DNA from: Siphonodentalium dalli | Lineage: Eukaryota; Mollusca; Scaphopoda; Gadilida; Siphonodentaliidae | DNA length: 64,000 bases | NCBI GenBank assembly: GCA_032622095.1 | Contig: CP136066.1 | Location: 92,029,319-92,093,318 of the forward strand | Direction: 5' to 3' | Part shown: one piece after another, positions 1 through 64,000 of the stretch | How the letters are laid out: each line of letters opens with the position of its first letter | How positions within the stretch are numbered: position 1 is the first letter of the stretch | Position numbers and translations under genes: made by a program | The notes under the pieces: model-generated | What the model was told of the DNA's origin: nothing | The model's database searches: none | What the model saw: the letters and a program-made list of their open reading frames with translations, nothing else

Positions 1-1575
1 GAATCATTCTAGCGCGACCCGTGTCTGGCACGTCGACCGTATAAAACAGCGTCGGGGCACAGACGTGCTAACTCTTGTCCGTTGTAAATATGCATTGAAG
101 GCTATATATACGGGGATATGCATGTGTTGACTGACAAAGGACGTTTCGCGAAATCTTGGAATAAATATATTGCGGAGATATATACGAAGGTTCAAGGGAG
201 ATGAATGACAAGATCCCGATTTTGAAACCAACGAAAGCGTAAATTATGAGATTCATGCACCATATAGAAGAATAAATAAAGACACATCGAGGGCCATGCA
301 GTTTATAGTGCATTGTCAGAGGACACCATCATGGCCAATTTTACTATTTAGTGGACTTCCCAAGGGAAATCATTATAGCAGACGGCATTTTGTATCAAAA
401 CTGCAAAAATTGTTTGAAATATACGATTACAGCACGTGCCAAATCAAACAAACGTAATACGAGCCAGAGACGCGCCAATGTCGAGCCAGGGGAAGATAGC
501 ACGCCCCGTGTTTGGCGCGACGTATAAAACGGGCCTTAGGCTCATGGGGATGTCTATATATGGTTTTGGTCAAATCGGCACTCTCAATACTTCTATATCT
601 TATTACTTTTGGAAAAAAATCGGCGACAAATGTTTTATCAATGTTGCTGTCATCCCATAACCAGTTCCTTTTCCCTACGACACCGCCTTTAAGTGCGCAC
701 CATTGGATTCAGTGTAGCATAAGCTGGTGCTATATAAGTTTGGCGAAAATTAATCAGCAACAACATTTTTACTTTTTGTGCACCTACCACCCATCCCTGA
801 CCAGAATATGACCACTTTGTATTCTTCAGGTTCCTCGAATTAAGGAAATGGTTTGGTGGAAGTCGCGGAGTTTAAACATTCTTATTAATTTTAGTACCCT
901 TCTCCTCTCCCACCCTGACAAGTAATGGGTCAATTTGGCGTCTTTAAGCCACACGATTCTATTCCTCGTATCAGGCAGAATAATATATATTAATTTGGTC
1001 GGCGCTAAACATATTTGACCACCGTTGGTGCCATCCCCTCTGCCCTCCCTGACTCGAACGGTTTAAAATGCCTAAAGTGACGCCATTCGAGTTAGTGATG
1101 GAAGAGGAGAGGGCACACCATAAGACTCCTATTATCAAGGAGATGAACTTATATAAGTTTGGTAGAAATAATCTGCAAAATTTTTGTTGTTACTCCCACC
1201 TTTTCTGTACCTGACCCCGACAGCGTCACTTTAGCTATTTTAACACGCATCGTTATCTTCCTCGTAGACATCTACTCCTGTTAGACCACTGTGGCGCCCC
1301 TATATAATCAGCCGTTAATTCCTATAGCAGACAGACATATATAGGCAAGTATAGATATATAAAATGTCAACACTTGGATAAGTCGACTTAACACTTGTCC
1401 AAAGATATTCGTCTTTGAGAATCCACAATTGATATAATTTCCAGGTGGACAACTTAAACAACTCTCAGACTAACTAGCTTTGGGAACTGTGGGAGTTGAC
1501 GGAGAACGTATATATGACCTTACTGTTTGAGTAGGAACGATTACATACACACTATAATTATGCAATTTCATTCAG
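1..1575. other. Upstream flank with short diverged repeats
   Basis: No exon is supported here; in particular no signal-peptide exon ending in phase 1 was found. Two similar segments occur around 12-50 and 500-535, each carrying CCGTGT(C/T)TGGC followed by CGTATAAAAC, which resembles a TATA box. A second pair around 730-800 and 1148-1220 shares TATATAAGTTTGG and the following 50 bases in diverged form. These look like old duplications; promoter function is not shown. Confidence 0.4.
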
Positions 1576-1725
1576 GTATAGTTATTGAAAACGACGTTTG
1601 GAACCCTGACGTAGAGCATGTACTGACGGCGGCCATTCGTTCTCAACAAAGTACAACAAATATAACATTGGATGGACAGTTTCATCACATTCCGACAAGG
1701 AGTGCCCACAATGCAAGCTCAGCAG
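1576..1725 (+). CDS. iGluR exon 1: start of amino-terminal domain
   Basis: Encodes the first strand and helix of the amino-terminal domain ([20 protein letters not shown], then [20 protein letters not shown]). This fits the family pattern of a beta strand, an Ala-rich helix, a long strand and the helix leading to the VC motif. It follows a TTCATTCAG acceptor, begins with two bases of a split codon and ends in phase 1 at CAG|GTATTA. The spare base plus TT from exon 2 gives valine, so the junction reads SSA-VC. NIT and NAS are possible N-glycosylation sites. An ATG at 1560 could in principle start a version without a signal peptide, but a spliced upstream exon is more likely. Confidence 0.72.
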
Positions 1726-4700
1726 GTATTACTCCTGGTTAAATAATCCTGCTAATGCGATATGATGTCGGCGGGTCCTGCTGAAACGCTAAGATGCTGG
1801 TGGGGCAAAATAAGACCAGAAGTATATACCGTTATACTCTGAGTAATCGACTTCTTAATCACAGCAGAATTATGGGTAACTTTTCAGGATTTAGTCGGAA
1901 ATATGGCTTGTTGCCATTCACCGGAAAGCTATCTCCGAGAGCTTTCCGATGAATGGCAACAAGCCATATTTCCGACTAAATCCTAGTTACCCATAATTCT
2001 GCTGTGGTTAAGAAGTCGATTACTTAGAGCATTACTGTACCGTTATATTTTTTTAAGTTATCATTTTCGGCTTATTTTTGGCTAATCCGAGCGATTGGAG
2101 AAAAAGCCTGTACTGTGAGTACAAAGCATTTAAGAATATATAATATGTGAAATATTTTAGTAACGCCTGCACTGGTGATTGCAGAACGACAGGGGTAACC
2201 GTCTGGATTATGGTTCACTCCAGATCAGCCGCTATTCAAATTATTTGCAAGGTATATCTTTTTGAATGTCCTATACAAACAATGAATATTCTCCGATTCG
2301 TTTAGATTAGCCAAAGGCCGAGAATATTACATATTTATAAAACATATATAACGATATATTTTTGATACAGCCTCATTTTGCCTCACCATCATCATAGCAA
2401 CTCAACAGAAAACACACCAACATCTTAGCATATTAGCACGATGATTTAACAAGGGGTGGGTATGCATTACATCTTGTAATTTGAAACACAGATCCAAACA
2501 CAATTTTTTTAAATGTCGGTCAAATGTAGAAGATGTAATGTAAGATATAGATATAATTTCTCCAGGTGTATGGTATATATTATAGCGTGATGTGAGGCTA
2601 GCTAGGATGGACCAATAACACATAATTGCATCAGTTACTTTCGTCATAGAGTTGAATCGGGCCATTTAATAATAGCTTACAATTAAAAATTATCATGAAG
2701 GCGATCACAAAGAAATCCCTAAATAGCCCGAACGAAGTCGAGTACATCAGCTAGTCTACTATATAATGTGAGACTTCCGTATATATATGTGTGTGTGTGT
2801 ATATATGTGGGTACTTCATGGAATCCAAAACGCGTGTACAGATTGAGCTCAAATTACATACGGTCGTGCTTTGGGGAAGCTCAGAGCACCCGTTCTCCAA
2901 TCTCTGTCACAAAAAACGGCACTGCGGTGGTTAAGACATCAACGATCTTTATATTGACCTTATACGGAGGTTTTAACAATTAACGCTCTTTATTGCAATG
3001 GACGTGGCTAAACGACTGACCCCATGCGTCCGATGCTGATTCCAATGGACGTGGCTAAAAGACTGACCCCATGCGTCCGAAATACGGATGCGGACGAAAT
3101 GCAATTATCTCGACTTTCACGACGGGATTAATTGACTGTCTGCTCTGAAGTTTAGGACGTGGAGGACGGGTACCATGAATAACTCATTGAAAAACAAAGA
3201 ATGCGTTATCTCGTAAACGGGTGGAGCTATCGACTTGAAATTTGCTATCTGAATGTATCTTGCCCCGGTTTTATCGGGTCGCCGAGCCCGTGCGACGGCA
3301 GCTTCGCGCATGCGCAGACGAGATCTCGGAAACGGGTGGAGCTATCGACTTGAAATTTGGTATGTGAATGTATCTTGCCCCGGGTACGAATTTTATCGGG
3401 TCGCCGAGCCCGTGCGACGCCCGTGCAGCACATGCGCAGACCAGATTTCGGAAACGGGTGGAGCTATCGACTTGAAATTTGGTTAAATTAAAAAAATGTC
3501 ATGTTTCTGAAACAAAGCCATGAAACGAATGCCGCCAGGCGGGCTAACCTGCTAGTCTACTATATAATTTGAGAACTATATATATATGTGTGTGTGTGTG
3601 AGGGATGGTGTGTGTGTGTGTGTGATGGTGTGTGTGTGTGTGGGTGTACTTCATAGAATCGAAAACGGCGGGTCGGATCGAGCTCAAATTTCATATATAA
3701 TGGTAAAAACCACGGGAATGGTCAACGTCGCGTTTTGGACAAGCTCTGAGCCCTCATTCTCCACTCCCAATCATCAAAATCACCGCAAACGGCACATCGG
3801 GGGTTAAGGAGGCAATATCTTTATATTGACCATATTTGGAGTTGTTAACCGACTAACGCTCTTTATTGTCATCGGCGTTGCTAAACGCTCGCATGTGCCT
3901 ACGAAACTACGGACGTAAAACGCGAAATGCATTTATCTTGATTAAAAAGTCAGAATTAACTCATCGGAAAACAAAACATGCGTGTTGTGTGATTCTCATG
4001 TCTGTCGTTCATAGGAACGGGGGAAATTTTCAATCATACATCTTTTAGGAACGGGTACTGCGTGTTGTGTGAAAACAAAATGCGTGTTGTGTGATTCTTA
4101 TGTCTGTCGTTCCAAGGAACGGGGGAATTTTTCATCGGGTCAGTTTTTCCGCCCGATGTACCTTAAATCATACCTCTTTTAGGGACGGGTACTGCGTGTT
4201 GTGTGATTCTTATGTCTTCTCCACCTTGAAACGGGTACCCACAAATTATATATATGTGTGTGTCCTTTATAGGCTCGAACCGATTGAGCTCAAACTTGCT
4301 ACCTACGGGAAGTGTCATGGACGGGTTAAATTGTGACCCGGACCTGACCTTGACGTTGAAAATGATAAATTCAAGGTCAAAATCGGGAAAAATGCACAAT
4401 TAACTCATGTTATAAACAAAAAAATAATATTAACTCATTGAAAAACAAAAAATTAAATAAAAAAATTAATTATAAAAATTAACTAAAAAAAATAATTAAA
4501 TTTTTTTTAAATTGTCATGTTTCTGACGAACGCCGCCAGTGGCGGGCTAACCTGCTAGTATTATCTATTTATAGATTTAGTTACTAACTTTATACCTGTA
4601 TATTGTACAAAGAAATGTTTGACAAATGTATCTATATCAATATTACCATAAGGGTCATTAAAAATTAGATACGACCAAACAAAATTTTTAAGGGTGCATG

Positions 4701-7700
4701 TGATTGTGAGGAATAATAGGATCATAGGTAAATTTAATTCATGGACGCTTGTTAATTTTCATTGGACTACATTAATCACGTAAATTTTTATATTTCAAAT
4801 GATGACAGGAATGTGGAAAGTTGAACTACCCAAGTAATACTGGCTATACGCACGAAGAGATATACATGTATATAAAAAGCAAAATAGAAGATGGCTGCTG
4901 GCGACCATGTTTTCCAAAAAAATTAAAATCATTCGATAGCTCCCATCTAGTGGTCACCCCGAAGATCAATATGAAGTTTGGTGACTATCAGATGAGGGAT
5001 GTGGTCTGTAGAGGTGCTAAAGAAAAGAATTCAGTCATACAAAGAGTAAGATACAAAATTGCTGTCTGTGGTCATGTTTTTAACGAAATTCGGAAAAAAA
5101 ATAGATCACTCTCACCCTGGTTATCCAGAAGATCATTGTGGAATCTGGTGGCGATCGGTCAATGTATGTCGTCTGTATGATCAACCAAATTATTTAGCCA
5201 TAAAAATAGTAAAACTCAAGATCACCGCTGGCAGTGATGTTTTCACAAGGAAATTTTGAGAAAAAATATGGCTCCCATCTAGTGGTGACCCAAACATCCA
5301 CATGAGAAACAGTTCTCCAATAAATGCTGGCTGCAGGGTGCGCCAATTGATTCAAATTTGAAATTTGGCAGGGTGTACTGCTGGTGGCCATGTTTTCCCC
5401 GCAAATTTGATAGACTAATGAACAAAACCACCGAATCCGTTGAATCAATATACATATACACATACACATATGCATTGTTATCCACACTACTGGTATATAC
5501 AGGTACTGGAAATAACTATATTATACTAGTATACACAAAATAAACTATATATTATGGCAATGGGTTCTAATATCCGAACATAACAGCTGAGAACTTGGTG
5601 TGAATTGAAGAGTAGTGGGGTCTCAAGAATATCTACTCCTCCACGTTAGAAACATGCCATTAAATAGCATAAGTATAATCTAGCTCGAAGACAGAAGTGA
5701 TCCATCAAACCGCTCTTAATTCAACCAGGTCATCACACCACATGTACGGTCGATCACATGATGATCTAGGTGGAATCGGGCTTCTCAAAGTACCCCCGGT
5801 GCCACACATGCCGGTACCGGTGTCGATACTTTGCTAGTACCGTGGTTCCTGTACCGGTACAGCCTTGTTACAGTTCTAGGAATATCTAGAGGTAATACAG
5901 TGCTGAAAATCACAAGCCACGAACTCTATTATTAACACGAACTAATGATAATTTGATATCAGAATAAAGAAACTATTTCGGGATATTATATACCATTTTG
6001 GAATATGCTAACAAACTTTCCCGTAGAGTTTAGTGATGCGCAAATGATAAGAAATTGTAACTGGGTTTAGTGTATAATTGCCACAACTGGGCAAAATAAA
6101 GGCAAAAACATAAGTTGCAATCACAAGTTCCCAACACAAAATAATCGTTGAAAATTAAAACAATATCACAAGGCCGTGCTTTCAAAGAATTGGAATTCAA
6201 CCATTGAAGAGTTATAATAGACACATAAAAACCAGGAACCACCCTTCCGTGACCGATCTCTCACGCCATGAATACAATCACGATCGATGTGCATCGCGTG
6301 TAGTTTAAAGAGCGAAACTTGATACTACCGTATTTTGCCAGACAGCCTGCTGATCTAAGAACGTGCATATATGCAACCACAGTACCGAGTACCGGCGGAT
6401 CTGCACACCAGCACCGTTACCGCAAAAAATGCCCGAGTACGCGGTACCGGTACTGCGTACCGTTGAGAAGCCTGGGTGGAATTGTTGTATAAAAAACAGC
6501 ACTACATGTAAATATAAAATAAAAAAGTGCTACATCTTATTACAGATTATTTCCACATATAATCAGTGACTACAGGTAGTCTAACAAAATAAAGTTTCAG
6601 TGACACTCGATCCGAAGAGGGGGATAACTTCATCTGTTACAGTCAATGGAGCGATTATGAATCTGGAAAGCTGAAATTTCTAAGTAATACTAGATATGGA
6701 CATGACAAGTATAGTGTGTTTCAGAACGAAAAAGTGGAATAAAATCAACACATTTGTAAATTTAAAAACAATTCGAACGTTATTGTATTCCATGTCCTAG
6801 CCCGGACATATACACCAAATTTCAATAATATTCATTGAGAAACAACGGACCAAACGCCATATAACACCCCGTATACATCTTTTATTCCGAGCCGGCCTTT
6901 TATTCCGAGTTGGCACACGTCGATTGGGGCGAGTTAGCCCTGGGGCGAGTACGCCGATTCCTGCACCTTCTCGATTTGCAGCATGTATACATTTACGCTG
7001 GTTTACGCGTAACTTAATTTACAAAGTTCCCCAATTAGTATCGTAAATAGAGCGACTGTATTTGACAGAGACTGCCTCTGTTATTGATAATCATGTTGTT
7101 ATAATTAAAAAACGACAAATGCACATGCCGTTCAAACGTAGTAGTCTATTTTCCCCATGTTAAACGACATCCGCAAATAACAAATAACGCTAACCTACTG
7201 CAAATGTTTTACACGACAACTGTTAACATATTTGGGCTGAATTCATCTGATGTGGTATGATTCCTCAAAATAAACAACAAACCATCGTTACTTGGAAATG
7301 TAGTTTGGAAATGTAGTTTGGGCTAACATTTACACAAATCCTCCAGCTCCTCTATCCTGACACAGACGTCAGATGAAAAACAGCCATTAGATAACCGCCA
7401 AAATTGGGCGAAATGACACCGGTGCACGGAGTGGAAGGGTGTAGCTGCCATCGAGCCTTGCATGACGCTATATAATACCAAATATTTACATGGTGCCACT
7501 GTAACGTATTTGCTATGACGACAAATCCAATCGATTTAAAATAATGCTCCGCACACGAGTTTGCATGTGCCGAATGCCAAAGCTGCAACAATTATGTTTG
7601 TTATCGAGTCGTTTGTCGTGAAATCTGATAACATATTCTGGCGGATCGATGTGATATTAGGTTTATACAGTAATAATGAATTGAAAATCACCGCCAAATC

Positions 7701-10700
7701 TATTTGTAAGTTGACAAAATGTAAAAATAAAGTACAAACAGTTACAATGTCGTGCGAATTCCATACAACTTCATACATAATCGCCTGTAATAGGACAAAC
7801 GTGTGAGCTTGGAAATCTCATTCATGCAGATGAGATTTCATGTAGTTTTCCGTTAAAGGCATCCTTATCTTCGCATTGGTGACATGGTATAGCTTCACGC
7901 CATGTTAGTATGTCATACCTCTGATTCAACTTTTGCGACTAAATTTACTATAACCAGTTGGAAAATTCCCGACCACAGAGCGGTGTTAAGTTGGAAATAT
8001 CCAACAGAACGAAAAGATTGGGCTACCAACTGGAAAATTCCAACCCAGGGGTCCCAGATTTGAAATTTAGATTTAGATCAAGAGGTGGGTCAGTTGGAAG
8101 TTCCACGTTGTACGCCCGGATATGACCATCAAGCCACCATCAAGTCAACGAATGTACTAGAAGCTCAGAAATGAGTTAGCTGAATACATCGAGCTATAGT
8201 ATATATGGTATGTCGCTAATTTAAGTTTATATGATGAGATATTAATATACACAAAAATAATCAATAGCTAACTACGCTAAGGGACAGGGTCGCGATTTGA
8301 AGACATCCAGGCAAAAATTGTAAGGTATTTTAAACTATAATGATTTTCCAGGATCCATTATACGAAAAAACAGTTGGAAATATTATTAAGAGAAGAACAA
8401 TATAATGCATTTTAATACCTTTGAAAAGTTGAAAATACCATTTTCTTCTTTGTCTCTTTAGGTACAATGAAGTGCTATACTAATTAATAATTTAACAAAT
8501 CAATAAAATCACACACTTGCTTATTGTCTTGGCTCTATGAGAGAATATTCATAGTGTCATATTGTTGATGTATTTCTTTAATTGCGTGATATAACATCAT
8601 ACCCCGTATATTACAATGAAGAATAAAGCAGCATCAATAGTTCAGCACAATGAAAACAAATGTTGGTATGTATGCTGATGGGATTTGGCAACGAACTTGT
8701 GACATAAAACTTATTTCAGGCCAATGACATGAACATTCCCAAATATTTCTAAATGAAAATTATTATATAATTTCTTGAATCAAGAAAAAATAGTTTTCTC
8801 TCATTATATCATGGATATATAAATTTCACTAGTGAAAAAGTTCTATTTTAAAGATGTTATTGGTACCTGAGAACGGAAATTTTAAATGCTTTCATTTTTC
8901 AAGTATAGTGAATGGAATTATAATTTCCAACGAAGTGATGATTCTTAAATTGAATGTCAAAGTAATAATTTGGACCAAATTTCAAAAATAAATTACTGAG
9001 AAATTTTGGCAAAACGTGTCTCTGATCCTTAACTTGAATCAGTCTACATGTGCATGTATATAGTTTGCAGATTTCGAGAAATGGGTTGCCGCGTCATATT
9101 TGCTTTGTCCAGTTGTGAGACGGCAAAATATCTGGACTCACAGGCGCGATCACTGCGCATTCCATTGATTCTGTTTCCGTCGAGGATCTGCAAAAGACGA
9201 CGTCTGGGAAACTCGACCTTTGACCTTCGGCTGAATCTAGAATTCATTAGTAGACTCATTGCTGACGTTGCCAGGCACCATAAATGGAAGAAAGTCGTTC
9301 TTGTTTACGACGGAACTCTCGGTATGTTTACTCCAGTCGCAGGCCTTTGTCACACACAAACGAAGCCAGGCGCTGTCGTTATCCTGTTTAAAGTGATGTG
9401 AAACACTCCGGTAGGGTGATCAAATAGAAATGGAGAATATTCTTGCTCAAAGTAGTTATTTTTACGAATATTAATCCAAATGGGCAATTTAGAAAAACGA
9501 TGGCAATTTTCATATTTTGCACACATATCTCGCAGAGAATTTCAAATGTGTACTGGAAAAAAGACCACACGAACACTATAAGCATAAAATAAATTATGTA
9601 CTCATTTTGTCCAGGTTGAGTCATGTTTTGATATGCACACCCTCTATCTCGTTCGTTTCCACTTGAATAGACCATTAGTCCTTTACCCGGTTAACATATT
9701 ATAATATCGGCGAATTTTATAAACTTATCATTGTTGAAACCTATTAATATAAACACATTTATCATCTATGCCGGACCGTTTCAAATGTTAACCGCGGCAA
9801 TTTTAACACAATATTGTTATATCTAAAGGAACAAAAGCGATCTTATCCTGGCTAAGTTGAAGAGTATACCCGAGTGAACACAGACCATTGAACAGATAAG
9901 CTGTTGATAGTCTGAAACACTTCACATCTTCATTTAACACCGCTGTGCATGGCTTTCATCGCAGTATGACGTAATCGCTCATGGTTTTAATTAATAAAAC
10001 ATTCCACGCGACAATATTCTGATTAGTTTTGGCAGCGTCCTGTCGCGATTTCTAGTTGACTGACAGTGGCATAATTCTGTTTGAAAGTAAAGTGATTTCT
10101 TGTTTTTCAGAATATAGAACGCATATATATATGTGTTGAATTGTAGGCTGGTGCTGATTATACTATCGAGTTCTAGAGGAATTTAAAATTATTTTATTTC
10201 ACAAAAACCGAAATTTCAGCTGTAACAAAAGGCACTCATGGCAGTGCACTATCAAACAATGTAATAAAACAGTAATGAGGATTACATGAATCCTTTGCTG
10301 ATGGTAGATTGTGAGTATAGTGGCATAATGACAAGTAACAATGGGGGATTAAAGAAGCCTAGGCACGGTATTTGAAGGTATGGATATAACTATATAGAAT
10401 GTTATATGTTCAATAAAACAAAAATATTCATTTCTTGTGAGACCAGAAAGTTTTTTTTATTTGGCTAAAAACAAATCAAAATTGGCCAAAATATTTTTCG
10501 ATCTTAACTAGAGACCTACTATCCACAGTAAGTTTGTATGTTTTATAAAATTGACTTTTATTAAATATGACCTACTTACTTATTATTTTAGGACGTTCGC
10601 AAATTCAGGATATCACGATAAAGTTGTCGAGGAATTACACAAGTGTTTTGCACCTGAACATGCTTCCTGATCAACAGAACAACGCCAATCGATTCGCCGA

Positions 10701-13700
10701 GGATACCTTTAATAGGATTTCCTCATCTGGAATAAAGCAAATCGTCATGGTGTGTGACAAACACAACACAGAAGAATTTCTCAAATCGGTATGGTTACGA
10801 TCATTTGAAAATATCATGATATAACACCGGTTTTTTGTTCCATTTTTTAGCCAGTATTGAGTTGGATAAAACACCCGGAATATTATAATCACCGTGAAAA
10901 CTTTTTCCTGGAAATAACAACAGCTGACGTTCAACAGCCTGATCTACATGTAGGCATGACAGATGACACATATAACGAACGAATAATTCTTAAATGACGA
11001 CATGCGTGTGTGTTTATAGTATACAAACATAAAATATATAATAATGTGGTACCAATGCTAAATAAAAAAATAAAAAAATAAAACACACACGGCCGAAAAC
11101 ACATAGCGATTGTGCACATTCATGGGATAGCATTGAAAGGTTTTGTTGAGTACTTGTTGTATTTTAGCTCAACTCGACAAAGTTTGATCTAGTGTCATGG
11201 GTTGGTGCCCTTCGTCCGTCCATGTGTGCGTCCGTCCATCAACAGTTTCATTTTACCACATTCCTCATCCGATCACCACCAAATTTCATATGGATCTTCG
11301 GGGTGACCTCCAGATGGGAACTATCGATTATCTAAGAAATTCGTCGAAAAATGGCCACCATTAGCCATCTTGGTTTTCAAATTTGAATCCATTGCAGTCC
11401 CAATTCATTGGAGACATGTTTTGAAAAACTACATGTATGTTTACGATCACCTCTAGATGGGAGCTTTCGAATTTGAAGGATTTACCACATCCCGAATCCG
11501 ATCAACAGACTTTATATGGATAATCAGGATGACCTATGGATGGGAGCCATCGCTTTTATCCGAAATTCGTTGAAAAATATGGCTGCCATTGGCTATCATG
11601 GAATTTACTCTTTGCAAAATTCTTCGGCACACCCTACAGGCCACACTCCTCATCCAATCGTCACCAAACTTAATAATGATATGGTGTGTGACCTCTAGAT
11701 GGGAATTGTCGGTTATTTCCGAAATTCACTAAAACATGGCCGTCAGCAGCCATCTTTGATATCAAATTTGATTGAGTCCATCAGCACACTCTGGAGCCCT
11801 CTTTTATCACAGAAATGTTTTAAAAATTTACAGGCATGTTTAGGATAATCTACAGATGAGAGCTATCGAACTAGAACGATTTTCGATGAAAAACATGGCC
11901 ACCGTCAGCCATCTTGGATTTTACTCTTTGCGTGACTAAATCCTTCGGCTCACCCTACTGGCCAAATTGCTCATCCGATCGTTACCAAACTTCATATGGA
12001 TCTTCGGGGTGACCTCTAATGTGAGCCATCGATTATTTCCGAAATTCGTTGAAAAACTCGGCTGCCAGCAGCCATCTTGGATTTTACTCTTTGCATGACT
12101 AAATAATTCGGCACACCATACATACTCTTGGATTTGACTCTTTTAATGACTAAATTCTTCGGAACACCCTAGATGCAACATCACTCATCCGATGCCACCA
12201 CACTTCATATAATTCGTAGATGGGAGCTATAATTTTTTTCAGAAATTCGTTTAAAAAAAACAGGGCCGTCAGCAGCCATCTTGGATTGCACATATGAATC
12301 CATCGCACACCATCAAGCCCACATCAATTGGTGAAATGTTTGAAATGAAAATAGTTATACCCCCACTTTTGAAGAAAATGGGGGGATATACTGGATTGAC
12401 TGCGTCCGTCCGTCACGCTATCTCCCTCCGTGTGTCTAGCCGTCCGTCCGTCCGTCCGACCTCATAACTCGAACAACTATGTTCAAACCGATTTCAAGAA
12501 TTTTTTGTATGCAATCTCCTTAGGACTGCCTCTCCGCATGTTGCTAATTGCGGTTCGGTCCGACTCTTTTTTTTTAAGTTACGCCTCATTTTCGACTTAT
12601 TTTGACTTATAAAATTCTGTCCGACTTAATAACTTTAATAAATATGAACCGATTTCAATACGTTTTGGCATACATGCTTCTCACAATACCCTCTCTACAT
12701 GGTGCGGCTAGGGATTGGCTCAAACTGTTTTTCGTAATATGACACTTCATTTTCGACTTATTTTGACTTTGAAAATTCTGTCTGACTTTATAACTTTAAC
12801 AAATATGAACCAATTTGAAAAACTTTTTCTGTACAATCTTCTTGTGACACCATATCGATATTATTAGTCCGAATTTTTCTTTAAAGTTAAACAAAAATTT
12901 TGTTGGGTTTACGGATAATGCGGGTTGAATTTTCCACGGTGGGGGTATACTAGCACTCGAGTGCACACCTCTTGTTTTATCTACACAATACAAGCCCTTC
13001 ACTGACACTTTTAAACGTTTCTTCTTCTTTATCATTCTATTCAATGCTCAGCAAAAAATGTATTCTTCCCCAAGTTGAGCTACAGTTCCATTTACACTTT
13101 TACTTGATAAGCGCCGTGAAGAAATTTAGCTGTATACCTGAAGAGGTTACAAAGTCGTTAGTCTAGTAAGTCACTAAGTTGTGTCTAACCAGATTCAATC
13201 GCGATATTAGGGAGGTTTCTGGTGCAAAACACACGGATAGAGTTACGGTACTATATACGAATTTCATTGTGACGTCAAACAATAAACACAAACATGGGAG
13301 CGCGCTTCGTAAGCCAAAAAGGAATACAAAATTATCACCGGGTGATAAGCGGATAACTGGGACCAATATTAATCCCAGCCGAGACCGAGTGGAAAGCTGG
13401 CCAATCTTTTCAATCAAAGCCTTCCAATACAGAATTCGGAAAAGGCATGCTAAGATGTATAACAGTATTTTGTGGTATAGGTTTGTTTAGTTGGCTCATC
13501 TCTGGTATGTACGTGGTGCCTATGAGATTAGAGTCTTTTGTACAAACACTGTATAATCTTCGATGGGGTGGTGTGATTCGGATATGTGACATAATCTCTT
13601 CATATCACATTCGAGCAGTTGTAGGACCAGTGATGTAATGGATATATACATACACCAATGCTTGGTATATTAAACATTATTAAATTATAGAGGCAATGTT

Positions 13701-16700
13701 GCAAATAGAGATATTACTCATATAACTTAGTAATTTGACTAAGGTCTATCATAGATTCATATATAGTCACTAACGACACCCTACATGCCTCAAAGTACAC
13801 AGGAGTAGTACTTTCATAATCACTCATAATCAGGTGACTCCATTGGAGCCATTATGCAATGGGTTGATACATCGTTGGCCACGCAAGGCTACCTTCTACT
13901 ACCATGCATAATCGCTGTGTACATACTTATAGAATCACAAATGGGTTGAATAATCGTTGGACATACAAGGCTACCTTCTACTGCCATGCCTATTCGCTGT
14001 GTACATGCCTATAGAATCACAAATGGGTTGATAAATCATTGGTCACACAAGGCTACCGTCTATACTACCATGCATATTCGCTGTGTACATCCCTATAGAA
14101 TCACAAATGGGTTGATAAATCGTTGGTCACGCAAGGCTACCTTCTACTACAATGCATAATCGCTATTGTGCATGCTTATAGCATCACACATGAGCACCAC
14201 CGGTATACACAGAATATGTAAGCTACATGCATTCTCTATAAAATACACCGACCGTGTCAGCGTGGGATACTTTAAACATAACAATAGGGTGCACCTCCAA
14301 GGCAGATTGCCAGTTCGTGCTGCAGTCGAGAATACGAATGTCTCATGTAGGTCCATTAAGTCCATTAAGTTCTATTATGACTTCAATTCTTATAATTCGG
14401 TTGCGTTTTAACAGTTGCATGGTTTGCACGCATGAGTTCGTCGCGACTAACAGAACAATAAGAGAACCTCGAAGTATAACAATTTTTATTGGTCTACATA
14501 TGAGTAAATAATTCCGAGATCCGTACTCGCCTAAAGAGGACCGCCGCAATCTATCGACAGCGAAAGCTAAATAATTACGACAACGAGCATATTTTAATTG
14601 GAAATTTATAAGCGATGAAACCGAGAACTAAACCATATACATGTAATTCGACGGTCAAGTTAACCCCGGTTTGTTCATCTAGATCTGAGATGATGAATTC
14701 GTATTTCCTGGATCTCGGTTTACATGGATGGAGCGGGATATATTATCGATAGACGACGTGTCTATATGGTGAGCGTGGCGGCCTGATTGTGGTCCGCAGC
14801 ATGGTGACTGATTGCATGTTCATCTAACCGAACCAGTCGCAATCCACTGAACTATAAAAAGCACCCAATTCGACAGGTTTGGCTGGACCGTCAATGAGAT
14901 AAAGAATCCGGCATACGTGTGTTGTGTATTGATGACTACACTTCAAATATACCCCGAAATTCGCCATGCTCTCAGCTAAGTTTTGTGTTTTTCTCTAGAA
15001 CTGATATATGAATGACCTCTGGACTACTGCCACAGCATATGTAGGCATATACATATATCTTCCACTGGTTTATATGACTAAAAAATTGACTACTTTAAAC
15101 TAATTAGACTAGCCCTGGTATGGGAAACTCTTAATTGTTATGACACGAGTGGGGGTTTACTGACACCGGACGCCGGTTGGTATGCCACAGGACGGTTAAT
15201 ATGATGACCATCGTGCACGTTCTAATTCTTAAGTTTAAGTTCTTACTTCGGGTATTGTTTATAGAGCTGCAAGCCAAACATTCTGGTAATGTATCTTAAC
15301 CTCTTGGCTGCATAGTCCGCGCTGAGTACGGAAGCAATGCTGTATTCTAAACATCCGTACTGAGCATGAACCTACTTCAGCACACTAGCAACTGGTCGTT
15401 ACTTATAACTGGAACTCAGAAAGTATTGCATCGAAATGATTGTATCTCGAAGTTTATGATGTTCCAGGATTGTGAATGATAAAAGTATGTGATTCGTGTT
15501 CAATATATGTGTGATTAATTTAATGTTGGCCGACCAGCTATCTATCTTACAGTTCAAATGTCCCATAAAATACATGTTTAATATTTCTAGAGTTACAAGA
15601 ATGTCAAATATAGTACATAACATGTACGTGTTGGATTAGTACTGTTATGTTGTGTCCTCGGTTGATGAGAACAACTCTCATACCTGAATCATACCTGTTC
15701 GATATCAGGTTTTTGCAGTATCCGAGATGAGTTATTATATCTCATTTGTCTAATACATTGCTGACATCTTGGAAAATATAAAAAAATGGATGTTGAATTT
15801 TCTAAGCGTGATGCATTGCTGCCGTTTTCGATCAGATTCTGACATCGGTTCCCATCCAGGGATTCTGTTACATAATTACTTGCCGCATATTTGAAGTATG
15901 GCACTGGGACATGTAACATTATAGCTCTTAATATCAGCATTCAGGGACGTCATTCACCACTCTGAACATAAAGTTAATAATCTATACCAACTCAAATGGT
16001 ACCTAATAAACTTACGCCGTTTTAATTGGTTATAATGACAGTATATTTCTCCAGCGACGATAACCTAGCCCGTGCAATGTAACAGGTATACACGTGTTAA
16101 TAGGCTGCCATATTTCCTGCCATTCTTTCTGTTCCAGGCCTCTGCAGGTGGGATGCTATCTGTTGAATACTATTGGTTGGTGGTAATCGAAGAAGGCTTC
16201 TCAGTTACTGGTATAGACTTGAAGGCTGTCAACATTTTAGTAGCCAATCATCCTTTTCGTAAAATTAACAAAACGGGTTGTTGGTCTGACACGGTGACGA
16301 GTGAAAAGAGATCAACATATGATTCCGTGAGTGACTCCAAGTTAAAAAAAACAAAAAAACTTTGCAAGATATAGTTTAATAATACTGTATTTATTACCTT
16401 TCATAATATAAACGTAATACCGTGGTTATACATGTTACCATGTTCCTTGTGTACATAGTATGGGATTGGATTCGGTGGTAATCATATATGGCTTGCATTT
16501 GTCGTCTTCACAAGTGACACAAGATCTAACAAGAAAACCGTAGTCAGAAATGGTAACGCCCTCAAGATAAAAATTATTAGGCATTTATATAAATTATAAT
16601 ATAAAATATATTGGTTTCGTGGATGCACCACTTTATAATTCATTAAAGCAACTACTCGTTCAATTTATTACAACTATCTCATTCACCACACCAGAAAGCC

Positions 16701-19700
16701 TCTAAATGCGGACAAAAAGTCTACTAATCGGATTAAATACACACCAGATTTTCGCAATACGACCTTTAGCCTACATTCCAACTGATACATACTACATCAG
16801 CAATGTTAGCTGTTATATCATGCATTGTGTTCCCACAATAAAATATTCAAGAGTGGCCCCGCCATTGTTCATACATAAATATCGAAAGTAATTAATGCGG
16901 CCATAAAAGTTACATACTGCAACAATGAGACATCCGCGAGGATACATCCGCGAATACATACATCCTGCAAAAAGTCTAACCGGTACGCAATATACGTTAT
17001 TAATCAAGGTTTACAATACCTCCCTTTTTATAAGATTTGTTCGTCAAAAATAACACAAGTAACGAATATATAAACAGGAAACAGTTCATAAAAATGCAGT
17101 GCAAATACAATACATTTATTATGTATGTTACTATTTGACTATTACATATTATTATACGTTATATATCATATATGCAACGTCAGATATTATTTGGCGTAAG
17201 CGGATAAATGAGTTTGTTGTATAATTACCGAAATTTAATTTCTTCTTCTGAAAATGATACCTGATGTCTTGGCTATATTACTTATCTTGGAAAATATCCA
17301 TGAAAAACATTGGATGTCACCTTTTGTGTTATATTGTGCGAATACGACAAAACTCTTCGTTCTACTACAATTTCCTAAAACAACTCGCATCGCGTGAAAC
17401 CAGAAATGTGTTGTCCTGCGATATATCCCCATAGCTCAATAGCTCCATTGACACGGCCAGATCAGCCTGGCAGTATACACACAAAGGGCGTAATAACAAT
17501 AACATTACGATGACGAAGCCAGCGATTTTGCTGCATGATCAGTGTACGGTGTGTGTATATTTCCATATTATTACTCCACAAGAAAACTAAGATGCATGCA
17601 TCAGGTCAGCCATGAACTATTTAGCATAGAATAATTCAGTTCGGTTGCAGTTTCACAATGTTACAACTGACATACGATTACACAAGACGAATCTTGAATG
17701 TGGAACTATGTAAGAGTGAATATTAATGTTCTAAATCCCATGTTTCATCTTTAGTGGTAATGGGGTCGTACTTTATTAACACGCAAGTAGTGTAATTAAG
17801 TACGGGTAATTAGAAGTAACAAATCGTTTAGTTTCTATCGTATCGGCTAAAAGGGGTGAGCAGATTGCTGGTGATGAATGTTCTCGTTAGCTGCCAATAT
17901 AATGTGCATATTTGCCCCGTTACGTTTATACTACACTGTATCATTGGCGGGCCAGAGTGTGTTGACATGTTAATTGTTTGGTTCATTAATAACAGATTAG
18001 CAGGGATTTGTCGTGATAACGTATACGTGGAAATATGCTACCTAAACGGTTAAATTAACGGTTGATCTATTACACCACCGTGTATACTCGGTTTAAATAG
18101 GTATATTATATAGGGACGTGTGCTCAATTTTGGTGCGGACCGATGATCAAAAACAAAATCAGAGGTAAATGTCGGCGGGCGGGAGGGCCATTTTTTCAAT
18201 AATTTTTAAAGAAATTGAGCAGTTGCAGCAGCAGCAAAAAAAGGGTGTACAATTGGCAAATGATGAGGGGCGGCGTGACGTGTAACTAGGATTGAAATTA
18301 GATATGCAATTTGGAGATTATTGGATGAGGGATGTTATATTAATTATATTAAAGGGACGAGGGGGCTTAGTTGTCGAAAATATTCATATTTGTTCCAAAC
18401 ACCGTAAACAGAAAAATATTAAAACGCATACATTTTGGTTCAAATATACGATCACTATCGCGTAAACATCATGCTTACATACAGACCTACTAAATTTTAC
18501 CTAAACAAGAGTCTGATTGTGTTATAGAAGGCAGCACAATGCTACTGGCTAATCACACACAAATGGTATAAACGCTCTTTATTATTTCCAAATAAGGAAT
18601 TGAGCAACAAAGAACGCTCTTTATGTTTACCATCATAATATAAAGAAACACCAAGAAAGTAACTGTTTATGCTTTGTTTACATAACAATCGTCAAATTTA
18701 CGACAATAACATACTGTTTATGAGATATTTTTCATTTGTATATTAACAAAGTATGTCTATATTTGAATATTATTTTCGTTTGTAGCGGTTTTTGACAGGT
18801 GGAAATATGTTCACAGGATACCCACCAAGGCCGTCCGTACCTTTAAGGTATACTGCAACTTTTTTTCTTTTCAATAGCAGAATACATAATGCTATTAAGT
18901 AGTGACACAAAACACAGAACATTTTTTAAAATTATAAGTATTGAACAGTGAGAAATATTGAGTCGAGGAAACCAGTAACGAATGGCGATATTAACATGAT
19001 TTCTGTCAGCGAATAATTGTTTACGTTCCAATGAATATTAAAATGTACTGAAAACAAACTGCTAATGGGTGCCAGACTTTCATAAACACAAATTATGTAT
19101 TAATCGTGTAACGACATATTTCGTTCTTTATTGTCTAAAAAAATAGGGGATGGGGATGTTTGGATCTCTAGTTTAACGACATTTTTCGGTCTTTGTAGTT
19201 TAACGACACTTTTCGGTCTTTAATAGTTTAATGACATTTTTCGGTCTTTATAATATCTCAAGATATAGGGGGTATTTGGATCTCTAGTTTAACGACATTT
19301 TTCGGTCTTTATAGTTTAACGACATTCTCGGTCTTTAATATTTCAAGATATAGGGGCCCTTAGTGGGTATTTGGATCTCTAGTTTAACGACATTTTTCGG
19401 TCTTTGATAGCAAAATGGAAGAAGTACATCTTTGGAAAGATGTGGTGGCCCTAAAAAGGAAAGTTGTTTGGTGATCTTGAAATTCAGTTTTTCTGAACAG
19501 TCTTCCTTGATTAAAGTGATGTGAAACACTCCGGCAGACACCGGGCAGAGTGATCAAATAGAAATTAAGACTAATCATTCTCAAAGTAGTTATTTGTTAC
19601 GAATATTAATCTAAATGGATGATACACAACGTCATTCTTATATATTAGTTAAATGCAATGACTCTCGATGGAGAAATCATTTTTGTTTAATTATAGCCGA

Positions 19701-22700
19701 TAGTTGCGCCCCGAATCGAGATGTAAATATTTACAATTTGGAGTAGTTCAGACGATGTTCTCTATGAAGTGGTGTGGTAGATTTTTTTGGAAATTTTCAG
19801 TGATGTTAGTAGAATGATAACATTCCCCAGGTTGGCAAAGTGCCTGAGCACTAACTTATCAATTTATCGCACCCGAAAAAGTCCATAACAAGTCCATAAT
19901 ATGTCTTTAAGCATATATATAAATCTTCGAAAACAAAAATTCTAAAGCATTAAACGATTTCTTGAAATGCAGTTTTTCTGAACAGTCTTCCTTGATTAAA
20001 GTGATGTGAAACACTCCGGCAGACACCGGGCAGAGTGATCAAATAGAAATTAAGACTAATCTTTCTCAAAGTAGTTATTTGTTACGAATATTAATCCAAA
20101 TGGATGATACACACCGTCATTCTTATATATTAGTTAAATGCAATGACTCGCGATGGCGAAATCATTTTTGTTTACTTATAGCCGATAGTTGCGCCCCGAA
20201 TCGAGATGTAAATATTTACAATTTGGAGTAGTTCAGACGATGTACTCTATGAAGTGGTGTGGTATTTTTTTTTGGAAATTTTCAGTGATGTTAGTAGAAT
20301 GATAACATTCCCCAGGTTGGCAAAGTGCCTGAGCACTAACTTATCAATTTCTCGCACCCGAAAAAGTCCATAACAAGTCCATAATATGTCTTTAAGCATA
20401 TATATAAATCTCCAAAAACAAAAATTCTAAAGCATTAAACGATTTGCTATATTTCCAGGGCATATATTTCATCTGATTTTGCGAGAATCCATATATACTT
20501 TTTCACGAGAATCCAGGGTAATTTGCGAGAATATTTACGAGAATCTAGATTTGGATTCTCGCCGAAATATAAGCCCTGATTGCACTCTGAAGTGTGCCAA
20601 AATGGCATAAATTGTACCGTGATTCCCATGTTCGCCAAAGTGGCATAAATTTATTTCAGGATAATACTAATTTTAGGCATTCATTTATATCACTGATATC
20701 AGGACAATAAATAGCCATTTCCATTGCATGGAACAGAAAAGAGCGTTATTGTTTATCGGTGTTGTTTTTGGAAGTGGTGGTAGTTAAATTTTATACATTT
20801 CGACCCCCAATAAGTATTTCCGAACAAATGAATTATTAACAAGCGTGACATGACATCATTGACGAAGATAATTAACACCGATCTACGAGAAGTACGTACC
20901 AGTAGTGGCAGTAGCCAAATACCTTAAGGTAATTGACAGTCTTTCGGCTGCTATTATCTGATTAATATTGATAATCTCATGTTGGTATCCTGCTTCTCTA
21001 TTAGCCGCCATGGAAAGAAGCAGAGCAAACATATCAGGTTTTAAAGTACACTGAGTTGCAGAACTGCCAGAACTTGGCAGAACTTCCAGAAGGCAAAAAA
21101 CTAAACAGAGACAATGCAGGCAACAATAATGGCGATATCTGCTTGATTTAGCATAAACACTTTTATATATTGCATATCCTCGCGGTGAGGTTTACAATGC
21201 ATTCGCAAAATAAATTATATTTTTCCTCCAATAAAATTGCCATTTTAGTTATGTTTTGTATCGCAAACGATGAATCTTAGGTTCTGCACACAGAGGAGTC
21301 TCCAGCTGAAACGGCGATAGACCCAAATAAAAATAAAAATATAATTTAGATGAGTTTACATGTATTACATATAATACACTGTTTTCTAACATAACAACTA
21401 CAGGTTGAAATTGATGATGGGACTCATGGTTGCGCGGTGACATAATGTATGTCAATGGTACTGAGCTCCATTCAAAATTAGTTTACCCATCATGCAGTGT
21501 GTGATCCTGGAGAATCAAAAACTTATGTGAGCAGCTTTCTACCAATTAGAATGCGTGTTTTAGTGACAAGTAGGCAATCTCACACGACTACCCGTCAATC
21601 AAATTTTGGGGTGAAGTTTCTTAGAATGTACCGCCAAACCTCCCCAAGCCCACACACCCTGCCAGGTTTATTTCCTATATTATTCTTGAAATGTGTCTCT
21701 ATGTGGTGTGATTCTTTTGGTGTGCCCGTGTCCTATAGTTGGCCGTTATATCGTTGACTCCACGTTGGGTAACGCTGGTTCAGACACAGTTTAGAGGTTT
21801 CACAATCTTTATTGAATCCAGAATATAGTGTATAGATATAGATATACCACAACAATTCCTAAGACCAAGCAGTTAGAGATTTCGCCTGCAAGTCTGTCGT
21901 GGGGCTATTCGGTTCCTTCGAGAACGTACGACCAAAAAGCGCCGGTCTCAGCCGGACATACGATTTTATTCCAACTTATTTTCCAAGTCACATGACCTGG
22001 CGTAAACCTACGATACGCTATACTTCCCATACCAGTAATACAGCATACTGCATCCACGTGGCCGAGCATTGATTCGTCCCCACACACTTATTGATCTGAT
22101 TGTAACTGGTCCCAATAAATTACTCTGCTAAGACTTTCAGGAAAATATTAACCCCGCTATTCCACTATGGTACACCCGTTATTTGGTAAAGCTGATTTTT
22201 TTTTTTACTAAAGGACGGGTATTTTATATTCATATTTCTTTGAAAAACTCAAAACATTGAGCGACGACGGGGAAGTCGTATGGCATTGCCCAAACAGTCT
22301 GCGTCAAATGCTAGTATTCAGTAGCCAGGATTCAAGTTTGCGGTATTTGTGTCAGTAGATGTAGATTTAATATCGCAAAGCTCTGAACAGCTCATCTAAC
22401 ATATCTTATTGTTCATATTCCAAGCATACACTAATCTTAAGAGACGCTGTGCACGCCGTAGCAGTTGCCACCACGAATGCCGCATTGGCATCAAGCATGG
22501 TCCATATAACAGTATGTCCTCGTTTGTCTTCTGGACTCGCCATAAACGACGACCCTATTGTTACAAGCCTAAAACTGGTAAGAAACTCATATCACAGAAG
22601 GTGGCACAAATGTTCTTACTTCTAGTGGCCTATTGGCCTATCTGATTTATTATTTCACAGAACTTTTCAGAACTCATATTAAGGACTGACTATTCATGTC

Positions 22701-25700
22701 GATACGGTCTTGGTCCGTTTGCAACCACAATGTCCGGCCAAAAACTAGTATTATGACTAGGGAAAGTAGTTAAAGGTTGTCCCACTTATTTAGCAGGCAT
22801 TTACTGTTTTCAATCTAAAACAAATAGCTCTATTTTTGCAAAACACGAATAGGATAACACATACTATTGTTAAAGTGGCCACTTTTACCAACAACTTGGA
22901 ATACGTGCACATGCAATCAGGATATCGCGAAATCTACACAGCATTTGTTTGACAGTGGGATGGGTAAACTGAATATCAAAAGTGGTATCTTTTTGTAATT
23001 TGTGTTCTACTTTATTATTAAGAATGTAGAACACAGAATACAAGCAGATATTTCTTAACTTTCTTAAATAAACTTGACTGCCACAATCTAACTGATAATT
23101 GAAATATTCAATCACATTATGCAACATGAAGTCGACAATGTATTTTCTAACCATCCATATCATTCCAAACTGTGTACCCGTCACCTTTTTTCCGCAACGA
23201 CTGTATATCCTTTCTCTCATTTTGCCGATATTTTGGCCTTTCAACAATACTATTATCAAGGTGTTTGAACAATTGGTTCATAAACCCAAACGCCCCCTCT
23301 ACAAACCGGAAACACCACGTATACTCCCACAATATGACACACATATATGCATTAAACACATTTTACAAATCAAGAGTGACACATATACTTATAATTATGA
23401 AAGCTGAAATACTTAGTTATTTGTTCTCTGATTCTGATGGCGGTGACCCGAAGGTGCGTCTTATCAAGTTATACGACTTTCGGTAGTTGGTGCGAACTAT
23501 TCTAAAGACCTTCGACCATACGTTTCCTAGTCATGCCTCGGAAATACCATGTTTGGTGATAGGATAAGAGGCGGTTTAACAATGAATCTATGTGTGCAGT
23601 TCCGTTTCCGATAAGCGAGCAGAAAATTTGTAGTTAATTCGTTTGTTGATTGGACACATTGCCAAAATAAGTTTCTTGGTTAGGACAAATATCTTAAAAC
23701 AAGAAATAATTTCTTCAATTAAGAACAAATATTCTTGGCTTTAAGACAAATATTCTATACCTAGAACAAATTTTCTTGGGAACTCGAACACACTATAAAT
23801 TATTTCTAACGACAAATAAACTATTTCTAGGTCGAAGAATATTTAGTGCATATTTTCTTAATTTCTAAAATATAAGAAAATATTTTTAAAATATGAGTAT
23901 AATATTTCTAATGGGTGATAAATCATTTCTTCCTCAAGATTTTTTTCTTAAATAATGAAAGTATACACATAAAACAATAAGAAACGTAGACTATAGTTAT
24001 GTTAAAGAAGACCCGTCTAATTTCACACAATAAACCCATCATTCTACGTTTTCGATACAAGGAAGAAATTAGATCGGATCAATTTGCACTAATGTATTTG
24101 GTCAAGTACTGGAGTTATTTGTTGTTGTTTTGGGGTTGAAGCCAATATCCGGGTAGCAATGTTCATTATTGTTTGCAACTTGTCAATTTCTTTTGTGTCG
24201 GTACCAGCCAGCAGATGATTGAAATAATATAATTTTGAGAGAACGAGTGAAGACAATAATGTTTTTATAGATGACAAGGACAGAAATGGGTGCAGATGTG
24301 AGATCCTAGGTAGTTTATGCATGAACTCCTGCAGATATTACTAATGTGTATTTTCATTGATAGAGAACTGTCTGTGGTGATTATAAAGAAATGACTGGTG
24401 GTCCCACCAAATGGCGATACAGTCAACTTCCACTCGTTTCAGTCTGGAATCAGTACAAAAAATCAAAACTTCAGTTTTGAATTATACGCATGTCAGCGAC
24501 GTGAATGCTTGTTTAATCGTTTAGATCGTTTTGGATGCGAGTAGACTTCGATAATGATATATGCCTTAATATAGCATGGTTTAGATATCGGCTTTGATAA
24601 TAAAGTGCTCTATATAATATTGTAATACGACCCTGCCTAACTATGCTTAAAAGCCATGTCCTGATTGGCCAGTGGCCCGAGTTACCATGGCTATCTCGTT
24701 CCAGTTTTGTGGTACAATTCTACTATTTCCAATTGTACCACGACAAAAAATCGGTTTATTCAGATCGCCGCACGCGACTTTTCCCGTCTTTTCTAACTCC
24801 GCGCAAACGGGGCATCAACGGAGTACACCCGCACCCGTAATCCTTTGAATTTTGCTACATATTACGAATTTTCTAGCGATTTGTCGCGTGAAACCAGTTT
24901 GGTTGCCAATGAATATGGTCCAAATGATGTTATGGCATATTGATATATGTTACGACCAAAGAAAGTTACTTAATAAGTATATTAAATGACAAAATAAATC
25001 CATGCGGCCGGGCTGTGCATTCGTTGATTCGAATCTCGATCATATTCGATATTTCGGAATCAAGTTGAAAATGAAAGCGTTTGTTCACCAGTACAGAAGG
25101 GGAATAAGATTAGTTTAGTAAACTAGATCATTTAGATCGCTTTGTGTAAGGAAAATGGTCCATAGTCGATGATCATATTCATGTTGTCCCAACAACGTTC
25201 AACACAGAAATGCGCAATCGTATTTCCTGTACAATTTAAATGAAAGGCACGGGCGCCGCTGAAAACACATCGTTTTTTAGCCAATCACAACGATTATTTA
25301 CGCAAACAAATTACCCATAATAATTATCATACGAACGGTCGAACCTATGGAAAAAACTAATTCCGTAAATGTATCTTAATTCGACATCGACTGTGCTTCT
25401 ATTCTAATTAAGGACGTTCGGTTTCGTGACTGTGACAATTCACTTTATTATCAATTTGTAAATTTTGTGCGCGGCGTGAACTATATTATTTACTCTTCTT
25501 CTAGAAGAGGTGCCTCGAAAAGTCAACGGGGGAATTTCATAACAAGACAAGACAAGATTACCAGAGTACTCCATGCAAAGAAATCGAGTACGCCCAATAC
25601 GAATTACACCACGAAATGTTTTCTCACCTGAGACCGAAAAAGCGCAGTATTTCGTTGACTATTCAGTCGAATTGTGACCATAAACTTTCAGTCGTATTAC

Positions 25701-28700
25701 AAAAGAAATAAATACACGGTGTATCGGTGTGTATGGTCAAGTTGTACCACAAAAAACTGATTGTAGGACGACGCTACGTCGTCCTACAATCAGTTTTTTG
25801 TGGTACAACTTGACCATACACACCGATACACCGTGTATTTATTTCTTAAATGTATTAGTGAATGCTATAAGCTACAATGTACGTCGCTGCGAGAACGGGA
25901 ACGGGACGACAACTCGGGCCAAGACGACCCGGGTCGAAGAAAACTCGCCCCGGCTATATATATAATCCGGGGCGAATTATCTCAGGTTTGCAACTTAATA
26001 TTAGTTTTATCCGGTTAGCGTGATTGTCATAATAACCTTGGAAATTAAGACGGTAATTTAGTTTGTTTGATAATTGTAGTGCATGATTAAAGGCACTTAA
26101 TAAAATTATGATATGATATTTCACGAGGCTCTGACAAGCGAAAATTCATACTTCTAACGAGTTGAGAAAACATGCACACATCTCAAAACACACTCTCCCT
26201 ACAATTTGGTCATTTCGAAGAGTAATTCCCGTTACACATGCATACGTAATTACAGCATAAATGTGACGAGGTCGGGGATTTAATATGGAACATTGGGGTG
26301 ATTTGTTGGCACTAAACAAAATATATTTATGATTCAATATTCATCCATGTTCAGAAATCTGACCTGTGAAAATCAAATGTCAATGATCTCAAACAAAATG
26401 CAAAGTCTTTAAAACTATTATAGTTCAGAATTCACTAGATTGAAAATAACCATGTGTACATTCTGAGAAAAGTGTACAATACATCGTATATTTTAAACAT
26501 TTTGATATGAAAGCGTTTAAAATGACCGGAAAATATAAGTGAAAGCTAACATTTAGTTCTGTTAGGAACATGTAATCATGCTGCATTGCATAAAGTACTA
26601 TTTTATGACACTTATATATGCATAAATGTATTTGTTTAAACGATCCGATATGCTAGAGTAAATTAAAAATATGATCCGATTTAGAGGCGATAGTTTTATT
26701 TGATATGCCACGTTTCGCATAGTCCTTTGTTGAAATATAATACACATAATTATGTAAAATATATATACCTTTCTCGTATTTTTATTCGCGCCCCACGGTT
26801 TTTCGTAAAAGACATGATCTGATGACAGTTGAAGTCCCTAATGTATATGTGTAGATTAGAGTCCATCACGACAAAATTTACATTATTTAAACAGAACACA
26901 GTTAATTTGTTCTTTATAATTTGTTGAATACGGGTGCTTTAAATAATCATTTTGATATATAGTTAAATCGTTATATATGGACATCATTGAATTACTGGGA
27001 AGAAGTAAACATCATTTTGGCTGCTGATGCATGTACATTTAAAACTTGATGTGATATTATAATTAACTCAGATTACATGTGTATGAGCATGGCTTCACTC
27101 GTTGTTTGTGGATTTGGTGATATGTTTATCTGCGTTCATTCTAGTATGTGTGATTCTTACAAGCAAGTGCCATATCTTATTTTCCCCGTGGATATACGAT
27201 AAACTTTGATGTATTATTTTTCGCTTGGTTTTAAATTCGCGCACCAATGTGTGTGCGAAAAATACTACTGAGCCAATTTAAATACTAGTAAGGTAGTTAA
27301 AATTTAATCGAGTACTAAATCAAACCGGTATAATATAACTAGTAATTGAAGCACGTGTCTGCGTTTATATGTCCAGTATGGTCGTGATATAGGGCCCAGC
27401 TGCTAAACGACGTTAAACTCTCAATCAATAAATCAATCGATAGATGTCTCTATAGTCTATAGTGAAGTGAAATCAGTTGTCCGCGAAGACATAACCCGTT
27501 CAGTCATGTCTGGATTCTGGCCCGCAGGGACAAATGACGTTTTGACGTCATGACGCCGTAACTGCCTTCATTTAGCTAACAAATGAAACTTATCGGATAT
27601 GAACCTATGCAGGACATATTCATAACAATTCACTGTTTATAAATAAATACTTCAGTTGTCCATTGCCACATATCGGAAGCTGTGAAGTAGCAAATTCGTT
27701 TCATTGCTTATTCCACGATTTTGTGACACCACTGCCGGAAGTCATGTGATTGTTTCACGAAAAAGTTGTCTGGCCAAAAATTTCACCTTCACGGTATACT
27801 GTAAATTATGTGTGACATCACAAGTATGTACGCCCCGCATGTTATCTATATACGCCCCGCGGTCCTTGTGAATGCTATTGCAGTCCATTTTGTGAAATGA
27901 TAGTTCCTAGAGGTTGTCTGATCGTTATGACATTCTGATGGCACCCGTTACGGTGCCAAACATTACTTCCATCTTACACCCACAACCAAAGCATAAATTT
28001 TACACATCAATTTTAATATGATTTATTGCAGATAACGTTCATAGGCGAGTCAGGGTTGATGCAGTTTGGCACTGATAACTACCGGACAGACCACAAATTC
28101 CAGATCTGTTCCACAAAGATCCAGAGCGATGACGTCATGTCTACTGTTGGCGAGTGGAGCTTAGAGACAGGACTCCTGTTCCACGATGACAAGCATATTG
28201 GAGATAAATTCAGAGACTTCAATTGGTCTACCCTGAGGGTGGTGACCATTGTGGTAAGTTGTGTTCCGGTACGCTTCGTGATTGAATGGTCCCCAAATGA
28301 ACAGGAAGAGTCGACCTTCCAAAAACTACAAACTCATTTGCTCTTGTGTGTTGGTTATATGTTCAGATGTTTGAACACATGTGAAACAACATACGGCCTT
28401 CTTCTTTGTGATTTGGCTCATACGGTACCAAATTAAGCGAGTGGTCTACAAAATGGTGAAAGTGACACTGAACCCTAAGGATATGATATGGTAGGATATT
28501 TAATTTTACCAATATACAGATTAATACAAAATAGGATATGGTATGATATTTCATTTTTCCAATATATACATGAAAACATAATAGGTTTAACATTAAATTT
28601 CATTGTATTGTATATTGCGAGTGTGACGCAGTCAAGCTAACTGTTAGCCCTAGACATATGTATGGATGGTGTTTTTATAGAATAAACTATCAGGGGTGCT

Positions 28701-31700
28701 TGAAATCTTTAATTTTCAACGGCGATATAAGTATACCCTAATGGTCGAGTAGTCTTGTTTTGGGTGAGGTTGTGGGTTGTGATGCACTTATTTATACAAT
28801 GCTATTCACACAGGGAGGACGGGACATTTAACAATTGCAAAAATTCAGTCGTCGTGCAAACGCCTAGTGGATGCGCGCCAGGTATGGTTTAATGTTTGAA
28901 TTGAATTCATTGTCTTATTTGTCCCAAGTAGAGTATGCGTGAGATGGCAAGTTTTTGGAGAAAGATACACTCTTAAAACAATAGGAACTCTGTAGTACCT
29001 ACGTAGGTACTGAGATTTGTCCCAGGGGAGTACCTAATTGTTGGTACTCTAGAGTATCTGCGTAGGTACTCTGGAGTACCTATATTTAGGTACACTGGAG
29101 TACCTATATTTAGGTTCTCTGGATTATCTATATTTAGGTTCTCTGGAGTACCTATATTTAGGTTCTGTGGAGTACCTATCCAGGCATTATGTGGAGTATA
29201 CAGTACCTAATATCAAGATATGTACTCTGGAATACATGATTGGGTACTCTGAATTACCAAACATTTAGGTACTATGCATAGTACCTATATATTTGGTACT
29301 CAACAGTACCAAATATATAGGTACTATACGGAGAACATGCCCATGTACCAAGCACTCGAAATTACGAATAATGTCCGACGGAAAATTTAATAATGTGGCA
29401 TGTTAGATTCCAAATGATGCCACGGCGTTTAGTCATCGAACTAAGTACAAAACCCCGGTCAATGCTCTCCCAGATCATGTCGCAAAATGAAATAATTCAA
29501 ATTATATTACTTTTATTAGTATAGAACCTTGATTTTGTTTTTGTACTTATTTCAAGGTTTAATACCTCGATTTCAGGATATCCCCGGCCTGTTCCCTGCA
29601 TGTGGAGCAAAATGTGTCTGAATGTCTAAAATAATGGGCCGTATTTCTTAATTTGTGTGTAATAACATTAAAAAACTACTTTGCGATGAATCGCAAACCT
29701 TTGCGAATCGCAAACTTCTATACAATAAATATAATTGGTATTTAGTGCAAAGGTTTTCGATTTATAACAAATGTTTGCAATTAATCAAATCAATTTGCAA
29801 TTAATACAGGGCTTTAACCATATGAACATAAATCAGATATCTTCAACAGGTCTGGGTGAACTCAAATCGCTCTATAATAGCACGGTCAGGCTAAAATAGA
29901 CCGATCGGTCATTCACAGCCAGAATGCATGTGTGATGAGGCGAGCAAATCTTTGCGATAAATCACAAAACGACTTTGTGAAAAATCATAAAAACCTTTTG
30001 CGATAACTCGCAGACCTTTGCGATAACTCGCAGACCTTTGCGATAACTCGCAAACCTTTGCGATAAATCTCAAGCATCTTTACGATAACTCTCAATTAAC
30101 TACTTGGTGATTATACTTTACGATTTATCGTAAACACGTTTGAGATTGATCACAAAGGTTTGTGATTTATTGCAGATATATTGTAACGTGTTGGCACTAA
30201 TGGGCTTGAACCATATACACATAATAAATCAGACATCTTAAGCAGGTCTGGATGAACCACAAATCGATCTATAATAGCACGGTCGGGCTAAAATAGACTG
30301 ATCGGTCTTTCACAGCCAACATGCAAGGGGATTATTTACTGAGAATATTCAAAATTAAAACAACTATACGATAAATCACAAACACCTTTACGATAACTCC
30401 CAAACCTTTGTGATAAATCTCAAACATCGTTACGATAACTCTCAATTAACTACTTGGTGATTATAACTTTGCTATTTATCGCAAAGATGTTTGAGATTTA
30501 TCACAATAGCCCGATCAGGTTAAAATAAACCAATCGTTCTTTCACGGCCAGCATGCATCTGGGATAAGTGGAGTCACTCTAAACGGTTCTATTATTATCG
30601 ATCAACCAATACTTCAAAAACAAAACAAAACTAATTCCGATTTCTTTATCAAGACACCATATAATTATTTACTGAGAACATTCACAGTTAAAACAACTTT
30701 GCGATAAATCGAAAAAATATTTATGATAAATCGTCAACTACCGTACTTGGCGATTTATCACAAAGGTTTGCGATTAATCGCAATGATTTGTGATTTATCG
30801 TAGATATATTGTAATATGTGGGCACTAATGTGATTGAATCGTATAGCCATTATCAATCAGATATCTTAAACAGGTCTGGGTGAACCACTTACCGATCTAT
30901 AATAGACTAAAAAAACCGATCGGTCTTTCACAGTCAGCATGCATCTGGGATAAGGGGAGTCACTCTAAACTGTTTTATTGTTATCTCTCAACCAATACGT
31001 AAACAAAATTAATTCTGATTTCTTTTGCATGACACCAAATAATTATTTACTGAGAATATTCAAAATAAACATACATGTATACAGATTTAGATAGTAATAA
31101 CAAACAAGAAAATAGAAGAGGAAAGAGTCCATCCATATCATCTACCACTGCTAATTATAAGACACAACTCAATTATTCCCTCATTATGTGGTCACAACGT
31201 GGGCGTAATTGTGGAGTTGTTTTGGTGAGTGATCACATGCACAGTAAGAACAATGTATAAAATTTATAACGAAATGGAAAGTCTAAGAAACAGCTATTTT
31301 CGATAAATAAGACTCAATCTATGATCCGAAAACTTTTGGCAACTTCTGAGATAATATTACAAAAATAAACTCCATTTGTCATGACATTTGGCAAAAGTGA
31401 ATTGCGGACCCTGCATCAAGAAAAGCTGCACTAGAACGGTTCATTCAGTCCGCATTCTTAGTTGCAGTGAGGATACCTAGAATATTGATTATTTTCTTGC
31501 TTAATTCCTCTATACTATATATATAAACCATCAAATTATTTACTTCCAGGTCAGTCCATACGTATTCATAAGCAATACCAGCAACGTCACGTCGTATTCA
31601 GGATTATATATGGACATGCTACGTCTAATGGCGGAGAGTCTCAAATTTCGGTAAGCAAGCATGCGTTGTACCAACACGGAGAATGATACGAACACACTAA

Positions 31701-34700
31701 AAATGGTTAGTTGTTTACTGAATTGGGGTTATTCTCACATTCAACAGCTATGTTGTCATATCGTAGCATAAGAGGATAACACAATTCAGTTGTTACTCCT
31801 CCAGCGTTTAGAAGACTACTACTTCAAACAATGCACAAAGCACAAAGATTATGGTGGTCGTTTCCGGTCGCATGTGAATAAGCCCACACGATGAGAATGC
31901 TTACCCATTATAGAGTTATGATGTTCGCGAGAATTTTGGACGATCGTTATTTGGTAATATTAGTGTCTGTATTTTGCTCAGCTACTCACAATATGGCTAG
32001 ATCGATAGATATATCGAAACCAGATTGTTTTCACATGGAGTAATAGAACGAAATGAATTGAAAGTAGATTTAGTATAGTGGTTGTGATGTTGTATATCTA
32101 GAGTGTTGATGATTCTCATATGCAGTATAGGAAGGAGATGTGGGAGTGTAAATGATAAGCTATTGCTTTGGATCATACACCGATTTTGTGTTCTGACCTA
32201 TAATTTTTGCATCCGATCCGACACAACCATCATTTGGATGTGTATGAATATTTATTTTCATATTAATATTAACATTAATATTAATATTTATATTACATTA
32301 ATATTTATATTTCTCAAGCGATCTTGGACGAATCGCGTTATGTAGATGCTAGCTGATATATATGTTTGTGGTTCCAGTAGGAGCCAAGACGTTCGTTTTA
32401 AATAAAGACTAAAACAAATATGTTAACCAATCGCCTGTACTAAATAGGAAAATGCATTTTTGTCTTTTCAATAACTGTTCAGATTATATTGACGTGAAGA
32501 CCATAATAGGTGAATAGATGCACAATAACTATATTATAGTAATCAGCATTTATGTAAAGCGTACGACACGTCGATAATATAAATTTATTATATAATGTAG
32601 TGTACAGTATGTGTACCTAGGCTTGTACAAGAAAACCACAAACTGTACACAACATTGTATACTGAGATGTTTATTATCTATGATTATAATTACTTCGTGA
32701 CGTTACCCGGACTCGAAAAGTCAATATGACTTTCGGACTCCTGTGATATCGGGTAGTTTATTCTTGCCTTGACACTTTCAGAGTCCAGTATGGCTTTTTC
32801 CCGGAGTATCATGTGACGGCTTTTGCCCAATATTATTAGTAAATGGGTGGATAATGCTAATTGTTATTGATTTATTAGGTCTAACATCCTTTCAGTAACC
32901 ATGCCATACCACGACTAATTACTATGGTACACTTTCAGATACGACATTATTGAATCAGTTGACGGACAAATTGGCGCAAAGAAACGGGATGGTACATGGA
33001 CAGGAATGATCGGTATGCTATTGAGAGGGGTAAGTCATAAGATTAGATAAGATAAGATTTAATGCAAAATACTCACAAATGGGCAGTTGCAAACATGAAT
33101 AAAATACAATTTGAAAACAGTTAACTATCTATATGAGATGAGTAACATATATATATGCATATGACACATGTACACTGTAGTTTATTAAGGGTATTATGTT
33201 TCAATTTGTTTACATTTACACACAGTACACAATCTTTCTTTAACGGGTAGTGGTGCCTGTTTGTGTCTCCCCTTTTCAATTTCCAATCTATAATTGCTGA
33301 TTCGCATTCCCGTAAATATAATTCTCGCTTTATTAGAACGCGTATCGCAAATGTATGGCTCCATTTCGTACCTTGTTTCAAACAACCTAAACCCTCTTGT
33401 CTTAATGCCAGCGGTCGGCTTCTTTTCGGAAGAGTTAATGTTGTAACTTTGTTTTAAATGTTCCGTTTTCAATTTTCTCACAAGCTCCTTTTCTTGAATA
33501 ACTTGAAGTTTCCTACGATTTGAAATATCAACACCATATTTTCCATATAAGTCATTTCATAATGATATCGACGCATTTTCAAGTGATTCGATGTATGCAT
33601 CATGTATCAAAGACCCAGCTGGAGAATTAGAAACCTTTTTCATATACTTGAATTGTTGTATAATCGCGTCATGTATTACCGAGATTCTGCCCAATTCTGC
33701 GCGTACGGCATGATTTGTTGCCTTTTGATTAACCCCTAATATCGTTTTGCAAAACCTAAGGTGAACTTGCTCGCATGGTATTGTGTCAGAATATGTGTCA
33801 TATTCTGGATACGGTTTATTATCGTGGGCACGACACCTCTGGAGGAAACGTTATTTACGAAGTCATGAGTTTTAGTATGCATGACAAACAATTGTTGAAA
33901 TCTCCTGTTTATATGATATTTGGCATTTTAATATTTCTTAGATGTCATCTAATTTTGTCATGAATTTGTTATTATCTGAATTTAGAACAGTATTAGACAT
34001 TTGAACGAAACGGCCCCGACGAAGGATTAATTACACAAAATATGGTTTGAATTACATATGGATCGAATTCGCTAAGCTCGGGTAGAATTTTTACTCTAGT
34101 GAATCTAAGTCATGGATATATAAGCATACGCATTCTCTGTCTTGTCATCTGGTAGATACTTAAATTTCCAACATATCCTCGCGCAAATACGCACATATTC
34201 GACCTATAATGTGCAAATAGGTTAATATTGGATTCTGAAAGAAGCAAATAATGGACTTATATCCATTACTCAATGTTATGGCGCGGGCCACAGTGAAACA
34301 CATTTTGAAGAGTGTGAGGTTTATTTGTGTCATTGTCCGCACATAATGAACCTATAATAAAGTCATTATAAGTCGATAATGTGACTAAAATGTTCTTAAT
34401 TTCAGTTCATTTTCGACTCAAAATGTAGCGATTCTAAGCAGATTATCGATCTAAATTAAATTATATTAGAAGCAGAAAAAATGTGCGGTTTTCGGGAAAA
34501 CACGCTGAAATTCCATGAGATGAAAGCCCGAATTTTTTTTAAGTTGATGTATATTTATTTGTAAGATATCCAGAGATATCCGTAAATATTGTTATGTCTA
34601 AAATGGTTATTAAGCTGAATATTGCGAATTTTGTTTTGTTTAGTTTGTTCTTTGGTCTGCATTAGCGAGAGATATTGGCAGCTATTAGTGTTGAATGGGG

Positions 34701-37700
34701 AACATGAAAAGTAATATAATTTTCTCCTCCGTGTCAGTTCTTTTTGGGGCCAAGCATACTCATCGGAATCTTGAACCTCACTTTGGTTTACACTATTTAT
34801 AGACATGATGGATAATTAGTTTGGGTTAAACTCAACTATGTGTCATTTAATACAGTGAAATATGAAATTCTAATGCGAGAAAAGGCGTTCCCGTAGACGT
34901 GAAGTGTATTTGCTATAAATGTGGGGTATATGTTTGAGGCTATGGTGCATACAGGGTAGATTCGAATGGGTAATCAAATTAAAGGATCAGCGGGGGGGGG
35001 GGGGGTTGGGCGTGATTAGCAATGGCCGTTGAACTGGTCGCATTATTGTATCAAATAACGTGTGTATTTTCAACTATGGTATATGCTTTACCAGGCAACC
35101 AGTTGTTTGTTTAAACATTCAAGCTGTTTCAACAAACCGTTGTTTGTATTACCATTACATACACAACATTAACAAACATTGGAGCCTATGTTCCAGCAAT
35201 TTTGAGATCGATTGGACTCCACTTTGCAGAGTTGTTTGCATTTTGGAATTATATATACGAAAGACAATAAAAATAACAAAATCCACCTAATTTATTGTCC
35301 CTGCATGTTTGGAATACGTTTTGTAGGATATAGTGTTGACTTAAATGAAGATACCAGACTTTAGTCTAGAAATAAGACTAAGATTCGTACTATCTTTATC
35401 CTTCTATTAATTGTATACATGTATTACTGTATGGTAATCGTTGCCTAACATCATTCGAAAGCAAAAGATATGCTATTAGCTTCCACATAACATTAATACT
35501 ACGGAATGTATAACTAATTTATTCACAAAACCCATCTCTGCATGAACCAACTATTAAAATGCACCATGTGCCAGGTATTGAAGCAATTGGCGACTTTTGA
35601 AGTAAAGAACTTTTTTTCTTCGAAGAAAGCTAGATTGACTAAATAACGGACATATACAGAAATGAAAACAAAAAAAATACACAAATTTAATAGCGTTATT
35701 TTAAAAAGCGTTTTTGTTCCCAGAAGAAGTGATTCTAAAGAGGTGCTACAGAGTATATCCCGTTTCACCACGGATTTACTAGTGTATAATCTGTTACACC
35801 ATGACTCCATCAATAATTTACTACTGTATAAATTATCACTCAGGCCCCATAATGTAGTATTGTTACACATGGCTTATGGCACTGTTAGAAACCAGTTTGT
35901 TGCTATAGTGGTCTCCTTGTGCATTAACAAAAATAATCTTTAAACAAAGGGCATATGTGTTTATGATCACTATATCTGACTCCATAATGCAGACTTGTAT
36001 CAACGGGATTGGTGGCTTCTTTTGAAACATATAGTTTGTATTTATAGACACTATCAGTCTATATTTGACACGTTATGTGTTTCATCTACTGTTCAATTAA
36101 TAAAACAAGAATTTTGCCGATCTAAATACTTATCCGATACTCAGTTACAAAGTGTTAATCGAATTTTGAAGTTTAGAACTCGAACCACAAGCTACCCGTG
36201 GCAAAAGGATCATGGACTAGCCAGGATATGAATGATCGGAAATGTCACCTTTGTGGAAAATCACATGGCGATGAATATCGCTATACCCTTAACTGTCAGG
36301 CTGTACATGGTAATAGACCGGAATTAATTGAAGAATATTATTATACAAATCCCTCTCATTATAAGTTATATGAGCTTTTTAATGCGGGAGAGGAATCAGT
36401 TTTGAGAAATCTATTTGAGATTTATTGGGAAAGTACTAGAACAATTGTGACCACCTTGGACTTTTAATCTGCTAGACTATCGGAAGTAATTAAGGTGTGA
36501 TGTTTATATGTATAAGGACTCGAAATCTGGGCGGAAGGGGGTAGTTGCCATGGTTGCTACTTGGTGCTCTTGGTGCGTACTTCCATGCGACGTGTTCACG
36601 ACCCACCGGTGCATCAACCACCGACCTGGCAATGCACAACCTTTTTGCCCCGTAAATTTATTTTATTTCATGTTTTTTGTTTTGTTCTCTTATGTCTTAT
36701 GATTAGGAGAGAACTTGAGGAATTAAAATCTAATCTAATCTAAAATCATATTTAAAGGAGGCAGATGTAGCCATCGCGCCACTCACTTTGACTCATCTCA
36801 GGGAGACTGCGATCGATTTCGTTCAGCCGATTTCCAGTGATGGCGTTGGGATAATGACAAGCGTTGATCAGGATGACTCAGCTACGATGTTCCGGCTCTT
36901 CCATCCCATCTCTTGGTCAGTGTGGTCCCTAATAGGGGTCGGCATTTTTGTGGTCGGCCTATCTCTGACTGCTGATTTGCATATCCGAAGGCGATCTATG
37001 AAAGACGAGTGTGCAGGTCATGACACGTTACGGAAGGAAAGCCGCTTTTCCGATAACTTGTGGCTGGCGTTGGCCTACTTTACAGAACAAGGTAGGTGTG
37101 TGTAACGCACACGTTCTGATACGGTTCAGTATTACAAACCAGAACATATACTGTCTTCTGTTACAATGAATACAACGAAACGCACACCATAATGGAACAT
37201 CCTGTGGCAAACAACATCGCCTGAATATAAATGGACAAATGATTGATCACAATAACGAAGTAACATGCCCCACCCTTCTCACCTGTTCAATAAGACAGTG
37301 ATATAACGCGCGCGAGTTAATGACACACACCCTACCGAAATATAATGAAAATTGACTCTCAGGTTGCATATGCACCACCCACATAGCACACCGATGTCGT
37401 TCTTGGTATTTACAGTAGCGGCGCAGGTCTTTGAACAGCATCGCCAATGTACACTGTCGTTTCTTCGAGACTTAACACAGAACTTATAGTGGTTAAAGAC
37501 GAGATATTTACCGCCGCGATAATTAGGAATGAGATACATATGTACTTGAGCGTTTGCCATTTTGATATGATCTGTCATTGGGAGCCTCTGCAATTTATAT
37601 GTTAGCGTGAGAATATGATGATCGCTGGTAATTAATAATCACTCAATTGAGTTGTTTTCAGTGACAAGAGTTAATATCGTGATATACAGTTATTGCCGGT

Positions 37701-37856
37701 AAGTTTGGACTACATTTTGCTTAAACAAACACTGCTTGTGATGGGATCACTAGTCACGCATTGTAAAAACAGATTATAACCTGCCCGCACTAATGCATTC
37801 ACACATCCCTGCAGGATAAGTGAGAATGAGCCATACAGATAGATAGACAGTTCCTA

Positions 37857-37905
<49 letters not shown>

Positions 37906-40900
37906 TACCACATCAAAACCTGCAGGTGATGAACAGCGACTTCTTTCTGTGTCAAGTAGACTGATCGTCGGGACATGGTGGTTGTTCACAATTCTGATTG
38001 TGTCAGCATATACAGCTAATCTCGCAGCCTTCCTAACAGTACCGGTTTCAAGCGATCACATTAACAGCCTCGAAGAATTGGCTAACCAGAACAAGATAAA
38101 GCCACTTATTCAGAAGGGAACCAACTTGCAAGACCTGTTCTCGGTGAGACATAGTTTTAGAATGCGTGCTATATAAAGACCTTCATTATCATGAATGCAA
38201 CGAACAATGTCACTCGATGTCATTCTAGATACTTCCTGTATAAATTATCACATACATGTATATACAGAATTAGATAAAGCCGTATAGAGGTGAAAAATAC
38301 CCGTCATTGTAATTACAATAGTAATTGAATAGTTGTCGCCAAACACGTTTCTGATTGGTCGAGATTTGCTAACTTCAGTTTTCGATTCACCAACATCATC
38401 ATCTGAAGCGTGCTCAAATTTTGAATCGAGCACGGTGTTATTGATAACGCGCATCAAATGCGTAACCGCGTAGCCAAGAGTTGCGTAATCGGGTTCAATC
38501 TGAAAGTTATTTACTATAGATACGATTTGCAGGAAGTTGTTCGGACGCTGCTCGAGTAACCCCGTGGAACGTACCCAGCTATTTGGTAACCGGAAAAAGG
38601 ATATTTCATATCATAGAATGTGATGTCGATAAACAAGTTCTTTCCTGCAGTTTCTTTTAAATTGTTTGTTGGATTGAATTTCAATTGCGATAAACTTTTC
38701 CTGTTGTGTTAGATATTTGAGGATTCGAGCATGAAAACAGTTTGTGGCCAAGCCGGCTTGTTCGCAACTGGTATTATGCTCGAACCCCAAATACCCAACT
38801 TGGCAGAGTATGTTTATATGATATATAACATTTAAAAAAAATACTAAATGATTTCTCCCAGTCAGTTAAAAAGTGTACATCGGACTGGTCTATTATTGAT
38901 TTAAATGGATGTTAAGGTGATAAAAGCAGAAGACAGATAAATAAAAGTGCAAAAGGAGCCCTAATTAGTGAGGCAAACGACATATGAACTATTATCTGAA
39001 TATTTAGTGTGGTATATCTGCTAATCAATGACGCTTTAATGTAGAAAAGGATAAGTAGACACAAATGGTCCAAGAAATTGTCGATTGGCCATTCACTGTT
39101 GTTTTTGGTACTCAATGTCTGATCAGTCTAAAAATAATATGTTTGTTCAAGCTCAAGATCAGCATAGTAATTTATCGCGTTTATGAAATTCAGACTATAG
39201 TTCAATGCGGAGTGAAATTTCTGAGTTTGAAAGGGAAATTATTTACAGTATATGTGGCAGTTGGCTTTCGTTGCACTATTGCGCAAGTGTCGCATTCAAT
39301 TATAGAAGTATAGATTGGAATTGTATTTTATTAATACATGTGTATTCATCTGGGTAGACGTTTATGAAATACAAACAGACGACCGACAGAGCGATGACCG
39401 ACGGGGCAAATAATTCAAGAGCAAAAGGATTCATAGTCATTGGTAAATGTTGAGATGGCTATTTATTGAACCTGTTATCAAGGACACTACTTCAATTCAT
39501 ATTTATCAAGGAAAATGATACAAGAAAATCACACAGTTAGCTAACTCAATACAACATCACATGTTGGCATGCAGACACAAGTATTTACTTTTCAAATCGC
39601 ATGATACATTTCCTACGTTGTACTTCAGAAGTCAAGCAGCGATCTCTACAGTAGGATTTGGGGAAAAATAAAGGAGAGTGGTGTGTTTGCCAAGGACATT
39701 CCTGATGGATTTCGCCTGGCTCGAACCGGGAAATATGCCTTGTTGGGTGACAAAACGTTCCTGGATTATGAAGCCGTAACCGATTGTGGTGGCCGCTTTG
39801 TCGTAGCTGACGAGACTTTCAACACTGCTCCACTTGCATTCGCTGTTCCACCGGGAGCTCCATACAAGCAAGCGTTTGATCGAAAGTATATATACCACGT
39901 ATTTTATGTATCAGAATTAGAGTAGCTGTTAAATGGGAAATAAAAACAAAATGTTAAAATGAATAATGGTAGTAATCACAAAACAATTGATTATTCTGTT
40001 TAGTACACTCTCCCCACGATTGAAGATGGTGTATCTCTTCTCTGAACGTTCTGTCTGTGTTGATCGGGGTGTAAATTATTTATTTTGAGTCAGAGAGAAC
40101 AGGCAACTGGAGCTTTCGTCATTATACCATAATTGTCTCCAATTTCGACTAGTTGACACAGGTTCCCTTCGGGATTCATTATTCAGCGTCGGGTGTGCCT
40201 GCGCTAAAGGCTTACGGCCCCTGCGTGCGTTTCGCGCATAATTTGATTTTTAGACAAAGCCATTATTCAGCCGCAGCCCCTTGCTTCTCGCAGATTTTGA
40301 TCGTTTAAACATTTAGACTAAACAAAAATAAAAATAATTTGATTGTGTTTAAATAAATTTGTTTTTATATTGAACTCCTTGCTCAATTTAACAGTTTTTA
40401 TTTTTATTTTTTTAGATAGTGTTTAGATATTTTTTTTTTAAACTGACGCCATGGGAAAATAAATTTCGAAGTGACGATATTTTAGTGGACAGGTGGACAT
40501 TCATTTCGAATGGGGAAAACGTAATGTACTGTACACATGGTTATGTGTCCAGCAAATAGCAGTGGCTTGAGGCGGTGCTATGAGTGGCCAAAAAATTCGC
40601 GTTCATGCACCCAGACGTAATTGTGACATTAGCACTTTTAATTTGCATCAAGAATCCTTATAAATGACTTATATATGTAATACAAGACAATATTTCATTC
40701 TAAAAAAACACTCAGTAATCTTTATGATAACGTCCCATTGTTTTCTTAGTTAATTATGGGGTCTTCCAGTTCTAAACTACTTGTATATCTCTCAACAAGA
40801 TCGGTTGTATCATCATTCGAGACCAGAAGTGCTAATGTGCGTACATGTATATATACATGTATGAATGTGACAAACCATAACTCCATGCAATGTGTAATGA

Positions 40901-42404
40901 ATATGCTGTGAAGTGGGCCATGAAATAGATTTGGCTCGGAAAGATAAGAAATAGCGTCATCCGAACAACCAGTTTGGATAAAATGTGGCATGAAACTTTC
41001 TTTACTTATACATGTATATAAGCTAATAACACATTTAAATCTTCCAAGTCAAAGGTATTCGTCTATTGATCAAATAATAAGTGTGAATCAAATAAATATG
41101 TCCAGAAATGATTCTGTCAATTAATATTGATTTTATTTCACCTTTTTCTGGTATAATACCACCTTTCGTAACAATTTTAGGGCTATTTTTTATATTAGAA
41201 CGTTCGGAACTACAAAGCGGGAGAACTCTATTGTGTTAGCAAATGTTATTTGATCTAACAGATTTCACCGCGAATTGCACACGGTTTATGGACAAATAGT
41301 ATACAAAATCTTCAGTTTGATCTGTATTGGTTCATTAAAAAGCTATTTATGGTTTGAAATCGGGGCTTATAACAAATAATTTGTTGCTGTAACTGTGAAG
41401 AGATACATTGTCTTTAAGTGGGCATTTAAGATATCAAGGATCTACAACGAGTCCCCAGTTTTTAGCGGAACTTACAAAATGAGTCCAGTAAATTAGGTAT
41501 GGACTGAGCCTTTGGCGATGTCCATACCTACTTTACTGGGCGAGTTTTGTAAATTCCGTTATAAACTGGGGACGAATTGTAGATTTAATTTATTACATTA
41601 ACCAAAACCTCGACAAAACATACTTAAATGAACAAATGGGACGTGATACTAACATCGACTTCTATAAGACATGCGGTGATGTTTCACATAACTATGCGTT
41701 GTTTGCCCGCATAAAGAAACAGCCTAGATAAATAAAGACTCTTTGACCGTATTCAATGGCGTAAATTTAATGAAATAACTTTTCAAACTCTTTATTCATT
41801 AGAGTTTGTTGTACACATATTGAAAGCCTCGGTATTTTGAGAAGTAGCTTACGGAATATAAACAGACGACAAACCGGAAGTCAAAGGTCACCTGACACAA
41901 TTTCCTGTTATGTAACGAACGTTTCATATAGATAAACACATTCTATCAATTGTGATCACAATTGATAGAATGTGCTTATTGAATGAAATAATGATAGGAT
42001 CGTGTAATAAATCATAATATCTGTCACTTAAATAATAACATATTATATTCCGTTTATGAGATCGCATATTGTTGTAATTTAGCTTTTTCCGAGAATGCCA
42101 TTTCCATTGCAGTGTACTCAAGATGCTGGAATCCGGACTGTTCGCCAAAATGATTCCGAAATGGTGGCCCATGTCAAAATGCGAAAAGCAGACATCATCA
42201 CCAGCTGGCCTGCGCATGGAATACATTGCCGGATTATTCATACTGTATGCTTCTGTGTCTATCGTTGCCGGCTTGATTCTTGTTATTGAAATACTCAAAG
42301 AACCCAGTTGTACACGGCCCTGCTCACAATTCAGAGACCTGCCCAGTGTTTCTGGCATTGCATCTGACGAACAACAGACACCATTTGAAGTGACACGGTT
42401 ATAG
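1576..42404 (+). CDS. Ionotropic glutamate receptor subunit (12 exons, 5' partial)
   Basis: Ligand-gated cation channel subunit of the plasma membrane, expected to open when an amino acid such as glutamate binds between S1 and S2. Exons 1576-1725, 9064-9321, 10592-10788, 16138-16326, 22425-22577, 28032-28253, 31550-31650, 32939-33029, 36758-37091, 37926-38143, 39629-39885 and 42113-42404 join with compatible phases into about 819 codons plus TAG. In order the product shows an amino-terminal domain, S1 with YSG and [10 protein letters not shown]1, a pore loop, the M3 gate [13 protein letters not shown]2 and M4, then a 37-residue tail ending VTRL. That is the full iGluR order; typical subunits are about 850-950 residues, so a signal-peptide exon of unknown position is missing at the 5' end (exon 1 begins with two bases of a split codon). 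Subclass (AMPA, kainate, delta or IR-like) cannot be decided by eye. The splice model is read from sequence only, not from RNA. Confidence 0.93.
1827..2047. mobile_element. Fold-back MITE in iGluR intron 1
   Basis: A nearly complete inverted repeat: arms of about 95 bases (left from GAGTAATCGACTTCTTAATC, right ending GGTTAAGAAGTCGATTACTT) around a short loop near 1938. TACCGTTATA occurs directly on both sides (1827-1836 and 2038-2047), a candidate 10-bp target duplication, although the right end carries a few extra bases. No coding capacity. It lies 100 bases after the exon 1 donor. Confidence 0.7.
2048..2754. other. Intron sequence without recognised features
   Basis: AT-rich intron 1 sequence. 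An 87-codon open frame on the minus strand (2402-2665) has no recognisable motif and is probably chance. The last four bases are CTAG, joined directly to the 5' end of the following Helitron. Confidence 0.5.
2755..3555 (+). mobile_element. Non-autonomous Helitron, copy 1
   Basis: Begins TCTACTATATAATGTGAG and ends with a CG-rich hairpin (CCGCC-A-GGCGG region), GCTAACCTG and CTAG. A 5' TC, a 3' hairpin about ten bases before CTRR and no terminal inverted repeats are the marks of a Helitron. There is no Rep/helicase coding. Inside lie a GT-rich run, a 46-base tandem duplication around 2995-3080 and three units of the repeat described at 3212. Its 3' CTAG is followed at once by the TC of copy 2. 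Confidence 0.75.
3212..3483 (+). repeat. Tandem repeat inside Helitron copy 1
   Basis: Three units of roughly 115 bases (last one partial). Each contains AAACGGGTGGAGCTATCGAC, then TTGAAATTTG and a block with TCGGGTCGCCGAGCCCGTGC. The overlapping open frames on both strands are products of this repeat, not genes. Confidence 0.8.
3556..4558 (+). mobile_element. Non-autonomous Helitron, copy 2, tandem to copy 1
   Basis: Begins TCTACTATATAATTTGAG directly after the CTAG of copy 1 and ends GCCGCCAGTGGCGGGC, TAACCTG, CTAG, followed by T as expected for Helitron insertion. The hairpin CCGCC-AGT-GGCGG is clean in this copy. The start is shared with copy 1 (GT run, then TACTTCATAGAATC), as is the block CTAACGCTCTTTATTG. 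The interior carries other short repeats (TGCGTGTTGTGTGATTCTTA units, about 3977-4215) and an AT-rich stretch. Confidence 0.75.
4559..5776. repeat. Degenerate CCATCT(A/T)G-type repeat array
   Basis: About 4860-5410 holds three to four diverged units near 165 bases. Each has ATGGCTGCTGGCGACCATGT-like and ATAGCTCCCATCTAGTGGTC-like parts. They are reverse-complement relatives of the arrays at 11260-12340 and 52110-52560. The open frame of 119 codons across them is explained by the repeat. The flanks (4559-4860 and 5410-5776) show nothing recognisable. Confidence 0.6.
5777..6474. mobile_element. hAT-type non-autonomous element with 8-bp target duplication
   Basis: Ends CGGGCTTCTCAA... and ...TTGAGAAGCCTG are inverted copies with one mismatch in twelve, the shape of hAT termini. 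The exact duplicate GGTGGAAT flanks it at 5769-5776 and 6475-6482, the 8-bp size typical of hAT. Just inside both ends lie GTACCGGTAC-rich subterminal repeats, the usual place for transposase binding sites. There is no transposase coding, so it is a MITE-like passenger in iGluR intron 1. Confidence 0.85.
6483..9063. other. Remainder of iGluR intron 1, little structure
   Basis: AT-rich sequence. A 14-base tandem duplication (GGAAATGTAGTTTG) lies near 7300, and repeated TTGGAAA(A/T)TTCC-like words lie around 7955-8095. No exon, RNA gene or complete mobile element was recognised. Confidence 0.5.
9064..9321 (+). CDS. iGluR exon 2: amino-terminal domain, lobe 1
   Basis: Reads [30 protein letters not shown] and then [13 protein letters not shown]. 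This matches the family pattern of VC..., a 'GV.AIIGP'-like strand, a 'P.I' strand and 'W..v.++Yd' before the lobe crossover. The acceptor GTATATAG at 9063 is preferred over a second AG at 9070 because only the first gives the right phase from exon 1 and keeps the conserved VC. Donor G|GTATGT, phase 1. Confidence 0.85.
9322..10591. repeat. Intron 2 with diverged copy of the 485-bp repeat
   Basis: About 9391-9490 reads AAAGTGATGTGAAACACTCC and continues in parallel with the duplicated unit at 19476-20446 (…GTGATCAAATAGAAAT…, ACGAATATTAATC.AAATGG). Only the first fifth or so of the unit is matched. The rest of the intron shows nothing recognisable. Confidence 0.6.
10592..10788 (+). CDS. iGluR exon 3: amino-terminal domain, lobe 2 start
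   Basis: Starts with the two bases that complete glycine (…LG-RSQIQDI) after TATTATTTTAG and ends in phase 0 at TCG|GTATGG. It encodes the helix-strand pair ending [19 protein letters not shown], the place where family members have 'ivl.c....a..iL..A'. It is joined most naturally to exon 4 ([13 protein letters not shown]), but see the optional exon at 10851. Confidence 0.87.
10851..10949 (+). CDS. Candidate in-frame alternative exon of the iGluR
   Basis: A 99-base segment, 33 codons with no stop in the phase left by exon 3, behind an excellent acceptor (TTTTTTGTTCCATTTTTTAG) and before a plausible donor (CAT|GTAGGC). It would add [20 protein letters not shown] and 13 more residues to lobe 2 of the amino-terminal domain. 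The intron separating it from exon 3 would be only 62 bases. Skipping it gives the usual family sequence 'FLKS-ASAGGML..YYW', so it is more likely a cassette exon than a constitutive one. A chance open segment is not excluded. Confidence 0.4.
11170..12340 (+). repeat. Degenerate GCCATCTTGGATTTTACTCT repeat array
   Basis: Five to six diverged units of about 150-190 bases. Each runs through TTCATATGGATCTTCGGGGT, GACCTCTAGATGGGAGC, a block with GAAATTCGTTGAAAAA and GCCATCTTGGATTTTACTCT. The array starts after a CGTCCGTCCATGTGTGCGTC head. Related arrays occur at 4860-5410 (reverse) and 52110-52560. No conserved frame is visible. Confidence 0.7.
12354..12955. mobile_element. MITE-like element with TATACCCCCAC ends
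   Basis: Starts TTATACCCCCACTTTTG and ends GTGGGGGTATAC, which are inverted copies of about 12 bases. The interior has a (CCGT)n stretch near 12440 and three parallel stretches (GACTTATAACTTTAA-like text before AATATGAACC.ATTT) spaced about 170 bases apart. No coding capacity. It follows directly on the previous array. The target duplication is not clear. Confidence 0.6.
12960..13855. other. Intron 3 stretch without recognised features
   Basis: Open frames on both strands at 13163-13490 overlap each other and carry no recognisable motif. Nothing else is seen. Confidence 0.4.
13856..14190 (+). repeat. Four-unit tandem repeat, period 82-84 bases
   Basis: Units begin near 13861, 13943, 14025 and 14109. 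Each contains ATGGGTTGATAAATCGTTGG, CAAGGCTACCTTCTACTACC and TCGCTGTGTACAT, then ATAGAATCACAA. The last unit is diverged at its end. Confidence 0.85.
14191..16137. other. Intron 3 end without recognised features
   Basis: Short unrelated open frames only. No exon-like segment with compatible splice sites and family similarity was found before exon 4. Confidence 0.4.
16138..16326 (+). CDS. iGluR exon 4: amino-terminal domain, lobe 2
   Basis: 63 codons, phase 0 at both ends, acceptor TTTCTGTTCCAG and donor TCC|GTGAGT. It encodes [20 protein letters not shown] followed by [14 protein letters not shown], matching 'A...GM....Y.w.l......dl......Ni..f' of iGluR amino-terminal domains. NKT is a possible N-glycosylation site. 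The open frame continues past the donor, but the family match stops there. Confidence 0.88.
16327..18520. other. Intron 4 start without recognised features
   Basis: AT-rich, with short chance open frames on both strands. No repeat structure stands out. Confidence 0.4.
18545..18846. mobile_element. MITE related to elements at 42726 and 53475
   Basis: Shares, in reverse orientation to the 42726 copy, AACGCTCTTTATTATT-, GTTTATGCTTTGTTTACAT- and GCGGTTTTTGACAGGTGGAA-like segments. It ends GGCCGTCCGTACCTTTAA, comparable with the end of the 53475-53834 copy. Non-coding. The left boundary is uncertain. Confidence 0.5.
19100..19410 (+). repeat. Minisatellite of TTTAACGACATTTTTCGGTC
   Basis: Seven or more copies of TAGTTTAACGACATTTTTCG plus GTCTTT, spaced about 29-65 bases. 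Some are joined by ATATAGGG...GTATTTGGATCTC linkers. Spacing is irregular, so it is not a CRISPR array. Confidence 0.8.
19476..20446 (+). repeat. Head-to-tail duplication of a 485-base unit
   Basis: 19476-19960 and 19961-20446 are nearly identical over their whole length, from CTTGAAAT(T/G)CAGTTTTTCT to GCATTAAACGATTT. A few substitutions separate them, so the duplication is fairly recent. A third diverged partial copy lies at 9391-9490. The minus-strand open frames here are not conserved between the copies. Confidence 0.88.
20447..22424. other. Intron 4 end, no further structure
   Basis: GCGAGAATC words repeat around 20480-20565 with partial reverse complements. Otherwise nothing is recognised before exon 5. 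Confidence 0.4.
22425..22577 (+). CDS. iGluR exon 5: amino-terminal domain (frame masked by other ORFs)
   Basis: 51 codons in phase 0 at both ends, between CATATTCCAAG and CTG|GTAAGA. The frame reads [20 protein letters not shown] then ...[15 protein letters not shown]. 'L.DAV.a.A.A' is the conserved helix of iGluR amino-terminal domains, expected exactly between exon 4 and the [11 protein letters not shown] block of exon 6. A longer open frame overlaps it in another register, so simple ORF finding hides it. The segment is clearly more GC-rich than its intron surroundings. Confidence 0.85.
22885..23420 (-). other. Unrecognised, possibly decayed coding segment
   Basis: Two overlapping minus-strand open frames (124 codons at 22885-23259 and 70 codons at 23147-23359) have protein-like composition, for example [20 protein letters not shown] and [20 protein letters not shown] do not recognise a family. 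They lie inside iGluR intron 5 in antisense orientation, so a decayed mobile element is more likely than a host gene. Confidence 0.25.
23421..24059. other. AT-rich intron stretch with TTCTTGG/AACAAAT words
   Basis: Around 23690-23960 words such as AAGAACAAATATTCTTGG and their complements recur irregularly. This is low-complexity sequence with no recognised function. Confidence 0.4.
24060..24490 (-). mobile_element. CR1-like LINE reverse transcriptase remnant
   Basis: The minus strand reads [40 protein letters not shown] and [15 protein letters not shown]. This is the C-terminal part of a LINE reverse transcriptase (family text 'l...LV.S+LDYcN.LlaG.....+.kLQ...N.AaRl...tp....itPvL..lHWLP'). 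Upstream on that strand KTEVLIF fits the preceding 'n..KTe.l.f' block. Only about 140 codons remain, with stops, so it is dead. The jockey/CR1/L2 group is clear; finer placement is not. Confidence 0.8.
24491..25702. other. Intron 5 stretch, small palindrome only
   Basis: At about 24709-24741 GTGGTACAATT and AATTGTACCAC form an 11-base stem. Otherwise nothing is recognised. Confidence 0.4.
25703..25847. repeat. Perfect inverted repeat, 71-base arms, 3-base loop
   Basis: Left arm 25703-25773 and right arm 25777-25847 are exact reverse complements (outer end AAGAAATAAATACACGGTGT, centre GGACGACG-CTA-CGTCGTCC). The symmetry breaks sharply just outside. It could be a very young fold-back insertion or cruciform, or an artefact of hairpin copying during library making or assembly. 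Confidence 0.95.
25848..28031. other. Intron 5 end; SINE-like 3' tail near 27390
   Basis: 27390-27440 reads GGCCCAGCTGCTAAACGACG, TTAAACTC and a run of TCAATCAATAAATCAATC. This resembles the 3' ends of SINEs common in molluscs. The body upstream is not recognisable. The rest of the stretch shows nothing. Confidence 0.4.
28032..28253 (+). CDS. iGluR exon 6: end of amino-terminal domain and linker to S1
   Basis: 74 codons, phase 0 at both ends, acceptor TTTATTGCAG, donor [29 protein letters not shown] matches the family block 'f.GltG.i.Fd..G.R.', [10 protein letters not shown] matches 'vG.W....gl', and [12 protein letters not shown] is the 'tLrvvTi' strand that opens S1. NWS is a possible N-glycosylation site. 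The open frame running on to 28436 is intron read-through. Confidence 0.92.
28254..28984. other. Start of intron 6, short direct repeat only
   Basis: Two parallel blocks near 28480-28600 (ATATGGTA.GATATTT.ATTTT.CCAATATA) sit about 60 bases apart. Nothing else is seen. Confidence 0.4.
28985..29330. repeat. GGTACTNNNGAGTACC minisatellite
   Basis: About fourteen irregular units with GGTACTCTGGAGTACCTATA and TTTAGGT, period near 26. Each unit is itself nearly palindromic (GGTACT...AGTACC), so long single-strand hairpins are possible. No coding or CRISPR character. Confidence 0.85.
29640..31000. repeat. Interleaved GCGATAA repeat and 100-base unit
   Basis: Two repeat types alternate. The short one is TTTGCGATAACTCGCAGACC and variants (exact 21-22-base tandem copies at 29997-30060, inverted forms elsewhere). 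The long one contains AATAGCACGGTCAGGCTAAA, ATAGACCGATCGGTC and TTTCACAGCCAGCATGCAT, and occurs near 29838, 30227, 30510 and 30860. The spacing of about 390, 280 and 350 bases suggests repeated duplication of a composite unit. Confidence 0.8.
31550..31650 (+). CDS. iGluR exon 7: S1 of ligand-binding domain
   Basis: Begins with VSPYVF (family 'e.PyVm') after TTACTTCCAG and ends inside an Arg codon at TTTCG|GTAAGC. It contains NTS and NVT glycosylation sequons and [20 protein letters not shown], which matches 'yeGyc.DLl..la..l.F'. The tyrosine before S-G is at the position of the ligand-stacking aromatic (Tyr450 of GluA2). Confidence 0.93.
31651..32938. other. Intron 7 with an ATATTAATATT run
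   Basis: 32245-32312 is an imperfect TATTAATATTAACATTAATA microsatellite-like run. The rest has no recognised feature. Confidence 0.5.
32939..33029 (+). CDS. iGluR exon 8: S1, DG..GA...DG.W.GM.G segment
   Basis: Completes the split Arg codon, then reads [20 protein letters not shown] and [10 protein letters not shown]. This is the family block 'y.i..v.DgkyGa....g.WnGmiGeLl.g'. Acceptor ACTTTCAG, donor GGG|GTAAGT, phase 0 at the end. The donor lies directly beside the 3' tail of a minus-strand LINE remnant that fills the start of the next intron. Confidence 0.93.
33034..33600 (-). mobile_element. LINE 3' end remnant (ORF2 C-terminus) at the exon 8 donor
   Basis: The minus strand reads [40 protein letters not shown]. 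This is the C-terminal end of LINE ORF2 proteins (family text '+fR.S.H.L.iE.GR....P...R.C..C'). It is followed by a 3' UTR and a tail of TCTTATCTTATCTAATCTTA ending at about 33035. The tail therefore touches the exon 8 donor (33030). Five-prime truncated and decayed. Confidence 0.75.
33601..35639. other. Middle of intron 8; G tract at 34992
   Basis: Possible further diverged LINE sequence on the minus strand up to about 33780. 34992-35005 is a run of 14 G. Nothing else is recognised. Confidence 0.4.
35640..36742 (+). mobile_element. LINE 3' end remnant (ORF2 C-terminus) at the exon 9 acceptor
   Basis: The plus strand reads [20 protein letters not shown], then [20 protein letters not shown] and [20 protein letters not shown] up to a stop at 36467. 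C..C....DEyhy...C is the usual C-terminal motif of CR1/L2-like LINEs. A 3' UTR follows and the element ends in AATCTAATCTAATCTAAAA near 36742, about 15 bases before exon 9. The 5' extent is uncertain; the reading is broken. Confidence 0.75.
36758..37091 (+). CDS. iGluR exon 9: end of S1, M1 and pore loop
   Basis: Phase 0 start at AAAG|GAG, with [20 protein letters not shown] as the end of S1. P-L-T and Arg (codon at 36800) are the residues that hold the ligand alpha-carboxyl in the family. M1 follows ([20 protein letters not shown]), then a basic loop, then the re-entrant pore loop [15 protein letters not shown]. Aligned to GluA2 'FMQQGCD', the first Gln (Q/R site) is Glu here (codon 37085-37087). 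Ends phase 1 at AAG|GTAGGT. Confidence 0.94.
37092..37858. other. Intron 9, nothing recognised
   Basis: Minus-strand open frames here (for example 37279-37593) lack any recognisable motif. Confidence 0.4.
37859..37908. repeat. (TA)n microsatellite before exon 10
   Basis: About twenty TA dinucleotides followed by AATATATATA, ending some 17 bases before the exon 10 acceptor. It replaces the usual pyrimidine tract, leaving only CCACATCAAAACCTGCAG. Confidence 0.95.
37926..38143 (+). CDS. iGluR exon 10: pore exit, M3 gate and start of S2
   Basis: Follows AAAACCTGCAG. Reads [19 protein letters not shown], then M3 with [12 protein letters not shown], the family's most conserved sequence (usual [12 protein letters not shown], first Ser changed to Ala here). 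Then [20 protein letters not shown] and TNLQDLFS of S2. Where GluA2 has Gly-Ser-Thr, this receptor has Gly-Thr-Asn. Donor TCG|GTGAGA, phase 0. The acceptor has almost no pyrimidine tract because a TA microsatellite sits just upstream. Confidence 0.96.
38144..38712. other. Start of intron 10, nothing recognised
   Basis: Sequence between exon 10 and the optional exon at 38713. A CATCATCATC run lies near 38393. No other structure. Confidence 0.4.
38713..38807 (+). CDS. Candidate poison or alternative exon in the iGluR
   Basis: 95 open bases between a good acceptor (CCTGTTGTGTTAG) and a good donor (GA|GTATGT), phase 0 in and phase 2 out. It reads [20 protein letters not shown] then [12 protein letters not shown]. 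Family members have nothing at this place in S2. Joined to the normal start of exon 11 it shifts the frame and meets TAA after 14 codons, which would cut off S2 and M4. A minor acceptor at 39636 would restore the frame ([12 protein letters not shown]). It is coding-like in composition, but RNA data are needed to say whether it is used. Confidence 0.3.
38808..39628. other. End of intron 10, nothing recognised
   Basis: Two short open frames on opposite strands, with no family resemblance. Confidence 0.4.
39629..39885 (+). CDS. iGluR exon 11: S2 of ligand-binding domain
   Basis: Acceptor TACTTCAG, phase 0. [14 protein letters not shown] continues exon 10 exactly as 'FF..S....y..mW..m' does in the family. 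[20 protein letters not shown] matches 'gkyAfl.Es...e......C': the acidic residue that binds the ligand amino group (Glu705 in GluA2) is Asp here (codon 39749-39751). [20 protein letters not shown] matches 'gyg.a.pkgSpl...'. Donor AAA|GTATAT, phase 2; the reading continues as intron to 39925. Confidence 0.94.
39886..41440. other. Intron 11, weak fold-back near 40300-40430
   Basis: CTAAACAAAAATAAAAATAA near 40320 and TTTTTATTTTTTTAGATAGT near 40400 are rough inverted copies, possibly a decayed fold-back element. Nothing else stands out. Confidence 0.4.
41443..41583. mobile_element. Fold-back element (about 60-base arms)
   Basis: CTACAACGAGTCCCCAGTTT at the left is inverted as AAACTGGGGACGAATTGTAG at the right. 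Within, GTCCAGTAAATTAGGTATGG pairs with CCATACCTACTTTACTGGGC around a loop near 41512. Several mismatches. A small MITE or decayed palindrome in intron 11. Confidence 0.7.
41932..41979. repeat. Perfect 38-base palindrome near exon 12
   Basis: 41937-41974 is a loop-free palindrome with centre ATCAATTGTGATCACAATTGAT, extended five more bases each side with one mismatch. It lies about 140 bases before the exon 12 acceptor. Confidence 0.95.
42113..42404 (+). CDS. iGluR exon 12: end of S2, M4, C-terminal tail and stop
   Basis: Acceptor TTCCATTGCAG. One base completes Asn, then [19 protein letters not shown] (family 'il.L.e.G.l..l..kWw'). After a loop with Cys, M4 reads [20 protein letters not shown]. 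The cytoplasmic tail of about 37 residues ends EVTRL and TAG at 42402-42404. The last four residues, VTRL, fit a class I PDZ-binding motif (Thr at -2, Leu at 0), as found on several iGluR tails. No AATAAA is seen before 42963, which lies in repeat DNA. Confidence 0.93.
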
Positions 42405-42414
42405 AACGTAGAAC

Positions 42415-42725
42415 TATTATGAAGTATAGAGATACATAAACAGAACGACACGAGTGTGTAAATATGTTCGTCGATACGACACGGGTGCTATATATAGCGC
42501 GGAAGGATAGAACACAGCCTCGAATGTTATACTTCATCGATGGCACAAGTGCCGTATCAACAACCCCATTAACACAGAAAGGGTCAGGTTGCTACAACTT
42601 TTCTGCGAACAAAGACAATGACCAGTCTATCGCGCGAAACAACTGTTTAAATTTCTAGTTAATGAAAAAAAAGGTAGATTTTAGTGACTGATTTTCGCAT
42701 AAATGTTGATATAATTGCTTAGTGA
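42415..42725 (+). repeat. Left part of a 710-base repeat (copy A) after the iGluR stop
   Basis: From TTATGAAGTATAGAGATACA to GCTTAGTGAAT it is the reverse complement of 60485-60799 (copy B). It begins 11 bases after the receptor stop codon, so the receptor 3' UTR must lie partly or wholly in it. Copy A is split here by a 1.3-kb insertion and resumes near 44040. Confidence 0.8.
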
Positions 42726-43175
42726 ATATATTAAAATATTCACCTCCGGCAAAAACCGCCATAAACAGAAGGAATAGTGAGATATAGACATACTTTGTTC
42801 TTATCTAAACAGAAATATGGCATTAACAGTATGTTATTGTCAATTTTGTCCCATTTGTCATGTAAACAAAAGCAAAAAACGTTACGTTTCCTGGCTTTTG
42901 TTTAGATCCGGATATGGTAAACATAAAGAGCGTTATTTGTTACTGTTTTGGAATATGGAACTAATAAAGAGCGTTTATATCATTTTTGTGTGATTAACCA
43001 ATAGCATTGCGCTGTGTCATGTAAACAGAAGCACAGAAGCACAACCATTGACCTTGACCTCTTGATAAGTCGTAAACAATTTGTATCCTCGAATTATCGC
43101 ATATATGTCGGTATAAACAGATGTTTTCTTCGATTTTGATGGTATGATGTTTTTGCGGAGGTTATTCCGATTCCA
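42726..43175. mobile_element. Fold-back MITE nested in repeat copy A
   Basis: Left end TCACCTCCGGCAAAAACCGC is roughly inverted near 43140-43165 (ATGTTTTTGCGGAGGTTAT). Internal AAACATAAAGAGCGTTATT and CTAATAAAGAGCGTTTATA segments are shared with the 18545 element, inverted. It marks the start of the insertion that splits copy A, because copy B is continuous at this point. AATAAA at 42963 could serve as a polyadenylation signal. Confidence 0.6.
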
Positions 43176-43326
43176 ATGATGTTACTAATTCGTTTGATCG
43201 TCAACCGAATGTTTCAACATAATTATGTGAAATGTGATAACAATTGGATGTTTTGTGTGTAAATGTTGAGACAACAGTCTCTATAATTGTTATATATTTT
43301 GATATCTTCGGAAACGGAGGAAATAA

Positions 43327-43329
<3 letters not shown>

Positions 43330-43368
<39 letters not shown>

Positions 43369-43370
43369 TG
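43330..43370. repeat. (AT)n microsatellite with T run
   Basis: About sixteen AT dinucleotides followed by ten or more T. Confidence 0.95.
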
Positions 43371-43427
43371 GTCTTCTTCTGTTGATTTGGCGATTTGAAC
43401 AAATATAAACATTTCTGCAACGAACGC

Positions 43428-43710
43428 CGCCCGTGCCTTTAACACACCAACCGTGTTCACAGACTACGAGAAAGCGGCACAGAACGCGATTAAAGACATA
43501 TTTCCATCAAAACCAAACATATTCGACACGATCGACCACATTAAGAAAGAGCAAGCATATACAGAATCTACGATACTTCAACTTACTGGTGGTGGCAGGG
43601 TTCAACAATAGAGAAGAAAATATCTCTTAGAAATTTCAAGAGAATATTCAGTGAAAACGAGATCAACATTGTAGAATACTTAGATTCAATCGCTAAATTA
43701 GTTCGCCATT
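43428..43710 (+). pseudogene. MULE (Mutator-like) transposase remnant
   Basis: Reads NTPTVFTDYEKAAQNAIKDI FPS, which matches the 'v.tDfE.A..nAi...FP' block of MULE transposases, then NIFDTIDHIKKEQAYTES and ILQLTGG, matching the family's later 'W..id.lkkeq..te..i.ql..G' region. The stretch that normally lies between (GC.FHl.Q... and about 60-80 residues) is missing. In another frame ISLRNFKRIFSENEINIVEY LDSIA ends at TGA, as MULE C-termini do. Internally deleted and broken, so inactive. Confidence 0.65.
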
Positions 43711-44039
43711 GAGCTTTTTGTTAAAGTATTATCGTGTATTTGTTATATGTTTGTTATCTCCTTGTATGTATTTTATTAATTATTTTGCATAAATAAATAA
43801 ATTAAACATGACATAGATTATTTCCTAACATCAACATTGAAGCAGCACCAAAGGTTCCAAAACCCAAGTTCCCAAATTGACAAATCATTAAAAACCTACA
43901 AAAAGAGAGGACAAACCATTAAAACACTAAAAGAAAAGAGGAATAGACTATAAGCGGCAAATGATTGAAGTAAGGGATCATTGACACCTCGTGCAGGTAC
44001 CCCTGGAAACAATAGCCGTCGGCAAAGTGAGATGCTCCC
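43711..44039. other. End of the insertion splitting copy A
   Basis: AT-rich sequence after the transposase remnant. The insertion ends near 44038, where GAAAAATGCTACCTAGCTGT resumes the text of copy B (AAAATGCTATCTAGCTGT). A clear right terminus of the inserted element was not identified. Confidence 0.45.
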
Positions 44040-44825
44040 GAAAAATGCTACCTAGCTGTCGTCTGTCATTATTTTTTTGGCGGCTCTCATGTCTGTTTAT
44101 TTGCGCGCACTTAATATATCTTGGTGGATAGACTGGCACCTGGTCGAAAGCTGCACAAATCTGAAAAAAAACTGCAGCCCATTAACACACGCGTCGTTCT
44201 GTTTATTACTGGCCACCCGTCCTAGAATCCGTGAATTAAACCTTTACCCAACAAACCGGCCAAAACCGGCCAAATAAAGCTTCAACAGCCTAAAATATCT
44301 TCGGTCTGTCTCAATAGAACCATACAAATATGGATATCATTGGAACCGGCTCCTTGACCACATTGTGATAGTTACAGTTATGCCCTGTGCCAATGCATTC
44401 TCTTATATATGCGAGTCGACCATAGGTCGCCTCGCATATATAAGAGAATGCATTGGCCTAAAAAAAATCTTTTTTAAACACTTTTTACCATTTTTTCTTA
44501 CATTCTTTAACAATTTTATAATTTTTAATGTGTTAAGCCAATGCATTCTCTTATATATGCGAGGCGACCTATGGTCGACTCGCATATATAAGAGAATGCA
44601 TTGGCACAGGGCCGTTCTGTTGGGTAAAGGGTTAAAACAACAGTCTTACAACGTTTATTCAATCACATACAGGACTTTGTTTTGTCATGTGTGTTGCTGC
44701 TTTTATCTGATAATTTCGGTTCCATGGTTGAGGGTAAAGTCATTTACTTCGTGTGATGTCAACGGCTGTTCCATACGGATTTGTAAATATGGTACAGCAA
44801 GAACACTGTAATTCTTGGAACAAGC
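44040..44825 (+). repeat. Right part of repeat copy A, carrying a TTAA-site MITE
   Basis: Reverse complement of 60089-60480, from CTAGCTGTCGTCTGTCATTA to CTGTAATTCTTGGAACAAG, apart from the 392-base element at 44240-44631, which is absent from copy B. The 148-codon open frame here is made by the MITE palindromes. Confidence 0.8.
44240..44631. mobile_element. TTAA-site MITE, copy 1 (piggyBac-like)
   Basis: 392 bases flanked by TTAA (44236-44239 and 44632-44635), with ends ACCTTTACCCAACAAACCGG and GGCCGTTCTGTTGGGTAAAGGG that are inverted copies over about 21 bases. TTAA duplication with CCCTTT ends is typical of piggyBac-type elements; Kolobok also uses TTAA. It holds two 69-base hairpins, 44389-44457 and 44537-44605, that are exact reverse complements of each other. 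Non-coding. Copy B of the host repeat carries the empty site with a single TTAA at 60284. Confidence 0.88.
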
Positions 44826-45429
44826 GTATAATTGGTTCAAGTAGATTGGCTTAATCTGGTTACGAAATTCTCATGGAAGTTTTATGTTTGATAATTTCAG
44901 TTCAGTTGTTTTGAATAGGCTTTGGACATTCATATTATTTGTGTTCAGGTGCACGTAGATTCGACACAACAAATCCGTTGTGGGTGTTAGCACACTTCAG
45001 AATAGAAGCAGTGGTACAAGTTATGAGAGAAGTATAACAAGTTATATGACTCAATGTAACAAAACATATATACAACAGGAAACTCATCTGTCGAAACATC
45101 GAAACGCGGCTTTAGTAACAACCAGGAAAGGAAATATGTTACTGATTTGTGTGGGAGCATGGAGTCGTTTCGGTCCCACATACCAAACGAGTGTCGGAAT
45201 TTGGGACGGAAACAAAACCGTGCTCTCATAAGGAAATGTACGAAAAAGGCAGCGTTGTTATGATATCTACAAGATTTCACTGCATTGTGTGTTGATAAAA
45301 AATTTTGTTCCTTACGACTGGAGAGCTTGAAAAAGTCAGCCGATCACTACGCGCAGGCGCATACTACTCTTAACCTTGAACAGGGCCTTTCTATTTTGTT
45401 AAAAAAGTCGAAAGTTGAACTGTTAAAGA
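44826..45429. other. Sequence between repeat copy A and the zinc-finger pseudogene
   Basis: Open frames of 60-97 codons on both strands carry no recognisable domain. This may be decayed sequence of the same unit as the zinc-finger pseudogene. Confidence 0.3.
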
Positions 45430-46370
45430 TAATAATAGTTCTCACAATGCTTAGCCTTCCTGTGATTGAGAAGAGATGGTCGGTGTGTGTATGACTTTCC
45501 ACATCGGTCACATTGCACATTCATCGGCGAAGTATTGTTATGTTTTGTTCTCTGAGTTTCTTTTTTGAATTGGATACTTTGGAACAGACGTCACATGTGA
45601 CATCGGCGCTTTTCCCGCAAATCGTTAAATGAAAATCACGATATCATTTTCTTGAGAATCGTTTCATACACTTTGTGTTACTGCATTTACCGGCTTTAAC
45701 CCTTTACGCAACAAACCGGCCAAAACCGGCCAAATAAAGCTTCAACAGCCTAAAATATCTTCGGTCTGTCTCAATAGAACCATACAAATATGGATATCAT
45801 TGGAACCGGCTCCTTGACCACATTGTGATAGTTACAGTTATGCCCTGTGCCAATGCATTCTCTTATATATGCGAGTCGACCATAGGTCGCCTCGCATATA
45901 TAAGAGAATGCATTGGCCTAAAAAAAAACTTTGTTTAACACTTTTTACCATTTTTTCTTACATTCTTTAACAATTTTATAATTTTTAATGTGATAAGCCA
46001 ATGCATTCTCTTATATGTGCGAGGCGACCTATGGTCGACTCGCATATATAAGAGAATGCATTGGCAAAGGGCCCTTCTGTTGGGTAAAGGGTTAACATGG
46101 TCTTGGTCATGGTCGAAGTAGTCGAAACCTTTATCACATATTCTGCAGCTGTATTTAAAGATGCTCCCAAATAACCTTTTCTTTGGCTTCGTGTGTGGGG
46201 AAATATTTGATTCGAGTCCAGGAACCCACCCATCAAAACTCAGAGTGATCAGATATCGATTTTTGGCTGCCTGAACAATTTTCGTCAGGCCGACGGTCTC
46301 GGTCCAAATTGCGGATGAAATGGATACTCTAGAATCAAGTGTCGTTGGGTGTCAGATATGTTGATAATGT
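45430..46370 (-). pseudogene. C2H2 zinc-finger protein pseudogene, split by a MITE
   Basis: Minus strand, upstream part about 46330-46096: TVGLTKIVQAAKNR, YLITLSFDGWVPGLESN, then YSCRICDKGFDYFDHDQDHV, a C..C...H finger. The TTAA MITE follows. Beyond it (45699-45430): KCSNTKCMKRFSRK, one in-frame stop, TCDVCSKVSNSKKKLRE, a one-base frameshift, and MNVQCDRCGKSYTHRPSLLN HRKAKH, a complete C2H2 finger. Counting TTAA once across the MITE keeps the frame. Either a dead host zinc-finger exon or coding remains of a DNA transposon, since the FDG.VP.LESN segment recurs at 49665 and 51850. Confidence 0.6.
45700..46091. mobile_element. TTAA-site MITE, copy 2
   Basis: Also 392 bases and nearly identical to copy 1, flanked by TTAA at 45696-45699 and 46092-46095. 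Starts CCCTTTACGCAACAAACCGG and ends TTCTGTTGGGTAAAGGG. Both internal hairpins are kept, with one substitution. It interrupts a zinc-finger reading frame on the minus strand. Confidence 0.9.
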
Positions 46371-46479
46371 TGATAAATAACACGTTTTGGGCAATTTTAT
46401 ACTATTGTTGGCAGTGGTTGGAATTATTTTTGGCAATTAATCGATTCTGATAACTGAAGCGGCTTTTCTAGAAATGTTC

Positions 46480-47440
46480 CCATATAAAAATCCACCCTGG
46501 TAAATCCACCCAGGTTTTTTGGGACAAAACCCGGGTGTCCATCCATCTACCAAGACGTCCACCAACCACCAAGACCCCCCTGAAACCCGGGTTTTATCAG
46601 GATTAACCCAGCTGAAACTAGACAAAACCATGGTGTAGATAAACATGTGTGTAGTTACCCAGATAACCACACCAAGGTGTACCCTGGTGTTTCCTACCCG
46701 TGCGTTTCCCACCCATGCGTACCCTGGTGTTTCCCACCCAGGTGTACCTTGGTGTTATTCGCCCAGGTATTTCCTTCCCAGGTGTTCCCTACCCAGGTGT
46801 ACCTTGAAGTTGATGTCTCCCACTCAGATGTACCTTGGTGTTTTCTTACCATGGTGTATCTGGGTGTTTCCTAACCTGTGCGTACCTTGGTGTTTTCGTA
46901 CCAAAGTGCATCACCCAATGTTTCCACCCAGGTATACCTTGGTGTTTTCGACGGGTTTTTCTACCAGGGTATACCCCGGGTGTTTTATGCAGGTATCACT
47001 CAATTATTTTACCCTGGTGTATCCCAGTATTTTCACCCAGAAGTATCCTAGGTGCACCACTCTGATATACCCTGGTGTTGGAGCACCTGGTTTGTCAGGG
47101 AGGTTGCACTAGGGTTACACCTGGGTAAAAATGCTTGGGTACATCAGGGTAAAATCATCGAGTTGAGCCTGCATAAGAACACCCGGGGTATACCCTAGTA
47201 GAAACACCCGGGAAACACTTTGGTCAAAACACAAACGTACACCTGGGTGGAAACACTGAGATGCACCTGGGTAAGAAAACCCCAAATGTACACCTAAGTA
47301 AGGAAACACCAAGGTACACACAGGTAGGAAAACACCAAAGTACACTTGGTGGGAAACACCAAGATACACATGGGTAGGAAACACCAAGGAACACCTGGGT
47401 GAATAACACCAAGGTACACCTGGGTGAGGATACCAGTGTG
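46480..47440. repeat. Large inverted minisatellite (ACCCAGGTGTACCTTGGTGT)
   Basis: 46480-47100 is built of irregular 23-35-base units with CACCCAGGTGTACCTTGGTG. From about 47110 to 47440 the same text returns as reverse complement (AACACCAAGGTACACCTGGG), including single features such as ACCCCGGGTGTTTTATGCAG against CTGCATAAGAACACCCGGGG. The open frames of up to 155 codons (VPWCFPPRC-like) are translations of the repeat. A related block lies at 58660-59050. Confidence 0.88.
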
Positions 47441-49374
47441 CAATGTCTATTATGATGAGGATGGCAATGCAGTATATTTGGATGGGATGCAGGGGTATTG
47501 TTATCAATGGGGTGATACAGCATGGGAGATATTCACTTGAAACAACTAATTATCACAAACTTCCATCTGTACTGTACTACCATAGCCAAATGAATCTCAC
47601 CCCATGTTTTAGTATAATAACACAATAAGGACACTGATTTTCGAGCCCTACAAACTAACTAAAGATAAAATATAGAAACACATGTACTACGTAAATATCT
47701 AAACTCATAAAACTGCATGGGTTAAAACTGTCAAGAGTTGGGTTAAAATTTTGATTCAAAAACACTTGCAAATTCCTTCTTCATATATTATATGTTAGGC
47801 CAGTTACATGTAGTTGCAATGTATACCTGTGCATACATAGACACTAAAATCATTATTTTAGTTCCAATGGCATTTACCAGTATACATGTACCTGGCAACT
47901 ACATTTTCAGTGAGGTACATGTAGTTTTGTCTCATTCAAACTTTCTAAATGCGTTTCTCCCTTTGAATGACACAAACTAATGTGAGTATACACACGAGCT
48001 CTGATGTGAAATACATACGTAGGTATACCAGCAATTATTATTTCATAGCCTAAGGACATGTTTCCTGTCATTATCTAACTGTTTCAAAATACAGATTTGT
48101 AATAGTACCCTGTATGCTGTAATGCTCTAGAAATAGCCATTTTTGTCCTGGTTCATAAGAAAACATGATTTCTTAGTGTTATGAGGACATGTTGCCTGTT
48201 ATTGTCTGACTCATAAGGCCCAAAATGTACATGTAAAGAGAACATTTGAAAAAGACACCATCTCTAACCTTCTTTTGATAGCAGTAGCAATTGATCAGAT
48301 AGCAATATATACTATAAATAGTATTCAGATGCTAGAAATTAAACAAACGAATTAATTGCACCACCTCGAAATGGTTAACATACCCTGTAGAATACAGACT
48401 ATGATCAAGGAGGGTGTCTCACACAAACACACACACACACAGACACCCACCCCGGTTTGGTATGCGGCATTCAGGCCATTTTCAGGTGATACGCTATATA
48501 CATACCCAATGTTATCTGGTACTAGGAATTCATATGGCAATATAACCGGCATTCAGGATTCAGCAAAACGGCTAGCATGCAGGTATTATAGCACAAAATC
48601 TCACAACCCAAACAGACCCAAGTGATATATTTTTTATCTAATTCAGTCTAATATCCCACTGTGTGGTTATTTTAGTCAAAATTTGTAATCTTCATGCCCA
48701 GTTTATAGCGACGCCGTCATGTATCATTATAGACACCCATTTACACACAAAATATCTTCCCCAAAGCATCAGTACATGTATGTGTAAACTATGCATTAAT
48801 TTGTGTATATTTGTATGGACAATACATGTTGTCTCGAGTAATTTATTTTGTATGAGAGTAATACATGTATATAACATACTTTCAAACCCGGGTACCATGA
48901 ATTGAACCGTTGGACCATTGAACTATCGAACCTCCCGACATTCGAACCCATCCAACTACTAGTAAGGAACACTGACTAACGCACTGTATATGATTGAGTT
49001 AATAGTTGTGTGACCTTATGTATTGGTCCAAGTTATTTTTCTGCTTTAAATGTCATTCAACTTTTGACTTATTGATTTTCATCCAAAAAGCTAATTTGCA
49101 CCGAAGGACTACCAGTATACACACGTACCAGTACATGTAAACGTAATAAGAGGCCTGCATTTGCAATTAGAGACCGCAAAGAATCAGTGTGTAACTGCAC
49201 CAATTCTACAAAATAAACCCACTAAGCGACATATAATTGTCTATCCCCAAAATAATACATGTACATTGTAAGTACTGGCACCTGTAGTATAACTAATTGC
49301 GTGATTGCACATGTAATGTAAGTTTTTCCAGGAATAACAATATGTTGACAATACATGGGATACATTTGTACAAA
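47441..49374. other. Flank without recognised features; (CA)n at 48421
   Basis: 48421-48445 is a short CA-rich run. TACATGTA words are frequent. Short open frames only. Confidence 0.4.
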
Positions 49375-49577
49375 TTTCATGTGAAATATATAACTTTATT
49401 GTTGTACATGTATGCTGCAATCTAAATTATCTCCGTGCTAACTATTTTCATCATTTTGAGACTTTCAATCGATGAAAATACAAGGTAGTTAGCATGGAGA
49501 TATTTTAAATTGCAGCATACCTGTACATGTATAATAATAAAGTTAATAGAACTCCACCCCATTACTTTCACATGAAA
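49375..49577. mobile_element. Fold-back MITE
   Basis: TTTCATGTGAAATATATAAC...TACATGTATGCTGCAAT at the left is inverted as ATTGCAGCATACCTGTACATG...TTTCACATGAAA at the right, around a centre near 49465 (TTTCATCATTT / CGATGAAAAT). Arms are about 95 bases with mismatches. Non-coding. Confidence 0.7.
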
Positions 49578-49654
49578 TGGAGTTCTCTTCACGTTATATT
49601 TAATTTCTGCAGAGTATGAAGTCACCCTGTACGATTTAATTAACATAATTCACT

Positions 49655-49745
49655 ATTCTTCGACTTTGGGGTAGAAACAATTTTATTTGAGTTAAGAAAC
49701 CCACCCATCAAATCTCAAGAGTTCTCTAAAACACTCTTTATGATC
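49655..49745 (-). pseudogene. Fragment related to the FDG.VP.LESN segment
   Basis: The minus strand reads FRELLRFDGWVS in the frame that corresponds to LITLSFDGWVP of the zinc-finger pseudogene. DNA similarity continues for about 40 bases (GATTTGATGGGTGGGTTTCT). It contains stops and is very short. Possibly a third relic of the same coding unit. Confidence 0.4.
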
Positions 49746-50536
49746 GGAAATTAATTTTTGAATAAATGACTACAACAATAATCACCAGAAACTAAATTTA
49801 CAATATCTTGGTATAGTAGCATGTGGATACATCGAATTTTGGTATACAGTACTTACGGATTTTCTTGATTTAGTAATCATGTTTTATTTATAGACAGTTA
49901 GGTTATAGCACCGTGCTGATCACAATGAAAGAGGTTTGTTTACATAAATTGTCATGACAAGCGCTGTGGAATTCCAGTTCGAACCAGATATCACTTCATA
50001 TATGGAAATCGATAAGGAGAAACATACAATTATAATGACTGCATTGCTAGAGGTGGGCTTCTTGGCTGAAATGAAACATTGTTCACCCCCATAGCTGAAG
50101 AAATACTAATTTTAATAAGGGTGTTAAAAATAAGGGTGTTGCAGAAAACAAATTCATGAAGAGGATCCATATTTGGCCCTGTAGCCCATTTTTGTTGGCA
50201 CCCTAACAGGCTAACACACTCAAACATTTTAACTATAGTCCCATCCATTCGAAATGGGTAGTACTTATACTAGTACTGTCAGATAATGTACATGCATATT
50301 GGAAATAAAAATTACTTTGAATCTTCAGAAATAACACAGAATAGTGTGACGATTCAATCACAATTCATTACTGCAGTTACGTTAGTAGTACCATGTTGCG
50401 AACCAATGTCATTACACATGAGCACAAATCGGTTACTTTAGAAAAACCAGGGTGATCGATTAACTCTCGATTCGCATCGGGTGGTATTGCCCCCACCCGC
50501 CTTGTAACAGGCTCTACCACATAACTGGAAACACTA
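49746..50536. other. Flank without recognised features
   Basis: AT-rich sequence up to the left terminus of the 2.8-kb element. Nothing recognised. Confidence 0.4.
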
Positions 50537-51779
50537 TCACAGTGTATAAACCGTACAAATATTAAATCGGAAGTTGTTTTCGAAAAGACGAAAAATGCTA
50601 TTTTTAGAACGTAAATGTGACAGAAATATCACAACAAAACCACAAAATCCAGGTTTCAGACGGACACACGGTTGCACCACATCTATAAACGTAATTATAT
50701 ATCGTACATACACATTTGCCGATCGTAAGCGGGCTCCATTTGAGCGAAGGGCTCTGTTTAATAGATAAAAACGACCTTTGATCACTTCAGAAAACAATTT
50801 TTTCGCAAAAATTTCCTTTTCAAATGTCATTTTAACACATAGTCAGCATCTGTCGGAAACCCCACTATATTGCAACGGAAAGGCCGTTATGTGTGCAACA
50901 TATATGGGCAATCCCTTGGCTCGAGTGTATTCACAATTTGGAAGTAGATAGTATTTATTTTGACACCCCACTCGTCAGTCTATGTACGCCTAGTTGTGTA
51001 CGACGACAATACCAGTTGCGACGTTGTACAGGAATCGTACAGTAATGATATGTTCCCTTGGACCCACTTAAACATAACTATGTCTTCGAAATGTCACGTC
51101 ATTGAACTCATAGACTCTGCCTGAATCAAACAAGGTATTCCGATTAACATTTAGCTACTTTTATTCGACTCCGCATGTAACAAAACTTTATTTGGGGGTT
51201 GAGGAAAAATGTTGTATTCTGTGATGAAATTGTGTATACGTCAGGGGTGGGGTCTGCAATTGTTTTCCGAACACTAGGCGGGCGGTGGTTGGTTCTGTAG
51301 CTCTGCTTACACATTTTTCCTGGCCCTGTAGTGTTTTTCCTAGAGTAATTTTTCTTCAAAATAATGGGACAAAATGTTTTAAGAATGCTTATATTATGTA
51401 ATACGTATGCACTTAACTATTGGTAGGGGGTTCGAGTTCACCAGAAGTTAATAATGAGGAATGACACCAAGGGGTAATAAAAATGTCAGCTTGCTAAATG
51501 TTTTCTTCAAGGATCTATCAATGTACATTGGCATGGAAAGGCTCATATTTAAATAGTTCTATTAAAAATCATTTATTCAACCTGATGTAAATGAAAACAT
51601 AACACAATAATAGATTCTTCAAATAAATGTAAACTCTTCACGTAAAGGTACTCAATCCGATTGGATGGTCCCCATATCATCAGATTCCAATAACATTTTT
51701 TTTTGAAATGCTGCTTCAGTTATAAGAATCGAGTAATCGCCCAAAAATAATGTTAATCACAGTCAACTATAGTATAAAA

Positions 51780-52030
51780 TTGCCCAAAACATGTTATTGT
51801 CAAATATCTGACACAAAAAAGTCACTTGATTTTAGAGTTATCCATCTTCATCCGCAATTTGTTCAGAGAAGTCTTCTCGTCGACTATTTACTGGGCCACA
51901 TAAAGTTACAATATTACAATTCAAACATCGAGATCTGATCACTCTGAGCTTTGATGGGTCGGTTCCTCGACTCGAATCAAATATCTTTTACCGCCGATGG
52001 CAAGGAAAGAGTAATTTGCGAGCGATATTT
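51780..52030 (+). pseudogene. Coding relic with LITLSFDGSVPRLESNIF
   Basis: In one plus-strand frame it reads RRLFTGPHKVTILQFKHRDL ITLSFDGSVPRLESNIFYRR W and continues to a stop. Over about 33 residues it is collinear with TVGLTKIVQAAKNRYLITLS FDGWVPGLESN of the zinc-finger pseudogene at 46240-46330, in the same register. It lies inside the 2.8-kb inverted-terminus element, so this coding unit may belong to that transposon family. Family unknown. Confidence 0.45.
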
Positions 52031-52109
52031 CGGATTGAGTACCTTTAACTCTTCAAATAAAAATAGACTATTAAAGCACTGTAATAAAATAAAACAAATG
52101 TGTTAAAAC

Positions 52110-52560
52110 AAACTTTGACCGATTTCAACGATATTCGGTATATGGGTCGAGGATCACCTATAGATGGGAGCTGTCAAATTTGAATGATTTTTTAGGAAAA
52201 ATATGGCCACTGGCAGACATCTTGTATTTTACTCTTTTCATCACCAACCTTTATATGGATCTTCGTTGTGACCTCTCGGTGGGTGCCTTCGATTTTTCCC
52301 CAAATTTTGTAAAATAAATGGCTGCCATTTTGGCCATCTTGGATTTTACTCTTTGTATGACCAAATCCTTTAGCACACCTTACAGGTCACATTTCTCATC
52401 CAATCGTCACTGAACGCAATATGGATCTTCGACGTGACCTCTAGATATGAGAGAGCCTCCATTGTTCCCCAAAATTTGTTTGAAACAAACATGGGCACCT
52501 GCAGCCATCTTGGATTTAAAATGTCAATCCATCAGCATACCCTACAGCCCACATTTATTG
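52110..52560 (+). repeat. Degenerate GCCATCTTGGATTTTACTCT repeat block
   Basis: Two and a half units like the array at 11170-12340 in the same orientation (ATATGGATCTTCG.GTGACCT, CTAGAT.GGAG, GCCATCTTGGATTTTACTC). Confidence 0.7.
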
Positions 52561-53474
52561 GAGAATTGTTTTGAAACTTTATAGTGCTGTTGGTATATAA
52601 AAGTAGGAATGCTTCTATAATCATGATACGGAACATTGATAGGAAAAGATAGATCAGGAAAACTGAGTAAAATAGTCATTTGAAGCAGTTCGAATGGGGT
52701 GGGTCCCTCTTCCAGAATAGGAAAACGGATGTGGAGCGGAACAGTGCCTTCCTCTTGTGATTGACGGTTAACAATGACCATCGGGAGGCCGAGTATCTCT
52801 AATATGGAAACCTAATTCATGGGTTCGTCTTTGCACACAAATCCCATCATCACAACTTGGCGTACATATTTTTGGCAACTAGTGATCATCAACTTAAACA
52901 ACTAGGCGTACATTGACTGAGAGCGAGCGGGGTGTCCAAATAAATACTCTCTGCGTTCAAATTGTGAATACACTCGAGCCAAGGGCATGTCCATATATGT
53001 TACACACATAACGGCCTTTCCGTTGCAATATAGTGGGATTTCCGACAGATGCTGGATATGTGATAAAATGACATTTGAAGAGGGAATTCTTTCGAGAAAT
53101 TATTTTCTGAAGAGATCAAAGGCCGTTAATCTATTAAACAGAGTCCTTCGCTCAAATGGAGCCCGCTTACGATCGGCAAATGTGAATGTACAATATATAA
53201 TTACGTTTATAGATGTGGTGCAACCCTGTGTCCGTCTGAAACCTGGATTTGTTGGTGTTGTTGTGATATTTCTGTCACATTTACGCCCTAAAAATAGCAT
53301 TTTTCGTCTTTTCGAAAACAACTTCCGATTTAATGTTTGTACGGTTTATACACTGTGACTATCACTAATATTGCTTAACAACACTCTAATATAATAAATT
53401 TAATACTTCATTCTCAACTAACACAAAATCGCTGTTACACGTACAGCTATCTTCTAGTTAATCGTCCCTCATAC

Positions 53475-53834
53475 AAGGCACGGATGATCTTCACGGTGGG
53501 CATTGATATTAAAATAGTCACTTCCGTTAAAACCGCCATAACAAAAATTATATTAAAAATCAGACAGACATTGTTCTTATACCAATCATATATATTGCGT
53601 AAATAGTATGTTATTGTCAAGTTTGTATGGGTTTTTATGTAAACAAAGACCAACAATGTTACATAATATGGCTTTTGTTTACACCACACAGCGTACAAAC
53701 TTGACATAACTTGATATTGTTGATTGGTATAAGAATAAAATATGTCTATATTTTAATATTCTTTTTGCTTATGGCAGTTTTAACGGGTATGACTATTTTA
53801 ACAGTATACCCATCGCGAAGGCCATCCATGCCTT
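53475..53834. mobile_element. Fold-back MITE, AAGGCA(C/T)GGATG termini
   Basis: Left AAGGCACGGATGATCTTCAC and right GAAGGCCATCCATGCCTT are inverted termini. Further in, AAAATAGTCACTTCCGTTAAAACCGCCATAA pairs with TTATGGCAGTTTTAACGGGT and TTATGTAAACAAA pairs with TTTGTTTACA. It is related to the elements at 18545-18846 and 42726-43175. The short open frames on it have no domain. Confidence 0.7.
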
Positions 53835-56800
53835 TAACAAGGTTGACTACTGGTATTACCGCAATACTCAAGCGAGTCCATGTGACCACCTTGTCAATTA
53901 TACCACGGCTGACCTCGCGTGGTACCACCTTGCGTTCGCAGTTGGACCGCATTCTTCATGCGGTCAGTGGCCAACTTTGAAAATAAAGATACCCACTGCC
54001 GGCGTGGATTTGGTATATATCAATTGAAAAGTTGGTGATTAGAAATTGCACCGGATGTCGAAAGCTCACTGTCACATGTTTCGGAATTTCTAGATCGAAC
54101 TTATATTTTCCTATATAAATACCAAATTTAATATGGTGGGATATGACAAATTGTTTGCCATTGCGTTTATACATGTAAATGACTTCTCTCTGTTTTGTGA
54201 CAACAATTGCACTCAGTGACTTGATGCAGCCTGTATGTTTTAGGATAGCTTTGGGTATTTTGATTGCCATTGGCTGCGTTTGTGGGGAAAATAATGATCG
54301 CAGTGCTCATGGTAAAATTAATTGACTGCACACGTATGGCAGTCATGAGAAAAATTTATGTGGTGTCCGGCGGTTGCAAGAAGATAGTATGGCGATAATT
54401 TACTTGGTTACAGAGATTAAAACATATTACCGCGTTAAGATTTAATACCAGCAGATATCGTTTACTAGTATCAACTAAGGCTGTAAAAATTCATCTTCAA
54501 TCCATGCATTGTATTGCTATATACTTTCAAACCATGGTATATATGACTTCGGTTGATCGATTGGTTGTAGACTGCGGTACTAAATACTAGTGGTCAACCT
54601 CGATAAGGCGGGTCGATTAATTAGGGCAAGGTCAATTGTCAATATTTCAAGTATAAATGCCACTTTTATGTTTTTAGGGAAATTTGTGTTCTAAAATGTC
54701 GTATCTGGGTTCTCCGTGAAAAATATTTGTAATTATGAATGTCGTATATTTTATATTCAAAGCAATTCCAGATACTATAATTCCGATGGGATTGTTTTGA
54801 AGACGAATGGCCTCAGGACATATCCTCCTTATCCTGAGTGAGAGACTAACGAAGGTTCAGCAATCATCAAAATAAAATAAAATAAATTGTTGTGTAGATT
54901 TCTATTTTTTACTTATAAAAGTGTTGTTCATGTATAACACCATACAATCATGTTTTCTCATCAACTGGGAGATAATTGAATATGAAAGTGTATCTATTAT
55001 AACAACCGTGATTTAAAGTGTTATTGTGCAACAATATTGACATATAACAATTCTAGTTCCAGAGATGAATAGTTTATTTTGTATCCTGAACAATTGAGGT
55101 ACGACCTGTTAGAAGCCCACCAACGATATAAAAGTTGATTTGCACTAATACAGATAGTTATGTTTGGGAATACAATGTGAAGTGTTCGGGCCACTAATAA
55201 GATCTTTAATCACATATTATATACAGTTGACGTACTTACAAGTGTTCGGCCTCGAAAAATCGACCACAGGTTATGGTAGTATACATGTAAAGGCTAGCGC
55301 TGCACCTACATGTACCTGTAAGTGACAATGTACTATGACATATACTCCATCGCTGTGTTAATTACAATGTACAGTACATGTACATATACCGACATCATGC
55401 AGATGTTTTACCAGCGGTAAGATGCACGGTTGCCAGCTAAGTTGTTAATAGTTCTTTATTCTGGTTTAAAATAATATGTGTCACGAGGCTAACTGTCATC
55501 TTTCTGGTGAACAGCCTTCAATATCCATGGACAATAACCTGCAAAGTTCGCACTTAATAATACTAAATAAATTTCTCAAATTAATACATAGAAAATATAG
55601 ATACATGTAGTTATACATGTACCAGTATAACCACCAACTTGCAATTTTTATAATTAATTAAATGTACTTATATTAAATATAAATAATATCTCCACTATTT
55701 GTTGTCGGTTTTGTAAAAAAAGTTGGCAACGCAGACCGGCATGTGTATTGTGCATGGCATAATCTTGATCCAGGGAAGAAAGTTGACATGCTGATGTTTG
55801 GACATACAAAACATGCATTAAATATCTTATTAGTGACCCAAACTACATACACACATGTTCACTTGACTTCACATGGGACTATATAAACGTGTCTAAACGT
55901 TATATGCTTTAAATTTCTTTTCTTACTTGAACTTGTCTTCGGTTGACGGTTGTGTTTCACTTTTTGATGCACCCGTCAAATATGATAGAGCATCTTTAAA
56001 TGTAAATAACTTGTAAAAAAGATGCTATCAGTCTAACATGAAGTTTGAACTTCTTTGTATTGTACATCATCTAGAGGTGGTACATGTGCATCCTCTTATG
56101 GAGTCAACCTGTCAAAATCATTGAACCGCTCCTTATGCTATATGAATATACATGTACATGTACTAGTAGTCTTGATGTTGAGTCTAGCATTCATCTTTTC
56201 CATTACTTTTTACTGTTGAGTATCCGTCGAAGGTTGAGGTGTTCCAACTTAATGCAATTGCGTACTGTTACTTTTCGGCATCCGAGTAAATGTGAAGTCT
56301 CTGAATCTTGCCAACTGCGGGCAGTAATAAATACTAATGTCCATCAACGGTGTTTTAATTTGCAATTTTGATGACGTTCACTTCAAGGCTTAATTTTCTT
56401 TGTCAATGTGTTCAGTTAATGTACAGTGCCAGTGGAACAGAATTTACATGTACAACATAACATTCGCGCAATATTCTTCTTCTGTGCCAACGGCAATTTG
56501 CGTAATGTCGCACCGTGGTGTTGGGAGTCAAAAGTCGCTGGCATGAAGACGATATAATGTTAAAACTATATACATATGCTCTTCCATAGACTCTTATTTC
56601 TTTGTTGTGCTGGTGCAAAGGATCATCACTTAGAAAGTTTCTAACTTCTAAGTCGATTGGGTAATTAATACTAGTTCACTACAGGTACTAGTACTGATCT
56701 GAAGTATGTAGATCAAACTGCTCAATCAGTAATCAGTAAAAAGTTTTACTGAGTCAATATGCTGATGTCACTATCAGTGGTTTTCATTCGTAACGTACAG

Positions 56801-57148
56801 TACTGTAGTTAGTTCGTTTCGTTAGCTCGTCCGCAAATTTCGATATCTTTGAACATCCATACGAATAAAATCGTTGAATCTTGTATTTATGTTCACAATA
56901 TATCCGATTTGTAGCTAGTCGACCATTTTCTGTTGTCAATCCATGTTAATTTGCGACTAAATTACCATATTATAAAAAGGCACGTTTTCTTTGCAAGCTA
57001 ATGAATTAAAAGACAGGGTTATAGTTGGCTGGTGAAACGAAACGAACTTTTAAAGATTAATGGGACAAACTATAATTCTATGCGCTAATATTTTTTCTGT
57101 TCATTTATGGTCTAATATAGCTCATTTTATGTCCTCAACTTGTAAGCA
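53835..57148. other. Flank without recognised features
   Basis: AT-rich with frequent TACATGTA words (notably 55270-55390 and 55600-55620). No coding resemblance, RNA gene or bounded repeat was recognised. Confidence 0.4.
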
Positions 57149-58659
57149 ATGTTAACACGAAAACAGACAACATACAAGATGGCGTCCAATATGGCCGCCG
57201 TTTTTCCAGACGAGTCATTGAGTCAATTTGATGCATATTATAGTGAACACATCTTGTCTTGTTTATACAAATGGATACACTTTTGTGAAGCTAAGATGTA
57301 TTGCCACATTTTAAAGGCAAAATTTGAACTCCCCCGAAGATGGCCGGCAAAATGGCAGCCAGAAGTGGAAAATTTGACGTTTTTACACTAATATCTTGTA
57401 GATCAGTTTCTGCTGTATGGAACTGGTTCAGAATTGGGACTTTCTTTTGCATTGTTCAAGTTAAATGATGATCGGAGCCATGAAATGTGCTACTTATTGG
57501 GTCCCAGCCCTTTCCGATCCCTCAAAAATTAGATTTTACAGAACGCGGAAACAAATTGGTCATTTTGTCTAAAAATGGCTGCCAAAATTGCGGCCAAAAT
57601 GTAAACAATGCCCTAGTTTACCATGTAATCGCTTACAACGTGTGGCTGATGAATAAAATTGGCTATTCTGTGTTATGTGCAATGGATACTAACGATTATG
57701 ATGCACCTTGTTACTAGTGTAACTACTGACATTACAAGAACAAATTTGATTTTTCTATCACAAGCTTGACATCGAAATCGTCAAAATATCATCCAAGGAG
57801 CGAATATGTGAGGTGAATTGGTATACAGGGAGTTACTTTATGATAACACCATGACCTTATATAGCCACTCCTTGTTGTTCATGATCACACAGTAACTCCC
57901 TGTATACCTATTCACCTCACATTTGCCTGCTCACAAATGTTAGTATTCAATTTATATAAGATAGAATAGTCAATTTTATTCATCAACTTGTATTACATGG
58001 CATGATGGGCAATATTTGCCTTTTTCCATATTTTTGTCGCCATTGTTGGCAGCCAGTTTGAGACGAAGTGACAATTTTGGTTCAATTAAGTTGGAATATT
58101 CATAGGTAATTGTAGGCCTCACTTACGTTGCACATTTCTGTTGAACTATGACTAGAATCACAATGGTGATTTTTGGTGAAATGTTATACCACGTTCTGTA
58201 AAAATCGAATGTTTGATGGATCGGTAGGTGCTGAGACCACAATAATGTCATATTTCATTGCTTCTATGATCAGTTAACATGAAAAATAATAAAAAGAACC
58301 AGTCCAATACAGCATAAACTGATCTAGAAGATATGAGTGTCAAATTTTCACTTCCAGCTGCCATTTTGGCGGCCACTTTGAAAGGTTAGTATCAATTTTG
58401 TCCTAAAAATGTGGCATTTTAACTCCACAAAAATTATATACATTTGTATACATATTACAAGATGTTCTCACTTCAATTTGCATCAAACAGACTCAGTAGC
58501 TCGTCTGAAGTACGGTGGCTATATGGGACGCCACCATGCATCATTGGGGTGGGTGGGTGCAGGGGTGCCATATCAGAAGAAATATGTTTTTTTCTTTATA
58601 TGTTCGAGTAGAGTGTATTGTCATACTGCGATAAGAACATCAAGTTATGCAGAGTATAC
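57149..58659. repeat. AAAATGGC(C/G)GCC-containing sequence with a small fold-back
   Basis: Words such as AAGATGGCGTCCAATATGGC and GCCATTTTGGCGGCC recur, making MAA-rich chance frames. 57807-57837 and 57891-57921 form a fold-back (TGTGAGGTGAATTGGTATAC against GTATACCTATTCACCTCACA, one mismatch), about 115 bases in all, probably a small MITE. Confidence 0.6.
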
Positions 58660-59050
58660 AGTTTAACAAATATACCCGGGTTTCACCAGGTTGTGTCCAG
58701 GTGATAACCTGGTGTATACATATCCGGTTTAACCTGGGTGAATATATTTTATAGTTTAAAAAATATACCCGAGTTTCACCCGGTTGTACACAGGTGATAC
58801 CCGGGTGTATCTATAGCCGGTTTAACGGTGTATATATTTTACCCAGATAACCTGGGTGTGGCAGCGTCTTTCGAACTTTTATCCGTAAACACCCTGGTTA
58901 ACTAGGGTGATATCCCTATCAGATGGACAATCCACCAGGGTAGATCTATATAAATTATTTTCACCAGGGGTTTACCAGGGTATACCTGGGAGTATCAGTG
59001 GGTTATCCACGATAAACCCATAGATTTACCAGAGTGGATTTTTAAATGGT
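58660..59050. repeat. ACCCGGGTTTCACCAGG minisatellite
   Basis: Irregular units of ATACCCGGGTTTCACCAGGT and GGTGATACCCGGGTGTAT, with partial inverted copies. Same style as 46480-47440 but with different units. Confidence 0.7.
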
Positions 59051-59847
59051 TTTTTATTTTGTTATTGTGGGAACCATCGAATCGGATTTAGAACCTCTAA
59101 ATGCACAGGTATTCTTCCCTACGTGTCGCCCAAAACCACTATTCGATGTAAATTCATTGCAGTTCCATTTTGGTTGCCCGTAGCTCACAAATAACAACAG
59201 ATATAAAACACAAAAACAAAAACCATGTCACGCTGTCAATTGAAATAAATGATGTGCGGTGATATGGTTAAATACATTACAAATACAAAAGGTTTATTTT
59301 GCCGAAAAAGGACATAAACTGCTTTTGTTTTTAAATACTTATTTACATCGAAGCTCGAGAGCACATTTTGTACAGCGTTATTGGTTTATTCGTGTTATTC
59401 CCCTTCTATTTCGTAAATGGAAATTTCACACGTATGAATAACAACTAACAAATATGCTACAGAATGTTATATAAATACCAAATACCGAAAAACCGGCTGG
59501 CGAATCGACATTTCCCCGTAAAAATTTCGAATCGGAAATGGAACCGGATTGTGTCCATTGCAAACTGTGATTGGTTTATTTTTTGCGAAATACAGCAAAT
59601 ACAGCAGATATCAAAATGTTCCATAAAAAGTATTTTTCCATGGACAACGTTCTTAACGACTTCAACTGTAACTAAACAGACAATGTCTTCATCAAATTAA
59701 ATTATGAGGTATAGTCTACATAAATCACTTGCATTTTCAACTCTATAAAGCAAAGTGGACTTGAATGTCAATAGACTACAAGCACCAGAGCATACAATAA
59801 GCATAGAACAACACAGTTGTGTGACGGGAGCTGCGCTGGTGCATCAT
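59051..59847. other. Flank without recognised features
   Basis: Short open frames only; nothing recognised. Confidence 0.4.
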
Positions 59848-60085
59848 TAAATACCCTGTGCCAATGCATTCTCTTATATATGCGAATCTCCCACAGGGAA
59901 CCGTGTGTATATAAGATAAAAGATCGCACATATAAGAGAATCCACTGGCTTACAAGGCCAAGGTAAATACTGCTAGGCCAACGTATTATTATATATGTGA
60001 GGCGCTGTATGGGCGACTTGCATATATAAGAGAATGCATTGGCAGTGTTATCACACCATTTCAGGAAGTTACAGTCATGAAAGGG
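59848..60085. mobile_element. Diverged third copy of the TTAA-site MITE
   Basis: TACCCTGTGCCAATGCATTC, TCTTATATATGCGA and later CATATATAAGAGAATGCATTGGC are the hairpin text of the 392-base MITEs, with many substitutions. A TTAA stands just left (59845-59848) and GAAAGGG marks the right side. An older, shrunken member of the family, directly beside repeat copy B. Confidence 0.65.
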
Positions 60086-60088
60086 TTG

Positions 60089-60799
60089 TTACTTGTTCCA
60101 AGAATTACAGTGTTCGTGCTGTACCATATTTAAAAATCCGTATGGAACACCCGTTGACGTCACACGAAGTAGATGATGTTACCCTCAACCGTGGAACCGG
60201 AATTATCAAATAAAATCAGCATCACATGTACATGACAAAACAAGTCCTGTATGTTACTGAATAAACATTGTAAGTCTGTTGTTTTAATTCACGGATTCTA
60301 GGACGGGTGGCGAGTAATAAACAGACCGACACGTGTGCTAATGGGATGGAGGCGTCAGGTTTTTCAGATTTGTTCAGCTTTCGGCCCGGTGCCAATCTAT
60401 CCACCAAGATATATTAAGTGCGCGCAAATAAACAGACATGAGAGCCGCCAAAAAAATAATGACAGACGACAGCTAGATAGCATTTTGCATTCACTAAGCA
60501 ATTATATCAACTTTTTTATGCGAAAATCAGTCACAAAAATCAACTTTTTTGTCATTAACTAGAAATTTAAACAGTTGTTTCGCGCGATAGACTGGTCGTT
60601 GTCTTTGTTCGCCGAAAAGTTGTAGCAACCTGACCCTTTCTGTGTTAATGGGGTTGTTGATACGGCACTTGTGCCATCGAGGAAGTATAACATTCGAGGC
60701 TGTGTTCTATCCTTCCGCGCTATATAGCACTCGTGCCGTATCGACGAGCACATTTACACACTGGTGTCGTTCTGATTATGTATATCTATACTTCATAAT
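60089..60799 (-). repeat. 710-base repeat, copy B (uninterrupted)
   Basis: Reverse complement of copy A (42415-42725 plus 44040-44825), without the 1.3-kb MULE/MITE insertion and without the 392-base MITE. At 60284-60287 it has a single TTAA with the same flanks that surround the MITE in copy A. No terminal inverted repeats are visible. The 64-codon minus frame resembles that of copy A, including the C-terminal residues, but has no known domain. Confidence 0.8.
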
Positions 60800-61379
60800 A
60801 AACACAACAAAAAAAGAAAGTCCCCCCCTCATATTGTACACCGTATATCCCATGATATGTATCCGATCGTTGTGAAATTTGCAACAGATTGAGAACACAC
60901 CATGTGCGTCCTATACTGAAAGTTATGACACCAAGTGATGTTTAACCCTTGGCCGAGCAACAGTTTAATGAGAAAAGTAGCATTTTAAAAAATCACACTT
61001 TGGTTTTCTGACTCAATTGATTTTCAAATTACAGCGTGCAATGTCACAACTGTGTTAATATCGGGTGCAGCCACCATTGGTCTCCATAACCTGACGGCAA
61101 TGCGATGTCATAGTCTTCACAAGTCGTCGGATTCGAAGCTGGGGTGTAACAACCCACTCCTGTTTTAACAAATTGGAAATGTCACCCAGTACCGTATCGT
61201 CATCCACAGAGTTGTAGACAGGTGCTCTATTGGGTTGAGGTCGGGGGGGGGGGGGGGGGGGTGGCCAGCATACCATCCTTGCTATACTTTCATTGGCATT
61301 TGGGCCATTTTAGACTGGTGCGAGTCAAGAACAATCTAAAACATTTTACTGTCAAACTTTTCAGAATGTTTTTGGATAG
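60800..61379. other. Flank with an 18-19 G tract
   Basis: 61243-61261 is a run of about 19 G followed by TGGCC. The sequence around 61055-61240 (tandem CTTCACAAGTCGTCGG context) shows no recognised gene; the proline-rich minus frame is the translation of the G run. Confidence 0.5.
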
Positions 61380-61429
61380 AATGATCATTACTCTTCAAAA
61401 TAAAAAAATGGGCCACCTTGAAAATGTCC

Positions 61430-62600
61430 TTAAATCCAAGATGGCTGCCAAAATCCAAGATGGCCACCATAAGGCCAATTTTCCTATCTTGTATCACATT
61501 GATGGTGCTGAATTTAGGTTTTATCAGCATGAAACCTTAATATATGCTTGACTAAACTGTTGTTAGATGATAACTTGATAAAACACTAACAAATCAACCA
61601 TATTGTTGATGATTTGATCCAAAATGGCCACCATAAGGCCAATTTCCTATCATGTGTAATGTTGATGGGACTGAAAGTTAGTCTGTTCAGCATGAAACAT
61701 TGATGTATGTACATCTTAATTATTCTTAGATGATGAATTAATCAAAAAACTAATATATTAACCATATCAATAATGAATTTATTTTAAAATGGCCGCCAAA
61801 TTCCAAAATGGCTGCCATAAGGCCAATTTTCCTATCTTGCATCACATTGGCGGTGCTGAATTTAGGTTTTATCAGCATGAAACCTTAATATATGCATGAC
61901 TAAACTGTTGTCAGATGATAACTTGATAAAAACTCTAACAAACGAACCATATTGATGATGATTTTGATCCAAAATGGCCACCACAATCCAAAATGGCCAC
62001 CATAAGGCCAATTTTCCTATCATGTGTTATGTTGCTGGGACTGATAGTCTTATCAGCATAACACATTGATGTGTGTACGTCTTAATTATTATTAGAAGAT
62101 GAATTAATAATAACAAAAACTAATATAATAACCACCATTAGTGATGAATGTTATTTCAAAATGGCCACCAAAAACCAAAATGGCCGCCATAACAGACCAT
62201 AAGGCCAATTTTCCTATCATTGTTGCACATGTTGCTGGGTCGGAAAGTTAGTCTTATCAGCATGACATATTGATGTATGTACGTCTTAATTGTTCTTAGA
62301 TGATGAACTAATAAATGATACTAATAAATTAACCACATTAATGATGAATGTTAGTTCAAAATGACCACCAAGATCCAAAATGGCCACCATAAGGCCAATT
62401 TTCCTGTCATGTGACTGAAAGTTAGTCTTAGCAGCATGAAACATTGATGTACGTATGTCTTAATTGTTCTTACATGATGAATTAATAACAAAACTAAAAA
62501 GTTGACCACAATGATAATGAATGTTATGTCATGTGTTATGTTGTTGGAACTGAAATTTAGTCTTATCAGAATGAAATATTGATGTATGTATGTCTTAATG
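61430..62600 (+). repeat. Tandem array, six to seven units of about 164-198 bases
   Basis: AAGGCCAATTTTCCTATC recurs at about 61471, 61635, 61819, 62003, 62201 and 62391. Each time it follows CAAAATGGCCACCAT and precedes CAGCATGAAACATTGATGTA and TAGATGATGAATTAAT text. Units are diverged, so the array is not young. No open frame runs through it. Confidence 0.88.
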
Positions 62601-63065
62601 ATGGTCTATCTCTTCATATAACAAGTTTTATATAGTTTCATGGGTATTAAATAATAAATATGAATATAAGACATCTGTTCGGAAATGTATAGAACTATCA
62701 ATTGATTTTGATTTTATTTGTAATAATTTATTATGCGATGATTAAATGGGACATACATTTGTTACTATTTTAGAACAGACCGTTCAGACGATATCAGGTA
62801 GCGATTATTCGAGTTTACCCATTGCACCGAACGTCAAATGTCCCAGATTGATTGTTTGTTGTATTCCATATCTATCAGAGATAATGAGTCTACTTAACGT
62901 TTATTTATGACAGTGAGAGGCCATCAACAGCAAACTTCTGATAATGTCATGGATATAGCATGGAACATATGACGAGATTGATCATTCTGACATACGCCTT
63001 CGCTCAAATACGCCTTATCACTGACTCACAGCCTTATTGGATCCATCCATCCAGCCCAGTTCCAT
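62601..63065. other. Flank without recognised features
   Basis: AT-rich sequence between the tandem array and the hairpin at 63066; nothing recognised. Confidence 0.4.
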
Positions 63066-63179
63066 TTTTAGTGCTACATGTCAACGTTCTGGAGTAGCAT
63101 TCCATGTTTGGAATTCATAAAAATTCAAAAGCTCCATCTGTGGAATGCTACTCCAGAACGTTGACATGTAGCACTAAAA
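63066..63179. repeat. Perfect inverted repeat, 39-base arms
   Basis: 63066-63104 (TTTTAGTGCTACATGTCAAC ... CATTCCA) and 63141-63179 are exact reverse complements around a 36-base loop. Possibly a small MITE or a hairpin RNA precursor. No target duplication is evident. Confidence 0.93.
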
Positions 63180-63375
63180 TCAAACAGAACGGGGCTGTAT
63201 GGATCCAATATGGCCACGACCCAGTGAAAAGGCTTATTAGGCCGTCTCACACATGGTGGACGAAGGTTAACTACATGCTTTGTGTCAGCAGCTTCTACAT
63301 AGTATCCAGAAAATGAATTATCTGAAGATATCAGTCATAGTCGATCTCCATGTGCATTGATATAGCGCTTCCAAA

Positions 63376-63642
63376 ATGTGGAGCAAGAGAGCCGTTCGGG
63401 TTTGGCTGGACGATATTAAATCCGGAGTCAGCGAGTGGGACATTAAACACTCGTGCATCACAATATTCCTAAAAGAGCTTCAAATTTTGCACATTTTATT
63501 TTTATTTTGGATGACCCTGTTTCCAAGAAATGACGTGAAACAAATACAGTATAAAATCGACGGACTCAAATCCACTGCTCGAAATGAATTAAAACTCGTG
63601 AAAAACAGCAACAGATATCAGACAGTATTTCGGCATCCATGA
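63376..63642 (+). other. Unrecognised open frame of 88 codons
   Basis: Begins MWSKRAVRVWLDDIKSGVSE and contains a hydrophobic stretch ILHILFLFWMTLF. Composition is protein-like but I recognise no family, and splice borders are not obvious. It may be an exon of a gene continuing to the right or chance. Confidence 0.2.
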
Positions 63643-64000
63643 AAGAAGACATGTTTATGACTGGCCTGAAATTTCTGGATAACAGTTAGTTTGCTAATGG
63701 CTTATAAGTGCTCACTGGTCTCGCCTATTGAAATGGACCGATAGCACACAGGGGATTAATGCTATCAATGATTGGTGTGTCCATGTAAAATACATGGAAT
63801 ACATGGATTTTACATACATAAATTACATGCAAGTGTGTATCCACCTTTAAGCAGTTTCTTTTCCAAAAGGGAGGTGATTGTTCTCTGATTCTACACATAT
63901 AAACTCATTATAACTGGCATGGCATAGGATGGAAGTGAAATAAATTACTTAGACAACCACATTCCACTTGTCAAATAATTTTAAATATGACGACCATGCA
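63643..64000. other. End of window without recognised features
   Basis: Contains short TACATGGA-type repeats near 63785-63830. Nothing else is seen. Confidence 0.4.

What the first reader, a model, noticed from the sequence alone, without database searches (positions are those of the whole stretch)
37079..37937. Glutamate instead of glutamine at the iGluR Q/R pore site
The pore loop ends FTE-Q-G-D-E across the exon 9/10 junction. From the shared Gly to WW it aligns without gaps to GluA/GluK text (QQGCD.../GSELMPKALSTRIVGGIWW), so the Q/R residue is Glu (37085-37087). In known AMPA and kainate receptors Gln versus Arg here sets calcium permeability and polyamine block. An acidic residue in each subunit would put a ring of negative charge at the selectivity filter. 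A GAA codon cannot be converted to Arg by the A-to-I editing used in vertebrates.
Basis: partly seen in the sequence, partly recalled or inferred. Interest (0 to 1): 0.7.

Follow-up and report, generated by a model that had tools for sequence, protein, structure and literature searches.

The report
Glutamate-receptor family with acidic pore site
An invertebrate genome carries a large, clustered family of glutamate-receptor-like ion channels in which the pore position that controls calcium entry in AMPA and kainate receptors, there glutamine or arginine, is almost always the negatively charged glutamate.

Summary
The GAA codon at 37085-37087 lies two residues before the pore-loop Gly. An alignment to GluD1 without a gap across the pore, and an intron in the same Gly codon in two kainate-like genes and IR25a, put it in the Q/R column.

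It is a family trait. Of 52 related pore exons in clusters of this genome, 50 read in frame: 49 Glu (37 GAA, 12 GAG), one Gly. The two disrupted copies still show EQG. The column changes once on the family tree; the mean is 8.3. None of 14 other iGluR pores read has Glu. Eighteen pore exons of another type have Ser, Ala, Thr or Met.

With the Q/R column removed, the Glu genes form a clade beside GluD1 (93.7/98), so delta-like fits better than AMPA/kainate, by a modest margin. Human GluA2 Q607E forms conducting, inwardly rectifying homomers (PMC6626132), so such a pore can work.

Selectivity, ligand, subunit mix and spread among phyla are untested.

The parts
22425..22577 (+). candidate exon of the amino-terminal domain ([14 protein letters not shown]...IVTSLKL)
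   Evidence: AG|..|GTAAGA boundaries and phase 0 read by eye; open and alike in the sister copy, but differences at codon positions 1/2/3 are 10/5/4, not a coding pattern; joined with the next exon it gives ANF_receptor E 0.011 at profile 281-351 of 353, below the cut-off; no significant PDB match for the two exons alone
28032..28253 (+). candidate last exon of the amino-terminal domain and first strand of S1 ([12 protein letters not shown]...STLRVVTIV)
   Evidence: splice sites GCAG| and |GTAAGT read by eye; in the joined protein HMMER aligns it to GluD1 from residue 376
31550..31650 (+). S1 exon (VSPYVF...AESLKF)
   Evidence: splice sites and frame; Lig_chan-Glu_bd match of the joined protein, 5.1e-25
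32939..33029 (+). S1 exon (YDIIES...MLLRG)
   Evidence: splice sites and frame
36758..37091 (+). exon with end of S1, M1 and pore loop, ending T-E-Q-G
   Evidence: its acceptor ATTTAAAG| is a weak one
37085..37087 (+). GAA codon: Glu at the Q/R (Q/R/N) site
   Evidence: Glu in 49 of 50 readable paralogues
37092..37925 (+). phase-1 intron in the pore-loop Gly codon
   Evidence: GGT at the Gly codon in 50 of 50 readable family pore exons; Gly at the start of 50 of 50 family M3 exons held (49 fetched and the window); same place in two kainate-like genes and IR25a
37926..38143 (+). exon with M3 ([13 protein letters not shown]) and start of S2; acidic residue at +4 (Glu)
   Evidence: Lig_chan 1.8e-17
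39629..39885 (+). S2 exon with Asp at the position of GluA2 E705 (LLGDKTF)
   Evidence: splice sites and frame; aligned to GluD1, position read by eye
42113..42404 (+). last exon: end of S2, M4, C-terminus, stop

Best explanation
The window holds one member of a large, lineage-specific, clustered family of ionotropic glutamate-receptor subunits, nearest to the delta class, in which Glu has replaced Gln at the Q/R site and has been held there by selection. Shown by sequence: position, near-fixation, clade, conserved splice site, conserved ligand Arg, acidic residue at +4 in most members. Inferred: the subunits form tetrameric cation channels opened by an amino acid or related small molecule that is probably not glutamate (Thr653, Leu655, Asp705 in GluA2 numbering in the window copy). 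Carboxylates at the filter, with the acidic ring four residues on, would draw in cations (probably raising conductance and divalent entry) and bind intracellular polyamines, giving inward rectification. The many copies suggest a diversified sensing role, perhaps chemosensory; that is inference only.
For: Q/R column: alignment without a gap across the pore to GluD1 and an intron in the same Gly codon in two kainate-like genes and IR25a. Near-fixation: 49 Glu and 1 Gly of 50 readable pore exons; 37 GAA, 12 GAG, 1 GGA; 1 Fitch change against a mean of 8.3, one of the 12 least-changing of 107 columns; invariant in 20 chosen representatives of 52, with 26-88% identity to the window copy. Clade: Glu genes against the rest 99.8/100 (42 of the 52 included); with the Q/R column dropped, monophyly 97.9/100 and GluD1 beside it 93.7/98 (32 of the 52 included). 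Purifying selection on the pore exon: median dN/dS 0.38 over 256 non-independent pairs. Function of such a pore: GluA2 Q607E expressed without GluA1 gave larger kainate currents than the wild type and rectified strongly (PMC6626132, passages); simulations gave higher conductance for Q586E (PMC12637533, passages). Delta receptors of starfish and acoel are ligand-gated (PMC10861852, section 5 read), the starfish one a mixed cation channel (passage).
Against: No transcript, protein or current is available. Vertebrate delta receptors conduct no ligand-gated current, and oyster GluD gave none, probably through low surface expression. GluA2 Q607E reached the surface less well with GluA1. Between the window copy and its sister the M3 exon has dN/dS 0.93 (2 synonymous, 6 non-synonymous differences), and upstream exons show no excess of third-position changes, so recent constraint on this pair is weak. 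The delta placement rests on about 160 columns, one delta reference and long branches; bit-score margins are small (joined protein 210.8 for GluD1, 203.2 for GluK3; 118.7 for GluD1, 115.2 for GluA2), and the pore exon alone scored best against GluA2, no delta entry being among the 60 shown.
Confidence: 0.6

Rival explanations
1. The family members are tuning subunits that join Gln-bearing or Pro-bearing partners (AMPA/kainate-like or IR25a), so only part of the filter ring is acidic and the effect is graded.
For: The same genome has IR25a with Pro at this column and seven or eight other iGluRs with Gln. Insect IRs are thought to form heteromers (PMC6472016, start of abstract in the listing).
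Against: No assembly data; delta receptors of starfish and acoel gave currents when expressed on their own.
Confidence: 0.3
2. The pore is no longer used for conduction (as in vertebrate delta receptors), and Glu is kept for folding, assembly or trafficking.
For: Vertebrate GluD1/2 conduct no ligand-gated current and oyster GluD gave none. The residue at this site affects surface expression of GluA2.
Against: The gating motif (YTANLAA or HTANLAA), the ligand Arg (no change in 50) and the +4 acidic residue (45 of 50 family M3 exons) are also kept, as expected of working channels.
Confidence: 0.2
3. Glu is neutralised locally (protonated, or paired with a basic residue), so the pore behaves much like a Gln pore.
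For: The authors of PMC12637533 find that partly protonated Q586E fits the modest measured increase better than the fully charged state (passages).
Against: GluA2 Q607E homomers rectify strongly; in the window copy no basic residue lies within five positions on either side.
Confidence: 0.15
4. Artefact: wrong junction, misalignment, pseudogene or sequencing error.
For: Two of 52 pore exons are disrupted.
Against: Same residue, phase and splice site in 49 of 50 readable copies on four contigs with two codons; an open frame from S1 to stop with AG/GT splice sites in the window copy.
Confidence: 0.02

Closest known systems
Delta receptors (GluD1/GluD2 and invertebrate GluD)
   Same: Best PDB match for the joined protein (3.1e-61) and for a composite of two C3-cluster exons; beside the family in the tree; Gly at +3 in 21 of 43 M3 exons counted, most with Glu at +4 as in GluD1; [quoted passage not shown]
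   Different: GluD1 has Gln at the Q/R site; this family has Glu; 52 pore exons here; amino-terminal domain very divergent
AMPA and kainate receptors
   Same: Same column sets Ca2+ entry and polyamine block; +4 acidic residue
   Different: Gln or edited Arg at the site; separate groups (the GluK2 group with weak support); glutamate-type residues at 653/655 not kept in the window copy (by eye)
Human GluA2 p.Q607E
   Same: Same residue at the same site; functional homomers with inward rectification (PMC6626132)
   Different: A rare de-novo disease variant in one gene, not an evolved family trait
Epsilon receptors with unusual Q/R/N residues (placozoan Ser/Ala/Leu, ctenophore Gly, amphioxus Phe)
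   Same: Natural departure from Gln at the site (PMC12226733, passages)
   Different: Neutral residues, another subfamily; the passages read mention no Glu at this site in a natural receptor
Gastropod ionotropic receptors that cluster with GluD (PMC12837371)
   Same: Delta-near, partly tandem, lineage-specific expansions (abstract and passages)
   Different: Pore residue not given in the passages read; up to 19-22 IRs per species there; [quoted passage not shown]

Membership tests
[quoted passage not shown]
   Lig_chan 4.2e-29 and Lig_chan-Glu_bd 5.1e-25, both above the curated cut-off; open frame to stop
Ionotropic glutamate receptor superfamily | [13 protein letters not shown] gating motif and ligand Arg485 | tested here: met
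   [10 protein letters not shown] in the window; Arg invariant in 20 of 20 representatives and unchanged in 50
Delta (GluD) class | Groups with GluD1 apart from AMPA, kainate, NMDA and IR25a | tested here: met
   SH-aLRT 93.7, UFBoot 98 with the Q/R column removed; one delta reference only; small score margins and GluA2 first for the pore exon alone
Delta (GluD) class | Gln at the Q/R site as in GluD1 | tested here: not met
   Glu in the window copy
Delta (GluD) class | Amino-terminal domain | tested here: inconclusive
   Sub-threshold ANF_receptor match in the right part of the profile (E 0.011); no PDB match on its own; the PF01094 search of the genome listed nothing near the family clusters
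Delta (GluD) class | GABA, glycine or D-serine as ligand | not testable with these tools
   needs expression
AMPA/kainate class | Groups with GluA2 or GluK2 | tested here: not met
AMPA/kainate class | Q/R site Gln, or codon editable to Arg | tested here: not met
   GAA, GAG or GGA in the 50 readable copies
Insect-type ionotropic receptors (IR) | Lack of amino-terminal domain and loss of glutamate-contact residues | tested here: inconclusive
   Arg kept; end of the domain probably present

The most novel reading that the evidence does not exclude
A ligand-gated glutamate-receptor-type channel whose filter carries a four-Glu ring, like the acidic filter ring of voltage-gated calcium channels, making it markedly calcium-preferring; an animal lineage multiplied it into about 50 genes as a calcium-signalling system that senses chemicals or transmitters such as GABA.
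Probability: 0.15. Interest if true: 0.85.

Novelty: new variant of a known kind. Interest (0 to 1): 0.6.

Why it matters
The Q/R site is among the best-studied positions of any ion channel. In what my searches and readings showed, Glu there appears only as a human disease variant and in simulations. A natural family of about 50 genes with Glu nearly fixed would be an evolved test of what an acidic filter ring does, and would show that delta-like receptors can keep an altered, conserved pore. One genome also supplies natural controls: Gln, Leu, Pro, Trp, Ser, Ala, Thr, Met, possibly Arg, and Glu pores side by side.

Tried and rejected
I first took the family for IRs without an amino-terminal domain, because PF01094 matches lie beside AMPA, kainate and NMDA loci and none is listed near the family clusters. 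Two upstream exons that continue in frame into S1, the second aligning to the end of the GluD1 domain, made me drop that; the domain may be too divergent for that search.

A candidate exon at about 38713-38812 was dropped: it has no counterpart in the GluD1 alignment, and 39629 continues the frame.

Phylum: no match to mollusc haemocyanin (PF14830) or annelid haemoglobin linker (PF16915). No control genome rang in either, so this decides nothing and the phylum stays open.

A DNA pattern for the pore end gave 300 hits against 250 for its reversed control and was not used.

Paper searches: nine ran; two searches returned no paper. In the listings and passages that I saw, no natural receptor with Glu at this site was named. 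'/' cannot be searched, so 'Q/R site' itself was not a usable term.

Mended on checking: my pattern for M3 had missed seven family exons with HTAN or YTSN; one search read them, so the +4 count is now 45 of 50. Two 'Leu' pores among the 14 others read Gln and Arg by spacing from M3.
Full report
What is there. On the + strand it holds a gene whose exons at 31550-31650, 32939-33029, 36758-37091, 37926-38143, 39629-39885 and 42113-42404 join into one open frame from S1 to a stop codon with AG/GT boundaries. Two more exons, 22425-22577 and 28032-28253, continue it upstream and look like the end of an amino-terminal domain. The joined protein matches solved iGluRs, best GluD1 at 3.1e-61, and Pfam Lig_chan 4.2e-29 and Lig_chan-Glu_bd 5.1e-25. 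The amino-terminal part alone finds nothing significant in the PDB and reaches ANF_receptor only at E 0.011, but in the C-terminal part of the profile, as it should.

The residue. The pore exon ends T-E-Q-G with GAA at 37085-37087. GluA2 reads MQQGCD; that its Q/R site is the first Gln is established knowledge, and PMC6307864 gives the site as Q586 (section 7 read). GluD1 reads VQQGGE, and the alignment runs without a gap through the pore loop into M3. Two kainate-like genes (C1:156508423, C1:156706295) and IR25a of this genome have an intron in that same Gly codon in the same phase, which fixes the register independently of the alignment. So Glu is at the Q/R site.

The family. A search with the pore exon gave 67 matches. 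The best 52, all in clusters on C3, C5, C6 and C7, I call the Glu family; all 52 were fetched. Fifty can be read in frame through the pore end: 49 Glu, one Gly (C3:72970078, GGA); codons 37 GAA, 12 GAG, 1 GGA. The other two are disrupted: C5:189325582 loses its frame inside the exon but shows AYVVEQG in another frame, and C6:138952034 is interrupted, with AYYMEQG in a stretch about 1.4 kb on. Fourteen further iGluR pores read have, counted from their pore Gly, 7 Gln, 6 Leu and 1 Trp; counted by spacing from M3, two of the six Leu cases read Gln (C5:84478094) and Arg (C5:84148864). None has Glu either way. IR25a has Pro. GluN1 (LNSGIG) and the other NMDA-type genes are not in these counts. A second search (90 matches) showed further pore exons; I fetched 18 of another type, and all 18 read: 10 Ser, 6 Ala, 1 Thr, 1 Met. 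They resemble one another; no tree was made of them. All counts are lower bounds, as the tool states.

Is Glu held by selection? In 20 representatives that I chose of the 52, it is one of eight invariant columns of 112. Over 50 sequences and a tree length of 11.8 it changes once; the mean is 8.3, and 12 of 107 columns, this one included, change no more than that. The residue before it varies (Met, Thr, Leu, Val, Asn) while Gln after it never does. Median dN/dS of the pore exon is 0.38 over 256 pairs with dS between 0.05 and 1; the pairs are not independent. Against this, the window copy and its sister have 0.39 in the pore exon and 0.93 in the M3 exon, the latter from 2 synonymous and 6 non-synonymous differences, and their upstream exons show no third-position excess. 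Gene conversion within clusters could homogenise copies, but the family lies on four contigs, and dS exceeds 1 for three of the eight members compared with the window copy.

Which class? A tree of 57 sequences, 42 of them from the family, separates the Glu genes from the rest with 99.8/100. Ten family copies were not in it: eight for which no M3 exon had been paired, among them the Gly copy, and the two disrupted ones. A second tree of 49 sequences (32 of the family; eleven near-duplicate or long-branched sequences left out, three references added), without the Q/R column, keeps the family together (97.9/100) and puts GluD1 next to it (93.7/98). There one AMPA-like gene pairs with GluA2 (95.9/100), while GluK2 joins the kainate-like genes with weaker support (88.8/86). 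Results against a delta label: bit scores differ little (GluD1 210.8, GluK3 203.2; GluD1 118.7, GluA2 115.2), and the pore exon alone was best against GluA2, with no delta entry among the 60 shown of 335. So 'delta-like' is likely, not proven.

Ligand. By the alignment, read by eye, the window copy has Thr, Asn, Leu at positions 653-655 and Asp at 705; Arg485 is kept. By the rules in PMC6307864, glutamate receptors have Gly/Thr at 653/655 and glycine receptors Ser/non-polar. Leu655 argues against glutamate; the ligand is open. Several invertebrate delta receptors are gated by GABA (PMC10861852, section 5 read).

What Glu would do. In PMC6626132 (passages on Q607E), GluA2 p.Q607E without GluA1 gave larger kainate currents than the wild type and strong inward rectification; its surface protein was reduced when co-expressed with GluA1. 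In PMC12637533, a preprint (passages), simulated conductance was about 10 pS for the wild type, 92 pS for fully charged Q586E and 20 pS when partly protonated. In PMC12226733 (passages), residues at this site change Ca2+ entry and polyamine block, and the +4 acidic residue is needed for the block. Of 50 family M3 exons held, 45 have Asp or Glu at +4; the others have Gly (2), Gln (2) and Asn (1) (43, seven). I infer a cation pore with strong attraction for divalents and polyamines. No Ca2+ permeability of a Glu pore was seen in what I read.

Editing. [quoted passage not shown] One paralogue encodes Gly in the genome.

Known or new? The passages and sections that I read name Gln, Arg, Asn, Ser, Ala, Leu, Gly, Phe and, in plants, Phe/Tyr at this site in natural receptors, not Glu. 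PMC6307864 says that only a third of the proteins with an acidic 590 in its newly defined groups have Gln586, without naming the rest in the section read, so Glu may sit in its figure supplement. Gastropod IRs that cluster with GluD (PMC12837371) may share the trait; their pores were not in the passages read. Three mollusc papers (PMC10642201, PMC5225553, PMC4890853; passages) held no match for the term 'R site'. My searches cover only openly licensed PMC papers.

Noticed in passing
G000 C6:72-76, 116, 158, 169 and 8.5 Mb; C8; C9:33 Mb; C5:258 Mb (L140-L155, L157, L158): Eighteen pore exons of another expanded iGluR type with Ser (10), Ala (6), Thr (1) or Met (1) at the Q/R site and GGT at the same pore Gly codon.
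   Followed up: partly
G000 C5:84148864 (L072): By spacing from M3 this single-exon iGluR has an encoded Arg at the Q/R column (LLRGSLISAP).
   Followed up: partly
G000 C5:54375761 and C5:232089924 (L064, L066): Two AMPA-like genes with Leu at the Q/R site (MLQG), grouped together in the trees.
   Followed up: partly
G000 C3:72970078 (L051): The only readable family member with another residue: Gly (GGA), the residue that editing of a GAA codon would give.
   Followed up: partly
G000 C6:90361911, C6:90476156, C5:188793159, C5:32631228 (L094, L095, L128, L100) and L093: Five family M3 exons lack the acidic residue at +4 (Gly, Gly, Asn, Gln, Gln).
   Followed up: no
L093, L119, L120, L122, L125, L132: Six family M3 exons have His for the Tyr of the gating motif (HTANLAA).
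   Followed up: no
window 44236-44535 and 45696-45995: 300-base direct repeat, 98% identical, each copy holding an 80-base inverted-repeat arm; similar text is seen after the pore exons of C6:90360810 and C6:90476939.
   Followed up: partly
window 50537-53358: Inverted repeat pairs (233 bases at 95%, 183 bases at 88%) about 2 kb apart, like a fold-back element.
   Followed up: partly
window 36177-36467: Open frame with a CxxC..H..C look just before the pore exon, perhaps a piece of a retroelement; no Pfam match, the likeness is recalled only.
   Followed up: partly
window 29007-29268 and 46437-47549: Repetitive, minisatellite-like stretches open in several frames.
   Followed up: no
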